A DNA stretch of 64,000 nucleotides. Origin: Pricia mediterranea. Its GTDB lineage: Bacteria; Bacteroidota; Bacteroidia; Flavobacteriales; Flavobacteriaceae. Where the stretch lies: positions 2,912,501-2,976,500 of the forward strand of contig NZ_JAVTTP010000001.1 of the NCBI RefSeq assembly GCF_032248455.1. The letters run 5' to 3'. Shown here in pieces: positions 1 through 64,000 of this stretch. A program made the position numbers and the translations under genes. The notes under the pieces were generated by a model. That model was not told the origin of the DNA. It did not search any database and worked only from the letters and a program-made list of their open reading frames with translations. The stretch's first letter is position 1. Every line of letters begins with the position of its first letter.

Positions 1-1280
1 TCCATAAGTCCTTTTAGCGATTCCCCCTGCATCTCTCCGCCCGTTTCGGGCGCTCCGGCGAAATCGAGAAAGGTCTGGGCGAAATCCAAATTCTGCACCA
101 TGGCACCGATTTCAGTTCCCGCTTCGATAGTGCCGGGCATTTGTACCATTAGGGGCGTGCCAAACGATTCTTCGTACATAAAGCGTTTGTCGAACCATCC
201 CTTTTCGCCCATCCAAAAACCTTGGTCGGATGTGTATATGACCAAGGTATTTTCGTCAAGTCCGTTTTCCTCTAGGTAATTGAGCAGTCGACCAACCCCA
301 TCGTCCACCGCCGCAATGGTGGCCATATAGTCCCGAATATAGCGTTGCCCCTTGTATTCGTCGAGTGCCTTGCCGTGCAGGTCCGCCTTCCAAAAGGCAT
401 TGTTCTCGGGCAGGTAGGCCGCGTCCCAGGCCTCACGTTGAGAGGGCGACATTCTGACGAAATCATTTATCCAAGGGTTGGCCGCCAGTTCGGTGCTACC
501 ATATTCCTTTGACATCTTGAGGTCGTGACCCTCGTACATGTCCTCATAAATAGTCTGAAGCTGTTCCTGGGCCGCTTTTTGATTCTTGAAATCGGGGAAA
601 TAGGTATCCGGTAACGGAAACTGCACCGAATCGTATTTGTTGACGTACCGCAACGGGGGCATCCAGTTTCGGTGCGGGGCCTTGTGGTGCACCATTATAA
701 AGAACGGCATGCTTTCGTTGCGTTGATTTTGCAACCAGTCGATGGCGTCGTCGGTAATGATATCGGTGGCGTAACCGTTGATACGGACGGTATCACCACT
801 CTGTCTGATAAAATCCGGATTATAATAATTTCCTTGGTCCACAATGATGTTCCAATAGTCGAAGCCCTCCGGATAGCCGTGAAGATGCCATTTGCCCGTA
901 ATCGCGGTTTGATAGCCGAGTTTTTGCAGCATTTTAGGTACGGTAGGCTGGCTACCGTCGAAACGGTCACCGTTCTGTCGGAAGCCGTTGATGTGGCTGT
1001 GTTTACCCGTCAATATCACCGCGCGACTGGGTCCACAGATGGAATTCGTGACATAGGCACGGTGGAACAGGGCCCCGTTTTCGGCAATTCTATCGATATT
1101 CGGGGTAGGGGCGAGCTCGCTAATAGGATGTCCGTAGGCACTGATGGCCTGAATGGCATGGTCATCGGCCATGATAAAGAGGATGTTGGGCTTTTTACCG
1201 TCGGATGTTTCTTCGGGATTATCCGATTTGCATCCCGCTACAAATAGGAGGGTTATCAGGGGAATGATGTAACGTATCAT
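1..1280 (-). CDS. S1-family sulfatase lipoprotein, 3' part beyond window
   Basis: The gene starts at the ATG at 1278-1280 and stays open for 426 codons to the window edge, so its C-terminus is missing. A lipoprotein signal peptide ends in FVAGC with the lipid Cys at 17. The type I sulfatase signature CGPSR follows at 82-86. Cys82 is the residue converted to formylglycine in this family, and Asp39/Asp40 (MADDH) are the expected calcium ligands. It would hydrolyse sulfate esters on a glycan from a membrane-anchored position. It lies 163 bp downstream of the GH3 gene on the same strand, so it may be the last gene of the PUL or the first of a separate unit. A sulfatase does not fit a plain beta-1,2-glucan substrate. 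Family call is secure; substrate is unknown. Confidence 0.93.
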   Translation of the reverse strand, partial: MIRYIIPLITLLFVAGCKSDNPEETSDGKKPNILFIMADDHAIQAISAYGHPISELAPTPNIDRIAENGALFHRAYVTNSICGPSRAVILTGKHSHINGFRQNGDRFDGSQPTVPKMLQKLGYQTAITGKWHLHGYPEGFDYWNIIVDQGNYYNPDFIRQSGDTVRINGYATDIITDDAIDWLQNQRNESMPFFIMVHHKAPHRNWMPPLRYVNKYDSVQFPLPDTYFPDFKNQKAAQEQLQTIYEDMYEGHDLKMSKEYGSTELAANPWINDFVRMSPSQREAWDAAYLPENNAFWKADLHGKALDEYKGQRYIRDYMATIAAVDDGVGRLLNYLEENGLDENTLVIYTSDQGFWMGEKGWFDKRFMYEESFGTPLMVQMPGTIEAGTEIGAMVQNLDFAQTFLDFAGAPETGGEMQGESLKGLM

Positions 1281-1443
1281 AAGGGTTATTTTGTTTTAAA
1301 CTTTTGTCCGTTTATGTACCTAATCGTCAAATAGAAGGTAGAACTGTAGGATCTCAAACGTATGACCGATGACTTTTCCTTAGAATGATGTTTTACTACG
1401 TCTTACCGTCTTACGTCGGATTTAGTTCGCTGATCAATGTCTG

Positions 1444-3735
1444 CTACTTCAAGCTGAAGCTTGTCTTCAAGGCCGCATTGGAATCCGTTCCTACAAAGAC
1501 CTGAAATTCCCCGGGCTCGACCGTAAACTCCAAATCACTGTTGTAAAATTTTAAGTCATCGGGACTTAAGGTCAAGTTTACCTTCTTGGATTCCCCCTTT
1601 TTGAGGAACACCTTTTGGAAACCTTTCAGCTGCCGTTTGGGCGGGGTGATACTGCGTACCACATCCCGGAGATATAGTTGTACCACTTCCGCGCCGTCGT
1701 AACTGCCGATGTTTTTAAGGGTTACGGAAACCGTTACGGTCTCATCGGCGCCGATTTCGGATTTGTCCACCCGAAGGTCGGAATATTCGAATTCCGTATA
1801 GCTCAATCCATGGCCGAACGGCAGCAAAGGGGAATTGGGCGCATCGAGGTAGTTGGACTTGAATTTCTGGAAAGCCTCCGCGTCTTGGGTACTTTCCACT
1901 GGCGCGGCGGGCCGTCCCGTATTTTTCATACTGTGGTAAACGGGGATTTGTCCTACATTGCGCGGCCAGGTGGCCGTCAATTTTCCAGAAGGATTGTAGT
2001 CCCCGAAAACCACATCGGCAATGGCGTTCCCAGCCTCCACGCCAGGATGCCATACCTGTAGGATGCTTACCGGGAGCTCATATTCTTCTTCTATGGTCAG
2101 GGGCCGGCCGCTCATCAACACGAGTACCAAGGGTTTATTTGTTTTCGCCAAGGCCCGAATCAGTCTCTTTTGGGCATCGGGAATCGAAATCTCCGTCCGG
2201 CTGGCGGCTTCGCCGCTCATTTCGGAGGCCTCACCTACCACCGCGACCACCACGTCGGCCGCCTTGGCCGCTGCCAGGGCTTCGTTCAAGAGGGTTTCGG
2301 GAGAACGTTTATCGATTTCCACCTTCGGCCCGAACACATTGACGTTTTTGGCCATTACGGTATCGTTGGTAATATTGGCGCCCTTAGCGTAGGTAATAGA
2401 AGCTTCGGGAGCAACATTTTTAAAACCTTCCAGTACGGTGACGGCCAATCGATGCTCCCCGGTGGGCGCCCAGGTGCCCAACATATTATTGCGACTGTCC
2501 GCCAAGGGCCCCACTAAGGCGATTTTAACATTCTTTTTCAAGGGAAGAATATTTTGATGTCTTTTTAGCAGCACAAAACTGTGGGCCGCCAGCTTGCGGG
2601 CCAGTTTTCGGTTTTCGTCGGTCAGGATATCCTTTTCGGGGCGCGCCTCGTTCGAATAGCGGAAAGGATCTTCGAGGAGTCCCAGTCTATATTTGGCTTC
2701 CAAGATCCGTCGGCAGGCCGTGGTGATCTGCGCTTCGGTCACTTTGCCTTCGTCCAAGGATTTTTTAAGGGTGGTCAAAAAGCCTTCCCCGACCATATCC
2801 ATATCGAGTCCCGACTCAAGCGCCATGGCCGACACCGCCTGCAGATCACCCAAGCCATGCGCTATCATTTCGTTGACCGAGGTGTAGTCTGAAACCACAA
2901 GGCCGTCAAACCCCCAACGTTCGCGTAACAGGTCGGTAATCATCCATTTATTGGCGGAAGCAGGAATACCGTCGATATCGTTAAAGGAGGTCATGGCACT
3001 GCCCACGCCCGCATCGACCGCCGCTTTGTAAGGCGGTAGGTATTGGTTGAACATCTTGATTTTGCCCATATCCACCGAATTGTAGTCGCGCCCCCCTTCC
3101 GAGGCTCCGTAAAGGATGAGGTGTTTTACGGTCGCCAACATGGTGTGCGGTGCGGTAAGGTCGGTTCCTTGATACCCCTCGACCATCGCCGTTGCAACCG
3201 CAGAACCCAGGTAAGGGTCCTCCCCGGCGCCCTCTGCGATCCGGCCCCAGCGGGGGTCGCGAGCGATATCGACCATGGGGGAGAAGTTCCAGTTGATACC
3301 ATCGGCGGTGGACTCCCTCGCCGCGATTTGGGCGGATTGTTTTAATAGGTCCATATCCCAGCTCGATGCCGAACCCAAGGGAATGGGAAAGGTGGTCTTG
3401 TAGCCGTGGATTACGTCGGAACCAATGAGCAGGGGAATCTTTAAACGGGAACTGTTGACGGCAATTTCCTGCGCCTTTCGGACCTTATCGGGACCCGTGA
3501 CGCCGAAGATGCCGCCTACTTCGCCCGCCTTGATCTTGGCCTCCACATTTTCGCTGACCACGGATCCGGTCGCGATACCACCACCGGGAGTCAACAGGTT
3601 CAACTGGCCAATTTTTTCCTCGACGGTCATTTGTTCCAAAAGGGATTCCACTTCGGGAATCGGGCTTTGGCTTTGCGCCGCAAAGGCATTGGAACACATA
3701 CAAAAGAGCAAAGCAATACATTTCTCAAGTTTCAT
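1444..3735 (-). CDS. GH3 family beta-glucosidase (BglX-like)
   Basis: 763 residues with a Sec signal peptide ending near residue 20 (NAFAA). The N-terminal TIM-barrel domain carries KH at 204-205 and the nucleophile region VVSDY with Asp283. The alpha/beta sandwich domain has MSGEAASR, where Glu509 is the family-predicted acid/base. A fibronectin-III-like domain closes the protein (about 655-755). Length and order match periplasmic BglX. It starts 1 bp after the PHP gene stops, so it is translated in the same operon. In GH144-containing PULs of Bacteroidota, GH3 enzymes are known to cleave sophoro-oligosaccharides to glucose; that specificity here is inferred from context only. Confidence 0.93.
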   Translation of the reverse strand: MKLEKCIALLFCMCSNAFAAQSQSPIPEVESLLEQMTVEEKIGQLNLLTPGGGIATGSVVSENVEAKIKAGEVGGIFGVTGPDKVRKAQEIAVNSSRLKIPLLIGSDVIHGYKTTFPIPLGSASSWDMDLLKQSAQIAARESTADGINWNFSPMVDIARDPRWGRIAEGAGEDPYLGSAVATAMVEGYQGTDLTAPHTMLATVKHLILYGASEGGRDYNSVDMGKIKMFNQYLPPYKAAVDAGVGSAMTSFNDIDGIPASANKWMITDLLRERWGFDGLVVSDYTSVNEMIAHGLGDLQAVSAMALESGLDMDMVGEGFLTTLKKSLDEGKVTEAQITTACRRILEAKYRLGLLEDPFRYSNEARPEKDILTDENRKLARKLAAHSFVLLKRHQNILPLKKNVKIALVGPLADSRNNMLGTWAPTGEHRLAVTVLEGFKNVAPEASITYAKGANITNDTVMAKNVNVFGPKVEIDKRSPETLLNEALAAAKAADVVVAVVGEASEMSGEAASRTEISIPDAQKRLIRALAKTNKPLVLVLMSGRPLTIEEEYELPVSILQVWHPGVEAGNAIADVVFGDYNPSGKLTATWPRNVGQIPVYHSMKNTGRPAAPVESTQDAEAFQKFKSNYLDAPNSPLLPFGHGLSYTEFEYSDLRVDKSEIGADETVTVSVTLKNIGSYDGAEVVQLYLRDVVRSITPPKRQLKGFQKVFLKKGESKKVNLTLSPDDLKFYNSDLEFTVEPGEFQVFVGTDSNAALKTSFSLK

Positions 3736-3736
3736 A

Positions 3737-4939
3737 TCAGTTTGGTTTTTTAATGCCTATGGGCTGTGTCCAAGCTTTTTCGTATTCGGTCTCGTCGAAA
3801 AAATTTTGGTTCGTTTGGTCCGATACGACCTTAGCTCGTACAAAGCCATATCCGTGAGGTAGTGTGAAACTCGCCTTTGTGCCTTTTACCCGCTCTATAA
3901 TTTGGTAAGCGTCGGACGCCGGATCCTTTCCAATAAGCTGAATTTCGTACCCCACATCAGGTTCAGCGGCTATTTCTATCTGTAGGCTGTCGTTGCCCGT
4001 TTCCAGACCTTTCAATAGCACTCCGGTCGAGGCGTAGAAATCGCCATTTTCCATGGCTGTGATTATACTGGAAGCGGTCAAAGAGTCCGCCCTGACCATG
4101 ACCCAACCTCTTCCGGGATTGCTATAACTCTTATCGAACCGATGGTAATTATGACTGTCGTCGGTGGCCACCCCATATAACAGGGGCTTGCCTTCCTGTA
4201 GGTAGGAAGCGTTGATCAAATCCCACATGGATTCGGTGTCCAGATGTGTCGAATCCCCGTCGTTATTGACCAAAGGATGTCCATTATAAACCTCAAAAAA
4301 ACGCACATCGTTCAACTGCATAAAGTCGTCGGCTGAAATACCATATCCAAAATTCGGATGGTTGATGTGGGGCATAATCGGTACGTTCAGTCTTTCGCGC
4401 TGCTCCAAAATGGCATCGATATTATTTTGGATGATTTCCGCAACGTTCCCACCCTCCTTGGGACTTATTTTTTCTTGGATGTTGGACGCGTTGATATGGA
4501 TGGGCTTGTCTCCAAAATTACTGGTTATTTCTTCCGACTGAATGATCAAGAACTCCCCGTCTTCCTCAAAAAGGGACCTATATTCCTCCAACGTCTTTAG
4601 TTTGACTTTGGTTCGGCCCGTACTGTCCAATTGATGTTCTACCCACGACTCCCCATAGTGGTCAAGATAGTCATGAAAGGCTTCTTGCAAATATTCTTTT
4701 TCGGATAAGGTAATCCACATTTCGCCCTCCGCTAAGGTATTATGGTCCGAGAGTACTGTAAAATCGTATCCGTTGGTCTTGTACCAATCCATGATTATTT
4801 CCGGAAATTCATTTCCGTCGCTCCAGTAGGAATGGGCATGTAGGTTGCCTTTGTACCATGTTTTATCTTGCGACAAAATCGTACCATGGGCCATAAAACC
4901 CAAAAGAAATACTGCTAAAAATAGATTATCCGACCTCAT
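3737..4939 (-). CDS. Secreted PHP-domain metallohydrolase (CehA-like)
   Basis: 400 residues with an N-terminal hydrophobic signal segment (about 5-22, cleaved near LSQ). PHP motifs follow in order: LHAH with His34 and His36, Asp41 in SDGN, SDH at 64-66, EE in IIQSEEIT, a central PHINHPN motif and a late ATDDSH motif. These are the metal-binding positions of PHP phosphoesterases and CehA-type hydrolases. A C-terminal beta-rich segment has no assigned function. The gene sits between GH43 (20 bp) and GH3 (1 bp) in the PUL operon. Known PHP enzymes hydrolyse phosphomonoesters, phosphodiesters or carbamate-type esters. In this PUL it may strip a phosphate-linked substituent from the glycan, but that is inference. 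Confidence 0.85.
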   Translation of the reverse strand: MRSDNLFLAVFLLGFMAHGTILSQDKTWYKGNLHAHSYWSDGNEFPEIIMDWYKTNGYDFTVLSDHNTLAEGEMWITLSEKEYLQEAFHDYLDHYGESWVEHQLDSTGRTKVKLKTLEEYRSLFEEDGEFLIIQSEEITSNFGDKPIHINASNIQEKISPKEGGNVAEIIQNNIDAILEQRERLNVPIMPHINHPNFGYGISADDFMQLNDVRFFEVYNGHPLVNNDGDSTHLDTESMWDLINASYLQEGKPLLYGVATDDSHNYHRFDKSYSNPGRGWVMVRADSLTASSIITAMENGDFYASTGVLLKGLETGNDSLQIEIAAEPDVGYEIQLIGKDPASDAYQIIERVKGTKASFTLPHGYGFVRAKVVSDQTNQNFFDETEYEKAWTQPIGIKKPN

Positions 4940-4959
4940 GCTTTTGTTCTATGTTAAAA

Positions 4960-6699
4960 CTAATTTACCTCCGTTACCGGATTTCTTTCCGAAACCCCGT
5001 TTTCGTTAAAGGCCTCGACCGTAAAATAATAGGTCTGATCGGTGTTCAGGGATTTTAACTGCAATGATTCTTCGCCGTAGATCAGCCATGAGCTGTACAG
5101 TTTATCCGGCGCGATGCCCCACAATACGTTATATCCTTGGGCATTTTTGACCGGTTTCCAACTGATTTTGGCGCCCCGCCTTTGGTCGTTCCGGATAATT
5201 TCGATGTTCTTTACTGACTTTGGTGCTTTTCCGCTCCCGTTTCCGAACACCCGGATGTCGGATATGGATAGGTATGGTGTGGGTGCGTGGATATTCTTAT
5301 ACCGAATGAACCGTGCCTTTCGCGGAGTTTCCAAGGCTACATAGTCGTTGGGCACGTCTTTATCGTTGGTACTCCGGTCCACCAGGTTGAACCACTGGGT
5401 TCCATCCAATGATCCCTCTACCGTATATTGATGGTATAGCCCGGGTATCTTCCCGTACATATCGGTTTTATAATCGTTGTAATTGACCTGTACGGCATAA
5501 ACCTCGCCCGGTTCGCCGAGGTCGATCTTCGCCCATTGGTCCGCATCGTTCCGCTCGGCGACCCAATATGATTTTACGTTCTCGTCGGTAAGGGCATCCG
5601 CCCCGAAATCTTCCAGATGGGAGGATGTTTTTACCGGTTTGCCGTATGACAGTAACATCCAACCCGTGAATTTTCCTTTTTTGTCCGATTCGGACGGGGC
5701 ATAATGGGGATAGTCGCCGAAATAGGTGTTGGACCACAGCAATCCATCCTCATCAAAAAAGGTGGGAAACATCCCGATACGCCGTTCCCATCCTATATTG
5801 ACATTGACGGCCATAGAGGAAAAATGCCACCATTGATTCCCCGGGCCCCTGACCGTACTGCCATGCCCGGCGCCGTTAATAAAGCCCCCTGGTTTGTAGG
5901 AAAAGGGATTGTTTGGCATGTATTCGAACGGCCCCAATGGCGAATCGCCGATATAGGCGCCATCGGCATAGACGTCGAATTCCGTGCCGGGGGCGCCGTA
6001 TTGTAAATAGTACTTGTCGTTGTGCTTGGTCATCCACGGGCCTTCGATATATCCGCTGAGTTCGGTGTCGGAGTGGTTTTCGCCGAAACGTTCCCAGCCG
6101 TGCTTTTCGGGCTGGAGATTAAATAGTTCGTGGATTTTCTCCGAGGGCCGGAATCTTTTGTCCTTGTCCAGTTTCCTGGCCCGGATGGGGAATTTATTCG
6201 AGGAGCCCCAGTAAATATGGCCCTGTCCGTCGTCGTCGATAAAAAGCGCGGGATCTTGCAGATTATGCAAAATTCCCGGGGTCGCGGTCCATTCCCCGTC
6301 CTGCGGATTATCCGAATAGAGAACACTCATGGAGCCAGATGGGTTTCCGGCCATATAGAGTACGGAATCGCGATAGTTGAAGGCAGCGGGGGCATTGGAG
6401 CCCTGAAAGTACCATTGTTTGGGCTTGATAAACTCCCATTCGTCCAAATCCTTGCTGTGCCAATAGCCCATAGAGCGGGTGACGAACATATAATACTCAT
6501 CTTTAAAGCGTACTACTGCCGGATCCGCGCCCGACCGATACGAAAGATCTTTGTGGGAGTTGTAGATCATGTAGGTGTAGTCGATATTAACGGGATTGCA
6601 ATAGGTTTCGGTCTGGGCAAGTATTGGCCCTAAGCCGATACAGCCTAAAAGTAGGCAGCTTGTTCTTAGGTGTGCAAAACGTTTCGAATATGTAGCCAT
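4960..6699 (-). CDS. GH43 family glycoside hydrolase with discoidin and Fn3 tail
   Basis: 579 residues with a signal peptide ending around PILAQ (28-29). All three GH43 catalytic acids are visible in family context: Asp59 in GADPA (base), Asp149 in LQDPALF followed by IDDDG (pKa modulator) and Glu219 in YIEGPW (acid). The five-bladed propeller runs to about 350. After it come an F5/8-type C (discoidin-like) domain (about 365-490) with typical ARFIRYKNI and DIRVFG strands, and a short fibronectin-III module ending the protein. It is the middle member of the PUL operon, 65 bp after the alpha/beta hydrolase. Members act on arabinose-, xylose- or galactose-containing glycans; the linkage cut here cannot be told from sequence. 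Confidence 0.9.
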   Translation of the reverse strand: MATYSKRFAHLRTSCLLLGCIGLGPILAQTETYCNPVNIDYTYMIYNSHKDLSYRSGADPAVVRFKDEYYMFVTRSMGYWHSKDLDEWEFIKPKQWYFQGSNAPAAFNYRDSVLYMAGNPSGSMSVLYSDNPQDGEWTATPGILHNLQDPALFIDDDGQGHIYWGSSNKFPIRARKLDKDKRFRPSEKIHELFNLQPEKHGWERFGENHSDTELSGYIEGPWMTKHNDKYYLQYGAPGTEFDVYADGAYIGDSPLGPFEYMPNNPFSYKPGGFINGAGHGSTVRGPGNQWWHFSSMAVNVNIGWERRIGMFPTFFDEDGLLWSNTYFGDYPHYAPSESDKKGKFTGWMLLSYGKPVKTSSHLEDFGADALTDENVKSYWVAERNDADQWAKIDLGEPGEVYAVQVNYNDYKTDMYGKIPGLYHQYTVEGSLDGTQWFNLVDRSTNDKDVPNDYVALETPRKARFIRYKNIHAPTPYLSISDIRVFGNGSGKAPKSVKNIEIIRNDQRRGAKISWKPVKNAQGYNVLWGIAPDKLYSSWLIYGEESLQLKSLNTDQTYYFTVEAFNENGVSERNPVTEVN

Positions 6700-6764
6700 A
6701 ATTGATGTATTAGATGTATGTGAATTTCCTTAACAGGATGCTTTTATCGAATACCTTGATATCG

Positions 6765-7550
6765 TCAACGGGAATGTGAAAAAAGCCAGGGCAGCAGTCC
6801 GGGTTCTCCAAAGGCGTTGTCCCAGCTGTTGTGATTGGCGTCGTCATAAAGTGTGAACTTCGGATGACCGCCCTCTTTCAGAAGTGCTGAAACCATCGTT
6901 AGCGAATGTTGGGGGTCTACCACATTGTCCCGCGCCCCGTGAAAGGCCCAAAGCGGGACTTTGGTCGCATAATTCGTGACGGATTCCGGTTCTCCCGCTC
7001 CGCAAATCGAAATTGCCGCCGCAAAGACATCCGGTTTGCGCGATAAGAGTTCGTAGGTGCCCATACCTCCCATCGAAAGGCCCATCACATACATCTGGTT
7101 CCTATCGACATAGTCTTTGCTCCTGAATTCATCCAGCAATTCCATCACAAGACTTAATGGTTCTGTAGGCCCCTTTGCATACTGAAAATCCAGACCGATC
7201 GGGTACGAACTACGGTCTACGGCTACGTTGGACCAATAATTATCGGCGGGACATTGGGGAAAGATAACGATTGCGGGAAATTCTTTTCTATGGGATGGAT
7301 TTGCGAACAACCGACTTCCGTGCGTCAACTGTTTTTCGTTGTCGTTTCCCCGCTCCCCGCCGCCGTGTAAAAACAGGATTAGGGGGTAGGAATCATCTTC
7401 ACTAAAATTTTTGGGATACAAAATCCGGTACAAGAGGGTATCCTTTCCGTCGATAAAGTGCTCTTTTTTGTATAAGCTGTGCTCCTGGGCAAGCGCAACA
7501 CATCCATAAGAGAGAAGAAGAACGGTCGAAAGTAATTTTTTAGTTCGCAT
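6765..7550 (-). CDS. Secreted alpha/beta hydrolase (carboxylesterase-like)
   Basis: A longer frame opens at 7586, but the ATG at 7550 is preferred because it begins a clean signal peptide (MRTKK to CVALAQ). That gives 261 residues. The triad is recognisable: Ser159 in GLSMGG, Asp208 in GARDNVV and His240 in ANHNSW. The oxyanion motif is LHGGGERG. The family includes dienelactone hydrolase-like and feruloyl/acetyl esterase-like secreted enzymes. It overlaps the upstream GH144 gene by 11 bp, which implies translational coupling within the PUL. It probably removes an acyl group from the glycan; the acyl type is unknown. Confidence 0.88.
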   Translation of the reverse strand: MRTKKLLSTVLLLSYGCVALAQEHSLYKKEHFIDGKDTLLYRILYPKNFSEDDSYPLILFLHGGGERGNDNEKQLTHGSRLFANPSHRKEFPAIVIFPQCPADNYWSNVAVDRSSYPIGLDFQYAKGPTEPLSLVMELLDEFRSKDYVDRNQMYVMGLSMGGMGTYELLSRKPDVFAAAISICGAGEPESVTNYATKVPLWAFHGARDNVVDPQHSLTMVSALLKEGGHPKFTLYDDANHNSWDNAFGEPGLLPWLFSHSR

Positions 7551-8976
7551 AATTAAAACCGAGTTTGTCGAGGCCTGCCTGCACATCCTCGTTTTGCATA
7601 AAAAGTTTCCATAACAGTCCCGAGCGGTAGTTTTCGATCATGACCAATTGCGGCCCTTGATCGATGGCCAAGTAGGCTTCCGCTACCCAGAAATCGTATT
7701 GTGGACTAAAGGCATCGTAAAATCCTGCCGGACCCAAAAGTTTGCCCTTGTTCCTATAAAAATAATGCAAGGCCTTTATTGATTCGTCGGGGGTGTAGGG
7801 CAGGGAACCGATCGCCGCCGTAGGCGAAATGACCCCGGTATCGTTGGAGGGGCTGTGGGCGGTGTATCCGATTCCCCCGTCGTCTTTACGGGTATAGCTC
7901 GCGGTGAGGCCCCAGCAATTTTCCCCGTAGGCCTTAAAGTTTTTGGGGTTGTCAACGCAGTAGGCATGGTTGATCTTGGAGTGGTTCACCACGGCATCCC
8001 CGTAATTTACAAAATCGTCGGAAAGTCCCCTTGGGTCGAGTCCCAGGTAGGAGTAATGGGCCCAGAACAGCGGTCCGCCCTTGGGTGCGTTGCCGGCATG
8101 GTCGACCACTAGGGGGATACCGTAGGCGGATTCCGCCGAAGCGATGTTGCCGTTGGAGGCCCAGCCGTTGGTATATACTTCTTTTGTGATGCCGTGATCT
8201 GGAGAGGCCGCTGCCAAAACATAGGTGATCAGCACCTCATTGTATCCTTTGAGTTCGAGGTTGATGGCGAAGTCGTGATCGGGACTCCAGTGCCAATACA
8301 AAGCGTTCTTGTTCTGGGTGTACCAATCCCACTCCACACCTTTCCATAGGCTATCGGCTTTTTCCGCTAGGGCTTTTTCGGTATCGGTGCCGCCCTTAAA
8401 ATATTCCGAGATACAGATAAGACCTTGCGCCAAAAAGGCGGTTTCGACCAGGTCGCCGCCATTATCTAGCGGACTGAAAGGCCTGACTTTGCCCGTATTA
8501 CCGTCAAGCCAGTGCGGCCATGCGCCGTGAAAACGGTCGGCGGATTCCAGAAAATTCAGGATTTGATCAAGGCGTTCCACCGCTTGTTCCCGGGTGACGA
8601 ACCCGCGTTCGATACCTACTAGGATTCCCATTACTCCAAAGCCGGTGCCCCCGATGGTCACCGTATTGGGGTCGTTGGCGGGGTTGCCGGGATGGTAGCG
8701 CTCCCTCGCCGCCCCCGAATTGGCTTCGGCGAAATCCCAGAAATACTTAAAGGTTTCGCCCTGGGTCAGGTCGAGCAGTGCTTCATCACTGATTGCGGGT
8801 GGTTCTTCCCCTTTGTCGGGTACGGTATCCTTGGGAGTTTCGGGGAGTTGCGATTCGCCGGTAGGACCTTGGCCGTCATCGTTCGAACAAGAAACAAGCA
8901 GGAAGATGGTGGCTAGGGATACGAGCATCCTGTTCCATCCTGTTTCCGTATTGCTGATTTGTAAAACCATTTCCAA
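7540..8976 (-). CDS. GH144-type endo-beta-1,2-glucanase, lipoprotein (first copy)
   Basis: 478 residues of the Glycoamylase family (PF10091), which contains the GH144 endo-beta-1,2-glucanases. A lipobox LLVSC puts the lipid Cys near 30, so the protein is outer-membrane anchored. A second ATG 16 codons in (MLVSLA) would also give a good lipoprotein signal, so the start is uncertain. Shared motifs with the next gene upstream include TFDYFW/TFKYFW, GGTGFG, the acidic motif GGDLVETAFL, YWHWSP, GPLFWAHYSYLGLDP, SPTAA and the C-terminal MIENYRSGL. It lies 160 bp from its paralogue, with a short interspersed repeat between them. It probably cleaves linear or cyclic beta-1,2-glucan to oligosaccharides. 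Confidence 0.85.
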   Translation of the reverse strand: MEMVLQISNTETGWNRMLVSLATIFLLVSCSNDDGQGPTGESQLPETPKDTVPDKGEEPPAISDEALLDLTQGETFKYFWDFAEANSGAARERYHPGNPANDPNTVTIGGTGFGVMGILVGIERGFVTREQAVERLDQILNFLESADRFHGAWPHWLDGNTGKVRPFSPLDNGGDLVETAFLAQGLICISEYFKGGTDTEKALAEKADSLWKGVEWDWYTQNKNALYWHWSPDHDFAINLELKGYNEVLITYVLAAASPDHGITKEVYTNGWASNGNIASAESAYGIPLVVDHAGNAPKGGPLFWAHYSYLGLDPRGLSDDFVNYGDAVVNHSKINHAYCVDNPKNFKAYGENCWGLTASYTRKDDGGIGYTAHSPSNDTGVISPTAAIGSLPYTPDESIKALHYFYRNKGKLLGPAGFYDAFSPQYDFWVAEAYLAIDQGPQLVMIENYRSGLLWKLFMQNEDVQAGLDKLGFNYAN

Positions 8977-9042
8977 GAATCCTGTTTTAGAGCCTTGATT
9001 TTAAATTACTGATTGTCAGAAGATGCCCGTTTTAATTAGGTC

Positions 9043-9063
9043 TCGACTGCGCTCGGCCTGACA
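9043..9063. repeat. Short interspersed repeat related to copies at 52.1 kb
   Basis: TCGACTGCGCTCGGCCTGACA matches the arm of the repeat cluster at 52116-52209 (TCGACTGCGC; cgacctgaca). It sits in the 160-bp gap between the two GH144 genes. Such degenerate palindromic elements recur in flavobacterial intergenic DNA. Confidence 0.55.
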
Positions 9064-9136
9064 TTTTGCTGATAGTGGACTGTAAGTAGATGAGTAACTA
9101 TCTACTCACCTCTATCCTATTTTTTACGCCGGTTCT

Positions 9137-10516
9137 TTACGGACCTTGCTCTTGTTCTGCTTTAGCACCTGTTTCAAATCCAAGTTTTTTTAATCCCTTT
9201 TGTACGTCTTCGTTCTTCATAAACCATTTCCACGGCAGGCCGCTGCGATAATTCTCGATCATGACCGGAATCGGTCCCTGGTCGATGGCCAGATAGCGGG
9301 GTAGGTACCAGTTTTTTTCAAGACTAAATGCATCGTACGGACCATATTTGCCTACCAGACTGTCGAGGTCGGTGTAGAGATGCCGCAAGAACTCCTTGCT
9401 CTTATCGGGGGTATAAGGCATAGAGGATAATGCGGCGGTCGGGGAAATTACCCCCAGATCTTTATCCGGCCGGTGCGCCGAATAGCCCTTTACGGAATAG
9501 CTCGAGGTCATGCCCCACAGATTGTTGCCATAGCCCTTAAAATTTTCAGGATTGTCGACGGCATATTCGTAGTGGATAAGCGCGTGGTTTTTGTTCAGTT
9601 TCCAATAGTCGGCGTATTGGTCGGTCAATCCCTTCGGGTTTAGTCCTAAATACGAATAGTGCGCCCAAAAGAGCGGGCCCACGGGAGAATCGCCTCCCGG
9701 ATAGTGGTCGAGTTCCGTTTCTAGACCATAGAATAGCGTATCGTTGGTGATGTCACCGTTTCTGGCCCAGCCTTGATCATAGACTTCCTTGGAAACGGGA
9801 TGGGTCGGGGAGGCGGCTGCCAGCACGTACATGACCAAGGCCTCGTTGTAGCCGTGTACGGCAAAATCTTTTTCCCAGCCGTATTCGGGAGACCAGTGCC
9901 AATACAATACGTTTTCGCCGTTTTTGTTGTACCAGTCCCATTCCACTTCCTCCCAAAGTTTTTGGATGTTGGCCGCGAGTTGTTTTTCCCTTTCGTTGCC
10001 ATCCTTGAAATATTCCATTACGGTAAGTAGTCCTTGTACCAAGAAAGCAGTTTCTACAAGGTCGCCGCCGTTGTCCTTTTTGCTGAAGGGGGTCATCTTG
10101 CCGTCGGGCGTGAGCCAGTGTGACCAAACCCCATGGAAGCGATCCGCCTTCGCTAGAAAATCGACCGCTTTTTCGTAGCGTTCTAGGGCCTGTACCCGGC
10201 TGATGAATCCACGTTCGACCCCCACGAGAATGGCCATAAGTCCAAAGCCGGACCCACCGGTCGTGATAATATCCTTATCGTGGGTCGGATAGACATTGTC
10301 CATATGGATGCGTTCCCGGGCGAGGCCGGAAGTAGGTTCGGCCCCCGACCAGAAATAATCAAAGGTTTGGCGTTGTACCCTATCCAATAGTTGCTCATCC
10401 GAAAAGGATGTACCGGATTCTGCGGGTGTAATTTTTTTATCGGTAGTTCTATGGCCGTTACAGCCCGTAATCAGGGAAGCAACGGCCATTGACACTACAC
10501 TCAAAACTAACTTCAT
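9137..10516 (-). CDS. GH144-type endo-beta-1,2-glucanase, lipoprotein (second copy)
   Basis: 459 residues with lipoprotein signal MKLVLSVVSMAVASLITGC (lipid Cys19). It is collinear with the paralogue at 7540-8976: TFDYFWSGAEP, GGSGFGLMA, NGGDLVETAFLVQGL, ENVLYWHWSP, HGYNEALVMYVLAAASP, GPLFWAHYSYLGLNP, VISPTAALSSMPYTPD and MIENYRSGLPWKW. The acidic residues of the DLVE motif are kept. It follows the LamG lipoprotein by 19 bp and belongs to the PUL operon. Two divergent surface endo-enzymes suggest complementary cleavage (for example linear versus cyclic or substituted substrate). Family assignment is firm; division of labour is inferred. Confidence 0.87.
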   Translation of the reverse strand: MKLVLSVVSMAVASLITGCNGHRTTDKKITPAESGTSFSDEQLLDRVQRQTFDYFWSGAEPTSGLARERIHMDNVYPTHDKDIITTGGSGFGLMAILVGVERGFISRVQALERYEKAVDFLAKADRFHGVWSHWLTPDGKMTPFSKKDNGGDLVETAFLVQGLLTVMEYFKDGNEREKQLAANIQKLWEEVEWDWYNKNGENVLYWHWSPEYGWEKDFAVHGYNEALVMYVLAAASPTHPVSKEVYDQGWARNGDITNDTLFYGLETELDHYPGGDSPVGPLFWAHYSYLGLNPKGLTDQYADYWKLNKNHALIHYEYAVDNPENFKGYGNNLWGMTSSYSVKGYSAHRPDKDLGVISPTAALSSMPYTPDKSKEFLRHLYTDLDSLVGKYGPYDAFSLEKNWYLPRYLAIDQGPIPVMIENYRSGLPWKWFMKNEDVQKGLKKLGFETGAKAEQEQGP

Positions 10517-10535
10517 AAAATCGGGCTCAAACTAT

Positions 10536-12335
10536 TTATTGATCAAAATCCCTTATCGTTTGTATTTCCTCTTGGGTCAAGACCTTATCGTAGAAACGCA
10601 GTTCATCGATATAGCTTAGGTCCGATAAATGGTTCCAACCTGTAAACCTGGGGGCACCGGAGCCTATGGAAAGTATCTCGGTACCGGTCCAGTCGAAGCC
10701 GGGTAGTGCTTTTTCGGCTACCATTTCTCCATCGATATAGACTTTGGCACTATCGTCCGATATGGTAAACGCCAAATGTACCCAATCGGTTGCCGTAGCG
10801 GGGTTTAAGGCGGCGGCGTCACCGCCATCGGCCCATTCATTGCCATCGCCGGTACCCACGTTCAATTTGACCACCTGTCTCTCGGCGTTGCCCTCCCTCA
10901 ACAATCGGAACCCGCTGTTGCGGTTGTTCTGCACCTCGGGATAATTCTCGTTTTCGGGATCTTCCGGGGAGATGGTCAAAATACCGGCACGGTCGGGATC
11001 GGCGTTCAGTTTGTACCATAGGGTAGCACTGAACTGCGGGGTAGTGATCGGCCCCATTTCATTAATCGGGAAGGTCAAGTAGGAATCCGTGGCCCCGGCG
11101 TACGCGTTCGATCCCGCGACACTTTCTCCGGCAAAACCGGGATTGCCGACCGCTTCGGCCTCCATATCCCTGAAGAGTTCGCTATAGTTATCGTCGAAGG
11201 GCATATAGAACATTTCGCCGGCAAAAGCAGGTGTGTACGACGACACGAATTCACCGGAGTCGTCGGCCATGATCTGTTGAATTTCCGCTTGCGAAATGGC
11301 CCTATCAAAAATACGGAGCTCGTCCATAAAGCTTTGATCGGACAGGTGGCCCCATCCCGTAAAGTTAGGGGCGCCCGACATAATCGAAAGCAAACCCGTA
11401 TCCGACCAGTCAATTCCATCCAGGGCATCCTGTTTAACGATTTGTCCGTCGATGTACACGATGGCCTCGGTTCCCGAAATTGTAAAGGCCATGTTGACCC
11501 ACTTATCCGCTGCAGGGTCCACATCGGCTGCTTCCCCTCCATCGAACCAATTCCCTGTGTCACCTGAGCCCACATTCAATTTAAACCGTTGCATACCGCC
11601 GGCATTCTCCCTAAAGAAGCGGAAGCCCTTGGTGAGATCATTGGCATCCCCTTCCATCGGGGGACTCATAACCAAGATTCCGGCCCGATCGGGTACGGCA
11701 TTGACCTTCATCCAAAAAATAGCACTGAATTCCCCGTTTTTAAAGCGGTCGCCGGGCAGCGTCAGGTACGATTCCTCGGCACCTGCATAGGCGCTGGGGC
11801 CGGCCAGGCTTTCTTCGGTAAAGCCGGGATCACCCTCTACGGTAGCTTTTTTAAGGCTCACCAGATCGGTATAGTCCCCATCGAAGGGCATATAAAGCAA
11901 CTCCCCTGCATATTTGGGAAGGTAAGCGGGCTCTTTGGTAAAATTTACGGTAGAGGTGGTGGTCTTGCCATCTATGTCGGTGGCAACAACGCTCATTTCG
12001 TGGGCGCCATCGGCCAATTTATCATAGCTCAGGTCATCGACTATTAGACGTCGGTAGTCCTTAAAGTTGCTGTAACTACCGATCTGTTTGCCGTCTATCA
12101 TTACTTTTACGGAGGCCACCTCGATATCATCGGTCACCTCAAAATCGATATCCACACTCGCCAATTCCTCGTTGACCTTGATCGTTTGGCCCTCCGTAGG
12201 GGAATTGATGGTTATTGCCGGGGCGGATTCGTCTGTCCCGGGGGCTACGGGCGTTATCGGATCTATGCCCTGGTCGCATCCGTACAGCAACAAGACCGCT
12301 ATCGATGCCACGACACTATTTTTGAACTTTTTCAT
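10536..12335 (-). CDS. Surface lipoprotein with two LamG domains (glycan-binding candidate)
   Basis: 599 residues with lipobox LLLYGC (Cys20). An Ig-like domain (about 38-130; SPTEGQTIKVNEEL) precedes two tandem concanavalin-A/LamG domains (about 140-365 and 370-595). The repeats share GELLYMPFDGDYTDL / GEMFYMPFDDNYSEL, AYAGA..SYLT, DRAGIL, FTGWxHLSD and DELRxxD. No glycosidase catalytic motif is seen. Its position right after susD, where SusE/F-type surface glycan-binding proteins usually lie, suggests it captures the polysaccharide at the cell surface. It is 24 bp from susD. Confidence 0.82.
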   Translation of the reverse strand: MKKFKNSVVASIAVLLLYGCDQGIDPITPVAPGTDESAPAITINSPTEGQTIKVNEELASVDIDFEVTDDIEVASVKVMIDGKQIGSYSNFKDYRRLIVDDLSYDKLADGAHEMSVVATDIDGKTTTSTVNFTKEPAYLPKYAGELLYMPFDGDYTDLVSLKKATVEGDPGFTEESLAGPSAYAGAEESYLTLPGDRFKNGEFSAIFWMKVNAVPDRAGILVMSPPMEGDANDLTKGFRFFRENAGGMQRFKLNVGSGDTGNWFDGGEAADVDPAADKWVNMAFTISGTEAIVYIDGQIVKQDALDGIDWSDTGLLSIMSGAPNFTGWGHLSDQSFMDELRIFDRAISQAEIQQIMADDSGEFVSSYTPAFAGEMFYMPFDDNYSELFRDMEAEAVGNPGFAGESVAGSNAYAGATDSYLTFPINEMGPITTPQFSATLWYKLNADPDRAGILTISPEDPENENYPEVQNNRNSGFRLLREGNAERQVVKLNVGTGDGNEWADGGDAAALNPATATDWVHLAFTISDDSAKVYIDGEMVAEKALPGFDWTGTEILSIGSGAPRFTGWNHLSDLSYIDELRFYDKVLTQEEIQTIRDFDQ

Positions 12336-12359
12336 CCTTATTGATTTGTTAGTTTATTG

Positions 12360-13898
12360 CTAGTTTTCCAAAATGGGGAATTGATCCACCTGTTCCTGGG
12401 GATAGGGGAGGTAACTCTTATCCTCCGAGAAAGTCCTTCCGCCATAGCTCAGTTCTTCGTAGCGGCCCAGGCGAAGCATATCGAAATAGCGTTTGCCCCA
12501 TTCCATACTGAGTTCGGCAAATTTTTCGTCCACGATCTGGTCGAGGGTCACGCCCGTTATCGGGGCCATTCCGGCCCGTTCACGGACCAGGTTCACGGCC
12601 TGGTCCGCGGTCATCGCCGAACCATTGGCCCCCTGCACCAAGGCCTCTGCGTACATCAAGAGAATTTCCGCATAGCGTATCATGATATAGTTTTTGTTAC
12701 TGCCGTAGGCCGTTCTGCCGGGTATCAATTGGTTCGAGGGCAGATAATGCTTACCACTGGCGAAGAGGGCACGAGCATAATCGTTGATTACATCGCCGTC
12801 ACGGGTCGTATTGGAAACGAAACCCGGAAGGGTCGCATAATCTGCATCTTGTTGAAGTTCTGCGATGCCCCTATCGGTAAATAGCACACTGGTTTCTAAA
12901 CGGACCGTTTCACCACGGTCGAGCATGAATTTAATAAACTTCAAACTAGGCTCGTAAAAGCCCCATCCACTTGAGGCCCCTTCGACGGCGGGCGTCCAGC
13001 CTTGGGGTCCGTAGGGCGCGTACAAATGGCCCGACCGATCGCCTTCCCCCTGTCCGTAATCGGAATATTGAAGGGACAAGACAGTTTCATCGCTGAGTTT
13101 ACCGGGATTTTTAAACAGTTCGTAAAAATCTGGAAATAGGCTATAGGAGCCAGAATTTATAATTTGTGCGGTCGCATCGGCTACGGCCTGATAGTTTTCG
13201 AGTTCCTGGTTGGCCAAAGCCTTGACGGCATAAGCGGTGTTGACCGTGACCCCGCCGGGGATACCGGTTCTTTCATTGGGATGGCCTGGCGGCAACAAGG
13301 GGATGGCCGCGTCCATCTGGTCGGAAATATGTTGCATCACCTCGGTTTTGGTAGGCAAGTTCTCGACCTCCAAAAGTTGTTCGGTATCGGAGGATTCCGG
13401 AATAAAGACATCGCCCCAGGTTTGTGAGATAAAATAGAGCATCATGGCCCGCAACACCTTGATCTCGGCAATATACTGATTACCCAAGGCCTTACCATCG
13501 TTGTCTGCGAGTTCCTGGTACCTTTCTATCTGTTCCATGGCCGTATGGGCGGTAATAATTTCCCGATAGACCGTTTGCCATAACGAGTTGTACATCCAAT
13601 AATCTTTATTGTAATCGAATCGGTCGGTATCCGAAAAGGGTTGCTGATCGCCGAGACCCCCGGCATTGACATCATCACCGCGGACCGAAATGAGAAGCGG
13701 TTGCTCCCAGCCCCTACGTTGAAAGGCTGCGTATACCCCGATCAGGGAAAGTTGCATATCCTCGGTCTTGGAAAAGTCAGTACCGACAGCAAAGTTGTTG
13801 TTGAGTTCCGGTTCGTCCAATTTGTCGGTACACCCGAAGATCAAGCCTGCGATTAGGCCGAACAGTGTTAAATTTCGTATGTTTTGAAACAGTTTCAT
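12360..13898 (-). CDS. SusD/RagB family outer-membrane lipoprotein
   Basis: 512 residues with lipobox LIFGC (Cys23). It shows the SusD hallmarks: an N-terminal DKLDEPELNNNF segment, an early helical TPR-like region (TAHTAMEQIERY; IAEIKVLRAMMLYFISQTWGDVF), the C-terminal YAEILLMYAEAL helix and a terminal LPYPQEQVDQFPILEN. SusD caps the SusC barrel and hands glycans to it. The gene begins 12 bp after susC stops, the usual SusCD arrangement. Confidence 0.95.
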   Translation of the reverse strand: MKLFQNIRNLTLFGLIAGLIFGCTDKLDEPELNNNFAVGTDFSKTEDMQLSLIGVYAAFQRRGWEQPLLISVRGDDVNAGGLGDQQPFSDTDRFDYNKDYWMYNSLWQTVYREIITAHTAMEQIERYQELADNDGKALGNQYIAEIKVLRAMMLYFISQTWGDVFIPESSDTEQLLEVENLPTKTEVMQHISDQMDAAIPLLPPGHPNERTGIPGGVTVNTAYAVKALANQELENYQAVADATAQIINSGSYSLFPDFYELFKNPGKLSDETVLSLQYSDYGQGEGDRSGHLYAPYGPQGWTPAVEGASSGWGFYEPSLKFIKFMLDRGETVRLETSVLFTDRGIAELQQDADYATLPGFVSNTTRDGDVINDYARALFASGKHYLPSNQLIPGRTAYGSNKNYIMIRYAEILLMYAEALVQGANGSAMTADQAVNLVRERAGMAPITGVTLDQIVDEKFAELSMEWGKRYFDMLRLGRYEELSYGGRTFSEDKSYLPYPQEQVDQFPILEN

Positions 13899-13910
13899 AG
13901 TGGCTTTTTT

Positions 13911-16900
13911 TTAAATTTTGATGTTTACCCCAAAAGTATACGTAGCGGGTACCGGATAGGTTTGGTTGTCCACCCCGTTAGGGACCTCGGGGTTGAACCC
14001 GTTGTAATCGAAAATCGTCAAAGGTTTTTCGGCGGTTACGTAGATCCGGGTACGGGCTAGGCCCTTGATTTCACCTTTCCTGTTGATGGTATATCCCAAG
14101 GTCAGGTTTTGTATCCGGATAAAGTCTCCGTCTTCTACATAATAATCGCTAAGTTGCTGGTTCCAACTTTTTCGCACCCCTTTAGATGATGGATAACTGT
14201 TCGTAGTGCCCTCGCCGTGCCAACGGTTGACGGCAAAATCTCGGTCCCAGTTGGTATCACTGGTAAAGATGACCTCGCCGCGCTTTCGGTTTAAAATCTT
14301 GTTTCCACCCTGTCCGATAGCGCTGGCCGAAAAGTCCCACGCCTTATAGTTGAATCCCAGATTGAAACCAAAGTTATAGGAAGGCAAATAGGATCCTAGT
14401 ACTACGCGATCGTCCCCATCGATAGTGTTAGGGTCTCCCCCGTTCTCTTTATAAATGAAGTCACCGGGTTCGAGTCCGTTATCCACGGCTACGGGATCGG
14501 CCTGAATCTGGGCCTCGTTTTGGTACACGCCTACGGTTTCAAGTCCGTAGAAGGCGAAGATGGGTTCACCTACGATCGATCGTTGGCGAAACTCCGCCGA
14601 CCCCGCATCGAGATAGGGTTGTCCATCCAGATCAAGTACCTCATTTTTTAGGGAGGCAAAGTTGGCTCCTACACTATAACTAAAATCTTCCGAGACTGTT
14701 TTGTTCCAGTTCAGCGCGAGTTCTAGGCCCGAATTTCTGATTTCACCTACATTCTGTCGAGTTGCCCCAGGGATCAATGGCCGTAAAACGTCAATTACAG
14801 CATCTTTGGTCGTTCTGACGTAATAATCGGCTTCCAGCGACAGGTTGCTATCGAAGAACCGGGCCGTTATTCCCCCGTTGATTTCCTCGGTCACTTCCCA
14901 TTTTAAGGCGGTAAAGTCACTGCTGGTCTCTACGCCGCTTACCATTGTATCGTCCAAAGCGGTGGTTATCACCTCAGAAACAATCCCGCCTTCACTTGAG
15001 GGTACCTTGTCGTTGCCCAGTTCGCCCCAACTGGCTCGCAATTTCAGGAAATCGACAAAGCTATTCTGAGGAAAGAACGACTCTCCCGATAGCACCCATC
15101 CCGCACCTACGGTGGGGAAGTAGCCCCATTTTTCCTGGTATTTATTGGTGCCATCGGCCCGGTAGGTGCCGTAGAGCAAGTAGCGGTCGTCATAGTTGTA
15201 GGATATTCGGCCGAAGAACGAAAGACCGTATTCCCGGCGACCGTCATCACCCACGTCATCTTCAGGTGTGGATTGGGCCTGATTTAAGAAATAAGCCTCT
15301 TCACCGGTCAGCGGAAAGTTTAGTCCTTTGGCGGATAGGCGTTCAAAAGACTCATCACGAAACGACGCACCGGCCAAGACTGTAAGGTCGTGTTTGCCGA
15401 AGTCATTGTTGTAAGTTAGCGTATTGTCCCAAATTTGGTTGGAGTAAGTCTCATTTCTCTTGACCAATTCCGCATCTTCACGCTGAAAATTGTTCCCTAA
15501 AAAATAAGGCAAGCGTACTTCACGTCGTGAGCGTGTCTCAAAATTGTGGTTATAGGCTGTTTTAAAGGATAAGACCTCGGGAACGATATCGATTTCGGCA
15601 TAAAAGTTGGCCAGCACATTGCGGATTTTGTTCCGGAACTCGCTGAAATCCATGAGGGGAAAAGGATTTTGGCCGCCGCGATAGCCCAGATCTTGCGCAT
15701 TTGCGTAATTAACAGGAAATACTTGGGGATCATCGCCGAGCAAGGGGTCGAATACGGGCATGGTAGGTACGGCATAATAGGCCCGCCGCCAAGCGGAATC
15801 CTCCGCATCGAAACGGGTGGCGTTGCTGATGACCACGTTGCCCCCGATGGTAAGGTTGTCATTGACCCTAAAATCAATCTTGCTCCGGAGGTTAAAACGC
15901 TCGTACTCATTTTTCATTTTTAGAAGTCCGCCTTGCTCAAAATAGTTGGCCCCAATGGCGTAGTTGGCATTTTCACCGCCCCCCGTAAAGTTAAGGCTAT
16001 GGTTTTGGATCATTGCATTGCGCATAATCTCATCGTACCAATCGGTGTTGACCGCGGGAACGTTTGGATTGATACGGCTTCTCCCGTATCGCTGCATCGC
16101 ATTTTCAATAAACAGGGCATCCGGTTCGGATCCCGATTCCCTGGCCAGGGTGGAGAATTGTTCGCTATTCGCCATTTTTAGCACGTTCTGGGGCACCTGA
16201 TATCCAGAATAACCACTGTACGTGATTTCAGGTTTTTGGTTGTATGATCCGGATTTTGTCTCGATCAGTACTACTCCGTTGGCGGCCCGTACGCCATAAA
16301 TAGCGGCCGCCGATGCATCTTTTAGCACCGAAACGGAGGCGATGTCGGCGGTATTTAAGAAATCGATGTTTTCGAAGAACATCCCATCCACCACATAAAG
16401 GGGTCCTGATGCATCCGTATCGTATGATCCGATACCGCGAACCCTAACGGTAGGCGATTGCCCGGGGCCACCACTGCTCACGATCTGTAGGCCGGCGACC
16501 TTACCTTGCAACGCCTGCATCGCCTGGCCCGTCGGGGTCGCCTCCAGTTCTTCGGATTTAACTGTGGTAATGGCGGAGGTCAAATCTTTTGACTTCATTT
16601 CACCGTATCCGATTACCACGACCTCCTCCAGTGCCTGTGCATCTTCCTGAAGGGTAACGTTGAGAGTAGTCTGCCCGTCAACGGGAATTTGCTGGGGTGC
16701 GAATCCGATGTAACTGATTTCTAAAGTGGCATCGGCGGGAACGTTGTCCAGGGTGAAGTTTCCATCAAAGTCCGTCTGTGTTCCCGTGGTCGTGCCTTGA
16801 ACGACGACCGAGGCCCCGGGCAATGGCCCCATCGAATCGGAAACCGTACCGGTGACTGTTATATTGTCTTGCCCAAAAACGAGCGTTCCGGACGATGCCA

Positions 16901-16937
16901 ATAATAAAATCACCAATAAAACGTTACGTATTTTCAT
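13911..16937 (-). CDS. SusC/RagA family TonB-dependent outer-membrane transporter
   Basis: 1008 residues: signal peptide (about 1-22, LVFGQ), carboxypeptidase-D regulatory-like domain (about 25-110; VTGTVSDSMGPLPGASV), TonB box region and plug (about 115-235; VVVIGYGEMKSKDLT, TGQAMQALQGKVAG, VRGIGSY, LYVVDG, SVLKDASAAAIYG), then a 22-strand barrel ending in TFGVNIKI. It imports large oligosaccharides together with SusD. It is the first gene of the PUL operon, with a 214-bp leader region that contains a putative operator (17006-17126). Confidence 0.96.
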   Translation of the reverse strand: MKIRNVLLVILLLASSGTLVFGQDNITVTGTVSDSMGPLPGASVVVQGTTTGTQTDFDGNFTLDNVPADATLEISYIGFAPQQIPVDGQTTLNVTLQEDAQALEEVVVIGYGEMKSKDLTSAITTVKSEELEATPTGQAMQALQGKVAGLQIVSSGGPGQSPTVRVRGIGSYDTDASGPLYVVDGMFFENIDFLNTADIASVSVLKDASAAAIYGVRAANGVVLIETKSGSYNQKPEITYSGYSGYQVPQNVLKMANSEQFSTLARESGSEPDALFIENAMQRYGRSRINPNVPAVNTDWYDEIMRNAMIQNHSLNFTGGGENANYAIGANYFEQGGLLKMKNEYERFNLRSKIDFRVNDNLTIGGNVVISNATRFDAEDSAWRRAYYAVPTMPVFDPLLGDDPQVFPVNYANAQDLGYRGGQNPFPLMDFSEFRNKIRNVLANFYAEIDIVPEVLSFKTAYNHNFETRSRREVRLPYFLGNNFQREDAELVKRNETYSNQIWDNTLTYNNDFGKHDLTVLAGASFRDESFERLSAKGLNFPLTGEEAYFLNQAQSTPEDDVGDDGRREYGLSFFGRISYNYDDRYLLYGTYRADGTNKYQEKWGYFPTVGAGWVLSGESFFPQNSFVDFLKLRASWGELGNDKVPSSEGGIVSEVITTALDDTMVSGVETSSDFTALKWEVTEEINGGITARFFDSNLSLEADYYVRTTKDAVIDVLRPLIPGATRQNVGEIRNSGLELALNWNKTVSEDFSYSVGANFASLKNEVLDLDGQPYLDAGSAEFRQRSIVGEPIFAFYGLETVGVYQNEAQIQADPVAVDNGLEPGDFIYKENGGDPNTIDGDDRVVLGSYLPSYNFGFNLGFNYKAWDFSASAIGQGGNKILNRKRGEVIFTSDTNWDRDFAVNRWHGEGTTNSYPSSKGVRKSWNQQLSDYYVEDGDFIRIQNLTLGYTINRKGEIKGLARTRIYVTAEKPLTIFDYNGFNPEVPNGVDNQTYPVPATYTFGVNIKI

Positions 16938-17005
16938 AGTTGATCATTAAGTGAGTTAGATTTCCACTAAATTAATAAACTATGGTATGTGTTCGTAGGG
17001 GAACC

Positions 17006-17126
17006 GCTACATGAAAGCTACATCATTGCTGAACCTAGTGTCAGCCCTGTGCTGCAACGGGTTTGTAGTGTTTTCACTGTTAAACTCATTTAAAAATTTA
17101 ACATTGCGATGTAGCGTTGATGTAGT
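17006..17126. promoter_or_regulatory. Inverted pair of double CTACAT boxes upstream of susC
   Basis: GCTACATGAAAGCTACATC lies at 17006-17024 on the plus strand, and ACTACATCAACGCTACATC at 17126-17108 on the minus strand. The two 19-mers agree at 16 positions. Each contains two CTACAT boxes exactly 11 bp apart, about one helical turn. Both copies lie within 190 bp upstream of the susC start, between susC and the regulator gene. The arrangement fits binding of two dimers, possibly the adjacent LuxR-type regulator, with looping. No promoter -7 element was assigned with confidence here. Confidence 0.6.
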
Positions 17127-17151
17127 ACGTTCATTAAAAATACAACAATTT

Positions 17152-19908
17152 TTAACTAAACTGAATCAAAAATCGGCTTAAGTTCTGTGCTTTCTCCATG
17201 TTGAGCTTCTTTCGTAGCCGATAGCGATGTATTTCAACGCCGCGGGTCGAAATGCCCATAAGGGGAGCGATTTCCTTAGAGGACAGGTTCATTTTTAGGT
17301 AGGCGCATAACTTCAAGTCTTTGGGCGTCAATTTGGGAAACTGGCGGAGCAGGCCCTCAAAAAAGTCGCCGTGCAGTTCTTTGAAGTTGATCTCGAAATA
17401 CTTCCAGTCGGCATCGCCGTCAAGAGATGCTTCCAATTTTTTTTGTAGGGAATGGTATCGGCGTTGGTTCGAAAAGGCTTTCTTGTTTAAGGCAAGCATA
17501 TCTTTAAGTTCCAAGATCAGCTCGTTTTTCTTGGCTATGTTCAGGGTAGTTCGGGCGAGTTCCTTTTGTTTTTGCATAATTTCCTGTTCCAGTTTTTGCT
17601 TTTCCCGTGCCGCTGAACGTTCTTGTTCCTCTCGGTGCATCTGCCGCTTTAAGGCCACTTGTTCCCTCCGAAGTTTTCTTCGATGGTATTCCCTTACAAT
17701 GAATATCGTAGCGATCAAGACCCCTGTGTAGATGAGTAGGCTCCACCACGAAAGGTACCAGGGCGGGGCGATTTCAAATCGAATCTCTTTTATGGGCGAG
17801 GTGCCGTTGTCCCTTCCCAATGTAGCAACCAGTAAGGTGTAACTGCCGTGGGGCAGGTTTTGAAAGTCAATGGTGCCGGTGTCGGTATAGGCGGAACGAT
17901 TTTCAGGTCCCTTTAAAGCGTAGCGATACCGAGACCGGAAGGATTCTGGCGCGGTTACCTGTATTCGTATATTCCGCGTATTCCCGTTCGGGACTTGAAA
18001 AATGCTGTCGGTCAAGGGATGACGTTTTTCTCCGTCCCTGAAAAAGGCGAGCTTAGGTGCTAAAATCTCGGTATTCCGAAGGTGCTGTTTTAATCCGTTC
18101 AGGTCGATACGACCAAAACCATCGACCAGACTCAAAAGGTAGATGGAGTCGTTGATCTTGACCATTGCTTCGGTATCGGGAACCATACGTTTTTTCAAGA
18201 GGGGCTCCGCAATGGCCAAACTATCCTTTTTCAGGTCGGTAGAAATCAATTCTTTGGACCTCTCGCTGTCGATGAACCAAAAATATCCTCGATCATGGTG
18301 CACCAGCCTCATATGGTCGTAGGGCCTGAACTCCTCAAAATCGGTTATCTCGTCCAAAATAGGATCGTATTTATGCCACCGCCCCCCACTTTGGATTACA
18401 ATCTGGTTCTTGATTTTATAGAGTTTGATATTGAAGTTGCTCGGCAGCGCATCGGTGGCAATTTTCTGTTTTTCCATTATTTGGCCATAATCCGGGTCGA
18501 TCGTCATCCGATAAAGCCCCCTATACGGATGCGCCGCCCATAGCGTTCGGGGGGTTTCGAAACACAATTGGTTGACCGGAAAATCGATACCTGCCACTCT
18601 TTTGACCTGCCATTTCCCAGCGGCATTCTTTTGGTATCTGGCCATCCCCGTGTAGGTGCCCTGTAGGTAGGTAGATCCGTTCTCCGGCACTTTGGCGAAC
18701 TGGTAGCCGCCCGAAATGTCCGATATTTTGTCCATGGTGGCCTTTTCGATCCTAAAGGTGCCGGTATTGTGGCCGGCCAAGAGTTCCCCTTCCAAAATTT
18801 CAAGATCCCAGACGTGGCCTTGGGAGCCTTGCAGAAAATGCAATCGGTCATCCTCGAAATAATAAATGCCGGTATTGCTCCCCATATACAGCGTACCTTG
18901 AAAAAGAGCCAGATCGTACACCGTGCCCACTACGCCCGAATAATCGGTGTAGGAGGTGATAGGCGCGTCGAGGTTGATGCGGGAGATGCCATTGTCCAGG
19001 CCCGCCCAAAGCTGATCTTTGAACTGAAGCAGGGCCAGCACCGTATTGTTCTGCAGGCCCGTCTCCCGGTTCAGGTGTTGGCTGGCCTCCCTTTCAAGGT
19101 CGTAGAGATAGATACCGTTCTTGATGGTGCCAAAGGCTATTTTATGGTCGTTAAGGGGCAAAATCCTGTTAAGCTGTTGCGCTTTGAGCTCCGCGTTGAT
19201 AGGGGCGTCCCAAGCCGCGACCCGATCATTACGATAAAGGTAGCAGCCGTTGAGTTTGGTGCCGATCAAAAATCCCTCGGGGGTGGGAACCATGTCGATG
19301 ATGGTCTTCCCATCCAAAAGGCCGAGATCTTTGATGCGGACGAGTTCCTCGTTTTCCAAGAGATAAAACCCGCCATCGGCCGCTACCACCAGGCGTCCTT
19401 CATAGAGCGCGATGTTAACGCTAATAAGGTCGGAGTCTATGATGGTGATGTCGTCATCCTTATACTGGTAGATGCCTGAAAAGGACCGGAAAAGGATGCT
19501 ATCATTGTAGGACAAAATCTGCCAAAACTCCTCGCTGGTAAACTTATGCTCCTTGATCAGATGGGTTAAAGAAGTGTATTGCAGCACCCCCGTGGCATCC
19601 TTTTCCCAATAACCGAACTCCTCGTACGACCCGGTATATACCTTGGCATCGATATAGGCTACGGAACGTATGACCGTTCGGTCCGGTAGTTCATATAGGG
19701 TCCATCCCTCCCCGTTGAAATGCAGTAGGCCCTTGTTATTGGCGACGAATATTTCCCCTGCTTCGTTTGCCGCCAGGCCCCAGTTCTTGCTCGCGGCGTG
19801 GTAGTCAAAGGTCCTGTAGTTCTGAATCGGCGGCAATATGTGTTGGGCACAGAGCCATAGGGGCAAAAGCAGGGCCAGAAATTGGAATGGTTTTAATCGT
19901 GCCGGCAT
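17152..19908 (-). CDS. Membrane-spanning PUL regulator: propeller, Y_Y_Y, TM, LuxR-type HTH
   Basis: 918 residues: a signal peptide (to about 21, LCAQ), a long periplasmic sensor of repeated beta-propeller strands (about 25-640; NKGLLHFNGEGW, WAGLDNGISRI), a Y_Y_Y domain (about 640-730; YALKGPE, LPHGSYTLLV), one membrane helix (LLIYTGVLIATIFIV), a basic coiled coil, and a C-terminal helix-turn-helix (LTPKDLKLCAYLKMNLSSKEIAPLMGIS..., split here: RGVEIHRYRLRKKL). No histidine kinase or receiver domain is present, so it is a one-component transmembrane activator rather than a hybrid two-component system. It sits just upstream of susC on the same strand and probably controls the PUL. Confidence 0.88.
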   Translation of the reverse strand: MPARLKPFQFLALLLPLWLCAQHILPPIQNYRTFDYHAASKNWGLAANEAGEIFVANNKGLLHFNGEGWTLYELPDRTVIRSVAYIDAKVYTGSYEEFGYWEKDATGVLQYTSLTHLIKEHKFTSEEFWQILSYNDSILFRSFSGIYQYKDDDITIIDSDLISVNIALYEGRLVVAADGGFYLLENEELVRIKDLGLLDGKTIIDMVPTPEGFLIGTKLNGCYLYRNDRVAAWDAPINAELKAQQLNRILPLNDHKIAFGTIKNGIYLYDLEREASQHLNRETGLQNNTVLALLQFKDQLWAGLDNGISRINLDAPITSYTDYSGVVGTVYDLALFQGTLYMGSNTGIYYFEDDRLHFLQGSQGHVWDLEILEGELLAGHNTGTFRIEKATMDKISDISGGYQFAKVPENGSTYLQGTYTGMARYQKNAAGKWQVKRVAGIDFPVNQLCFETPRTLWAAHPYRGLYRMTIDPDYGQIMEKQKIATDALPSNFNIKLYKIKNQIVIQSGGRWHKYDPILDEITDFEEFRPYDHMRLVHHDRGYFWFIDSERSKELISTDLKKDSLAIAEPLLKKRMVPDTEAMVKINDSIYLLSLVDGFGRIDLNGLKQHLRNTEILAPKLAFFRDGEKRHPLTDSIFQVPNGNTRNIRIQVTAPESFRSRYRYALKGPENRSAYTDTGTIDFQNLPHGSYTLLVATLGRDNGTSPIKEIRFEIAPPWYLSWWSLLIYTGVLIATIFIVREYHRRKLRREQVALKRQMHREEQERSAAREKQKLEQEIMQKQKELARTTLNIAKKNELILELKDMLALNKKAFSNQRRYHSLQKKLEASLDGDADWKYFEINFKELHGDFFEGLLRQFPKLTPKDLKLCAYLKMNLSSKEIAPLMGISTRGVEIHRYRLRKKLNMEKAQNLSRFLIQFS

Positions 19909-20334
19909 GATGTCAGACCATTTTTAGGGTACGGACAAATTTAGGATTATAAATGGAAGTACCGTTTATTCAACGCATTATCTATTGCGCGGAATCGGGA
20001 CTGGAACAATTTATTGGACCAAATTCGCGACCTCGGGAGGATGTCCGCCTCTTTGGTTCCAAGTTGACAGTCCGAATTTCAACGGACTGCAGTTGAGGCA
20101 ACTCGTTGGCGGGCCGGTCTAAATAAAAATAGGCGGTGGCGGACACTAATTCGAATATCCATCTTTCAGGGCTAAATCGTATCGTTCAAAAATAATCCCG
20201 AATGCATCAGTCCGGAGGGGAATAGTTTCTTATCTAGTGGCCTGATTGCGGCCGCCTAAATTAATAGAAGATTGGCATATATGTTCTGCCAAAGGCTTTA
20301 CTTTTGAGGGCTTGGTCCGACAGCACAATTAACT
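19909..20334. other. Intergenic region between PUL regulator and tamB
   Basis: This 426-bp stretch separates divergent genes and shows no convincing reading frame. It holds an inverted repeat CAGTCCG/CGGACTG (20068-20074 and 20083-20089), distant complementary arms TGTCCGCC/GGCGGACA (20042-20049 and 20138-20145), a TTGGCA/TGCCAA inverted repeat (20272-20277 and 20287-20292) and a -7-like TACTTTTG (20299-20306) 28 bp before the tamB start. The -7 element lacks a TTG at the usual distance, so the promoter is tentative. Confidence 0.4.
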
Positions 20335-23300
20335 TTGGAGAAAAAGAAAAGAAATAAGATCTTAAGGCGTATAGGGCGGGTACTGCTCGTGTTTCTGGTT
20401 TTTTTCGTCGCATTGGTGCTTTTTATCCGAAGTCCTTGGGGACAAGGCATTATCGTCTCTAAAGTCACCGATTTCGTTTCGGAAAAGACCGGTACGGAGG
20501 TCAATATCGACCGTTTGTTCCTGACGTTCTCGGGAAATCTTTCCTTGGAAGGCTTGTATTTGGAGGATAAAAAAGGAGATACGTTGGTCTTTTCCAAGGC
20601 CCTGGAAGCCGATGTGGGGCTATCGCAGATCATTTTCGGGAATACCTTCAATTTGGAGTATTTGGAATGGGAAGGCCTAAAAGCTAACGTGACGCGACAG
20701 GAGGGTTCGGAGGATTTCAACTTCAGTTTTCTGGCGGATGCCTTTGCTTCGCAGGATTCCGTGCCCGCTCCCGAAGAGGATGCCGAACCCATGGAAGTCA
20801 ACGTAGGCACTATCGATCTGAAGGATTTCGATATCGTTTACGATGACGGTTTTTTGGGGATTGATGCTAAACTCCGGTTGGGGCGGCTCTATACCGAGGC
20901 GAATACCATCGACCTTGAGGCCATGCGCTTTGAACTGGACGAGCTCCAATTGACCGATACCGAGGCGGTCTATGAACAGACAAAACCCTTTCCCGAGACC
21001 GAGGACACCACCGAAACGGCCTTGCCCTATCTAGCGGTGGATAATTTTAACATCGAAAGGGTAAAGGCGAACTATAGTTCCGTTCCCGACAGCCTGACGG
21101 CCGATGTCGCCATTGGGAATTTCCTGTTGGAACTGCCCAAGGCCGACCTGGCCAAGAGCGACATCGAAGTGGAAAGCTTGGAACTGAAAGACTCCGATAT
21201 TTCCCTCAGGATGGCCGCCCAGACACCACAGACCGAAGATTCGGTGGCCGTTGCCGACGCCGGCGAAGGCTTCGAATGGCCTGAATTTACAGTACAGGTC
21301 GACCAAATCGACTTTGAAGACAATAATTTTGCCTACACTACGGGAAATAATCGACCAAAAGCGGGCAAGTTCAATCCTGATGCCGTTGCTATTTCCAATT
21401 TTATCCTTCAGGCCAACGACATTGTATATCGGCCCAAAACCGCCAACCTTGACTTAGGGCAGCTGGCCTTCACTGAAAAGAGCGGATTCCAGTTGAAGGA
21501 ATTTAGCTTCGATGCCCGTCTCGAAGATAACAGTGCATCCCTTTCGGACTTGCAATTACGCACAAACAACAGTTCCGTTTCCGGGGACATCTCCTTGGAC
21601 TATTCCACGGTAGATGCCCTGATGGAAACTCCTGAAAACGCAGAAATCGAGATCGATATTCCCAATTTGAAGCTCGCCCTGCAGGATGCCTACGTCTTTC
21701 AGCCCGATTTGGCCGATAACGAATACCTGAAAAAAGCCGCCCAAAAAGCCGTTACCGGTAATTTTGAGGCGAAGGGTACTTTGGCAAGCCTTGAGATTCC
21801 GACCCTGGAACTCGATTGGGGAGAGGGCACATCCCTTAAGGCGATAGGACAGCTGGATAATGCCACCGAACCCGATGCGTTGGCCTTCGACTTCGAGACC
21901 ATCCGGATGACATCCGCCCGGGAAGACGTGCTGCAATTTATATCGGAAGACAGTCTGGGTATCTCCGTTCCGGAAACGATGCAGGTGGACGCTTCTGCGC
22001 AAGGGTCGGTCGATGCTATGGATGCGGATGTCCTACTGCAAATTCCCGAAGGCACGGTCCAGCTGGCCGGTAGCTATTCCAACCGGCAGACGATGGCCTT
22101 CGATGGAAGACTGAAAGTGGACAGCCTAAGATTGGACAAAATCTTAAAAAACGCCCAACTGGGCGGAGTAACCTTCACGATAGACGCCGAGGGCAGCGGC
22201 GGCAGTCTTTCTACCCTTAATGCGACTTTGGAGTCCGACTTCACCCAACTCTCCTTCGACGATTACGATTTTTCGAATCTTGAACTAAATGGCGATATCG
22301 TCGATGGGCAAGGTGATATCCATCTAGCTTTTAAAGACGATAACCTGAATTTAAAAGCCAATACCCAGGTCGATCTGGACAGTACCGACTCCCAGATCAA
22401 ACTGGACCTGAACCTGATCGGTGCCGACCTGCAGGCCCTCGGGGTTACCCAAGAGGATATCCGTACGGGAATCAAATTGAACGCTGAATTCAAGGGCAAC
22501 GCGGATAGCTTCGACTTAAACGCCTTGCTATCCGAAGGTACGGCGGTGTACGAAAACGACCAGTACAAATTGGGTGATGTCGACCTGAGTGCAGTGGTTC
22601 GCGAAATGGGTACCGAAGTCAGGATCGAGAGTGAATTCCTAAAGGGCGACCTAAAGGCGAATGCCAGCCCCGACCAACTGCTATCCGCTTTACAAGATCA
22701 GTTCGAAGGGTATTTTTCCGAAGGAAAACCATTGTCCGGCGAATCGGATGCCGCGGGAACGAACGCCCTGACCAGGGAGAATGGCGACGCCTTGACGAAG
22801 AACGAGTTTGACCAAATTGACCATGCCGATTCCGGCAGCGGCACCGTTACCAATTCCAGCGATAACCTTGATTCCGGGATTGAACCCGACAACCAGACAG
22901 TCGCCCAAACCTACTCACGAAACAACAGCGGTGCCGCACCCCAAAGCGCTACTGATACTATCTCCGGTCCCGTAACCCTGAATCTAAATGCCGGTCTGAC
23001 CACTACCCCCATTTTAAGGGAGGTATTCCTTAAGGGACTCGACCGTCTCGATACCATTGTTGTAAAGGCAGATTTCAATGCCGCCACCAAAAAATTGTCC
23101 GCAGGACTCAACGTGCCAATTGCGGAATACGGGGGTACCGCCATCGACAGCCTGGAGGTACTCATCAACGGCGGGGCCGACAATTTGGACTTTAGCGCCG
23201 GTTTTGCCGGGATACAAACGGACCCCATCGATATCAAACGCACGATTTTTGAGGGGAAGCTGAAGAATAGGCGAATGTATCTCGACTTTAGTTCTTTCGA

Positions 23301-25599
23301 CGGGCCGGACCGGCTGATTCATGTGGGCTCCAATGTAGCCATGAAAACCGATACGATACACCTGCACATCGCCCCCGAAGAATTGATTTTCAACAAAAAG
23401 AAGTGGAGCATCCCAGAAGACAACCGGATAGCCATCGGCGATGGCTTTCTTGACTTTACCGATTTTAGGCTGAGCCAAAATGGCCAGCAGCTTACGGTAA
23501 GCAATTCCCTGTCCGATATCGACAGGGAACATATCGGGGTCAGCTTTGACAAGTTTGCGCTGCAGACCATTTTGAGCCTTTTAAATCCCGATGATGCTTT
23601 GGCCGGCGGACTGGTCGAGGGCAGGGTAGTTGTCGAAAATCCCTTTGGGGCGTCCGGACTCGTGGCCGATCTTAATATCAATGACCTCCGGGTACTGCAG
23701 GCTCGCTTGGGAAATTTGGCTTTAAAGGCGGCTTCGCAGGGCCAAAACAGCTATGATTTCGACCTGGCCCTAAAGGAGGGTGGTGTCGATTTCGACCTGA
23801 CCGGCGATTATACCGCGTCCGAGACTGGGGCGGAGCTGAATCTGGACCTCGACCTAAACCGGCTCGAACTGTCGGCAGCGGAAGCGCTATCGCAAGGGGC
23901 GATCAAACAGGCCGAGGGCTTCGTTTCGGGTAATGTACAGGTGAGCGGAACCACGACCGAACCCGAGTATCAAGGAGAGTTCGCCTTTAATCAGGTGGCG
24001 TTTAACGTAACTACCTTGAATTCCGTTTTTAAGATTGACAACGAAACGCTAAGGCTGGATAATTCGGGACTTTATCTCGACTCTTTTGATATTGCGGATA
24101 AGAAGGGCGACGCCTTTACCGTCGATGGGAATATCCTTACCGAATCCTTGATAAATCCTGAATTTGACCTCAATCTCAAAGCCGATGCCTTTCAGGTGCT
24201 GAATTCCACAGAGGAAGACAATGAACTCTATTACGGAAAGGCCAGTTTCGATGCCGATATGACCGTAAAAGGCAACCTTAACTTGCCTAATGTGGAAGGC
24301 AGGCTCCGTATTCGCAAGGTGACCGACATTACTTACGTGGTGCCCGAAGCCACACTTGATGTGCAAGAGCGGGACGGGGTAGTCATCTTCGTCAACCATG
24401 ACAATCCCGATGCTATCCTGACCCGGAAAGAGCAGGAAGAAACATCCGCATTCTTTAAGGGGATGGATGTTCAGGTCGTTCTTGAAATTGCGAACGATGC
24501 GGTCTTTCACGTCATCATGGACCAAAAGACCGGTGACAATCTCGAGGTTTCGGGGGATGCCGAGCTGAACCTAAACATCGAACCGAGCGGTCGAATCGGA
24601 CTTTCGGGACGGTACGAACTTAACGATGGTCATTACGAGACCAGTTTGTATAATCTGGTCAACCGAAGGTTCGATATCAAACCGGGAAGTACCGTTACCT
24701 GGCGTGGCGATCCAATGGATGCGGCCCTGGACGTGACCGCAGTGTACAAGGTCGAGACCTCTGCCGCGCCTCTGATGTCCACCGTAACCTCGGGCGCGAA
24801 TCCCAGTGTAGCCGGAAAATACAGGCAGGTGCTACCCTTTCTGGTATATCTCTACGTCGAGGGCGAACTGCTGCAGCCGAAACTTTCTTTCGGAATGGAT
24901 ATGCCGGAAGACGAACAAGGGGCCCTGGGGGGGGCGGTCTACGGACGGGTAAAGCAGTTGAACGAGCAAGAGGGCGAACTAAACCGACAGGTATTCTCGT
25001 TGCTGGCCCTTAACCGCTTTTTCCCAGGGTCCGGTAGCGACGGTAGTGGTGGGGGTACCGCGGCCATGGCGCGGGACAATGTGAACAAGGTGCTTTCGGG
25101 CCAGATGAACGCCTTTTCGGACAAGGTATTTGGCAATACCGGTATCGACCTTAATTTTGACCTTGACAGCTTCACCGATTATCAAGGGGACAGTCCCCAA
25201 GACCGCACCCAGCTTGACATCGAAGCTCAAAAAAAATTGTTCGACGACCGATTGATCGTCTCGGCGGGGAGCTCGGTCGATGTCGAAGGCAGTGCTTCTG
25301 AAAATCAGGGGCAGACTCCCCTTATCGGAAACGTAAGCTTGGAATATCTCCTGACCGAGAACGGCCGCTATCGTTTAAGGGGCTACCGTAAGAACGAATA
25401 TACCAATGTTATTGACGGCCAGTTGATCGTCACCGGGCTGGCTCTGATCTTTAACAGAGAGTTCAATGAATTCAGTGAACTGTTCAATCCCTTGAAAGAC
25501 GAGGAGGAAAATGGTGCTGACATAAAAACTAAGGATTCGGACACGGAACAAACTAATAAGAAACATGACACAGAAGCGACAGAGGACAATGAAAATTAG
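20335..25599 (+). CDS. tamB: TamB-like translocation and assembly protein
   Basis: 1754 residues, starting at a TTG codon because no ATG or GTG in frame precedes the basic N-terminus. One N-terminal membrane anchor (about 14-32, VLLVFLVFFVALVLFI) is followed by a very long periplasmic beta-taco of repeated strands (AsmA/DUF748-like start, LEGLYLEDKKGDTLVF) and the TamB C-terminal domain (about 1290-1700; LNIEPSGRIGLSGRYELNDGHY). A low-complexity Asp/Ser/Asn-rich insert lies at about 795-870. TamB bridges inner membrane and outer-membrane TamA/TamL and is implicated in lipid transport and outer-membrane homeostasis. The tamL gene follows by 117 bp. Confidence 0.9.
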   Translation: MEKKKRNKILRRIGRVLLVFLVFFVALVLFIRSPWGQGIIVSKVTDFVSEKTGTEVNIDRLFLTFSGNLSLEGLYLEDKKGDTLVFSKALEADVGLSQIIFGNTFNLEYLEWEGLKANVTRQEGSEDFNFSFLADAFASQDSVPAPEEDAEPMEVNVGTIDLKDFDIVYDDGFLGIDAKLRLGRLYTEANTIDLEAMRFELDELQLTDTEAVYEQTKPFPETEDTTETALPYLAVDNFNIERVKANYSSVPDSLTADVAIGNFLLELPKADLAKSDIEVESLELKDSDISLRMAAQTPQTEDSVAVADAGEGFEWPEFTVQVDQIDFEDNNFAYTTGNNRPKAGKFNPDAVAISNFILQANDIVYRPKTANLDLGQLAFTEKSGFQLKEFSFDARLEDNSASLSDLQLRTNNSSVSGDISLDYSTVDALMETPENAEIEIDIPNLKLALQDAYVFQPDLADNEYLKKAAQKAVTGNFEAKGTLASLEIPTLELDWGEGTSLKAIGQLDNATEPDALAFDFETIRMTSAREDVLQFISEDSLGISVPETMQVDASAQGSVDAMDADVLLQIPEGTVQLAGSYSNRQTMAFDGRLKVDSLRLDKILKNAQLGGVTFTIDAEGSGGSLSTLNATLESDFTQLSFDDYDFSNLELNGDIVDGQGDIHLAFKDDNLNLKANTQVDLDSTDSQIKLDLNLIGADLQALGVTQEDIRTGIKLNAEFKGNADSFDLNALLSEGTAVYENDQYKLGDVDLSAVVREMGTEVRIESEFLKGDLKANASPDQLLSALQDQFEGYFSEGKPLSGESDAAGTNALTRENGDALTKNEFDQIDHADSGSGTVTNSSDNLDSGIEPDNQTVAQTYSRNNSGAAPQSATDTISGPVTLNLNAGLTTTPILREVFLKGLDRLDTIVVKADFNAATKKLSAGLNVPIAEYGGTAIDSLEVLINGGADNLDFSAGFAGIQTDPIDIKRTIFEGKLKNRRMYLDFSSFDGPDRLIHVGSNVAMKTDTIHLHIAPEELIFNKKKWSIPEDNRIAIGDGFLDFTDFRLSQNGQQLTVSNSLSDIDREHIGVSFDKFALQTILSLLNPDDALAGGLVEGRVVVENPFGASGLVADLNINDLRVLQARLGNLALKAASQGQNSYDFDLALKEGGVDFDLTGDYTASETGAELNLDLDLNRLELSAAEALSQGAIKQAEGFVSGNVQVSGTTTEPEYQGEFAFNQVAFNVTTLNSVFKIDNETLRLDNSGLYLDSFDIADKKGDAFTVDGNILTESLINPEFDLNLKADAFQVLNSTEEDNELYYGKASFDADMTVKGNLNLPNVEGRLRIRKVTDITYVVPEATLDVQERDGVVIFVNHDNPDAILTRKEQEETSAFFKGMDVQVVLEIANDAVFHVIMDQKTGDNLEVSGDAELNLNIEPSGRIGLSGRYELNDGHYETSLYNLVNRRFDIKPGSTVTWRGDPMDAALDVTAVYKVETSAAPLMSTVTSGANPSVAGKYRQVLPFLVYLYVEGELLQPKLSFGMDMPEDEQGALGGAVYGRVKQLNEQEGELNRQVFSLLALNRFFPGSGSDGSGGGTAAMARDNVNKVLSGQMNAFSDKVFGNTGIDLNFDLDSFTDYQGDSPQDRTQLDIEAQKKLFDDRLIVSAGSSVDVEGSASENQGQTPLIGNVSLEYLLTENGRYRLRGYRKNEYTNVIDGQLIVTGLALIFNREFNEFSELFNPLKDEEENGADIKTKDSDTEQTNKKHDTEATEDNEN

Positions 25600-25716
25600 G
25601 AAATTCGCCTAGCTTGAGATCGTTGGGATTGAAAGGAAGACGAAACCCAAATTTCGGCCTTGTTCAGGCGACCATTCGAACGGACGATTAATTGTATATG
25701 AAAAAAAATTCAATAG

Positions 25717-28038
25717 TTGAAGCTTAGAGCCACATATAACCAGATTTGGATGTTGTTCATTGTGGTCGTCGCGACCTCGTGCAGCGTTAAAAAATTTATT
25801 CCCAAAGACGAAAATCTTTACACCGGCGCAGAAATCGTGACCACGCTCGAAGAAGATGCGGAAGATGTCAACATCGGCGGATTGAATGCGGAGCTGAATA
25901 CTTTGCTCCGGCCCGAACCGAATTCTAAGATTTTGGGCATGCGCTTGGGATTGTATTATTATTATAAGGCACAGCGCGAAAATCCGGGATTCATCAACAA
26001 ATGGCTCAATAAAAAAATAGGGGAGGAGCCCGTCTATTTCTCAGATGTGAATCCCCAGCGGGTCGAGGAACTGATTCTTAACCGGATGGACAACCGTGGG
26101 TTTTTCTACGGTCAGGCCGTTTCGGAAATCGATAGTACCGAAAAATTTGCCCACGTGCAGTATAAGGTGGAGGTGCCGCAACCCTATACCGTAGAAACTT
26201 TTGAACTTGAAAAAGATTCCCTTCCCATTTATGATGAGCTGCAAGATCTTGTGGCCGACACCCGAATCGACCAAGGCGACCGTTTCGATCTACAGCTGAT
26301 GAAGTTTGAACGGGAACGGATCGATAAGGCTTTAAAACAGCGTGGATATTACAATTTCAATCCCGATTTTCTAATCTTCGAGGCCGATACCAACCGATAC
26401 GACAATAAGAAATTCGATCTTTATCTTCGATTGAAGAAAAACGTTCCAAGCCGTTCCGTGATTCCCTACGCCATTGACTCCATTACCGTACACCCGAATT
26501 ATACTATTGATAGCGATACTTTATCAACAGTGACCGATACGGTGAATGGAATCTATTTTGTACAGCGCGAGGAGTTTTTCAAACCCGAAAAACTGGAACC
26601 ATACATCTTGATCGAAGAGGGACAAAAATACGATTCACAGACCGCCCGGCTGACCAGTAACCGATTATCGTCGATTGGCAGTTACAAATTCGTGAACATC
26701 CGATTTAATGAAAAGGATACCGTTGCCAATGCAAATGGCAACGGGCTGCTCGACGCGGATATTTTTCTTTCCCCACGGACGAAAAGGTCGATACGTGCCG
26801 AGCTGAAGGCCGTCAGCAAATCCAACGGATTTGCGGGGCCGGGCCTCGGACTGAGTTATAACAACCACAATTTTTTAAAAGGGGGGGAGACCTTTAGCCT
26901 TAGTGGTAATTTTTCGTATGAGACCCAGATTTCAGGGGGCAGCGATTCCGGCTTAAGTAGTATCGCGGGGGGGCTGAAAGCCGACCTGATTATTCCGCGC
27001 TTGGTGCCCTTTTCCCCGAGCCGTTTCAAGTATGCTGTACCCAAGACCAAAATCAGCTTGGGCGGGGATATTTTGAAAAGAAGCAAGCTCTATACCCTCA
27101 CTTCGGTAAACGCGTCCTTCGGATATACTTGGAAAGCCAACAAATACGTTTTTCACGAGCTGAATCCCATTAGTCTGAACTACGTCAATCTGGCGGATAC
27201 CACGGCGGAGTTCGATAGTATCCTGAACAAAAATCCGTTTTTACGGCAAAGTTTCGAACAGCAGTTTATTGCGGGCATGAACTACAGTTTTACCTATAAT
27301 GAACTGGTCGACGAAGACAAGTCCCTTCCCTTCTTTTTTTCCACTAATCTAGACGTGGCCGGGAATACGTTGGACCTGGCTACGGGAGATAGCAAAACGG
27401 TATTCGGTCTCGAATATGCCCAATACGCTAAGTTAGATGTCGATTTCCGGCAATATTTTAGATGGGGCAGGGAACAGGCCCTGATCGCCCGGGTTTACGC
27501 AGGATGGGGTATTCCCTATGGAAACTCGAGCACCCTGCCTTTCGTGAAACAGTTTTTTTCCGGGGGACCTTACAGTGTGAGGGCCTTTAAGATCCGTTCG
27601 CTCGGTCCGGGGATCTTTACCTCCGAGAACACGGAATCGACCTCGTTTTTCGATCAATCGGGAAATCTGAAACTAGAAGGGAACCTGGAATATCGTTTCC
27701 CCATAGTTTCTTATCTCAAGGGGGCGGTTTTTGCCGATGCCGGCAATATATGGCTGACTAGCCAACCCGAAATATCGGATGACGAGCCGCAGAGCAGTGT
27801 TGATTTCAACCAAGAACTATTCACTAAGGGAAAATTCGGAAAGAATTGGACCAAGGAACTGGGTATCGGGGTAGGCTTTGGGTTGCGGGTGGACATCCAA
27901 AGTTTTGTCATCCGTTTAGATTTGGCCTCGCCGGTGCAGGTACCCTATCTGCCCGAAGGCGAACGCACGCGAACACCCTTTTTCGGCGGTGGGGACAATA
28001 ATCTGGTGTGGAATTTTGCGATTGGATATCCGTTTTGA
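25717..28038 (+). CDS. tamL: TamL: lipidated TamA/BamA-family outer-membrane barrel
   Basis: 773 residues from a TTG start; an internal ATG at 25750 is an alternative. A lipobox VVATSC places a lipid Cys at 22, which distinguishes Bacteroidota TamL from unlipidated TamA. POTRA-like repeats (about 45-370) precede a 16-strand barrel, with a strand-rich C-terminus ending in NLVWNFAIGYPF and the surface-antigen motif GGPYSVRAFKIRSLGPG. Together with TamB it forms the Tam complex. An ATG at 25698 is out of frame and runs into a stop after nine codons. Confidence 0.87.
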   Translation: MKLRATYNQIWMLFIVVVATSCSVKKFIPKDENLYTGAEIVTTLEEDAEDVNIGGLNAELNTLLRPEPNSKILGMRLGLYYYYKAQRENPGFINKWLNKKIGEEPVYFSDVNPQRVEELILNRMDNRGFFYGQAVSEIDSTEKFAHVQYKVEVPQPYTVETFELEKDSLPIYDELQDLVADTRIDQGDRFDLQLMKFERERIDKALKQRGYYNFNPDFLIFEADTNRYDNKKFDLYLRLKKNVPSRSVIPYAIDSITVHPNYTIDSDTLSTVTDTVNGIYFVQREEFFKPEKLEPYILIEEGQKYDSQTARLTSNRLSSIGSYKFVNIRFNEKDTVANANGNGLLDADIFLSPRTKRSIRAELKAVSKSNGFAGPGLGLSYNNHNFLKGGETFSLSGNFSYETQISGGSDSGLSSIAGGLKADLIIPRLVPFSPSRFKYAVPKTKISLGGDILKRSKLYTLTSVNASFGYTWKANKYVFHELNPISLNYVNLADTTAEFDSILNKNPFLRQSFEQQFIAGMNYSFTYNELVDEDKSLPFFFSTNLDVAGNTLDLATGDSKTVFGLEYAQYAKLDVDFRQYFRWGREQALIARVYAGWGIPYGNSSTLPFVKQFFSGGPYSVRAFKIRSLGPGIFTSENTESTSFFDQSGNLKLEGNLEYRFPIVSYLKGAVFADAGNIWLTSQPEISDDEPQSSVDFNQELFTKGKFGKNWTKELGIGVGFGLRVDIQSFVIRLDLASPVQVPYLPEGERTRTPFFGGGDNNLVWNFAIGYPF

Positions 28039-28223
28039 CAGGGGCATGACAATGCCTTGAATCTTCGAATCTTGGGGCCACAGAATCTTAGCTTGGGGAA
28101 TGGCACCAGAAGCCACAGCATACCGTTCGAAGCGTTTGAAGAAAGGGATCGTTGGTAGCCTTGCATACTTTATCCTTCAAAAAAACGTAGGCAAGGACAG
28201 AGAAGTGCACACCTTTTGCCGCT

Positions 28224-29294
28224 CTATCCCAACTTTTCCTGAACGACCTCTCTCATATATTCCGTACGGGCTAGTGCCTTTCCGGTGAAATCGAAGAGGC
28301 TCAAACAACGGTCGAGATTTTGGTTTTCGTAGGCGATTTTATAGTAGATATTGCCATTGAGGTAATCGGTCAGTGCCCGGATACCATGTAGAAAAGGCAT
28401 CAGCACCGCACCCCAGGACATAATCTCGATTTCCTTTTTGGAGAATACCGATTTATTGACCGCCAGTCCGTCTATAAAAGCCTCGAACAGCTTCTTCTCA
28501 AATGTGATTTTTGAATGGTCTTGCTCGTCTTCTGGAGCGGTGTTGACGATGGTGCGGACGGCATCTCCGAAATCGAACAGAAAACGACCTGTCATCAAGG
28601 TGTCTAGATCAATGAGACACAGCGCCTTTCCGGTTGTCTTGGAAAAAAGAATATTATTCAATTTGGTGTCGTTATGACAGATTCGAATCGGCTGCTCCGC
28701 GGGATTAATGTCTTCCAAAACTGTTAACGTTCTCTGGGCAAACCCAATTGCGGAGTCCGCTATCTGCCTTTTTTCATGGGATGTGGTGGACAAGGCCTCT
28801 ACGAACTGATTTTTACGTAGTTCAAGGTCATGGAATCGAGGAATGGTATCCACATAGTTTTCAATAGTATCGTTTTCCAGCAGCAAATGGAACTTGGCGA
28901 TGATGCGACCCGCCTCGAACGCGATTTTCGGGTCCGTAGTGGTATTGTGGGCCGTGCTTTCGTCGATATAGGTCATCATCCTCCAGTAATCGGAGCTTTG
29001 CTCTTTAAGCTCGAGGTACTCCTTTCCGGATTTGGTCTCTACCAAGATAATTTTGCTGTAATCCGGGGCATCCAAAGACTTAAGGGCAAACTTGATATTG
29101 TTCATCACCCCCGAAATGTTTCTGAATACGTTGTGGTTGATCCGCTGTAAAATATAGCGAGGCGTCTTGCCTTCGAATACCAAAAAGGTGTCGTTGATAT
29201 AGCCGTCTGTCAAAAGTCGGAACCCGTAGGCTTTCTTCGCAACGGAAAAATGCCGTAGAATACCGTTCAGATCGCTATCGGAATAGTGTTTCAT
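28224..29294 (-). CDS. APH-fold sugar kinase (NahK-like)
   Basis: 356 residues of the phosphotransferase (APH) fold. The catalytic loop ICHNDTKLNN has His207, Asn208 and Asp209, and the metal-binding DLDT follows at 229-232. The N-lobe contains GYINDTFLV, as in N-acetylhexosamine 1-kinases. It is 82 bp after a sugar nucleotidyltransferase gene on the same strand, the arrangement expected of a kinase plus nucleotidyltransferase salvage pair that makes an NDP-sugar from a free hexosamine or similar sugar. Choline- or aminoglycoside-kinase activity cannot be excluded from sequence alone. Confidence 0.78.
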   Translation of the reverse strand: MKHYSDSDLNGILRHFSVAKKAYGFRLLTDGYINDTFLVFEGKTPRYILQRINHNVFRNISGVMNNIKFALKSLDAPDYSKIILVETKSGKEYLELKEQSSDYWRMMTYIDESTAHNTTTDPKIAFEAGRIIAKFHLLLENDTIENYVDTIPRFHDLELRKNQFVEALSTTSHEKRQIADSAIGFAQRTLTVLEDINPAEQPIRICHNDTKLNNILFSKTTGKALCLIDLDTLMTGRFLFDFGDAVRTIVNTAPEDEQDHSKITFEKKLFEAFIDGLAVNKSVFSKKEIEIMSWGAVLMPFLHGIRALTDYLNGNIYYKIAYENQNLDRCLSLFDFTGKALARTEYMREVVQEKLG

Positions 29295-29376
29295 GAATTA
29301 GAAAGATTTGCTCGAAGAATCGGTGTGCCGTTTTGACCTGCTTGCTTCGGAAAGTCCATTGGTCATTGTGATTGAA

Positions 29377-30261
29377 TCACTTCCAAAGCGGGGAATCGTA
29401 CTTTCCTGCATCTGTTTTCTCCTGAAGGTCGGCCACCGCTTTTTCACGGTCGCTTGAATAGGTAACCCCGAACCAGTCGCCTTCCGAGGGCACTACCTTG
29501 ACTTTGATTTCTCCTGCTTGCAGCATTTCTTGTATGGTCTTGGGAATGTACAGTTCGCTCTTCATGCCCAGTTCCTTGTCGGCAAGGAAGGTTCTGAACT
29601 CACTTTCTATTTTGCTGAATATCGACGGTTTGCAGATCCAAAAGTTCATGCTGACGTGTTCCTCGCCGGAGTAGGTGTTCCCCGAATCGAGGTCCTTGAC
29701 CTTGTCGCCGTCCGGCTCCAGTTTTAAGCGTTCGTCTACCGAGAGCAGATTGTCGCCCTCGACTTGACAGACCCCACGAGAGACGGATCCGTGTTCAGAA
29801 AGGGTATCCCTCAGGGTGTAGCCCACAAGCGCGTAGGTATTGTCATCGCGGTGCGCCCGTATAAAATCAGCGGCATTTTTGTAGGCGGACTGTCCGTAAA
29901 AATCATCGGCGTTGATGACCGCGAACGGACCGTCGATCACCTTGCGCGCCGTCCATACGGCATGAGCGGTGCCCCAAGGTTTTTGGCGGTCGATGTCAAA
30001 CGTGGCTCCATCGGGAATATCGGTGATTTCTTGGGCCAGGACATCCAGTTTTATGTTGGCAGGCAAGCGTTCGCGAAGGTGTTCTTCCACGAACTCGACC
30101 TGATCTTTTTTCGTAATGACAACCACATGGTCGAACCCGTTCTTCAGGGCGTCGTAGATGCCGAATTCCATTAAAAACTCCCCTTTAGGACCGAGATCAT
30201 CGAATTGTTTCAGTTTTCCGTATCGGGTTCCGCTTCCTGCGGCCATCAGAAGTAAGGTCAT
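29377..30261 (-). CDS. Sugar-1-phosphate nucleotidyltransferase
   Basis: 294 residues beginning with the nucleotide-binding signature LLMAAGSGTRYGKLKQ, then GPKGEFLMEF and VVVITKKDQ. A central FAVINADDFYG carries the metal-binding Asp of the GT-A fold, and the end has VKVVPSEGDWFGVTY. It would activate a sugar 1-phosphate with an NTP. It is transcribed first, ahead of the NahK-like kinase, so the two probably work in sequence. The sugar and nucleotide are not determinable here. Confidence 0.85.
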   Translation of the reverse strand: MTLLLMAAGSGTRYGKLKQFDDLGPKGEFLMEFGIYDALKNGFDHVVVITKKDQVEFVEEHLRERLPANIKLDVLAQEITDIPDGATFDIDRQKPWGTAHAVWTARKVIDGPFAVINADDFYGQSAYKNAADFIRAHRDDNTYALVGYTLRDTLSEHGSVSRGVCQVEGDNLLSVDERLKLEPDGDKVKDLDSGNTYSGEEHVSMNFWICKPSIFSKIESEFRTFLADKELGMKSELYIPKTIQEMLQAGEIKVKVVPSEGDWFGVTYSSDREKAVADLQEKTDAGKYDSPLWK

Positions 30262-30481
30262 GTTTTCTTATTTTTGAATCAAAAGTGGTTTGATCCCCCG
30301 GGAATCTGCCCGGAACGCTGGTTTCGGGATTCCTTGGGACGAGTGCCTTTTATGGCGCAAAAATAGGGTTTTACGGGTAAAATTCCGGCTTGGGAGGACT
30401 TAATTGCCGTTATCCCTGAAAATAGGATGGACTACTGCCCCGGTTTTCATATTTTAGACGGTGCATTGTAAAGTAAACACG

Positions 30482-31642
30482 ATGAGAAATTCGATATGGA
30501 TCCTGTTTATGCTGATCGCGATGGCCGCCTATGGCCAGCAAGCCAACGATAGGCTTTGCGTTGGCCGGTACTGGACGCCCGATGAGGCCAACCTGAAGAT
30601 GAAAGAATTCGCCGCACAATGGGACGATCTGGAATCCTGGAAAAAACGGGCGGAAAAAATACGTACGGTCGTGCGCGAGGGGATGCAATGGGACAAGATG
30701 CCCGACATCGAAGGAAATTTTAATCCTATAATCCACAGTACACGGAAAATGGACGGCTATGTCGTGGAGAATATCGCCATCGAAAGCTTCCCTGGTTTTT
30801 ATGTCACCGGTAATTTGTACAGGCCGATCGAATCCGAGGGAGAGCTGGCCGCCATCCTGAGTCCGCACGGGCACCTCGAAGACAAACGTTTGCTCGAGGA
30901 TGTACAGACGCGCTGTGCCGTGCTGGCCAGAATGGGTGCGGTGGTCTTCGCCTACGATATGATCGGTAGGGGCGAGAGCCAACAGGTCGACCACTACATT
31001 CCCATTGCGCTCGCCCTTCAGACCTACAACAGCAAACGAGTGCTGGACTATCTGCTTTCACGGCCCGATGTAGATCCCGAGCGGGTAGGGATGACCGGGG
31101 GCTCCGGTGGGGCCACACAAACCTTTATGCTGACCGCCATCGATGATAGGATTACCGCCTCCGCCCCGGTGGTACAGGTATCCGCCCATTTTTTTGGAGG
31201 CTGTGTCTGTGAAAGTGGGATGCCCGTTCATCGATCGGCCGATATCCAGACCAATAATGTCGAGATTGCCGCACTGGCCGCACCGAGGCCGATGATCTTG
31301 GTCTCCAATGGAGGGGACTGGACACGGAACACTCCTCAAATCGAATATCCTTATCTCCAAAATGTCTATGCGCTGTACGATGCCGAACACAAAATCGAAA
31401 ACGTACACCTACCGGCCGAAAGGCACGATTACCGCTACTCGAAAAGAGCTCCTGTGTACAATTTTTTCGATGCCCATCTAAATTTGAATGGTGGCACCAT
31501 CCCTTACGAGGACGGTTATAAGGAAGATTTTGTGACCCTATTGCAAAAAGACGAGCTAAAGGTTTTCAACGAAGAATATCCGCTGCCGGCCGATGCATTA
31601 CAAGGGGATGCCGCCGTTTTGGAATATTTAAAACTTGATTAG
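30482..31642 (+). CDS. Secreted alpha/beta hydrolase, esterase-like
   Basis: 386 residues from the ATG at 30482, which begins a signal peptide (MRNSIWILFMLIAMAAYGQ); a GTG seven codons earlier is less likely. The nucleophile elbow is GGSGGA (TGGSGGATQTF), the late Asp lies in LVSNGGDW and the His in AERHDYRYSKR. IMLSPHGH-like oxyanion sequence reads LSPHGHLED. The sequence resembles acetylxylan-esterase-like or Abhydrolase-7 proteins of PULs. It stands alone, divergent from the nucleotidyltransferase, with 220 bp between them. Substrate unknown. Confidence 0.78.
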   Translation: MRNSIWILFMLIAMAAYGQQANDRLCVGRYWTPDEANLKMKEFAAQWDDLESWKKRAEKIRTVVREGMQWDKMPDIEGNFNPIIHSTRKMDGYVVENIAIESFPGFYVTGNLYRPIESEGELAAILSPHGHLEDKRLLEDVQTRCAVLARMGAVVFAYDMIGRGESQQVDHYIPIALALQTYNSKRVLDYLLSRPDVDPERVGMTGGSGGATQTFMLTAIDDRITASAPVVQVSAHFFGGCVCESGMPVHRSADIQTNNVEIAALAAPRPMILVSNGGDWTRNTPQIEYPYLQNVYALYDAEHKIENVHLPAERHDYRYSKRAPVYNFFDAHLNLNGGTIPYEDGYKEDFVTLLQKDELKVFNEEYPLPADALQGDAAVLEYLKLD

Positions 31643-31700
31643 GATATTTGTCCGTTCCATATAGAAAATCGTTCGTCGGATTATCAATAAATGTTTTACA

Positions 31701-32033
31701 ATGGCATACAACGAAAAATTGGCCGGCAGCATTAGAAAAGCCTTGGCGGACCTACCGGTCGAAGAGAAAAAAATGTTCGGGCATCTCGCCTTTATGGTCA
31801 ACGGCAAAATGTGCCTGAACGCTGGTTCCGACAGCATGATGTGCCGTATTGACCCTGTGCTGCACGAACGGGAACTTAAAAAGGAAGGTTGCCAGGCCGT
31901 AGTTATGGGAGGTAGGGAGTACAAAGGCTACATCCGTGTAGCCGATAAAAATCTTAAAAATGAAAAGGATTTTGGGTATTGGTTGGAACTTGCGCTGGAA
32001 TTCAACAGGGAATTAACATCAAGGCAGGACTAA
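31701..32033 (+). CDS. TfoX N-terminal domain protein
   Basis: 110 residues matching a stand-alone TfoX_N domain: EKKMFGHLAFMVNGKMCLNAG at 24-44 (shown in parts: KMFGHLAFM; NGKMCLN), then MMCRIDP and GREYKGYIRV. Full TfoX competence regulators have an additional C-terminal domain that is absent here. It opens a run of small cytoplasmic genes. The role is unknown. Confidence 0.85.
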   Translation: MAYNEKLAGSIRKALADLPVEEKKMFGHLAFMVNGKMCLNAGSDSMMCRIDPVLHERELKKEGCQAVVMGGREYKGYIRVADKNLKNEKDFGYWLELALEFNRELTSRQD

Positions 32034-32044
32034 AAAAATCCGAA

Positions 32045-32278
32045 TTGAATGAAAGCAGAGGAAAATACGTTGCCTTCCTCCGAGGAATTAATGTAGGTGG
32101 CCATCATAAAGCCTTTGGCGGCCATGACGGCTGTGGCTCTTCCCGCATATTTTTCGATGAGACGGAGCTGCTCATCGAAACTGACATTCCCGAAGCCTAT
32201 CTCGAAACGTTCGAAAAAGCTTAGCCTAAGGCACTTCACAAAGTAAAAGAACTTTCGGAAACGGGAAAAATAACTTAA
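32045..32278 (+). pseudogene. DUF1697-like gene remnant with internal stop
   Basis: From a TTG at 32045 the frame reads GKYVAFLRGINVGGHHK, the diagnostic N-terminus of DUF1697 proteins, but the rest of the about 180-residue domain is missing. It continues with unrelated-looking sequence (FDETELLIETDIPEAYLETFEKA), meets a TAG at 32222-32224 and reads on in frame as PKALHKVKELSETGKIT before a TAA. The short distance and the stop indicate a deleted, fused relic. The origin of the second part is not identified. Confidence 0.6.
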
Positions 32279-32357
32279 GATCAGTTAACTTTAATCAATA
32301 ATAGAACTATCGACTTCCCCCAGGATAAGTAATCAATAATCAATAATTCTACAAATT

Positions 32358-32774
32358 ATGAGAAATTCAAATGCATCAGTGTGGTTCGAAATCTATGTAG
32401 ACGATATGGATAGGGCATCTAAATTTTATGAACACGTTTTGGACGTGAAACTGGAAACCTTGCCCAATCCCGGCGACGATTCCCTACAAATGAAAAGTTT
32501 TCCGGGAGACATGGAGAAATATGGGGCTAACGGAGCTTTAGTAAAAATGGAAGGTGTAAAAGCGGGCGGCAACAGCAGCCTAATCTATTTTGGTAGCGAA
32601 GACTGTATTACCGAAGAAAATCGGGTAGAAAAAGCCGGCGGCAAGATCTTTAAGCCAAAAATGTCCATCGGCGAATTCGGGTTTATATCCCTGTTTTATG
32701 ATACCGAAGGCAATATGATCGGGGTACATTCCATGAAATATAGTTTGAAAGAAACCTACGATGACAAAGCTTGA
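32358..32774 (+). CDS. VOC family (glyoxalase-like) protein
   Basis: 138 residues with two beta-alpha-beta-beta-beta units: VWFEIYVDDMDRASKFYEHVL at the N-terminus (in parts: WFEIYVDDM; RASKFYEHVL) and GGKIFKPKMSIGEFGFISLFYDTEGNMIGVHS at the end. It falls in the bleomycin-resistance/glyoxalase superfamily of metal-dependent or binding proteins. It lies between two gene remnants. Substrate unknown. Confidence 0.88.
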   Translation: MRNSNASVWFEIYVDDMDRASKFYEHVLDVKLETLPNPGDDSLQMKSFPGDMEKYGANGALVKMEGVKAGGNSSLIYFGSEDCITEENRVEKAGGKIFKPKMSIGEFGFISLFYDTEGNMIGVHSMKYSLKETYDDKA

Positions 32775-32793
32775 CCCATAATCGCCGTAAAGG

Positions 32794-32910
32794 ATGCAAC
32801 GGGGATATTTGTTGCATTTCTCCGATGCCAAACAATTCAAAACCCGTACACGGAGGATTGAAAAATATACGTCCAAGATTCTTAGAGGCAAAGGATGGAA
32901 TGAAAAATAA
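32794..32910 (+). pseudogene. YdeI/OmdA-family C-terminal fragment
   Basis: A 38-codon open piece reads RGYLLHFSDAKQFKTRTR and then RIEKYTSKILRGKG, which is the conserved C-terminal end of YdeI-type bacteriocin-protection proteins (about 190 residues). The upstream two thirds are absent; the preceding 80 bp belong to the VOC gene and a short gap. It is therefore a 5'-truncated relic, unlikely to be functional. Confidence 0.65.
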
Positions 32911-32984
32911 GTTTGGTTGGCCAGTTTAGGACTGTTTTGGCTAGCATTCCTTAAATTGAGGCAAGAACCCTAAAATAATCAACT

Positions 32985-33479
32985 ATGGACACTTTAAAGC
33001 AACTAAGAGACGAATTGACCTATGAATACACGGTTACCAAGAAGTTCTTCGACAAGTATCCCGAAGGGAAAAACAACTATGCCCCGCATGAAAAAAGTAT
33101 GAAGATGATCGACCTGGTCAGCCATATTGCGGCGATTTTTGGTTGGCCGCCTGCTATATTGAATACCTCCGAACTCGATATCTCCGAAGCGGATAAAACG
33201 GAAAAAACAGCCAATAAAGCGCAGTTAAAATCGGTATTGGACCAAGAATTTAAGGCCTCGCTAGCGGCGTTGGAACAGGCTTCCGAATCCGACCTCGAGC
33301 CTAAGTGGGCGCTTACCATGGACGGTCAGAAATTAATGGAATGGTCAAAATACGGGGCTATTCGTCATGGACTTAATCAAATTACCCATCATCGGGCCCA
33401 ACTGGGAGTTTACTACCGCTTGTTGGATATTTCGGTACCCGCCAGTTACGGTCCTTCTGCCGATGACCAAAGTTTTTGA
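32985..33479 (+). CDS. DinB family protein (four-helix metal-binding fold)
   Basis: 164 residues. The three expected metal-ligand histidines are visible in helical context: His in VSHIAAIFGWP, and the paired His in ITHHRAQLGVYYRLL, with a His in APHEKSM near the start. Families with this fold include bacillithiol-dependent transferases and damage-induced proteins. It is followed closely by an SRPBCC gene (20 bp to its preferred start). Function unknown. Confidence 0.88.
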   Translation: MDTLKQLRDELTYEYTVTKKFFDKYPEGKNNYAPHEKSMKMIDLVSHIAAIFGWPPAILNTSELDISEADKTEKTANKAQLKSVLDQEFKASLAALEQASESDLEPKWALTMDGQKLMEWSKYGAIRHGLNQITHHRAQLGVYYRLLDISVPASYGPSADDQSF

Positions 33480-33499
33480 ATTTAACCAATTATCTAAAA

Positions 33500-33925
33500 A
33501 TGGAAACAAAAGACAAGCTGATTACCGTTGAAGCGACCGTTAAAGCCCCAGTAGTAAAAGTCTGGGAGCTGTGGACAACGCCCGAGCACATCAAAAACTG
33601 GAACAGGGCCAGCGACGAATGGCATACCACAAAAGCTGAAAACGATTTAAGGGCAGGGGGCAAGTTTGTTTCTAGAATGGAAGCAAAAGATGGCAGTATG
33701 GGTTTTGATTTCGGGGGCACTTACGATGAGGTAAGGGCCAAGGAAGGTATTACCTACACCTTGGACGACGGTAGAAAGGTCGAAATCGTTTTTTCATCCG
33801 AAGGAAATAAAACGAATATCACGGAAACCTTCGAACCTGAAAACACTAATCCTGCAGAAATGCAACGGGAAGGCTGGCAGGCAATACTGGACAATTTCAA
33901 AAAATACGCGGAATCTAAAAATTGA
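33500..33925 (+). CDS. SRPBCC / AHSA1-like ligand-binding domain protein
   Basis: 141 residues from the ATG at 33500 (METKDKL); a TTG eight codons earlier is also in frame. The AHSA1 pattern is clear: VEATVKAPVVKVWELWTTPEHI, GGKFVSRMEAKDG, TYTLDDGRKVEI, and the C-terminal helix MQREGWQAILDNFKKY (each shown below 20 residues or split). Its stop overlaps the ATG of the DUF1801 gene (TGATG), implying coupling. Confidence 0.88.
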   Translation: METKDKLITVEATVKAPVVKVWELWTTPEHIKNWNRASDEWHTTKAENDLRAGGKFVSRMEAKDGSMGFDFGGTYDEVRAKEGITYTLDDGRKVEIVFSSEGNKTNITETFEPENTNPAEMQREGWQAILDNFKKYAESKN

Positions 33926-34296
33926 TGAGCGCTTCACCGGAAAATATAGAAACATACATCGCCGGTTTCCCCGAGGATGTCCAGACCGTGTTGGAGAAAA
34001 TAAGGGCTACCATCAAAAAAGAAGCCCCTGAATCGGATGAGGGTATTGCGTACGGTATGCCCGCTTTTAAAATGAACGGAAAACCGCTCGTCTATTTTGG
34101 GGGCTACAAGAAGCACATCGGTTTTTATGCGACCCCATCGGGACACACCAAATTTAAAACGGAACTTTCGGGATATAAGCAAGGCAAAGGTTCGGTACAA
34201 TTTCCTTTGAATGAACCCTTGCCTCTCGACTTGATTGAAAAAATCGTAAGGTTCAGGGTGCGGGAGAATTTGGCAAAGAGTGCGGCAATAGGGTAG
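33925..34296 (+). CDS. DUF1801 (YdhG-like) protein
   Basis: 123 residues from the ATG at 33925, which overlaps the preceding stop codon. The DUF1801 signature AYGMPAFKMNGKPLVYFGG is followed by KKHIGFYATPSG and a C-terminal IVRFRVRENL. Homologues include iron-chaperone-like YdhG/frataxin-fold proteins in Bacillus. It is coupled with the SRPBCC gene. Function here unknown. Confidence 0.88.
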   Translation: MSASPENIETYIAGFPEDVQTVLEKIRATIKKEAPESDEGIAYGMPAFKMNGKPLVYFGGYKKHIGFYATPSGHTKFKTELSGYKQGKGSVQFPLNEPLPLDLIEKIVRFRVRENLAKSAAIG

Positions 34297-34447
34297 GGAA
34301 CTTCCTTTCAGATTGATCCTATTTCAATGTTTTTTAAAGTGCCAACACCAATTTTCCATGGTTTTGAGTTCTGCCAAAAGACAGGTGGGTTTTTATATAT
34401 TAACGGACTGAAACTTAATTCCACCTTGAAAATTTGTTGTTCCTCAG

Positions 34448-34561
34448 TGTCATTTTGACATTTTCACAGCGTGTTTCCACGAAAAATGGACAGGCATTTT
34501 CTTAATTTTTATTAAAGGGCGTTGGCAGGTTTTTCATCTTTGCGCTTTGGCATTTTTTTTG
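34448..34561 (+). promoter_or_regulatory. Sigma-54-like promoter with upstream inverted repeat for hsp20
   Basis: TTTGGCATTTTTTTTG at 34546-34561 has the -24 GG (34549-34550) and a -12 G ten bases further on, as in sigma-54 promoters, although the canonical -12 GC is GT. The hsp20 ATG is 52 bp beyond. A palindrome TGTCATTTTGACA lies at 34448-34460, about 90 bp upstream, where an enhancer-binding activator would sit. The same 16-mer occurs at 38151-38166. The remaining 316-bp gap from 34297 holds no gene. Confidence 0.55.
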
Positions 34562-34612
34562 TCCATAATTAAGCATATTTGAATTTGTTGTTTAACTTAA
34601 ATCTTAATTGTT

Positions 34613-35095
34613 ATGAGCACTTTAGTTAATATTCCTAAAAGTGGAGGTTTGACAAGCAGAAATTCAAACAGACCAGCAGACCTTTCGATGTGGTCTTCTT
34701 GGATCGACGACATCTTTAACCGTGATCTTCCATCGGTGTTTTCCCAAAATTTTAATTCAGGCATCAGCCTGCCGATGGTAAATATCAAGGAGACCGCCGA
34801 CGCCTATTTTGTCGAAATGGCCGTACCCGGACTTAAAAAATCTGATTTTCATATTGACCTCGACAACCAGGTGCTTTCAATCTCTACCGAAATGGAAGAG
34901 GAAAATGAACATAAGGATGGAAATTACACCCGTCGCGAATTCGGTTATTCCTCCTTTAAACGAAGTTTTACCTTGCCCGAAACTGTAGAGGACGGGAAGA
35001 TCAAGGCGAACTACCACGAGGGTATTTTGAGCATCCACCTTCCCAAGAAGGAAGAAGCCAAACAAAAGCCCGCAAGAAGTATCAAGATTTCTTAA
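34613..35095 (+). CDS. Small heat-shock protein, Hsp20/alpha-crystallin
   Basis: 160 residues. An alpha-crystallin domain spans about 55-150 (PMVNIKETADAYFVEMAVPG, EFGYSSFKRSFTLPE, IKANYHEGILSIHLPK), with a short N-terminal arm and a C-terminal RSIKIS carrying the I-x-I motif used for oligomer assembly. It is an ATP-independent holdase in the cytoplasm. It has its own sigma-54-like promoter and a strong terminator 18 bp downstream, so it is monocistronic. Confidence 0.95.
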   Translation: MSTLVNIPKSGGLTSRNSNRPADLSMWSSWIDDIFNRDLPSVFSQNFNSGISLPMVNIKETADAYFVEMAVPGLKKSDFHIDLDNQVLSISTEMEEENEHKDGNYTRREFGYSSFKRSFTLPETVEDGKIKANYHEGILSIHLPKKEEAKQKPARSIKIS

Positions 35096-35112
35096 TTCAA
35101 GATCAACAGATG

Positions 35113-35138
35113 GGGGCCGGTACTACGGCCCCTTTTTT
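35113..35138 (+). terminator. Rho-independent terminator of hsp20
   Basis: A perfect 7-bp stem GGGGCCG (35113-35119) and CGGCCCC (35126-35132) with a 6-base loop is followed by six T residues (35133-35138). It lies 18 bp after the hsp20 stop. Confidence 0.9.
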
Positions 35139-35171
35139 AACCATTTTGTTTTACCGGAATTCGTAAAAAAA

Positions 35172-35381
35172 ATGAAAGTATTTGGCATGGCATTGGACAT
35201 GACAATCAAGTTTCCACCATTCCTTGACAATTTTGTGGACAAGTTACTGCCGCGCCGAAAGAACGAACATGAAGAACTGGTGACTATTCCGTCTACGAAC
35301 ATCAGTACCGGGGATGTCGCTTGTAGACTTTCCGTGGCCCTGCCCGGTATCGATAAAAGGTTGTACGTATTCGGAAAATGA
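35172..35381 (+). pseudogene. Truncated second Hsp20-like gene
   Basis: 69 codons. After a 30-residue N-terminal arm, TIPSTNISTGDVACRLSVALPGIDK aligns with LPMVNIKETADAYFVEMAVPGLKK of the neighbouring Hsp20 (both motifs cut to parts: PSTNIST; RLSVALPGIDK). The frame then ends at RLYVFGK, before most of the alpha-crystallin domain. The remaining strands are gone, so this is a decayed Hsp20 paralogue or a very short derivative. It lies just downstream of the hsp20 terminator. Confidence 0.6.
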
Positions 35382-35423
35382 TAAACATGGGAAAATAGCT
35401 TTCGAAAACTTAAGAAAGGGCAG

Positions 35424-36200
35424 ATGAATATTCAAGAATTGAACGGAAAGAACATAGGCCTAGTACTTTCGGGCGGTGGGGTGCGGGGCATGGCGCACAT
35501 CGGCGTCTTGAAGGCCCTTAATGAGCATGATATCTATCCCGATATGATTTCCGGGGTGAGTGCCGGGGCCATAGTAGGGGCGTTGTACGCCAATGGCAAA
35601 ATGCCGTTGGGCATGTTGGACTTTTTTAAGGAAACGCCGCTGTTCAAATACAATTTTTTTTCGGTGAATAAGCCGGGGCTCTTCGATACCGAAAAATACC
35701 TGCTATTTTTCCAGAAGTACTTTTCGCAAGATTCCTTTGGAGCGTTGGAAAAGAAATTGTTCGTTACGGCGACCGACCTACAACGGGGCATGCCCAAAAC
35801 CTTCAGTTCCGGGGAACTAATAAGGCCCTTACTGGCCTCGGCCGCCTTGCCGCCCGTATTCTGCCCCGTGTCCATCGATGGGGTGCTTTATGCCGATGGA
35901 GGAATAATGAACAATTTTCCTATGGAACCCATAGTAGATGAATGCGATATTGTCATCGGATGCTATACCTCTGCCCTGAAGGAAGTCGGCAAGGCCGAAT
36001 TGAAGAACCCGTTGCAATTGACCAATCGGACGAAAATGTTGATGCTACATTCCAATTGCAGCGAGAAGTTGAGTGCATGCGACCTACTGTTCAGGCCCAA
36101 GGGTCTCGAATATATTGGTATGTTGGACAAAAAAGGAATCGAAAAGGCCTTTGTGATCGGTTACGAACATGCCTCTAGATATTTGCACAACATGGTTTAA
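35424..36200 (+). CDS. Patatin-like phospholipase
   Basis: 258 residues with all patatin motifs: the oxyanion loop LSGGGVRGMAHIGVL (15-29), the nucleophile GVSAG with Ser46, and the DGG motif with Asp158 (YADGGIMNNFP). There is no signal peptide, so it acts in the cytoplasm, unlike the long two-domain patatins with outer-membrane barrels. The gene ends four bases before the stop of the convergent transporter gene. Lipid acyl hydrolase activity is expected. Confidence 0.92.
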   Translation: MNIQELNGKNIGLVLSGGGVRGMAHIGVLKALNEHDIYPDMISGVSAGAIVGALYANGKMPLGMLDFFKETPLFKYNFFSVNKPGLFDTEKYLLFFQKYFSQDSFGALEKKLFVTATDLQRGMPKTFSSGELIRPLLASAALPPVFCPVSIDGVLYADGGIMNNFPMEPIVDECDIVIGCYTSALKEVGKAELKNPLQLTNRTKMLMLHSNCSEKLSACDLLFRPKGLEYIGMLDKKGIEKAFVIGYEHASRYLHNMV

Positions 36201-36203
36201 GGA

Positions 36204-38030
36204 TCAGACCATCGAACCCAGCAGCAGCGTACCCAATATCAATAGTACCAAAGAGATTGCACCTCCCACTACGATAAAGTGCCTGAATCGATAAATGCCC
36301 ATGCTGTAGATCAGGGAATTGGTCTGATAGCCGACCGGGGTAAAAAAACTAAAGTTCGCCGCGAACATAACGGCCAATACAAAAGGTTTGGCGGGCAGTG
36401 CCATTCCAGCGGATATCGAAATGGCCAAAGGCGCCATGATAATGGCCGTCGCATTGTTAGATACGAACGCGCTGAGCAGCATGGTGGCCAAGAAGAGGAT
36501 TCCGATGGAATATACCGGTCTTTGCCCCTGCATTACATTGAGCAGCTGTTCCGATAGCCAATCATCGGTTCCGGTGTTGTGCATGGCGATGCCCAGGGGA
36601 ATCATACCCGCCAACAGGAACAATATCTGCCAATTGATCTTTTTGTACACATTTTCCAACGTAATACAATTTAGCAGCAATAGTGCCATACACCCCAATA
36701 TCGTACTGGGCAAAATGTTCAAAATTCCGCTGGCCGCCAAAACGATTACCCCGACCAAGACCAACAGGGTCAGGTTCCGTTTTGAAGACCTGGAGATTTC
36801 CGGGGCCTCGTACTGCTGTAATATCGCCACGTTGTCGTAGAGGTCGAAATCCGCAATGGTATCCCTGTCGATTTCGAGAAGCACCCTGTCGCCGACCTTT
36901 AGGTGGGTAAGGTCCAGGTCATCGGTAAACAACCTATCCCTTAAAAAACGGAGATTCTTTCTTTTTTTAATGGCGAGCGGAACGGCATCGTGGAGCATCG
37001 AATGTTTGAGCTCATTCAAGGTCTTTCCCAAAAAGCGGGCACCGGGCATCATCATCATTTCCACTAAAATGATATTGCCGTTAGAATCTTTTTTTACGGT
37101 CTTCCTATCCTTGAATTCATAATGGGAATAGGTGCCCGGGCCTTCGCCATCGGGAGAGACGATAATTTCTTCATCGCTCTTCAGTCGAAGAAGGTTTTCC
37201 AGGTTGCAGGAAACCAACAATCTATCCCGTTCCTTGAGTATGGTTTGCTTAGCGGGATATGTGTCCTCGCTACCGTTCCTTGAGAACTTTAGCACCGAAA
37301 TGCCGTCATCCTGAAAAAAGGTATCCTTTATTTTTTTTCCGATCAGTTTAGAATCCGGGGTGAGTTCAAAGGTCGTAAGGTAGCTGTCGAGATCGTATTG
37401 CTTCCGCAATTTATTTTTTGAATCCGTCGGAAGATATTTGGACAACAAGGTGACCAAAAGGATGGACACCGTCAAAAATATGGTGCCGAGCCATGAAAAC
37501 TCAAAGAAGGCGAACCGCGCACCCGTCCTGTCAAAATAAATGGAATTGACGATAAGGTTGGTCGAGGTGCCCATCAACGTACAGCTTCCCCCGAGGATGC
37601 TCGCAAACGAAATGGGTAGTAACAGTTTGTTCTTCGAAATATCGTGCTTATCGGAAAGCTCTGTAATTATTTTAATGAATACGATTACCACGGCCGTGGA
37701 ACTGATAAATGCCGATATGGAACCGGTGATGAACATAAATGCCGGCACTATGAAATAAATCGGCCAACCCTTGAAGCGTTTTAGTGCGTTCGCCATCCAA
37801 GAAATGACCCCGTTTTGTTCAAGTGCGGCCGCAATAATCATCAAACATAGAATGGTGATGACCGCGGCGTTCGAAAACCCGCTGATGCCTTCCTCAGGGG
37901 TGACGAGACCTAGGAGGATCAGAACCCCTATGATACAAAAGGCGATTTTGTCCATAGGAAATATCTCGAAGGCAAAAAGCGCGACAATTGTTGCGATAAT
38001 CAAGAATATCAGGGCAATTTCCAATGTCAT
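36204..38030 (-). CDS. SLC13/DASS-type permease with two TrkA-C domains
   Basis: 608 residues. Two membrane halves (about 1-200 and 405-608) flank two RCK/TrkA-C regulatory domains (about 220-280 and 322-390). The first half has the family signature GTSTNLIVN (154-162); the second half holds the matching SNNATAIIMAPLA sequence. Such proteins are sodium- or proton-coupled anion transporters (dicarboxylate, sulfate). The substrate is not predictable. It is divergent from the small lipoprotein at 38206. Confidence 0.9.
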   Translation of the reverse strand: MTLEIALIFLIIATIVALFAFEIFPMDKIAFCIIGVLILLGLVTPEEGISGFSNAAVITILCLMIIAAALEQNGVISWMANALKRFKGWPIYFIVPAFMFITGSISAFISSTAVVIVFIKIITELSDKHDISKNKLLLPISFASILGGSCTLMGTSTNLIVNSIYFDRTGARFAFFEFSWLGTIFLTVSILLVTLLSKYLPTDSKNKLRKQYDLDSYLTTFELTPDSKLIGKKIKDTFFQDDGISVLKFSRNGSEDTYPAKQTILKERDRLLVSCNLENLLRLKSDEEIIVSPDGEGPGTYSHYEFKDRKTVKKDSNGNIILVEMMMMPGARFLGKTLNELKHSMLHDAVPLAIKKRKNLRFLRDRLFTDDLDLTHLKVGDRVLLEIDRDTIADFDLYDNVAILQQYEAPEISRSSKRNLTLLVLVGVIVLAASGILNILPSTILGCMALLLLNCITLENVYKKINWQILFLLAGMIPLGIAMHNTGTDDWLSEQLLNVMQGQRPVYSIGILFLATMLLSAFVSNNATAIIMAPLAISISAGMALPAKPFVLAVMFAANFSFFTPVGYQTNSLIYSMGIYRFRHFIVVGGAISLVLLILGTLLLGSMV

Positions 38031-38150
38031 GATGCCGGGATATATTATTGACTAAATATAAGGGGATGTATATTTCCAAAAAAATCCAAAACAAAAAAAA
38101 TAAAGTTCCGTTAACATCTTTTAACCTGTCAAATTACTGCGTATGAGAGG

Positions 38151-38166
38151 TTTGGCATTTTTTTTG
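38151..38166 (+). promoter_or_regulatory. Sigma-54-like promoter core upstream of small lipoprotein
   Basis: TTTGGCATTTTTTTTG is identical over 16 bases to the element at 34546-34561. The GG (38154-38155) to G (38166) spacing fits -24/-12, with GA replacing the canonical GC. The ATG of the lipoprotein gene is 40 bp downstream. A TGTCA half-site lies at 38127-38131 without a clear partner. Confidence 0.5.
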
Positions 38167-38205
38167 AATCATAATCAATATGATGTCTAACTAAAATTCA
38201 GTAAA

Positions 38206-38709
38206 ATGGAAAAACTGGTAATGCTTTCATTGGCTGTAATTTTAACTGCAAGTTGCAAGGGCCAAGAGCATAAAAATGAGGAAAATATACAAGAGGATAA
38301 TCAGAAACAAATCACCGAACAACCCAAAGGCACGTGGAAAGTCGACAAGGAGTTTGATGAGGACGGGAACTTGATCAGGTACGATTCCATTTACTCATGG
38401 TCGTCGTCAGATTATCTCGGGGAATTGGCGCAAAAGAATCCCGATAGCCTATTGCAATCGTTCCGATCCAAATTTTATAGGAATTTTAAGGGATTCGATG
38501 ACCGAGGCTTCGGGGATTTCTTCACCGAAGATTCACTTTTTACGAAACGTTTCTTCGACAAGGATTTCTTCGACAGCCAATTCGGCGAGGATTTTATGGA
38601 CATCGACAGAATCCGCGAACGCATGGAAACTATGCAGCAAAATTTTATGGAACGATACCGGTCCGAATTCGATTCGTTGCAACGCAGGGATACCCCGGAT
38701 AATGAATAG
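38206..38709 (+). CDS. Small acidic lipoprotein of unknown function
   Basis: 167 residues with lipobox ILTASC (Cys17). The mature part is charged: a Glu/Asn/Gln-rich linker (KNEENIQEDNQKQ), GTWKVDKEFDEDGNLIRYDS, then a Phe/Asp-rich segment with repeated FFxDxxFFDSQF-type motifs and a helical end. I do not recognise the family. A sigma-54-like promoter shared with hsp20 suggests a stress-linked role, which is inference. Confidence 0.75.
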   Translation: MEKLVMLSLAVILTASCKGQEHKNEENIQEDNQKQITEQPKGTWKVDKEFDEDGNLIRYDSIYSWSSSDYLGELAQKNPDSLLQSFRSKFYRNFKGFDDRGFGDFFTEDSLFTKRFFDKDFFDSQFGEDFMDIDRIRERMETMQQNFMERYRSEFDSLQRRDTPDNE

Positions 38710-38841
38710 GTTGTTGTCACTGGGCATCGAGCCGTCTTTTTATTTGGGTCCCGCAGGAGGTTTAGTTCCATCTTAAAAACCCATCTACTTTGGGGGTGGA
38801 TAGCCCGATTTGAGCAAATTCTTTACGCTCTTCGCAGCCTC

Positions 38842-39711
38842 TCACTCCCCCAGCATAGGAAACAACCTTCTTATCTCCTCGTCCGAGGGTTGTTTTCCGT
38901 ACTCGCAAATTTCGAATCCTTCGGTGTGCTCGGCGGATTTGGCTTTGTCTCCATACCATTTTTCCAAACTTTCCATAGTAGCTTCGTTCGGGGCGTTTGT
39001 ACGCCAATCGGCCAAAAACTGTAACCGCTCGTCTTCGTTCCCGGGCACTAGGTCCAGTTTTCCGGAGGTCCAGGGGAGCCATTCGAAGAATTGGGATTCA
39101 TGGGCCGCCATGGCGTAGATTTTTTGGTCGAACACTTCATCGGTGATAACCGCAATATCAGGCTGGAAGGGATTCGGCTTTTGAAATCTATCTTCCGAAT
39201 ACAAAAAGACGGGATTCTTTTTCAAGGGCGGAACATCGGGTGCTACGTTGGGAACGATGACCAGGTAAGCGGCATCCTGCACCAAGATCCCGGTATACCG
39301 ATGGTCCGGATGGTAGTCGTTGGGCCGGGGCGCAATCACGATATCGGCGTTCCATTTTCGTATTTCCCGAATGACTTTGAGACGGTTTTCCAAAGTAGGC
39401 ATCAGTTCGCCGTCATGGTTGTCCAATACCGTATATTCAACCCCGAAGCGTTTGCCCGCCTCCTTGGCTTCGGCAATCCTGATTCTGGCCAGCTCGCCCC
39501 CGCCTTTGTCCTGATGGCCCGCATCGCCATTGGTCAGAGACACGAACTTTACATTGTGGCCCATTTGCGAAAAGAGGATGGCGGTACCCCCGGCATCGTT
39601 ATCACAATCGTCGGGATGCGCCCCGAAAACGATGACGTTGATTTTTTCCGCTTGGGAAAAGGTTGTGGTGGTAAAAAGGGTAAGGCAAAGAACAGGAAGA
39701 AATCGTTTCAT
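38842..39711 (-). CDS. Secreted PIG-L / LmbE-family deacetylase
   Basis: 289 residues with a signal peptide (LFTTTTFSQ, to about 20). The zinc and catalytic motif AHPDD lies at 31-35, and the second zinc His lies in NDYHPDHRYTG; a late AAHESQF motif completes the site. PIG-L enzymes remove N-acetyl groups from amino sugars. Its export suggests action on an environmental or cell-envelope glycan. It is separated from neighbours by more than 130 bp on both sides. Confidence 0.9.
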   Translation of the reverse strand: MKRFLPVLCLTLFTTTTFSQAEKINVIVFGAHPDDCDNDAGGTAILFSQMGHNVKFVSLTNGDAGHQDKGGGELARIRIAEAKEAGKRFGVEYTVLDNHDGELMPTLENRLKVIREIRKWNADIVIAPRPNDYHPDHRYTGILVQDAAYLVIVPNVAPDVPPLKKNPVFLYSEDRFQKPNPFQPDIAVITDEVFDQKIYAMAAHESQFFEWLPWTSGKLDLVPGNEDERLQFLADWRTNAPNEATMESLEKWYGDKAKSAEHTEGFEICEYGKQPSDEEIRRLFPMLGE

Positions 39712-39881
39712 TGGTCGTTATTTTAGTTCATTTTAAAAACCCACCTCCTTGGTGGGGTTGATAGCCCTACTAGGGTAAATTCTTTACTTCAGCTCAAAAC
39801 CCACCATTTTCATATATGAACGACCTGATTTCAGCAAATGATTTGGTCGTTTTAGGTTTAGTTTTTATAGTGCTGTCGGCA

Positions 39882-41270
39882 TTATATCAGCCTCATGGCC
39901 TTGGGATCCCAGTTTACGGGCTTTTCACCGTAATAACTTTCATTGGCCAAAAGGGCCGCCCCGGCGGCACGGAGTCCGAATGTAGGGTCTTCGATGATAG
40001 TATCCTGTTCACGTATCGCCTGAAAGAACTTATGGAAGTGATCGTAATGTGCCCCTTTGTAATCGTTGGGCGCCTGCCAGGTCGTTTCGCCCGTTGAAAG
40101 AGAGGACGCCCGGGACTCGAGGTTCTTGGCGGCATATTCTTCCCTGATTTTTTCTTGGGTGGCCTTGGTATAGGCAATCATCGAATACCCGTCGGGCACC
40201 AAATCCAGCTTGGAGCGTCTTAGCGTAACGGCGTTCTGTCCGATTTCCATTTCGCCTTCGGTTCCGACCAGTTTGAAACCGCTACCGCCACCACTTCCGG
40301 CGATAAAATTGATTCGGAAAGCCGCGTTGAACGCCGCATGGGTATCGGTCTTCGGGTAGTCGTATAGCGTTATACTTACATCGGGAACGTCGCGGCCGTC
40401 TTTCCAGAAGCGTAGTCCCCCAGTGGCCTGTGCCCGATTAGGTCCGTACGAGCTGACAATGTAGTTGAGCGTCGAAAAGGCGTGTACAAAAAGGTCTCCC
40501 GCGACCCCCGTTCCGTAATCCTTATAATTGCGCCATCTGAAAAATCGCTTGTTCTCGTAGGGCACTTTCGGTGCCGTACCCAAAAACGTGTCAAAATCTA
40601 CCGTCTGTGGGTTGGCATCAGGAGGAATCGGATATTGCCACGCTCCTTCGGCGGAATAGCGGTCGTTGTAAAAATCCAACATGACGATATCTCCGATGGC
40701 CCCCTCTTCATAGAGCTGTTTTGCCTTCTCATTGCCCAGGGACGACATGCTTTGACTCCCGATCTGGCAAAGTTTTCCTGACGCCTTTTGGGCATCTATG
40801 ATCGCTTGGCCTTCGTCGTAGCGTTGCACCATCGGTTTTTCGCAATACACATGTTTACCGGCCTTCAACGCATTGACGGCAATCTGTTTGTGCCAATGGT
40901 CGGGAGTCGCAATGATAACGGCATCGATTTCGCTACGGCCTAAAATCTCACGATAGTCCCGGGTCGTGAAAAAAGCATCGCCCCAAAGCTCCTTACTTCG
41001 ATCCAATCGGCCGGTGTAGAGGTCACAGACGGCGACCAGCTTCACTCCGTCGACCCGTAGTGCGGACTGCGTATCGTAAATACCTTGAATGCCACAGCCG
41101 ATCAGGGCGAGATTGATTTGGTCGTTCACGGCATAGTGAGCGTTTTCATAGGCTCTTGTGAGCAGTATTTTTTCTTTGTAAGGAGAGGCAAAAACCATGG
41201 GTGCCGAGCTCAGCGCGGCAGAACCCAAGGTGGCTTTTTTAAGGAAAAATCTCCTTGAAGACTTGTCCAT
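39882..41270 (-). CDS. Gfo/Idh/MocA oxidoreductase with Tat signal
   Basis: 462 residues from the ATG at 41270; an upstream in-frame ATG at 41321 would put extra residues ahead of the signal. The N-terminus SSRRFFLKK then a hydrophobic stretch to FASP is a twin-arginine signal. The Rossmann motif ALIGCGIQGIYD is followed by the family EKP motif in VYCEKPMV and by ATPDHWHKQ. Such exported proteins include glycosidases or dehydrogenases that use a tightly bound NAD. Sugar substrate unknown. Confidence 0.9.
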   Translation of the reverse strand: MDKSSRRFFLKKATLGSAALSSAPMVFASPYKEKILLTRAYENAHYAVNDQINLALIGCGIQGIYDTQSALRVDGVKLVAVCDLYTGRLDRSKELWGDAFFTTRDYREILGRSEIDAVIIATPDHWHKQIAVNALKAGKHVYCEKPMVQRYDEGQAIIDAQKASGKLCQIGSQSMSSLGNEKAKQLYEEGAIGDIVMLDFYNDRYSAEGAWQYPIPPDANPQTVDFDTFLGTAPKVPYENKRFFRWRNYKDYGTGVAGDLFVHAFSTLNYIVSSYGPNRAQATGGLRFWKDGRDVPDVSITLYDYPKTDTHAAFNAAFRINFIAGSGGGSGFKLVGTEGEMEIGQNAVTLRRSKLDLVPDGYSMIAYTKATQEKIREEYAAKNLESRASSLSTGETTWQAPNDYKGAHYDHFHKFFQAIREQDTIIEDPTFGLRAAGAALLANESYYGEKPVNWDPKAMRLI

Positions 41271-41381
41271 TCGAGAATAGTTTTGGTTAGAATAAAGAAG
41301 AAAATTACATTTTTTTCTCAAGATATACTAAAAAAATGGTGCCGGACTCCGGGTTCGACGAGTTTCCGTCTAAAGCAAACA

Positions 41382-41438
41382 GGCGCGAGCGCCCCGGATG
41401 AAATCTTACTGGCCGATTCGACTGGGCCGTATTTCATC
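41382..41438. repeat. Inverted repeats between divergent genes
   Basis: GGCGC-ga-GCGCC (41382-41393) is directly followed by a larger inverted repeat, GATGAAAT (41397-41404) and ATTTCATC (41431-41438). Both lie in the gap between the Gfo/Idh/MocA gene and the divergent ndh. A -7-like TAAATTTG occurs at 41472-41479, 11 bp before ndh. They could be an operator or a structured leader; nothing further can be said. Confidence 0.35.
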
Positions 41439-41489
41439 ATCTAAGAACTCGCTTGTGAAGTCGGGAATGGTTAAATTTGAAAAAAAGTC

Positions 41490-42767
41490 ATGAACCTCCC
41501 CAAGACAGATAAAAAACGGATTGTTATCATCGGTGGTGGATTCGGCGGTATATCCTTGGCCAAAAAGCTCAAAGGACTTGACGTTCAGCTCGTAGTCATT
41601 GACCGACATAATTACCACACTTTTCAACCCCTGCTGTATCAAGTGTCTACAAGCGGACTCGAACCTGACTCCATTGCCTACCCCATTCGAAAAATCCTGA
41701 GAAAAATCGAGGATTTCCATTTTCGCTGGGCAAAGGTTTCCCGTGTTGATCCTGAAAAGCGGGAAATCACTACCGATAAGGGAATAGTGGCGTATGATTA
41801 TCTGGTCATGGCGACCGGCACCCGGACCAATTTTTTTGGCAACAAGACCATCGCCGCGCATGCCATGCCCATGAAAAGTGTACCGCAGGCCCTGAATATT
41901 AGGAGCCTAATGTTACAAAATTTCGAGGCGGCCGACGACTGTGAGGACAAAGATGAACGCAAGGCCCTGCTCAATTTTTGTATCGTAGGTGCCGGACCCA
42001 CGGGAGTAGAACTTTCGGGTGCTCTGGCCGAACTTAAGAACAATGTTTTTCCAAAGGACTACCGGCATCTTGACATCAATGAGATGGAAATACATCTGTT
42101 CGAAGGGGCCGATCAGGTGTTGCCCCCGATGAGCGAACAAGCCTCGAAGAAGGCCACGGCTTTCTTACATGGATTGGGCGTCCAAATTCATTTGGGAACT
42201 ATTGTGGACAGTTACGATGGGGAGACTGTTGCGATCAATGACGGTACAAGCATGCGCTGTAAGAATTTTATATGGGCGGCGGGGGTCACGGGGGCGAAAC
42301 TCGACGGTTTTACTGCGGATAAATGGGTCGAAAAATCGAATAGGTTCAAGGTCAACCCGTACAACCAGGTGGAGGGATTTACAAATGTTTTCGCAATCGG
42401 CGATGTCGCCTACATGGAAACAGAAGAGTATCCAAACGGGCATCCTCAAGTGGCCCAGCCAGCCATTCAGCAGGGCGAGTTACTGGCCCGCAATCTCGAG
42501 CGGTTATTGAATGGAAAACAGATGGAAGCATTTGAGTACAATGACAAAGGTACTATGGCGACCGTGGGAAGGAACAAGGCGGTCGTTGACCTGCACCAAC
42601 TTAAATTTGCGGGTTTCTTCGCTTGGTTCGTCTGGATGTTCGTCCACCTAATGGCCCTCGTCGGCTTTAGAAATAGGATGGTCGTCTTTTTCAATTGGGT
42701 GTATAATTACATCAACTACGACAAGGCCGCACGTTTGATAGTACGGCCTTTTCGCCCTAAACCTTAG
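41490..42767 (+). CDS. ndh: Type II NADH dehydrogenase (NDH-2)
   Basis: 425 residues. The FAD motif IVIIGGGFGG is at 11-20, HTFQPLLYQVSTSGLEPDSIA follows (shown in the family as the quinone-side loop; cut here to FQPLLYQV), the NADH motif is VGAGPTGVELSGAL, and the second FAD motif is FAIGDVAYME. The C-terminus is amphipathic and membrane-associating (FAWFVWMFVHLMALVGF). It passes electrons from NADH to the quinone pool without pumping protons. A hairpin AAGGCCGCAC/GTACGGCCTT overlaps the last codons (42723-42750) and may terminate transcription. Confidence 0.93.
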   Translation: MNLPKTDKKRIVIIGGGFGGISLAKKLKGLDVQLVVIDRHNYHTFQPLLYQVSTSGLEPDSIAYPIRKILRKIEDFHFRWAKVSRVDPEKREITTDKGIVAYDYLVMATGTRTNFFGNKTIAAHAMPMKSVPQALNIRSLMLQNFEAADDCEDKDERKALLNFCIVGAGPTGVELSGALAELKNNVFPKDYRHLDINEMEIHLFEGADQVLPPMSEQASKKATAFLHGLGVQIHLGTIVDSYDGETVAINDGTSMRCKNFIWAAGVTGAKLDGFTADKWVEKSNRFKVNPYNQVEGFTNVFAIGDVAYMETEEYPNGHPQVAQPAIQQGELLARNLERLLNGKQMEAFEYNDKGTMATVGRNKAVVDLHQLKFAGFFAWFVWMFVHLMALVGFRNRMVVFFNWVYNYINYDKAARLIVRPFRPKP

Positions 42768-42851
42768 GTTAAGGGAAGTCAGCTCATTGTACGCTTTCAA
42801 TCTCTGCCCGGGCCATTTCGAAATAACCCTTAGTTTATGGCCTCGACGGGA

Positions 42852-42881
42852 TTATAAATCAAAAAACCTTTAGTATATTTA
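42852..42881 (+). promoter_or_regulatory. Candidate promoter of the 42.9-kb ncRNA
   Basis: TTA (42852-42854), 19 bases, then TATATTTA (42874-42881) matches the Bacteroidota consensus TTG-N19-TAnnTTTG with one mismatch in each element. Transcription would begin near 42888. Confidence 0.45.
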
Positions 42882-42887
42882 CACGTT

Positions 42888-42987
42888 GTGTTGTGACCCA
42901 TGACCTTGAAAGAGGTCGGGGCCAATGAAAGGCTTTCCTCCCGTTCCGATGGTCAATCGGGATTTGGGATACCGGAAGGCTTTTTTT
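42888..42987 (+). ncRNA. Candidate structured small RNA with intrinsic terminator
   Basis: The about 100-nt stretch folds by eye into a small hairpin GACCT/AGGTC (42902-42906 and 42913-42917) and a long interrupted hairpin: GCTTTCC (42932-42938) with GGAAGGC (42974-42980, one G-U pair), TCCC (42939-42942) with GGGA (42966-42969), and CCGAT (42946-42950) with ATCGG (42956-42960). Seven T residues follow directly (42981-42987). A promoter-like sequence precedes it. An overlapping frame from 42900 reads through the terminator and does not look like a protein. No known RNA family was recognised. Confidence 0.5.
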
Positions 42988-43061
42988 ATGGTCCGAAGCG
43001 GAACTTTCGCGCAACCGCGTTAAGCTGTATCCCTCGGTTGATGCTGGTCGCGTTTGTCCTT

Positions 43062-43193
43062 CACCTGATGATTGATTTTTTTGCCGTGGGTGGCAGACTC
43101 GTCAATGGCCTGCTCCTTTAGGCTTTGCTTATCGCTCTTATCAATTAGGTTGTTCTCTTTGTTCTCGTTTTTCTTGTCGTTCATCCTAGTCAT
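43062..43193 (-). CDS. Very small hydrophilic protein, possibly frameshifted
   Basis: 43 residues rich in Asn, Asp, Lys and Glu (NDKKNENKENN, SDKQSLKEQAIDESATHG), with a second possible start at residue 4. The frame closes soon after an A6 run (43077-43082 on the complement). One extra A would extend it in the same hydrophilic style to a stop at 43021. No family recognised. It lies in a cluster of three very small minus-strand genes. Confidence 0.45.
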
Positions 43194-43333
43194 TTTAAGT
43201 GTTAGTATTCGTATTGTATTTTATCCTCTAATCCTGAAGCTGAGTATGAAATTATCTTTCCAAGCTGCGCGAATCCTGCGTAAATCCGTCCGAAAAAGTC
43301 AGTGGAACGGTCGGAGGGCTTGAAAGACATATC

Positions 43334-43477
43334 TCATGCAGTCGCCAAAAGAAAAATAGCGCCGGCAATGACGATGAGCAATAATATTATGATTAGCGTC
43401 GTCCACGGAAACTTTTTTTGGTTGTCGGACGTAAATAACCGCCGGTTCCGAATTTCCTCTTTCTTATCTTTGTTCAT
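43334..43477 (-). CDS. Small single-pass membrane protein
   Basis: 47 residues. A charged N-terminus (NKDKKEEIRNRRLF) precedes one membrane helix, TTLIIILLLIVIAGAIFLLA, that runs to the C-terminus, a tail-anchored arrangement with the charged part expected in the cytoplasm. It lies between two other small genes on the same strand. No family recognised. Confidence 0.6.
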   Translation of the reverse strand: MNKDKKEEIRNRRLFTSDNQKKFPWTTLIIILLLIVIAGAIFLLATA

Positions 43478-43542
43478 ATGGTGCTATTTTCGGCTATGGG
43501 AATGCTACTTGGGGGTTATTTACTTGTACCCTATCCGATTGA

Positions 43543-43878
43543 TTATTGGCTTTTGTCCGTGTTTGCTCTTTCAGGGGCTTCCAAGTCTTCCTTGCTTTCT
43601 GCGCCTTGACCGTATAAGGTATTTTCTTCATCCTTCAATTTCTTCGTGTTTGCGGTATTCGGGATGTCCCTTCCCGGGATATCTAGATTTTTACCGGTAA
43701 AGTCCGTCTCTCTTTTGGCCTCGCCGCTACTTTGGTTTCGTTTTTCCAGCAAACGATCATCACCGGTATCCATACTTAACCCCTGGGATCCCAAAGCGTT
43801 TATGTTTTCTTTGGTGACCTCCGAATTGTATTTTTCTTTTGATTTTTTCGGTTCTTTTTCTTCGTCCTTTTTCTTCAT
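43543..43878 (-). CDS. Small disordered hydrophilic protein
   Basis: 111 residues from the ATG at 43878 (MKKKDEEKEPKK); the frame is open 15 codons further up, but that part reads like noncoding sequence. It is highly charged and lacks hydrophobic segments, with ENINALGSQGLSMDTGDD and LDIPGRDIPN as its most ordered-looking parts. Its composition suggests an intrinsically disordered, possibly stress-related protein. Similar uncharacterised proteins are familiar in flavobacteria, but I cannot name a family. Confidence 0.65.
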   Translation of the reverse strand: MKKKDEEKEPKKSKEKYNSEVTKENINALGSQGLSMDTGDDRLLEKRNQSSGEAKRETDFTGKNLDIPGRDIPNTANTKKLKDEENTLYGQGAESKEDLEAPERANTDKSQ

Positions 43879-44046
43879 TTTGAATTGTCGCTTTGTGAAC
43901 TTTAAGATAAGGCAGCGTAGCACGATGCATGCGCTATTACGGAATTTTTATTGATGCTAAAAATGTGGAATACGGGCCGCAAAAATGGAGATACAATGAT
44001 ATGGGGACATCCAAAAGATGGCCCAAGGCTTCTGATGAACATGCTA

Positions 44047-45012
44047 CTATTTGCCGGTCATGCTATGTAAGGCATAGTGCGTCAAGGAAGCGGCCAATTT
44101 CGCGGTGTGGCTGTCGATATCGTAGGTTGGATTCATTTCGGCGATGTCGAGGCTGATCAATTTGCCTGATTCGATAAACGTTTTAAGGCATTTCAAAACG
44201 ATATCCGGAGAGAAACCCATAGGGGAAGGGGCACTTACCCCGGGGACATAAGCCGATGAAAAACCGTCCATATCGATGGTGACGTAAAGATGGTCCATCT
44301 CGTCGATGAATTGGCGCAGTATTTTTTCGATGGATGCCCAGCTCGACGTATTGAAACCCTCGCTTTCGACATAGTCCACGCCAAATTTCTCCGCCGTTTG
44401 AAACAGTTGGGAATCGTTTGCATCCCTTCGTATCCCCAAACAGAGATAGTTAAGGGGATGGCCTTCGGATGCATTGTTTTGGGCTATTTGATAGAACGGG
44501 GTACCGGAATTGTTGCCATTTTCGTCATCTCTAAGATCGAAATGGGCGTCGAAATTGATAATTCCGATGGATGCAGGGCTGCCCAAATGTTTTTTGATGC
44601 CATTGTAGTGCCCGTAGGCGATATCATGTCCCCCTCCGAGTACGATGGGAATTGTTCTAGCACTTAAAAGATCTACTATTTTTTCGGACAGGCTGTTTTG
44701 GGCAGCTTCCATGTCCCCATCGGGACATTCGACGCTGCCGACATCGATGAGCCTGACTTCGGGGGATAAATGGTTCGGCATTTTCCCCAGTTGTTTTCTG
44801 ATGGCATCGGGACCTTCGGCCGCCCCGATCCTGCCTTGGTTTCTTCTGACCCCTTCGTCGCAGGCATATCCCAAAATGGCGATTGTTTTTTGGGATGGAT
44901 GCGACCCCGTATCTTCAATGGCAGTACATTCTACTTTTTCGTGCAGGTACAGGGCGTTGCCGGATTTTCGGCCGGTCCAATTGTCAGGATGTGGTTTGCG
45001 GTAAGAGCTCAT
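44047..45012 (-). CDS. hutG: Formimidoylglutamase, arginase family
   Basis: 321 residues with the binuclear-manganese ureohydrolase motifs: VLGGGHDIAYGH, FDAHFDLRD and TIDMDGFSSAYVPG with ISAPSPMG-like text after it. It hydrolyses N-formimidoyl-glutamate to glutamate and formamide, the last step of the hut pathway. It is the last gene of the operon, 62 bp after hutU. Arginase or agmatinase is excluded mainly by the hut context. Confidence 0.92.
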   Translation of the reverse strand: MSSYRKPHPDNWTGRKSGNALYLHEKVECTAIEDTGSHPSQKTIAILGYACDEGVRRNQGRIGAAEGPDAIRKQLGKMPNHLSPEVRLIDVGSVECPDGDMEAAQNSLSEKIVDLLSARTIPIVLGGGHDIAYGHYNGIKKHLGSPASIGIINFDAHFDLRDDENGNNSGTPFYQIAQNNASEGHPLNYLCLGIRRDANDSQLFQTAEKFGVDYVESEGFNTSSWASIEKILRQFIDEMDHLYVTIDMDGFSSAYVPGVSAPSPMGFSPDIVLKCLKTFIESGKLISLDIAEMNPTYDIDSHTAKLAASLTHYALHSMTGK

Positions 45013-45074
45013 TTTTTTCGTCGTTTTAATGTTTGTAAATTCTCGATCGGCCTCGTTATTGCTCCGACAAGATC

Positions 45075-47141
45075 TTACTCGAACAATTTCTCCAATATCC
45101 CATCTTCCACCGAATTCGGCAGCGTGATTTTAAGATCCGGGCTGCGTTTCATTTCCCTTTTGATAGCAAATAACGCTTCGTTATTGCGCGCCCAGCTTCT
45201 TCTGGCGATGCCGTTGTTGACATCGTAAAACAGCATAGCTGCCAGTTTTTTAGATGCCTCGTCAGTACCGTCGAGCAGCATTCCGAAGCCACCGTTGATG
45301 ACCTCGCCCCAGCCTACGCCGCCGCCATTGTGGATGGAGACCCAGGTAGCCCCCCGGAAACTGTCGCCGATAACGTTGTGGATGGCCATATCGGCCGTGA
45401 ATTTGCTCCCGTCGTAAATATTGCTCGTCTCCCGAAAGGGAGAGTCCGTCCCGCTGACATCGTGGTGGTCGCGGCCTAAGACAATGGGCGCCGAAATCTC
45501 GCCCGATCGGATGGCCTCGTTAAAGGCTTCCGCTATTTTTATCCGTCCCTCCGCGTCTGCATAGAGGATCCGGGCCTGTGAGCCCACGACCAAGCGGTTC
45601 TCTTCCGCCCCTGAAATCCACTTGATATTGTCCTGCATCTGCTGTTGGATTTCCCCGGGGGCGTTGGCCTTGATTTCCTTTAGGATGTCAAGGGCGATAG
45701 CGTCGGACTTTTGCAGGTCTTCCGGTTTTCCGGAGGTGCAGACCCAGCGGAAGGGACCGAACCCGTAATCGAAGCACATGGGGCCGAGAATATCCTGTAC
45801 GTATGAAGGGTAGGCCCATTCCCCGGCCTGCGTGTTTTCTTCCGTGCTATCGGACGAAGCAACCGGCTCTCCTTGCGCGTTCCGATACACCTCGGCTCCC
45901 GCTCGAGAGGCTTCCAGCAGAAAAGCGTTGCCGTAGTCAAAAAAATACGTTCCCTTTTTCGAGTGCCTGTTGATGACCGCGACCTGTCTTCGCAGTGATT
46001 CGCGGACCTTTTTCCTGAACAGGTCGGAATTTTCGCTCATCAAGGAGTTAGATTCCTCATAACTCAATCCCACTGGATAATATCCCCCCGCCCACGGGTT
46101 GTGTAGGGAAGTTTGGTCCGATCCGAGATGGACGAAGATATCTTCGGTATCGAAGCGTTCCCAGACCTCGACTACGTTCCCGATAAAGGCCAGGGCAATA
46201 TTTTCTTTGTTTTCGGTGGCCGTTCGGACCCTTTCGACCAACGCATCCAGATTATCGATAAGCTCGTCGACCCAACCCTGTTCGTGCCGTTTTTTCGCCG
46301 CGGCGGGATTCACCTCGGCGCACACGGTGATACAGCCCGCGATATTGCCCGCTTTGGGCTGTGCCCCGCTCATCCCGCCCAAGCCGGAGGTCAGAAATAT
46401 TTTTCCGGCCACGGATTTCTCTTCTTGCAAGACTTTTCGAAAGGCGTTCATCACCGTAATCGTAGTACCGTGTACGATGCCCTGGGGTCCGATGTACATG
46501 TAGGATCCGGCGGTCATTTGTCCGTATTGGGTCACGCCAAGGGCGTTGTATTTTTCCCAGTCGTCGGGTTGGGAACGGTTGGGGATCATCATCCCGTTGG
46601 TGACCACGACCCTAGGCGCCTGCTTCGAGGAAGGGAAGAGGCCCATCGGATGCCCGGAATGCACCTGCAAGGTCTGTTCATCGGTCATGGTGGCCAGATA
46701 CTGCATGGTCAAGAGGTATTGCGCCCAATTTTGGAACACGGCCCCATTGCCCCCGTACGTAATCAATTCTTCGGGATGCTGTGCCACGACGGGGTCCAGG
46801 TTGTTCTGTATCATTAGCATTATGGCGGCCGTATGTGGGCATTTTGCCGGATATTCGTGAATCGGCCTGGCGTACATTTTATACCCCGGCTTGAACCGAT
46901 ACATATAGATACGGCCACGGGATTTCAGTTCCTCGGCGAATTCTTGGGCCAGTTCGGCATGCCAGGCCTTAGGGAAATAGCGTAAGGCGTTGCGGATGGC
47001 CAGTTTCTTTTCTTCGGACGCGAGGATGTCCTTGCGTTTTGGAGCAAGGGCGACATCCGGGTCGGGTTGCCTTTTCGGGGGAAGTTCATTGGGGATGCCC
47101 TCTAGTATCTGTTTATTAAAATGGGATGCTTGTGCGGTCAT
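45075..47141 (-). CDS. hutU: Urocanate hydratase
   Basis: 688 residues, longer than the about 555-residue Proteobacterial enzyme and like the extended form of Bacteroidota and eukaryotes. Urocanase motifs are visible: TYGGNGAVFQNWAQY, LQVHSGHPMGLFPS, MTAGSYMYIGPQGIVHGT, LTSGLGGMSGAQPKA, HLGSDQTSLHNP and IHNGGGVGWGEVINGGFG (each within the 20-residue limit or adjacent). It hydrates urocanate to imidazolone propionate using NAD as an electrophile. It is 223 bp after hutI, with no gene in that gap. Confidence 0.96.
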   Translation of the reverse strand: MTAQASHFNKQILEGIPNELPPKRQPDPDVALAPKRKDILASEEKKLAIRNALRYFPKAWHAELAQEFAEELKSRGRIYMYRFKPGYKMYARPIHEYPAKCPHTAAIMLMIQNNLDPVVAQHPEELITYGGNGAVFQNWAQYLLTMQYLATMTDEQTLQVHSGHPMGLFPSSKQAPRVVVTNGMMIPNRSQPDDWEKYNALGVTQYGQMTAGSYMYIGPQGIVHGTTITVMNAFRKVLQEEKSVAGKIFLTSGLGGMSGAQPKAGNIAGCITVCAEVNPAAAKKRHEQGWVDELIDNLDALVERVRTATENKENIALAFIGNVVEVWERFDTEDIFVHLGSDQTSLHNPWAGGYYPVGLSYEESNSLMSENSDLFRKKVRESLRRQVAVINRHSKKGTYFFDYGNAFLLEASRAGAEVYRNAQGEPVASSDSTEENTQAGEWAYPSYVQDILGPMCFDYGFGPFRWVCTSGKPEDLQKSDAIALDILKEIKANAPGEIQQQMQDNIKWISGAEENRLVVGSQARILYADAEGRIKIAEAFNEAIRSGEISAPIVLGRDHHDVSGTDSPFRETSNIYDGSKFTADMAIHNVIGDSFRGATWVSIHNGGGVGWGEVINGGFGMLLDGTDEASKKLAAMLFYDVNNGIARRSWARNNEALFAIKREMKRSPDLKITLPNSVEDGILEKLFE

Positions 47142-47364
47142 TTTATAAAGTTTGAAATGATTTGTCCGGGGTTGTCCGATCTGTCGATCCAGCGGGTCAC
47201 AAAATTACGGCTTCGCATTCCCCGGGACGAGCTGGAGGCTGTCTCATCTGCCAATTTATTGAGCAGCGTGATTCTCGCCAGGCTCGCTGTCCGCTGTACT
47301 TTCGCCCGTTTTTTGGCCGGATTCGGATAAAGCAGGGAACATGTCCGGACGGCTTGGCCTACCC

Positions 47365-48618
47365 TTATCCTTTTTTATGTTTATTGTATACGAGTATCCC
47401 GTTCTTCCATAACATACAGGGTTTAAAATTGCCTTGATTGTACAGAATTTCGTTGAAATTATCGGTGTGGAAGACACAAAAGTCCGCCAACTGGCCTTCT
47501 TCCAATTTGCCCCGGTCGGACAATCGAAGGGCCGCTGCGGCGCGAAAGGTTATGCCCGCCAATACCTCGGCATTCGACAGTTTTTCAAAGGACCCTAATA
47601 CCGCTGCCTGGGTCAGAAGGTCTCCCATCGGCGCCGATCCGGGGTTGTGGTCGCTGGCGATGGCCAGGGCGCCACCGGCATCGAGAATCTTACGGGCAGG
47701 GGCAAAGGCACAGCCCAGTCCCAAAGAAGCCCCTGGCAAGGCGGTGGCAATGGTATCGCTTTGCGCCAGAAGGTCGATCTCGGTCTGGGTACTGGCCTCC
47801 AAATGATCGGCGCTAACGGCTCCGAAATCCACCGCGACACGGCTTCCTCCGGTAGAAAACTGGTCTGCATGCACGGTGATATCGAAGTCCATTTGCTGGG
47901 CTTTTTTAAAATAGGGCACGATTTGCTCGACCGAAAACGCACTTTCTTCGACAAAGGCGTCGATACGCCGGGTGAGGTTTTTTTCCTTCAGGATAGGAAA
48001 AAGTTTTGTGCTGATCTCTTTAAGGTATTCGGATGCCATGCCCTCAAAATCCCGAGGGAGCATGTGGGCGGCCAGACAGGTGGCAATCAAGTCCGCCGAA
48101 GCTTTGGTGTCCGCTTCTTTGATGGCCTGGAGCATTTTGATTTCTTCGTCGATGGACAGCCCGTATCCGCTTTTGACCTCTAGGGTGGTGGTTCCGTTTT
48201 TCAGGTGCCGGTTTGCCAGTTTGGCCGTGTTTTTTATTAAGGACTCTTGGCTCGCTTTTCGGGTTTGGGTCACGGTGTCCCAAATACCGCCCCCGGCCTT
48301 AGCGATTTCCAGATAGGATTTTCCCGCATTGCGCAGGGCGTAGTCATCGGCTCGGGAGCCTCCAAAACAGATATGGGTATGGGCATCGATAAACCCGGGG
48401 AGGGCGACATGATTGCCCTCTAACCAGTGCGTGTCGACCTCGGGATGTTTGTCTTGCAGCTCGTCGAATTTTCCGATGGCCCGTATTTTCCCGTCCTCTA
48501 CAAGCAGACCCGCATACGGCATCACGACTAGTTCCTTGTCCGCAATGGGACCTTTCAGCGCTAATCCCGTCATGGGGACCAGCTGTTTAAAGGGACCTAT
48601 AAGCTGTGTGTTTTTCAT
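47365..48618 (-). CDS. hutI: Imidazolonepropionase
   Basis: 417 residues of the amidohydrolase fold. The metal motif is DAHTHICFGG, and EVKSGYGLS, TVHADQF, SADHLEAS and SDHNPGSAP are the other conserved active-site segments. It hydrolyses imidazolone propionate to formimidoyl-glutamate. It lies between hutH (265 bp) and hutU (223 bp) in the hut operon. Confidence 0.96.
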   Translation of the reverse strand: MKNTQLIGPFKQLVPMTGLALKGPIADKELVVMPYAGLLVEDGKIRAIGKFDELQDKHPEVDTHWLEGNHVALPGFIDAHTHICFGGSRADDYALRNAGKSYLEIAKAGGGIWDTVTQTRKASQESLIKNTAKLANRHLKNGTTTLEVKSGYGLSIDEEIKMLQAIKEADTKASADLIATCLAAHMLPRDFEGMASEYLKEISTKLFPILKEKNLTRRIDAFVEESAFSVEQIVPYFKKAQQMDFDITVHADQFSTGGSRVAVDFGAVSADHLEASTQTEIDLLAQSDTIATALPGASLGLGCAFAPARKILDAGGALAIASDHNPGSAPMGDLLTQAAVLGSFEKLSNAEVLAGITFRAAAALRLSDRGKLEEGQLADFCVFHTDNFNEILYNQGNFKPCMLWKNGILVYNKHKKG

Positions 48619-48667
48619 ATTCCGATTTTTCGTTCATGCTTTATCGACGATCAAATATCCATCATCC

Positions 48668-48772
48668 GTCCTTCTTCCTCATAACTTTCGTCATTCTTCC
48701 TTTCTGCCCTCCATCGCCCCGCGTCCTTCTTCGAAACCCAGCCTTACATCCTTCTTCCTTTCGTCCTTCTTC
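48668..48772. repeat. Pyrimidine-rich tract with repeated TCCTTCTTC
   Basis: Within the 265-bp gap between hutH and hutI, four copies of (G/A)TCCTTCTTC occur at 48668, 48723, 48748 and 48763. The tract is almost pure C/T on the plus strand, hence purine-rich in the hut transcript. Its role, if any, is unknown. Confidence 0.45.
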
Positions 48773-48883
48773 TTTCCTCATTTCGTCTTTCCGTCATTAA
48801 TCCTCCATCACGCGCCATCCTCAATATTTACTGTCTTGACTCTTGATTCTTGTCTCTGTTCTCTTTATTCTTATTTTCACCCC

Positions 48884-50464
48884 TTAATACTGTTCAAAGT
48901 CATCCGAAAAGGCGACCTGAAACGCAACATTCTCTCGTTTTTGCACCCTTTCGATGACCTTGATCAAGGTTTTGTCGCGGATCATGGCAATTCCTTTTTC
49001 AATATCCTCGGAGAATACCCGATCCTTATCCGCAAAGGTCACCTGCTTTCGTATTTCCTTGTGTATTTCATCCAAAAACACTCCTGATTTTAAGGGTTTC
49101 CGGAACTCGAATGCCTGCGCTGCCGTTAATAGCTCAATGGCCAGAATCTTCTCTACGTTTTCGATAACCTGCAGGGCCTTTCGGCCGGAGATGGAGCCCA
49201 TGCTCACGTGGTCTTCCTGTCCCAATGAGGTGGGAATACTGTCCGCGCTCGCCGGAAAACAGAGCCCCTTGTTCTCGCTCGCCAGAGCCGCGGAGGTGTA
49301 TTGCAGAATCATATAGCCGGAGTTGATGCCGGTATCTTCCATCAAGAGTTTGGGAAGTCCGAGGCTATTGCCTTCCAGGGCCAGATAAATTCTGCGATCG
49401 GAAATATTTCCGATTTCCGCGGAGGCCAAACAAGTGTAGTCCAAGGCCATGGCCAAGGGCTGCCCGTGAAAATTTCCCCCGCTGATGGTCAGGTTCCGAT
49501 CGATGATCACCGGATTATCGGTCACCGAGTTCAATTCTATTTCGAGCAGCTCCTTCAGGTGGAGCCAAGCATTTCGCGAAGCCCCGTGCACCTGTGGAAT
49601 ACAGCGAAGGGAATAGGGATCCTGTACCCGTTCGCAATCGATATGGTCCTCGAGGATTTCGGAACCTTTAAGGAGGCGTTGGATCCGTTGCGCGACATGA
49701 AGATTGCCCTTGAAAGGGCGCAGAGCGTGCAATTCGTTGTGAAAAGGTTTGATCGAGCCTTGAAGGCCCTCGATCATCATGGCTCCGATGACATCGGCCT
49801 GAGAAAGGCATGCGTGTAATCGCTCGACGGCTTTTACCGCGTGGGCCGCTATAAATTGGGTGCCGTTGATCAGGGCGAGACCTTCCTTGGGGCCCAATTC
49901 CAAAGGTTCGAATCCCTTATTTTCCAAAAGTGTATGGGCATCAATAGTTTTATTTTCGTATTCCACTTTCCCCAGTCCGATTAGAGGCAGGAACAAATGG
50001 GATAATGGCGCAAGATCTCCTGAGGCCCCGACCGAGCCTTGTGAGGGCACAACGGGGGTGGCATCATTTTCGATATGCCATAAAATACGGTCTAGCGTGG
50101 TTTCGGCGATTCCCGAATAGCCTTGGGCCAGGGCGTGAACTTTTAAGACCAGCATCAATTTGGCGATTTCTTGGGGGATGGATTTTCCTACGCCGACGCT
50201 ATGGCTTTGGAGGATATTTTTTTGCAGGATTTTTGTCTCTTCCTTGGAAATACTGGTCGTACACAAGGGCCCGAATCCCGTATTGATGCCGTACACGGGA
50301 TGCCCCTCCGCCACAATATCGGCGACTATCTTACTACTGGCATTTATTTTTTTTCGGGATTCGTCAGAGATCAGACCCGCTGTTTTTCCGCGGGCTATCG
50401 CTAAGGCGGTCCCCGCCGTCATCCGATCTTCCCCGTATAAGAAGGTCTTAGGCTTGGTGCTCAT
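48884..50464 (-). CDS. hutH: Histidine ammonia-lyase
   Basis: 526 residues from the ATG at 50464 (MSTKPKTFLYGED); the upstream 22 codons look noncoding. The cofactor-forming Ala147-Ser148-Gly149 lies in GSVGASGDLAPLSHL, and the catalytic YGINTGFGPL motif is at 58-67. The autocatalytic methylidene-imidazolone group deaminates histidine to urocanate. It is the first hut gene. A palindrome TCGAT-tttg-ATCGA (50497-50510) is 33 bp upstream and may be an operator. Confidence 0.95.
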   Translation of the reverse strand: MSTKPKTFLYGEDRMTAGTALAIARGKTAGLISDESRKKINASSKIVADIVAEGHPVYGINTGFGPLCTTSISKEETKILQKNILQSHSVGVGKSIPQEIAKLMLVLKVHALAQGYSGIAETTLDRILWHIENDATPVVPSQGSVGASGDLAPLSHLFLPLIGLGKVEYENKTIDAHTLLENKGFEPLELGPKEGLALINGTQFIAAHAVKAVERLHACLSQADVIGAMMIEGLQGSIKPFHNELHALRPFKGNLHVAQRIQRLLKGSEILEDHIDCERVQDPYSLRCIPQVHGASRNAWLHLKELLEIELNSVTDNPVIIDRNLTISGGNFHGQPLAMALDYTCLASAEIGNISDRRIYLALEGNSLGLPKLLMEDTGINSGYMILQYTSAALASENKGLCFPASADSIPTSLGQEDHVSMGSISGRKALQVIENVEKILAIELLTAAQAFEFRKPLKSGVFLDEIHKEIRKQVTFADKDRVFSEDIEKGIAMIRDKTLIKVIERVQKRENVAFQVAFSDDFEQY

Positions 50465-50721
50465 CTGATGTTGGAATTTTCGTCTTTTTAAAAGTATCGA
50501 TTTTGATCGAGAATAGCGAAAGGATAACACTTATCTTTGCTCTTGTCTTGGGTTTCCGTTAGGGACCGAGATTTGCGGTTTTTCGGTCTAATGAAAGCTT
50601 GTTAGAGTAGCATAGCCATAGCTACGGTACGAAAAGAAGACAAGATTAGGTGGCAAAATGGGCTGAGCGTAGATGAAATTAAAATTCAAGACGAGTTCTT
50701 GATTCCTTTAAAGTGCGAAGT

Positions 50722-51276
50722 ATGATTTTTGATTTGATTAGAAAAAGACGGGCCATCTTTCCCGCACAATATAACGACGAACCCATATCCAAGGCCGAAA
50801 TCGAAAAGATTCTCGAAGCCGCCAATTGGGCCCCTACCCATAAAAAGACCGAACCCTGGCGCTTTAGGGTGATGACCGGGGAGGCGAAGGAGAAATTGGG
50901 ACTTTTTCTATCCTATAAATATATGGAAACCGAGGCGCGGCCCAAAAAGATAAAGGCCAGAAAGCTCATTGAAAAGCCCAAAATGTCAGGGGCGGTCATC
51001 GCCATCTGCATGCAGCGCGACCCGCAGGAACGCATTCCCGATTGGGAAGAGGTCGCCGCTACTGCCATGGCCGTACAGAACATGTGGCTCTGCTGTACCG
51101 AAATGGGCATCGGATGTTACTGGAGCTCCCCCGGACTCATAAAATATATGGACGAATTTTTCGAATTAAACGAAGGAGAGATTTGCTTGGGGTTCTTTTA
51201 TATGGGCCGTTACGATGGGGAAGTCGAAGGGCAGACCCGGACGCCGATAGGGGAGAAGGTGGTTTGGATGGAGTAG
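50722..51276 (+). CDS. Nitroreductase family flavoprotein
   Basis: 184 residues from the ATG at 50722; a GTG three codons earlier also lies in frame. FMN-binding features include the RKRRAIFPAQYNDEPI start, AANWAPTHKKTEPWRF, and TAMAVQNMWLCCTEMGIGCYW (in parts). It resembles YdjA-type minimal nitroreductases. It is convergent with the DUF456 gene, with no bases between the stops. Confidence 0.9.
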   Translation: MIFDLIRKRRAIFPAQYNDEPISKAEIEKILEAANWAPTHKKTEPWRFRVMTGEAKEKLGLFLSYKYMETEARPKKIKARKLIEKPKMSGAVIAICMQRDPQERIPDWEEVAATAMAVQNMWLCCTEMGIGCYWSSPGLIKYMDEFFELNEGEICLGFFYMGRYDGEVEGQTRTPIGEKVVWME

Positions 51277-51792
51277 CTAATCCAAAATCGGGAACAAGGC
51301 CTTCCGATAGTCCCAAGCCTTTGCGATAAAAAGTCCTAAAAAGACAACCGAGACTACGAACTTTAAAAAGGTACCGGCCAAAAACCCCATAAAGGAACCA
51401 AAAGCGGCCTTCAATGCCGTTTTTTGGTCAGCCTTGTTGATAAGTTCCCCGACGAGGGCTCCCAAGAAGGGCCAGATTATTATCCCAAAAATTCCCAGCA
51501 CCGGAAATAACAAAGACACTACGAGTCCGATGGTCGTACCGATCATGCCCGCCCTGCTGCCGCCATATTTTTTTGTTCCCATAGCGGGGATGATATAATC
51601 GAGCGCAAGAACGATAACGGCAACTGCCGCTGTTATGCCCAAGAACGTCCAGTTTTGGGGTACGCCCGCGGTCAGGTGCAAGAGCAACAGCCCGACCCAA
51701 CTTATGGGCGGCCCCGGCAATACGGGCAGAAAGCTTCCGAGGATGCCGACCAGCATGAGGATGAAACCAATTATAAGTAAGGCAATATCCAT
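51277..51792 (-). CDS. DUF456 membrane protein
   Basis: 171 residues with about four membrane segments. The family pattern FLPVLPGPPISWVGLLLLHL, GTKKYGGSRAGMIGTTIGL and GPFLGALVGELI-like sequence (here WPFLGALVGELIN) is clear, including glycine-zipper helices. Function unknown in the family. It is encoded opposite to the nitroreductase. Confidence 0.88.
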   Translation of the reverse strand: MDIALLIIGFILMLVGILGSFLPVLPGPPISWVGLLLLHLTAGVPQNWTFLGITAAVAVIVLALDYIIPAMGTKKYGGSRAGMIGTTIGLVVSLLFPVLGIFGIIIWPFLGALVGELINKADQKTALKAAFGSFMGFLAGTFLKFVVSVVFLGLFIAKAWDYRKALFPILD

Positions 51793-51975
51793 TTACAATC
51801 CCTTTTGGCTAAGATACGATGAAATTGTTATCGTTCTCTCTACGGATAGAGTGAGGTGACGGAATCGTTTTTAGGATTTTATTTTGACCGGGTGCGATGT
51901 CTCGAACGCCCCTGAAAATGGAAGGGATAGCCCCTTTATTGAACTGCCCGGGACATCCCATCTAAGAATTTTAAC

Positions 51976-52016
51976 AACTAATATATTAGTTATAACTATA
52001 TTTTTAGTTATATTTG
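51976..52016 (+). promoter_or_regulatory. Two tandem BlaI/MecI-type operators over a -7 element
   Basis: AACTAATATATTAGTT (51976-51991) is a perfect palindrome, and ATAACTA-tatttt-TAGTTAT (51992-52011) is a perfect inverted repeat. Both contain ACTA-N6-TAGT, the BlaI/MecI operator core, with centres 18 bp apart. A perfect -7 element TATATTTG (52009-52016) overlaps the second operator. The blaI start is about 260 bp downstream, across a repeat element, so the mRNA would have a long leader. The 485-bp gap from 51793 holds no other gene. Confidence 0.75.
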
Positions 52017-52115
52017 TTGTGCGAGTAATGTTAATATCCTTTTGAGCCCCAGCCGGAAAGAATCATTCCCGCTGAACCAGTACTGAGGGTCGAGAAGCGT
52101 TCATAGGAGTTAGGC

Positions 52116-52209
52116 TCGACTGCGCCTGTACTGAGCGCAGTCGAAGTGCTCGACCTGACAAATCTTGGTTTCGCCCGTGCTGAGCGCAGCCGAAGTGCTG
52201 GATCTGGCA
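52116..52209. repeat. Cluster of interspersed repeat units upstream of blaI
   Basis: A perfect 10-bp inverted repeat TCGACTGCGC (52116-52125) and GCGCAGTCGA (52135-52144) is followed by a related unit. Two 33-bp units (52128-52160 and 52177-52209) agree at 28 positions and contain CTGAGCGCAG(T/C)CGAAGTGCT. A third relative lies at 9043-9063. Confidence 0.65.
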
Positions 52210-52277
52210 AACGAAGTTAAGAACGCTTACTTGAAGACATTCGGACAGGCCTGGATTAAAAAAGACAATTAAACGAT

Positions 52278-52643
52278 ATGAAACAGTTAACAAAAGCAGA
52301 AGAAGAGGTGATGCAGATCCTCTGGCAGTTGGAAAAGGCCAATGTTGCCGCTATTATCGAAGTATTGCCAGAACCGAAACCTGCCTACAACACGGTCTCG
52401 ACCATTGTACGGATATTGGAGAGCAAGGGTTTCGTCGATCACGAGCAAGAGGGCAGGGGGCATCTGTATTTTCCGCTGGTCAAAAAATCAGACTACAGTA
52501 ACCAGAGCATCAATAAATTGGTGGACGGCTATTTTCAAGGCTCGTTCAAGAGTATGGTTTCCTTTTTTATGAAGAAGAACGATATGAGCCTGTCGGAATT
52601 GGAGTCCGTTTTAAAGGAAATTAAAAAGGATAAGGAGAAATAA
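52278..52643 (+). CDS. BlaI/MecI-family transcriptional repressor
   Basis: 121 residues with the MecI winged helix: LTKAEEEVMQILWQLEKA, the recognition helix YNTVSTIVRILESKGFVDHE and a C-terminal dimerisation helix region (SMVSFFMKKNDMSLSELE). In this family the repressor is released when the partner M56 protease senses envelope stress or beta-lactams. Two ACTA-N6-TAGT operators precede the gene, so autoregulation is expected. The M56 gene follows 65 bp later at its preferred start. Confidence 0.93.
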   Translation: MKQLTKAEEEVMQILWQLEKANVAAIIEVLPEPKPAYNTVSTIVRILESKGFVDHEQEGRGHLYFPLVKKSDYSNQSINKLVDGYFQGSFKSMVSFFMKKNDMSLSELESVLKEIKKDKEK

Positions 52644-52707
52644 GCGTCAGGCACCCCTGTTGAAAGCCCGTCCATCGAGGATTATTTTAATCTCTAAAAC
52701 ACGCCTT

Positions 52708-54660
52708 ATGTTACAGTATATTTTGGAATGTATCGCTTTTCAGTTGGTGTTTCTGGCCATCTACGATTTTTTCCTAAAAAGGGAGACCTTTTTCCAGTGG
52801 AACCGGGCGTATTTGATCGGTACCTACATCCTGTCCCTGCTCTTGCCATGGATAAAAATCGAGGCGTTCAAGTCGGCCGTGCCGGATGGCTTCTATGCTT
52901 ATCCGGAATACCTTTGGGGCGCGAACGATGCCGCAACGGCCACCGTAACGGAGGCATCGGGACTTTCGATTTCCTGGGAACAAGGCCTTCTTTATGGGGG
53001 AATGTTGATGGCCGCCCTCCTGTTCGGATTTAAAATGCTTCAGCTGTACCGATTGCGCCAAAAAGGGAAAATCCATTATTTTGAGGACTTTACCCGTATC
53101 GTGCTCGCCGACAGCAATGTCGCCTTTTCTTTTTTCAAGTCCATCTTCCTGGGTGATCGGATAGTACAAAAGGAGCACGGCAATATCATCGAACACGAGC
53201 TGGTGCATATTCGACAGCGGCACACTTATGATCTTCTGTTTTTTGAAGGGATGCGGATCCTGGGATGGTTCAATCCCCTAGTGTACGTCTATCAGAACCG
53301 CATATCGGAACTGCACGAGTTCATAGCCGATGCCCATGTGGCCAAAACGGACAGGGAGGAGCACTACGAGCTGCTGCTTTCCCAGGTCTTTCAAACGCAA
53401 AGTATATCGTTCATCAATCAATTTTTTAAATCATCATTAATCAAAAAACGAATCGTCATGTTAACAAAAGAAAAGTCACGTAGAATCTGGAAAGTAAAGT
53501 ATTTGGCCTTGGTGCCGTTATTAATCGGGATGTTGTTCTATACCTCTTGCGACCGGGATGCTTTCGGTGAGGAACACACTCATGAAACAATAACCGTGGG
53601 AGATATCGAAAACCTTAACCTACAAGAAGAGAAGAAGGTTTTTACACGATTGATCGACCTATCCGAACAACCGCAGGATTGGGAATTACTCCTCAAGGAT
53701 ACCAATACAGAAATTATATTTTCAAAACCTTTAAAGCAGGGCTCGGTGATTTCAGGGCCCAACGGATTTCCTATAAAGGCGAGAATGACTGTCAAATCAG
53801 ATATCCTTGATGAAGATTTCAACCTTATGGGCACGAAATTAAAGGGAATATCAATATCGGGTAACGGAGGTAGTGTTCCCTTTGGTGTGGTCGAAGAAGT
53901 CCCGGTATTTCCTGGATGCGAAAATGCGGCCGATCCGCGCGCCTGTTTTCAGGAAAAAATGCAAAAGCACATCAGCAAGTATTTCAGATATCCCGATGAT
54001 GCCCAGAAACAAGGTATTCAGGGTAGGGTATCGGTCATGTTCACCATTGACGAACAAGGAGCAATCACCGATATCCGAAAAAGGGGTCCCCATCCTCTTT
54101 TGGAGGACGAGACCGTCCGGATAATCGAGAAATTGCCGCAAATGCAACCGGGAAAATCCAAGGAAAAGCCCGTTCGCGTCCCCTTTTCTATTCCCATTAC
54201 CTTTAAATTACAACAAGCCGGTTTTAATCCACATTCCCAAGATGCCAATTACGTGACGTTACAAGAAGAGCAGATTAGCGAAATGCCGGGTGATATGCAA
54301 AGGAAGTATCGAAACGGCATCCCGTTTGCCCAAGTGGAGAACGTTCCAGTATTCCCTGGCTGCGAGGATGCTTCCGACCCGAGTGCCTGTTTTCAGGAAA
54401 AGATCCAAAAACACATCGCAGACAATTTCAGGTATCCCCAAGTGGCGCAGAAGAAGAACATTCAAGGCCGGGTCAGCATCCTCTTCTTGATCGATGCCGT
54501 AGGCAACATCACCAACATAGCGACAAGGGGCCCCGATGCTTCCTTGGAGGATGAGGCCGCACGGATTATATCACAATTGCCAAAAATGAAGCCGGGAAGC
54601 GAAGACGGGAAGAACGTTAATGTTCCCTTTGCGATTCCCATTAACTTTAAATTAAGGTAG
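52708..54660 (+). CDS. M56 (BlaR1-like) metalloprotease with two TonB-C domains
   Basis: 650 residues from the ATG at 52708; the frame upstream to 52660 looks like leader. Four membrane helices (about 5-22, 35-50, 93-110, 265-280) hold a gluzincin site HELVH (163-167) with a third ligand in LHEFIADAH (Glu204). The exported C-terminal half carries two TonB-C-type modules sharing VPVFPGCE, ACFQEK, FRYP and GRVSI/V, each ending in PITFKL or PINFKL. It senses an envelope signal and inactivates BlaI. The TonB-C domains may bind partners in the periplasm; that is inference. Confidence 0.9.
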   Translation: MLQYILECIAFQLVFLAIYDFFLKRETFFQWNRAYLIGTYILSLLLPWIKIEAFKSAVPDGFYAYPEYLWGANDAATATVTEASGLSISWEQGLLYGGMLMAALLFGFKMLQLYRLRQKGKIHYFEDFTRIVLADSNVAFSFFKSIFLGDRIVQKEHGNIIEHELVHIRQRHTYDLLFFEGMRILGWFNPLVYVYQNRISELHEFIADAHVAKTDREEHYELLLSQVFQTQSISFINQFFKSSLIKKRIVMLTKEKSRRIWKVKYLALVPLLIGMLFYTSCDRDAFGEEHTHETITVGDIENLNLQEEKKVFTRLIDLSEQPQDWELLLKDTNTEIIFSKPLKQGSVISGPNGFPIKARMTVKSDILDEDFNLMGTKLKGISISGNGGSVPFGVVEEVPVFPGCENAADPRACFQEKMQKHISKYFRYPDDAQKQGIQGRVSVMFTIDEQGAITDIRKRGPHPLLEDETVRIIEKLPQMQPGKSKEKPVRVPFSIPITFKLQQAGFNPHSQDANYVTLQEEQISEMPGDMQRKYRNGIPFAQVENVPVFPGCEDASDPSACFQEKIQKHIADNFRYPQVAQKKNIQGRVSILFLIDAVGNITNIATRGPDASLEDEAARIISQLPKMKPGSEDGKNVNVPFAIPINFKLR

Positions 54661-54664
54661 CCAA

Positions 54665-55120
54665 TTGAAAAATATACTATTCATTATAGCGCTCATTTTT
54701 TACACTAATGCCGGGGCGCAAACGCAGCAACTCGACGGTCAAGGACCGGCCTTGGCCGATGGCGAAACCGTTCCTTTCGCGGTAGTGCATCACGTCCCTA
54801 TTTTTCCGGGATGTGAAGAAGCAGGGAACAAAAGGGACTGCTTTAGGAATAGCCTGCAACTGCACATCAGCAAGAATTTTAGATATCCAAAAGAGGCAGA
54901 GCGAAAAGAGATTGAAGGCATGATCTCCGTTTTGTTTACGATTAGTAAGACGGGTGCCATAGAAAATATAATGACAAAGGGCTCCCATCAATTGCTTGAA
55001 GACGAAGTGAGGCGTATCATAACGCTGTTGCCCACGATGAAACCTGGAAATCATAAGGGTGAATTGGTCAATGTGCCATTTGCGCTACCCATTAGATTTG
55101 ACCTGTGCAAAGCAAGTTAA
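54665..55120 (+). CDS. Secreted protein with a single TonB-C domain
   Basis: 151 residues from a TTG start four bases after the M56 stop, with a signal peptide (IIALIFYTNAGAQ). The single module repeats the pattern of the M56 C-terminus: VPIFPGCEEAGNKRDCF, FRYPKEA, MISVLFTISKTG and a terminal PFALPIRF. There is no transmembrane anchor after cleavage and no Pro-rich linker, so it is not a classical energy-transducing TonB. It is probably part of the bla-type operon. Confidence 0.85.
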   Translation: MKNILFIIALIFYTNAGAQTQQLDGQGPALADGETVPFAVVHHVPIFPGCEEAGNKRDCFRNSLQLHISKNFRYPKEAERKEIEGMISVLFTISKTGAIENIMTKGSHQLLEDEVRRIITLLPTMKPGNHKGELVNVPFALPIRFDLCKAS

Positions 55121-55174
55121 AGTTGTCCGTGCTGTGATGATATACGCTTAACTTATAGCAAACTAACGCTAATC

Positions 55175-55540
55175 ATGAAAAAAATATTCGTTGTTTTCCC
55201 CGCCTATTTGGGCGATAAGCAGATTATCTTCATCATTGACGGTAAGGCCATCAGTTATGCCGAAAGCTTTATGGGATATATCGAAGGCTATGAGCTGGCC
55301 ACGATCGTGGGCCAACCTACCGCCGGTACCAATGGCAATGTGAACTCCTTCAATCTTCCCGGGGGCTATGGAATCACATGGACGGGAATGAAAGTGGTCA
55401 AACACGATGGCTCACAACATCACGGTATCGGCATACAACCCGACGTGTATGTTAACAAAACGGTGGACGGAATCGGTTTGGGTAAGGACGGGTTTCTGGA
55501 AAAGGCCATCGAGCTAACCAAAAGCAAACAACCTGAATAG
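55175..55540 (+). pseudogene. S41 peptidase remnant (C-terminal part only)
   Basis: 121 codons that match only the end of the S41 (tricorn/CtpA-like) catalytic core: IIFIIDGKAISYAESFMGYI, IVGQPTAGTNGNVNSFNLPG, GITWTGMKVVKHDGSQHHGI and PDVYVNKTVDG. Full S41 proteins of this kind exceed 400 residues and have PDZ and N-terminal domains, all missing. An ATG opens the fragment, and it abuts the TPR gene by 1 bp, so expression of a short product cannot be ruled out. Confidence 0.65.
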
Positions 55541-55541
55541 C

Positions 55542-56747
55542 ATGAAGCAGATGGTTTTTGCTTGCTTGATGAGCACCGATATTGCAAACCGCTATTTGGA
55601 CTTACAAAAATTGGTTTTTTTATTTCTATGTACACTGCTGTCAGGGCACGAGGTATCGGCCCAGCCCGATAATGGTGTGATGGCCGACAGCCTCTACGCC
55701 ACCGGAAACTATACCAAGGCCATCAATGTTTATGCGGAAGAGGGTTCCGTGGCCGCGGCTTTACAGATTGCAAGGGCGTACAGTGCCATTGGCCACTACG
55801 AAAAAGCGATCGTACAATACCGCAGTGTGGTCGATCGGGAACCCGATGCCCAGGTGGCGGCGTTCGAGCTCGGCAAGCTGCTCTTACGAACAAATAAGTA
55901 CGAAGAGGCCCGAAAACGCTTTGCGCATTTGGTCGAAAGCGACCGTGATAATCCCGAATACCACTACTATTTGGGGGAGGCGTTTCGGGAATTGGATCAA
56001 CCTGCCAGCAGTCTGGTGTCCTTTAAAGAGGCAATCGAAATAGACAGTACCCACTTGCGCAGCCTCTTTCGATTGGGCAAATACTTTACGATACAACAGG
56101 AAAGGGATCAAGCTCTGCAATATGTGGATGCCGGACTCTGGTTCTACGAACAAGATGTGTCCTTCATCAACCTTAAGGCCCTGATTCTCTTCAACGATAA
56201 CCAATACGAAAAAGCCATTCCCTGGTTCGAGCAGGTGCTGGAACTTGGGGAAACCCAGCCCTATGTCTATGAAAAATTGGCATTTTGCTACTACAAAAGT
56301 TGGGAATTCGAAAGGGCCAAGGAAACCTATCGCACCCTAATTGCCCTCGACGATTCGAACTCCGACGCCTATTTCGGCCTGGGCGAAACCTACCGAAGGA
56401 ACAAACAGCCCGACAGCGCCGAAATCTACATCAAAAAGGCGATGGACGTGCAGCGGCCGGTCTTTGCGGAGGGTTATAGCGCACTGGCAGGTTTGGCGCG
56501 GGATCGAAACGATTTGAAGTCCGCCTTGGAATATTACAAAATGGCACATAAAGAAACCCCATCCGACCAAATGATATACTTCAACATCTGCACCTTGGCC
56601 GATCAGCTGTACAAAGACCCGAAAACCAAATTAAAGTACTACGAAAGCTTTATCATGCAGTTCGGAAAAACAAGTCCCTATACCTCAAAAATAGCCACCC
56701 GACGAATTGAGGAACTTAGGGAGGCGATTCATTTTAGGGATAACTAG
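55542..56747 (+). CDS. Exported TPR-repeat protein
   Basis: 401 residues. A hydrophobic export segment (LVFLFLCTLLSGHEVSAQ) lies at about 24-41; the first ATG leaves a long n-region, and an ATG ten codons in is an alternative start. At least seven tetratricopeptide units follow (YSAIGHYEKAIVQYRSV; YYLGEAFRELDQPASSLVSF; LCYYKSWEFERAKETYRTL-like; YFGLGETYRRNKQPDSA). It is a periplasmic scaffold protein, perhaps serving the M56/TonB-C proteins next to it. Confidence 0.87.
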   Translation: MKQMVFACLMSTDIANRYLDLQKLVFLFLCTLLSGHEVSAQPDNGVMADSLYATGNYTKAINVYAEEGSVAAALQIARAYSAIGHYEKAIVQYRSVVDREPDAQVAAFELGKLLLRTNKYEEARKRFAHLVESDRDNPEYHYYLGEAFRELDQPASSLVSFKEAIEIDSTHLRSLFRLGKYFTIQQERDQALQYVDAGLWFYEQDVSFINLKALILFNDNQYEKAIPWFEQVLELGETQPYVYEKLAFCYYKSWEFERAKETYRTLIALDDSNSDAYFGLGETYRRNKQPDSAEIYIKKAMDVQRPVFAEGYSALAGLARDRNDLKSALEYYKMAHKETPSDQMIYFNICTLADQLYKDPKTKLKYYESFIMQFGKTSPYTSKIATRRIEELREAIHFRDN

Positions 56748-56831
56748 CGGGACTTACAAACCGCCCTCTTTTCCTACATTTCGTCGTTAATCCGTCAAAA
56801 AATCGTAATTTCCGCCCAATAAATCAAGGTA

Positions 56832-57302
56832 ATGCGGAAGCTTCCCATCTTATTTTTGCTATGCCTATTGACCGCCTGTAACGGCCCGGCCAAACGGGAG
56901 AAAAAAATGCAAGAATTGGTGGACCGAGAAATGAAGTCCATCGATTGGGAAGATGTGGACCAATATCCATTGTTCGCCGATTGTGACGAACTGGCCGACA
57001 AACCGGAACAGAAACGGTGCTTTATGGAGACCCTGCTCCGCCATTTTTCCCAGACCCTTCAGGAATCCAACCTAGTGTTGGAAGAAGATATAAAAGATAC
57101 GTTGTTTGTAGATTTTAGAATGGAGGATACGGGCGCCATCACCTTGATAAACATCAAAAACGACGAGCAGATCAAGAACCAGCTGCCCGATTTTCGAAAG
57201 CATATCGAAAAAAGCCTGGACAGCCTGCCGAAAATCGAACCGGCCCTGAAACGCGGCATCCCGGTCAGCGCGAAATTTCGGATACCTATTGTGTTGCAGT
57301 AA
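56832..57302 (+). CDS. Lipoprotein with a divergent TonB-C-like module
   Basis: 156 residues with lipobox CLLTAC (Cys16). The mature protein reads PLFADCDELADKPEQKRCF, LRHFSQTLQ, DTLFVDFRMEDTGAIT and ends KFRIPIVL. This has the same order as the TonB-C modules upstream (FPGCE, CF, FRYP, FTI..G, PITFKL) but is more diverged. It appears to be a fourth member of the local family, lipid-anchored instead of membrane-fused. Confidence 0.75.
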   Translation: MRKLPILFLLCLLTACNGPAKREKKMQELVDREMKSIDWEDVDQYPLFADCDELADKPEQKRCFMETLLRHFSQTLQESNLVLEEDIKDTLFVDFRMEDTGAITLINIKNDEQIKNQLPDFRKHIEKSLDSLPKIEPALKRGIPVSAKFRIPIVLQ

Positions 57303-57397
57303 CTTGATTCAAAATGTGCCGATTTGAAAATTTGAAATAAAATTTTACGTGATTTTAGGGGTGGCCTGCGGCCGTTAAAATCCTTTTGCCAGCAATC

Positions 57398-57502
57398 GTT
57401 TAAGGTTCAATCATATTTAAGCAGTGTTCAAGGTTTAAGGTTAAATATGCGCTCTGACCCTGAACCTTGAACAGCCACGAAGTAGCGATTAAACCTTAAA
57501 CC
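57398..57502. repeat. Cluster of AAGGTTTAAGG-type direct and inverted repeats
   Basis: GTTTAAGGTTCAA (57398-57410), TGTTCAAGGTT (57425-57435) with its perfect partner AACCTTGAACA (57463-57473), and GGTTTAAGGTT (57432-57442) with its perfect partner AACCTTAAACC (57492-57502). The units overlap, so alternative hairpins are possible. They fill the 294-bp gap between the lipoprotein gene and ruvC. Confidence 0.65.
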
Positions 57503-57596
57503 AAACGGGATAGATGGTCTATGTAAACAATCAAATCCTAAACCAAGCAGGCTCTTTCGTTAAACAGACCATAACTCTTTTAACCAACAACTTCTT

Positions 57597-58151
57597 TTGA
57601 GCAACGAAAAAATCATACTCGGCATCGATCCCGGCACCACCATCATGGGCTTCGGCTTGATCAAGGTGGTCGATAAAAAAATGGTGTTCCTTCAAATGAA
57701 CGAACTCCTTCTGAGCAAGTACAAAGACCCCTACACAAAACTGAAGCTCATTTTCGAGCGTACGGTCGATTTGATCGATAAATACCATCCCGATGAAATC
57801 GCCATAGAGGCCACATTTTACGGGAAGAACGTACAGTCCATGCTCAAATTGGGCCGCGCTCAAGGCGTCGCCATGGCAGCGGGACTATCAAGACAGGTTC
57901 CCATTACCGAGTATCTACCAAAAAAAATCAAGATGGCCATCACGGGCAACGGCAACGCCAGCAAGGAACAGGTCGCCAAGATGCTACAAAGCACCTTGGG
58001 ACTAAAATCCCTTCCCAAAAACTTGGACAGTACGGACGGACTCGCCGCGGCGGTCTGCCACTTTTACAACCAGGGCCGTATCTCGACGGGAAAGAGCTAC
58101 TCCGGCTGGGAGGCGTTCGTGAAGCAGAACGATTCCAGAATCAAAAAGTGA
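57597..58151 (+). CDS. ruvC: Holliday junction resolvase RuvC
   Basis: 184 residues from a TTG start. The catalytic acids are visible: Asp11 in LGIDPGTTIMGFG, Glu in IAIEATFYG and the Asp of STDGLAAAVCHF. KNVQSMLKLGRAQGV is the conserved DNA-binding helix. RuvC cuts four-way junctions brought by RuvAB. The ruvA and ruvB genes are not adjacent. Confidence 0.95.
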   Translation: MSNEKIILGIDPGTTIMGFGLIKVVDKKMVFLQMNELLLSKYKDPYTKLKLIFERTVDLIDKYHPDEIAIEATFYGKNVQSMLKLGRAQGVAMAAGLSRQVPITEYLPKKIKMAITGNGNASKEQVAKMLQSTLGLKSLPKNLDSTDGLAAAVCHFYNQGRISTGKSYSGWEAFVKQNDSRIKK

Positions 58152-58248
58152 AGCGAACATCATTTTTTTAGCGAATGCCATACCATTTATATTTCGATAA
58201 TGTAATTGGTACATTTACACATTGATATACTGATACATTTATAGAACA

Positions 58249-59385
58249 ATGTCCGGCATCTACATCCATATCCCCTTCTGCAAGCAGGCCTGTCACTACT
58301 GCGACTTCCATTTTTCCACTTCCATGGGAAAAAAGGAGGAGATGGTTTCCGCGTTGAAGAATGAGTTGAGGTTGCGGAAGGATGAGTTCGCCAACGAGCT
58401 TGTCGAAACCATCTATTTCGGGGGAGGAACGCCAAGTGTGCTTACTTTGGATGAATTACAGGCCATCATCGGCGCGGTTTTCGCCCATTACGACGTATCG
58501 GATACCCCCGAGATTACCTTGGAGGCCAATCCCGATGACCTGTCCCCCGAAAAAGTCGCTGCCTTGGGCGAATCTCTGGTCAACCGCCTTAGTATCGGGG
58601 TCCAATCCTTTTTTGAGACGGACCTAAAACTGATGAACCGCGCCCATAATGCCCAAGAGGCCGAAGCCTGCATCCGAGCCGCCAAAAAACACTTCGACAA
58701 CATATCCATCGACCTTATTTATGGTATTCCCGATATGTCGAACGCACGTTGGAAGCAAAATATCGAGAAGGCATTGTCCCTACAGGTACCCCATATTTCG
58801 AGCTATGCGCTGACCGTGGAGCCCAACACCGCCTTGGCCCATTTTATCAAAAAGGGGGTCGTAAAGAACGTGGACGATGCCGTGGCGGAAGAACATTTTC
58901 ACATCCTTTCGGAAACCTTGGAAGCGGCGGGATACGAGAGCTATGAGATATCCAATTTCGGCATGCCGGGCTATTTTTCCCGAAACAATACGGCCTATTG
59001 GCAGCAGAAGAAGTACATTGGTATCGGGCCCTCGGCGCACTCCTATGACGGGCAGCGCAGGGGCTGGAACATCAACAACAATCCCAAATATTTGAAAGCG
59101 ATAGCGGAAGGCGTACTCCCCATGGAAACGGAAGTGCTATCGACCACCGACCGATACAACGAGTACGTCATGACCGGACTGCGGACCATGTGGGGCGTTT
59201 CTATGGATAAAATTACATCGGATCATGGGGAAATATATCGCGAGTATCTCCTGCGACAGGCCGAAAAACATCTGCAGGAACAACTTTTGTTTTTGGATGG
59301 CGACCTCTTGCTGACCACCAAAAAAGGACGCTTTTTAGCTGATGGGATCGCAAGTAATCTGTTTATGCTAAATTTGGGTCAGTAA
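58249..59385 (+). CDS. hemW: Radical SAM heme chaperone HemW
   Basis: 378 residues. The radical SAM cluster motif is Cys11-x3-Cys15-x2-Cys18 in IPFCKQACHYCDF, the HemW form with an extra aromatic context; YFGGGTPS, ANPDDL and RLSIGVQSF follow. HemW proteins insert heme into respiratory enzymes and lack coproporphyrinogen dehydrogenase activity. Two TACATTTA elements occur just upstream, but no promoter was assigned. A repeat element starts right after the stop. Confidence 0.93.
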   Translation: MSGIYIHIPFCKQACHYCDFHFSTSMGKKEEMVSALKNELRLRKDEFANELVETIYFGGGTPSVLTLDELQAIIGAVFAHYDVSDTPEITLEANPDDLSPEKVAALGESLVNRLSIGVQSFFETDLKLMNRAHNAQEAEACIRAAKKHFDNISIDLIYGIPDMSNARWKQNIEKALSLQVPHISSYALTVEPNTALAHFIKKGVVKNVDDAVAEEHFHILSETLEAAGYESYEISNFGMPGYFSRNNTAYWQQKKYIGIGPSAHSYDGQRRGWNINNNPKYLKAIAEGVLPMETEVLSTTDRYNEYVMTGLRTMWGVSMDKITSDHGEIYREYLLRQAEKHLQEQLLFLDGDLLLTTKKGRFLADGIASNLFMLNLGQ

Positions 59386-59446
59386 TTGCGAGGAGCGGCT
59401 GGAAAGGTTGAACCTCGTATCAGCGTTAACGCGACGCTGCAATCTG
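59386..59446. repeat. REP-like element, copy 1
   Basis: TTGCGAGGAGCG (59386-59397) and GCGACGCTGCAATCT (59431-59445) bracket about 33 variable bases. The same two blocks, in the same order and spacing, occur at 61265-61323. It sits between hemW and the cyclase gene. Confidence 0.65.
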
Positions 59447-59516
59447 TTTAAAACGCTACAATGCTCAACAGATATCCGCGCAATGCTTGTAATTATGATT
59501 TTAAATAGCATTTTCT

Positions 59517-60278
59517 ATGAAAACTTCCATACAATATGATGGTGAAAGTTTCCAAATCGATCTCTCACTTCCTCTCGACATCTCCATCCCCCTCCGCGGC
59601 GAAGAACAGAACGTAGCTGCCTGGGGACTGCCGCATCCAAAAATAACACCCCATCGTGATGGGGACTTCATTGGGAAGGTATCCGAAGGGGCATCCGTCA
59701 ATTTCAACGATATTGCCTTCAATCCCCATGCGCACGGCACCCATACCGAATGTGTGGGGCATATCACGGAGGAATTCCATTCCGTCAACCAAAACCTGGA
59801 CCGATTTTTCTTTTTGGCGGAACTGATATCCGTGGCGCCCGAACTGCAAAACGACGAATGGGTACTATCGAAACATATTTTGGAGGTGGCCCTGAAGAAG
59901 GCGCGATCGACCGAGATTTCTGCGTTAGTGATCAGGACCCTGCCGAACGACCGCAGTAAGTTGACTCGGCAGTATTCCGGTACCAATCCCCCCTATTTGT
60001 TGGAAGAGGCCGCCGCCTATCTTTTGGAAATTGGGGTCGAACACCTCTTGATCGACCTGCCCTCCATAGACCGTGAAAACGATAACGGGGCCCTTAGGGC
60101 CCATAAAGCATTTTGGAATTTCGACGGTACCTTGCGCAAACAGGCCACGATCACCGAACTGATTTACGTTCCTGACGGTATTACGGACGGACCCTACCTC
60201 TTAAACCTACAGGTCGCAGCCTTCGAGAACGATGCCAGCCCCAGCCGACCGGTTCTATATCAAATTTCGGAGGAATGA
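59517..60278 (+). CDS. Cyclase-family metal-dependent hydrolase (KynB-like)
   Basis: 253 residues with the cyclase/kynurenine-formamidase motif HAHGTHTECVGHI, which carries the metal-binding His and acid residues. RTLPNDRS and LLIDLPSIDRENDNG follow in the core. Bacterial KynB members hydrolyse N-formyl-kynurenine, but no other kyn gene is nearby, so the substrate is uncertain. Its stop overlaps the ATG of the DUF4260 gene. Confidence 0.85.
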   Translation: MKTSIQYDGESFQIDLSLPLDISIPLRGEEQNVAAWGLPHPKITPHRDGDFIGKVSEGASVNFNDIAFNPHAHGTHTECVGHITEEFHSVNQNLDRFFFLAELISVAPELQNDEWVLSKHILEVALKKARSTEISALVIRTLPNDRSKLTRQYSGTNPPYLLEEAAAYLLEIGVEHLLIDLPSIDRENDNGALRAHKAFWNFDGTLRKQATITELIYVPDGITDGPYLLNLQVAAFENDASPSRPVLYQISEE

Positions 60279-60634
60279 AAGCCCTATTAAAGCTTGAAGA
60301 GATATTAATGTTCGTCTTAGGGATATACCTATTTGGGATGTTAGATTATGCATGGTGGTGGTTTTTGGTTTTGATCCTGGCACCCGATATCGGGATGATC
60401 GGCTATCTGTTCGGAAATAAAATCGGAGCGGTCGGTTATAACCTTTTTCATCATAAAGGGGTGGCCATCGCCGTGTACCTTTTAGGAAATTATCTTTCGT
60501 TACCTTTATGGCAATTGACAGGAATCATCTTATTTTCGCATTCCGCAATGGACCGGGTTTTTGGTTATGGCCTTAAATACGACAAAGGATTTGCCTTTAC
60601 ACACTTGGGCAAAATAAGAACGAAAGATGGATAG
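60275..60634 (+). CDS. DUF4260 membrane protein
   Basis: 119 residues with three to four membrane helices. Conserved DUF4260 text is present: LEEILMFVLGIYLF, APDIGMIGYLFGNKIGA, YNLFHHKGVAI and HSAMDRVFGYGLKY. Function unknown. It overlaps the genes on both sides, which indicates translational coupling. Confidence 0.88.
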   Translation: MKALLKLEEILMFVLGIYLFGMLDYAWWWFLVLILAPDIGMIGYLFGNKIGAVGYNLFHHKGVAIAVYLLGNYLSLPLWQLTGIILFSHSAMDRVFGYGLKYDKGFAFTHLGKIRTKDG

Positions 60635-61250
60635 TGTTTTCGACATATTTCTTGGCTTGGCACTCGGTGCGATTGTTACGTATTGGGTCTATACCTTGCT
60701 CCGAAAGAAAAAAAGCAAGGAGATCACCGAACACCAGTCCACCGTACTGTTGGACAAAATTCGTAGCGTCTGCAAGCTGGTGACCGTAGAGGGCGATTTT
60801 GCCGAGATCTACAGGTACGAGAATATCAAGGAATATTTTATGAGCTTGGTGGGCAGTAAAAAAAAGGCGTTGCTGATTATCAATGCCAAGGTACAGATTG
60901 GCTATGACTTGAAGAAAGTGAAGCTGACGGCCGATACCGAAAGTAAGAAGATCATAATGCGGAAGTTTCCCCGACCCGAGATATTGTCCATTGAACCCGA
61001 AATCCAGTTTTATGATATCCGAAGCGGGATGTTCAATTTTTTTTCCTCGGATGATCTGACCCTGCTGAACAAGGAGGCCAAGCAGCACATCCGAGAAAAA
61101 GTGCCCGAAAGCGATTTGATGGAAACCGCTGGCAAGGAAGTCCTACAGGCTGTCTTACTTATCGAAAATATTGTGGAGACCATTGGTTGGAAGTTGGACT
61201 ATTCGGCGCTGGAGATTACGGAGGAACAAAAGCAGCTAATAGAAAAGTAA
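60627..61250 (+). CDS. DUF4230 protein, membrane-anchored
   Basis: 207 residues. An N-terminal anchor (FDIFLGLALGAIVTYWVYTL) precedes the DUF4230 domain (LLDKIRSVCKLVTVEGDF, KALLIINAKVQIGYDLKK, IMRKFPRPEILSIEPEI). The family is common in Bacteroidota and uncharacterised. It starts inside the end of the DUF4260 gene. Confidence 0.88.
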   Translation: MDSVFDIFLGLALGAIVTYWVYTLLRKKKSKEITEHQSTVLLDKIRSVCKLVTVEGDFAEIYRYENIKEYFMSLVGSKKKALLIINAKVQIGYDLKKVKLTADTESKKIIMRKFPRPEILSIEPEIQFYDIRSGMFNFFSSDDLTLLNKEAKQHIREKVPESDLMETAGKEVLQAVLLIENIVETIGWKLDYSALEITEEQKQLIEK

Positions 61251-61264
61251 TTAAGAACAGGCAG

Positions 61265-61323
61265 TTGCGAGGAGCGCGCAAAGATCTAAAAATTAGAACA
61301 AGGTGAGCGCGACGTTGCAATCT
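61265..61323. repeat. REP-like element, copy 2
   Basis: TTGCGAGGAGCG (61265-61276) and GCGACGTTGCAATCT (61309-61323) match copy 1 at 59386-59446, with different sequence between the blocks. It lies between the DUF4230 gene and the Dabb-like gene. Confidence 0.65.
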
Positions 61324-61386
61324 TTCGAGCTTTCTAAAAGGTTTGCCAAATGGGTTCGCCTCGCTCGCAAATACAAACACAAAACT

Positions 61387-61821
61387 ATGAGAACTTTTAA
61401 AATTGCCGTATTATTTTTAACCTTTTCCATAGCGACCTACGGCCAAACAGAAACAGATTCCCACGAAAGCGGGAATGACAAAAAAAGTACAGTACAAATG
61501 AAAGAATTCGACCCCAATTTTGCCCATACCGTTTATTTTTGGCTGAAAAATCCCGATAGTGAAGAAGACCGGACGGCCTTCGAAACATCCCTGAAACGGT
61601 TTTTGGACCATTCGGCCTACGCCAAGACCCGCTTTATCGGAAAACCGCCCCGAGCTAGCCGCGATGTGGTCGATGGGTCGTTCACCTATTCGCTGATCGT
61701 CACTTTTGAGTCCGCCGAGGCGCAGCAGGAATATCAGATCGAACCCCCTCATAAACGCTTCGTAGAGGAATCCGAGAAGTTATGGGAGAAGGTGATCGTG
61801 TACGACTCGCAGGGAATATGA
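61387..61821 (+). CDS. Secreted Dabb-like (stress-responsive A/B barrel) protein
   Basis: 144 residues from the ATG at 61387, which opens a signal peptide (FKIAVLFLTFSIATYGQ); the frame upstream runs through a repeat element and is not coding. The domain begins HTVYFWLKNPDSEEDR and continues with SYSLIVTFESAEAQQEYQ-like text (YSLIVTFESAEAQQEYQ), typical of Dabb ferredoxin-like folds. Function unknown. Its stop overlaps the next start (ATGA). Confidence 0.82.
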   Translation: MRTFKIAVLFLTFSIATYGQTETDSHESGNDKKSTVQMKEFDPNFAHTVYFWLKNPDSEEDRTAFETSLKRFLDHSAYAKTRFIGKPPRASRDVVDGSFTYSLIVTFESAEAQQEYQIEPPHKRFVEESEKLWEKVIVYDSQGI

Positions 61822-62177
61822 ACATAGAGGAATTCCGAAACTACTGTCTTTCCAAAAAGGGCGTGACGGAACAACTGCCTTTCGGTCCCGATGCCTTGGT
61901 CTTTAAGGTTATGGGCAAGATGTTCGCGTTAAGCGCGTTGGAAAGGCTTCCTCCCCAGGTCAATTTGAAATGTGATCCCGAACGGGCCATTTCACTCCGG
62001 GAAGAGCACGATGGCGATATTGTTCCCGGGTACCATATGAGCAAGACACATTGGAACACCCTTTATCTCGATCATCTTTCGCCCAAGCTGATTGTCGAAC
62101 TGGTCGACCATTCCTATGATTTGGTCGTCGCCAAGCTGACGCAAAGAGCCAAGAGGGAGTTGGACGCAATTGATTAA
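61818..62177 (+). CDS. MmcQ/YjbR family protein
   Basis: 119 residues from the ATG at 61818 that overlaps the preceding stop. Conserved MmcQ/YjbR parts are FRNYCLSKKGVTEQLPFG, KVMGKMFAL, NLKCDPERAISLRE, GYHMSKTHWNTLYLD and LVDHSYDLVVAKL. The fold resembles the double-wing DNA-binding CyaY-like proteins. Function unknown. Confidence 0.9.
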   Translation: MNIEEFRNYCLSKKGVTEQLPFGPDALVFKVMGKMFALSALERLPPQVNLKCDPERAISLREEHDGDIVPGYHMSKTHWNTLYLDHLSPKLIVELVDHSYDLVVAKLTQRAKRELDAID

Positions 62178-62232
62178 GGGGCCGTAGGCTTGATCGCAAA
62201 ACTAAACACTATAGGGGCTACGACGGAAACCT

Positions 62233-62240
62233 TATCTTTG
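62233..62240 (+). promoter_or_regulatory. Candidate -7 element before mutS-like gene
   Basis: TATCTTTG matches TAnnTTTG exactly and lies 25 bp before the ATG at 62266. No TTG at the usual distance is present, so only the -7 box can be called. Confidence 0.4.
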
Positions 62241-62265
62241 CGCCTCATTAATTTCGAATCCCCGA

Positions 62266-64000
62266 ATGCAAGACCCTGTTTCCTTTTATCAACACCAGAT
62301 CGAAAACTATTCGGCCGAACTTTCCCGACTACAGAAGCGACTTTTCGCTTCGAGCATGATTCGATTGGCGGTGTTCTTGGCAGCGGGTTTGGGCGTTTAT
62401 TTGGTGTTTGGGAACTTCAAATGGGTTTTGGCCATTGTGTTGATGACCGTGGGGCTGTTTCTGTTCCTGGTTTCCCGGCATCAGAACCTACAGTACGAGC
62501 GGGATAGGCTAAAAGCCTTGGTACAGATCAACGAGACGGAGCTCAGGGTGCTTCGGCGCGACTTCCAAGGACTTCCGGAAGGCAACGAATTCAAAAATCC
62601 CGACCATTATTTTAGTCATGATATCGACCTTTTCGGAAGAGGTTCCTTCTACCAGTACGCCAACCGGACGGCCCTAGGGCAGGGCAGCGAAACCTTTGCC
62701 GGGTTGCTGATGGAAAATTCCATAGTGAACATCCCCCAAAAACAGGAAGCTATCCAAGAGTTGGCGGCGATGCCCGAATGGCGACAGCATTTTTCGGCTA
62801 TCGCCTCGTTGACCAAAGCGGAAACGGGTTCGGAGCGTATCGTGCAATGGTTGACCTCGTATTCCCCATTTGTACCGAAAATAATGAAAATTGCCCCCTG
62901 GATTTTTTCAGTAATCTCTTTGATTGTATTAGTACTTTATTTTATTGATTTGGTCACTTTTTCCTTGCTGCTTTTAAATCTGTTCATCGGTTTGGCCATC
63001 TCGGGTATGTATATGAAAAAGATAACCGGTCTGACCGCCGAGGCCACGAGAGTCCAAAGTACATTTCAACAGTACAACAAGCTTTTGACGCTTTTGGAGG
63101 AGACGGAATTTAAATCCGTCTATCTTCAAAATTGGAAGGCCGCGGTGGTGGGCGAAACCCAAAGAACCTCGGAAATAATAAAAAAGTTGGCCAATCAGTT
63201 GAATAGTCTCGATAAGAACAACAACGTGGTGTATCTGTTTTTGGCCAATGGATATTTTCTGCGGACCCTTCACCATTGCTATCGGATCGAGAACTGGATT
63301 CAGCAACACGGCAGCTCCGTCGAGAAATGGTTCGTGACCATCGCCCATTTCGACGCGTTCAACAGTCTGGGCAATTTTGCGTTTAACCATCCCAAATACG
63401 CGTATCCCGTTCTATCCTCCGGGGAAATAGTTTTGAAATCCAAAGCAGCGGGCCATCCTTTGTTACATCCCGAAAAAAGCGTTTTAAACGACCTCCAAAT
63501 TAAAAAAGAACAGTTCTTTATCATCACCGGCGCCAATATGGCGGGTAAAAGCACCTTTTTACGAACTGCCTCGCTGCAAATCGTGATGGCCAACGTAGGC
63601 TTGCCTGTCTGTGCTTCCGAGGTAGAATATTCACCCATAAAACTGATTACCAGTATACGTACGACAGATTCCTTGACCGATGACGAATCCTACTTTTTTT
63701 CGGAGCTGAAACGGTTGAAGTTTATTGTGGACGAGGTGCAGCGGGACACCTATTTTATTGTCTTGGATGAAATTCTCAAAGGCACGAACAGCACCGATAA
63801 GGCCAAGGGAAGCCGAAAATTCGTCGAACGTCTTGTTGCCTCGAGATCCACTGGAATCATCGCGACGCATGATCTAAGCCTTTGTGAGGTCGCTAAAGAC
63901 CATCCCCAAATCGAGAACCATTATTTCGACGCCGAAATCATCGATAATGAGCTGCATTTTGACTACAAGTTCAAGGAAGGTATTTGCCAGAACATGAACG
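62266..64000 (+). CDS. Membrane-anchored MutS-related ATPase, 3' end beyond window
   Basis: At least 578 residues from the ATG at 62266, open at the window end. Two hydrophobic zones (about 30-70 and 205-250) predict four membrane helices, absent from mismatch-repair MutS. The central clamp-like helices lead to the MutS ATPase domain with Walker A TGANMAGKST, SYFFSELKRL, Walker B IVLDEILKGTNS and ATHDLSLCE. The DNA-mismatch-recognition domains are missing. Such MutS-like membrane proteins are common in Bacteroidota and uncharacterised. Confidence 0.88.
   Translation, partial: MQDPVSFYQHQIENYSAELSRLQKRLFASSMIRLAVFLAAGLGVYLVFGNFKWVLAIVLMTVGLFLFLVSRHQNLQYERDRLKALVQINETELRVLRRDFQGLPEGNEFKNPDHYFSHDIDLFGRGSFYQYANRTALGQGSETFAGLLMENSIVNIPQKQEAIQELAAMPEWRQHFSAIASLTKAETGSERIVQWLTSYSPFVPKIMKIAPWIFSVISLIVLVLYFIDLVTFSLLLLNLFIGLAISGMYMKKITGLTAEATRVQSTFQQYNKLLTLLEETEFKSVYLQNWKAAVVGETQRTSEIIKKLANQLNSLDKNNNVVYLFLANGYFLRTLHHCYRIENWIQQHGSSVEKWFVTIAHFDAFNSLGNFAFNHPKYAYPVLSSGEIVLKSKAAGHPLLHPEKSVLNDLQIKKEQFFIITGANMAGKSTFLRTASLQIVMANVGLPVCASEVEYSPIKLITSIRTTDSLTDDESYFFSELKRLKFIVDEVQRDTYFIVLDEILKGTNSTDKAKGSRKFVERLVASRSTGIIATHDLSLCEVAKDHPQIENHYFDAEIIDNELHFDYKFKEGICQNMN

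Follow-up and report, generated by a model that had tools for sequence, protein, structure and literature searches.

Gene content and limits of the PUL

The window analysed here is a 64,000-nucleotide stretch of Pricia mediterranea DNA, in which a run of minus-strand genes codes, in this order, for a regulator, SusC, SusD, a Laminin_G_3 (LamG) lipoprotein, GH144a, GH144b, an esterase, GH43, a PHP protein, GH3 and a sulfatase (Table 1). The SusC and SusD genes are adjacent, the CAZyme genes are co-directional with them, and the spacing between genes from SusC to GH3 ranges from a short overlap up to 160 bases. An initial annotation had placed a one-strand PUL at 1444-16937; open reading frames together with Pfam and NCBIfam matches confirmed its SusC, SusD, two GH144 proteins, esterase, GH43, PHP protein and GH3. 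The gene for the LamG lipoprotein, which our lipobox pattern missed but whose cysteine comes after LLYG, is a further member that had gone unnamed. The PUL is larger than that interval, including the regulator upstream and the sulfatase downstream, since each has homologues in the corresponding operon of other loci (73 and 52 of 101 GH144 operons, respectively). The full length of the sulfatase (545 amino acids) was obtained from locus L190, which extends past the window. Beyond it lies a convergent gene whose product shares 71-79% identity with fucosidase-like proteins of one cluster, and we therefore place the end of the unit after the sulfatase. Dozens of genomes show this gene order, so the grouping is not due to chance. 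Judging from its nearest named kin, Pricia antarctica, and other flavobacterial relatives, the host bacterium is probably marine.

Table 1. Members of the PUL, with coordinates in the window
Feature	Coordinates	Strand	Basis
Regulator, Y_Y_Y and LuxR-type HTH	17152..19908	-	Pfam GerE, Y_Y_Y; homologue in 73/101 GH144 operons
SusC-type TonB-dependent transporter	13911..16937	-	TIGR04056, 825 bits
SusD-type glycan-binding lipoprotein	12360..13898	-	SusD_RagB; lipobox
Putative surface glycan-binding lipoprotein, Laminin_G_3	10536..12335	-	Two matched stretches; homologue in 60/101 operons
GH144a, probable periplasmic beta-1,2-glucanase	9137..10516	-	58% identity to CpSGL; active-site residues kept
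GH144b, probable surface beta-1,2-glucanase	7540..8976	-	57% identity to CpSGL; acidic residues after lipid Cys
Secreted alpha/beta-hydrolase esterase	6765..7586	-	Pfam; putative Ser/Asp/His triad in 63/63 homologues
GH43 with F5/8C and fn3	4960..6699	-	Pfam; homologue in 36/101 operons
Secreted PHP-fold metallohydrolase, accessory	3737..4939	-	Model pLDDT 88, best fold match 3e38; 6/101 operons
GH3 beta-glucosidase, probable sophorose hydrolase	1444..3735	-	Best PDB match JMB19063, 3u48
S1 sulfatase, crosses window edge	3..1280 (full: L190:18144-19781)	-	Pfam Sulfatase, SGSH_C; 52/101 operons

Recurrence in Flavobacteriaceae and the backbone enzymes

PF10091 (Glycoamylase), the Pfam family matched by both window GH144 proteins (271.4 and 260 bits; cut-off 27), was found in 107 of 397 Flavobacteriaceae genomes (105 above cut-off) and in 1 of 14 control genomes; within the 4.57-Mb, three-contig genome of the host bacterium only these two proteins match. 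We compared 101 GH144 loci, all except the window from other Flavobacteriaceae: 97 survey loci (from 96 of the other 106 genomes and from G397), for which up to 20 kb around GH144 was taken, three loci collected via the PHP protein (L004-L006), and the window. An operon was defined as a same-strand run with gaps <450 bases, and the resulting counts are lower limits because contig ends or the 20-kb limit cut some loci. On this basis the 101 operons held SusC in 83, GH3 in 82, the regulator in 73, the esterase in 62, LamG in 60, the sulfatase in 52, SusD of the window's cluster in 52 and of another cluster in 32, GH43 in 36, a second esterase (BD-FAE type) in 29, an EEP protein in 20, GH2 in 13, a calcineurin-type protein in 9, GH97 in 8 and PHP in 6 (three of these six collected via PHP).

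The two window paralogues share 53% identity with each other and resemble CpSGL, the GH144 endo-beta-1,2-glucanase of Chitinophaga pinensis (5gzh, 5gzk), both in overall identity (57-58%) and in the active-site residues checked. According to the portion of PMC12102758 that defines the clan, its hallmark residues in CpSGL numbering are E211, F268 and Y330. The window pair has equivalents of all three, as do 176 of 176 compared proteins (one of the 177 was too short); those of D135, D139 and E142 are likewise kept in all 176 and that of D400 in 174, and the window pair retains these four as well. We thus rejected the idea that the GH144 copies are broken or degenerate. Turning to GH3, the part of PMC4757417 that treats these enzymes groups JMB19063 with the sophorose beta-glucosidase Lin1840 in one clade and assigns Arg587 and Phe598 to subsite +1. 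The window GH3 shares the putative nucleophile, the acid/base and the subsite +1 arginine: its Arg608 and Phe625 align with Arg587 and Phe598, and across 90 homologues the putative nucleophile and acid/base are always present, the first position is always Arg, and the second is Phe in 70 and Tyr in 20. Since Lin1840-type GH3 also splits laminaribiose (PMC4757417, same part), these residues are no proof of beta-1,2 specificity. Nevertheless, because the predicted GH144 sites are intact and GH3 keeps an arginine to which sophorose binds in Lin1840, a beta-1,2-glucan backbone, as first proposed in the initial annotation, is well supported as the predicted substrate of the PUL.

In contrast to CpSGL, the window has two paralogues, with different lipoprotein tails. 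We assigned GH144 proteins to an a-type or a b-type by best match to the window GH144a or GH144b; 78 of 82 a-type rows fell in one clade of the tree (branch support only 0.73), and among 72 loci with exactly two GH144 genes, 61 had an a-type followed by a b-type, 9 had two b-types and 2 had two a-types. A crude lipobox pattern was found in 104 of 177 GH144 proteins. Within this lipobox-positive set, at least two acidic residues followed the lipid cysteine in 33 of 61 GH144b and 0 of 43 GH144a proteins (Fisher p 2e-10), and at least one did so in 56 of 61 and 13 of 43, respectively (Fisher p 6e-11), both p values being inflated by the relatedness of the sequences. The window tails agree (CSNDDG in GH144b; CNGHRT in GH144a). 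Lipoprotein tails thus distinguish the two GH144 clades, the acidic surface-type tail being found mainly on GH144b, which is new here. Acidic residues after the lipid cysteine mark surface export of Bacteroidetes lipoproteins, and the tail difference therefore suggests a surface cutter (GH144b) and a periplasmic cutter (GH144a).

The GH43 enzyme is harder to place. Its three putative catalytic acids are intact in 37 of 37 homologues and its matches among PDB sequences are weak (best 1.2e-8); no role of GH43 in the breakdown of beta-1,2-glucan is known to us, and it stays unexplained, as the initial annotation had anticipated in saying that it does not fit simply. It would be explained if the substrate were a mixed glycan, with short stretches of beta-1,2-linked glucose and other sugars as side chains, and the occurrence of GH43, GH2 and GH97 in some operons is consistent with this. 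However, whereas GH3 occurs in 82 of 101 operons, this GH43 is absent from 65, and GH2 and GH97 are even less frequent; moreover, the tandem GH144 pair would suit longer beta-1,2 stretches. We consider a mixed glycan unlikely.

Sulfatase and esterase as candidate tools for decoration

The initial annotation had set aside the sulfatase at the edge as not fitting simply; its presence in about half of the operons instead makes it a recurrent part of this PUL type. Among operons with SusC and at least two GH144 genes (n = 69), 66 held the sulfatase or either esterase and 34 held sulfatase together with esterase, and the substituted substrate proposed at the outset is supported by the esterase and sulfatase counts (62 and 52 of 101). 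When all operons with at least two GH144 genes are considered, 27 of 74 are without this sulfatase (part of the 27 loci are truncated, and a different sulfatase is present in L100), implying that sulfate is not obligatory.

The formylglycine cysteine and the motif arginine are kept in 53 of 53 sulfatase homologues, and in the FDKR motif Asp is found in 51 and Arg in 52 of 53, the sugar-triad residues having been guessed from sequence. The full-length protein matched 9s03 (797 bits), 7p24 (533 bits) and 5g2v (516 bits) in the PDB, with the exo-L-galactose-6-sulfatase 7lha far lower (308 bits); a structure model built from four sequences was poor (pLDDT 36.5). Over 306 residues, the part of the sulfatase inside the window shares 64% identity with 9s03, a putative sulfatase of solved structure. 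A compared stretch of 9s03 (302 residues) in turn shares 84% identity with the sulfatase from L143, a locus with a full GH144 PUL as its operon. Because of this last match, 9s03 may well come from such a GH144 PUL; a text search of the literature for the code 9s03 and three other codes gave no match. The next two entries, 7p24 and 5g2v, we take to be BT3177 and BT4656. These enzymes are filed as S1_11 and act on 6S-GlcNAc, with Asp/Arg and His holding O4 and O3, and the C2 region shows little conservation and is frequently missing in aquatic members, as stated in the S1_11 portion of PMC10154612. Our own assignment to S1_11 follows from best matches rather than from a subfamily-model score. 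The window sulfatase shares the formylglycine and FDKR motifs with 5g2v (GlcNAc-6-O-sulfatase), 7p24 (mucin-desulfating) and 9s03, and differs from the first two in that its expected sugar is glucose, not GlcNAc. Since the C2 region is so poorly kept in aquatic S1_11, reading the specificity from sequence makes glucose 6-sulfate with a sugar attached at O2 a plausible target, and the predicted sulfate position, O6, is new here.

It could be argued that the sulfatase serves another sugar, such as red-algal 6-sulfo-L-galactose or 6-sulfo-GlcNAc, and merely adjoins the PUL. Aquatic S1_11 enzymes can use 6-sulfo-L-galactose (PMC10154612, same portion), and the closest named matches act on GlcNAc. 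In opposition to this, 52 of 101 loci have the sulfatase within the operon itself, the L-galactose sulfatase is the distant match noted above, and no galactan-specific family recurs among the annotated clusters, GH2 (13 of 101) coming nearest. Together these observations make an unrelated target very unlikely. A search of open-licence PMC literature for a sulfated beta-1,2-glucan, or for a characterised sulfatase acting on one, found none.

Given the recurrence of the sulfatase, the commoner charged group would be sulfate and not phosphoglycerol, and a decoration of sulfate and acyl groups appears more likely than one of phosphoglycerol. Succinyl is a possible target of the esterase, the present evidence being equally compatible with acetyl.

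The PHP protein, a candidate pathway and related loci

The PHP protein had no Pfam match at E 0.001 and scored 78.9 bits against the CehA/McbA model NF038032, just below its cut-off of 80. Its AlphaFold model (pLDDT 88) matched PHP-type phosphoesterases, with 3e38 best followed by 2anu (15-17% identity). The putative metal ligands are mostly kept in 63 homologues: six His and Asp260 in 62 or 63, Asp65 in 56 (Glu in 6) and Glu136 in 54. This conservation would suit a reading in line with the initial annotation, in which the substrate is a proteobacterial periplasmic or cyclic beta-1,2-glucan bearing phosphoglycerol and succinyl groups, with PHP as the phosphodiesterase and the alpha/beta hydrolase as the desuccinylase. 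At the genome level, PHP is present in 39 of 397 family genomes, and GH144 is commoner in these (20 of 39) than in the others (87 of 358; p 0.0009), an excess that may, however, reflect shared lineage and genome size. The two genes lie within 20 kb of each other in only 4 of the 20 genomes that have both (G000, G007, G266, G314; in G231 they are 28 kb apart), and, besides the window, 2 of the 97 survey operons contain PHP. Conversely, of 57 loci collected via PHP from named genomes, three hold GH144 within the flanks examined (L004-L006). The 54 others include L003, which holds GH3 only. MATE and enoyl-CoA hydratase genes are the common neighbours in 24 of them (Arenibacter and Ulvibacterium loci included), genes for a MoxR-type ATPase or arginase mark a second neighbourhood, not PUL-like, in 8, and a sulfatase of another cluster is found in 6. 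We therefore rejected PHP as a core part of this PUL type, given its presence in 6 of 101 operons and that of GH144 in 3 of 57 PHP loci, and regard it as a probable accessory part of the locus. On a tree of 61 PHP proteins, the seven from GH144 loci (one of which, in L094, is on the strand opposite to the PUL) require three label changes; PHP thus probably joined GH144 loci more than once (two or three arrivals), which is likewise new here and would suit the phosphoglycerol reading, but one arrival followed by two losses would give the same count. As the main theme, phosphoglycerol stripping by PHP finds no support in this distribution and leaves the sulfatase without explanation, and we hold a phosphoglycerol- and succinyl-bearing substrate to be quite unlikely.

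PHP, EEP and calcineurin-type folds often cut phosphoesters, and 34 of 101 operons hold a member of one of the three, which helps the case for phosphate removal. At long odds, these three unrelated secreted folds may be alternative phosphate tools of different flavobacteria that all act on one marine beta-1,2-glucan with 6-O-sulfate, acyl and, partly, phosphate groups. We did not use the near-exclusivity of EEP and calcineurin-type proteins as evidence, since their single shared operon compares with 1.8 expected (hypergeometric P 0.43).

Building on the genes observed, on intact active sites and on the repeated occurrence of the unit, we think that the locus probably takes up and digests a sulfated, O-acylated beta-1,2-glucan. 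In this candidate pathway GH144b would cut the chain at the cell surface, and the SusCD pair would import the pieces with the help of the LamG lipoprotein. The sulfatase would take off the 6-O-sulfate and the esterase the acyl groups; GH144a would shorten the chains in the periplasm, where GH3 would split sophorose to glucose, and GH43 and PHP may handle rarer side groups. Substrate, order of steps, enzyme locations and the O6 position are all predictions from the genes.

Such PULs are widespread and have appeared in the literature before. The passage on GH144 by Lapebie et al. (2019; PMC6499787) reports an additional sulfatase in the GH144 PULs of marine organisms and infers from this association a sulfated, ubiquitous marine polysaccharide related to beta-1,2-glucan. 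Relevant passages elsewhere describe a Maribacter dokdonensis 62-1 cluster in which susCD and sulfatase genes accompany one GH3 and two GH144, note that every Maribacter and Zobellia compared has GH144 (PMC8072126), and report enrichment of GH144 PUL genes in deep (BH) waters (PMC10405439). With its sulfatase at 3-1280 in the same operon as GH144, the window locus shares this arrangement and is thus a member of a known, uncharacterised kind; unlike the present analysis, the passages of PMC6499787 and PMC8072126 concerned give no sulfate position, esterase, LamG, PHP or division of GH144 between surface and periplasm. If a sulfated, O-acylated beta-1,2-glucan is indeed the substrate, GH144b and the sulfatase could be used as probes on marine polysaccharide fractions for the polymer inferred by Lapebie et al., and the predicted O6 sulfate would make this standing question directly testable.

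Within the genus, two congeners (L173, and L186, which begins at a contig end) have GH144b and GH43, without PHP in the locus. In Pricia antarctica (L003, L187) PHP and GH3 (76% and 83% identical, respectively) are present and the rest of the PUL is missing. On one side of the two genes is the TamB-like gene that is likewise found next to the window PUL; on the other is a fucosidase-like gene 79% identical to that PUL's second neighbour. The simplest reading is that this locus is a relic which has lost the PUL core.

Phosphoesterase-type genes in GH144 operons and PHP loci

Among the 101 loci surveyed around GH144, with an operon taken as a same-strand run with gaps below 450 bases, a secreted EEP-family protein is encoded in 20 operons (noted at L091 and 20 other loci), its gene lying directly behind the sulfatase in 11 and behind GH43 in 7. 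A secreted calcineurin-type phosphoesterase is encoded in 9 of the 101 operons (L135 and eight other loci), directly behind the last GH144 gene. Among the loci collected around PHP, the PHP gene is adjoined by a different sulfatase, on the opposite strand, in L048, L049, L050, L053 and L054, which are mostly from Rhodothermales or MAGs.

Coordinates of the features described
Feature	Locus	Position	Strand
Secreted EEP-family protein, example copy	L091	18089-18931	
Secreted calcineurin-type phosphoesterase, example copy	L135	8337-9323	
PHP and GH3 genes, Pricia antarctica	L003	10001-13600	
PHP and GH3 genes, Pricia antarctica	L187	7500-11100	
Gene set downstream of the PUL	L190	1356-15730	plus

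PHP and GH3 in Pricia antarctica

Both Pricia antarctica loci keep PHP and GH3, flanked by a TamB-like gene and a fucosidase-like gene, between which the other GH144 PUL genes are absent, as if the PUL core had been lost and these two genes left behind.

Genes downstream of the PUL

Judged by eye, the set downstream of the PUL, comprising apparent Gfo/Idh/MocA oxidoreductases, a sugar isomerase and a large dehydrogenase/cytochrome-like protein, is perhaps a 3-keto-sugar pathway.
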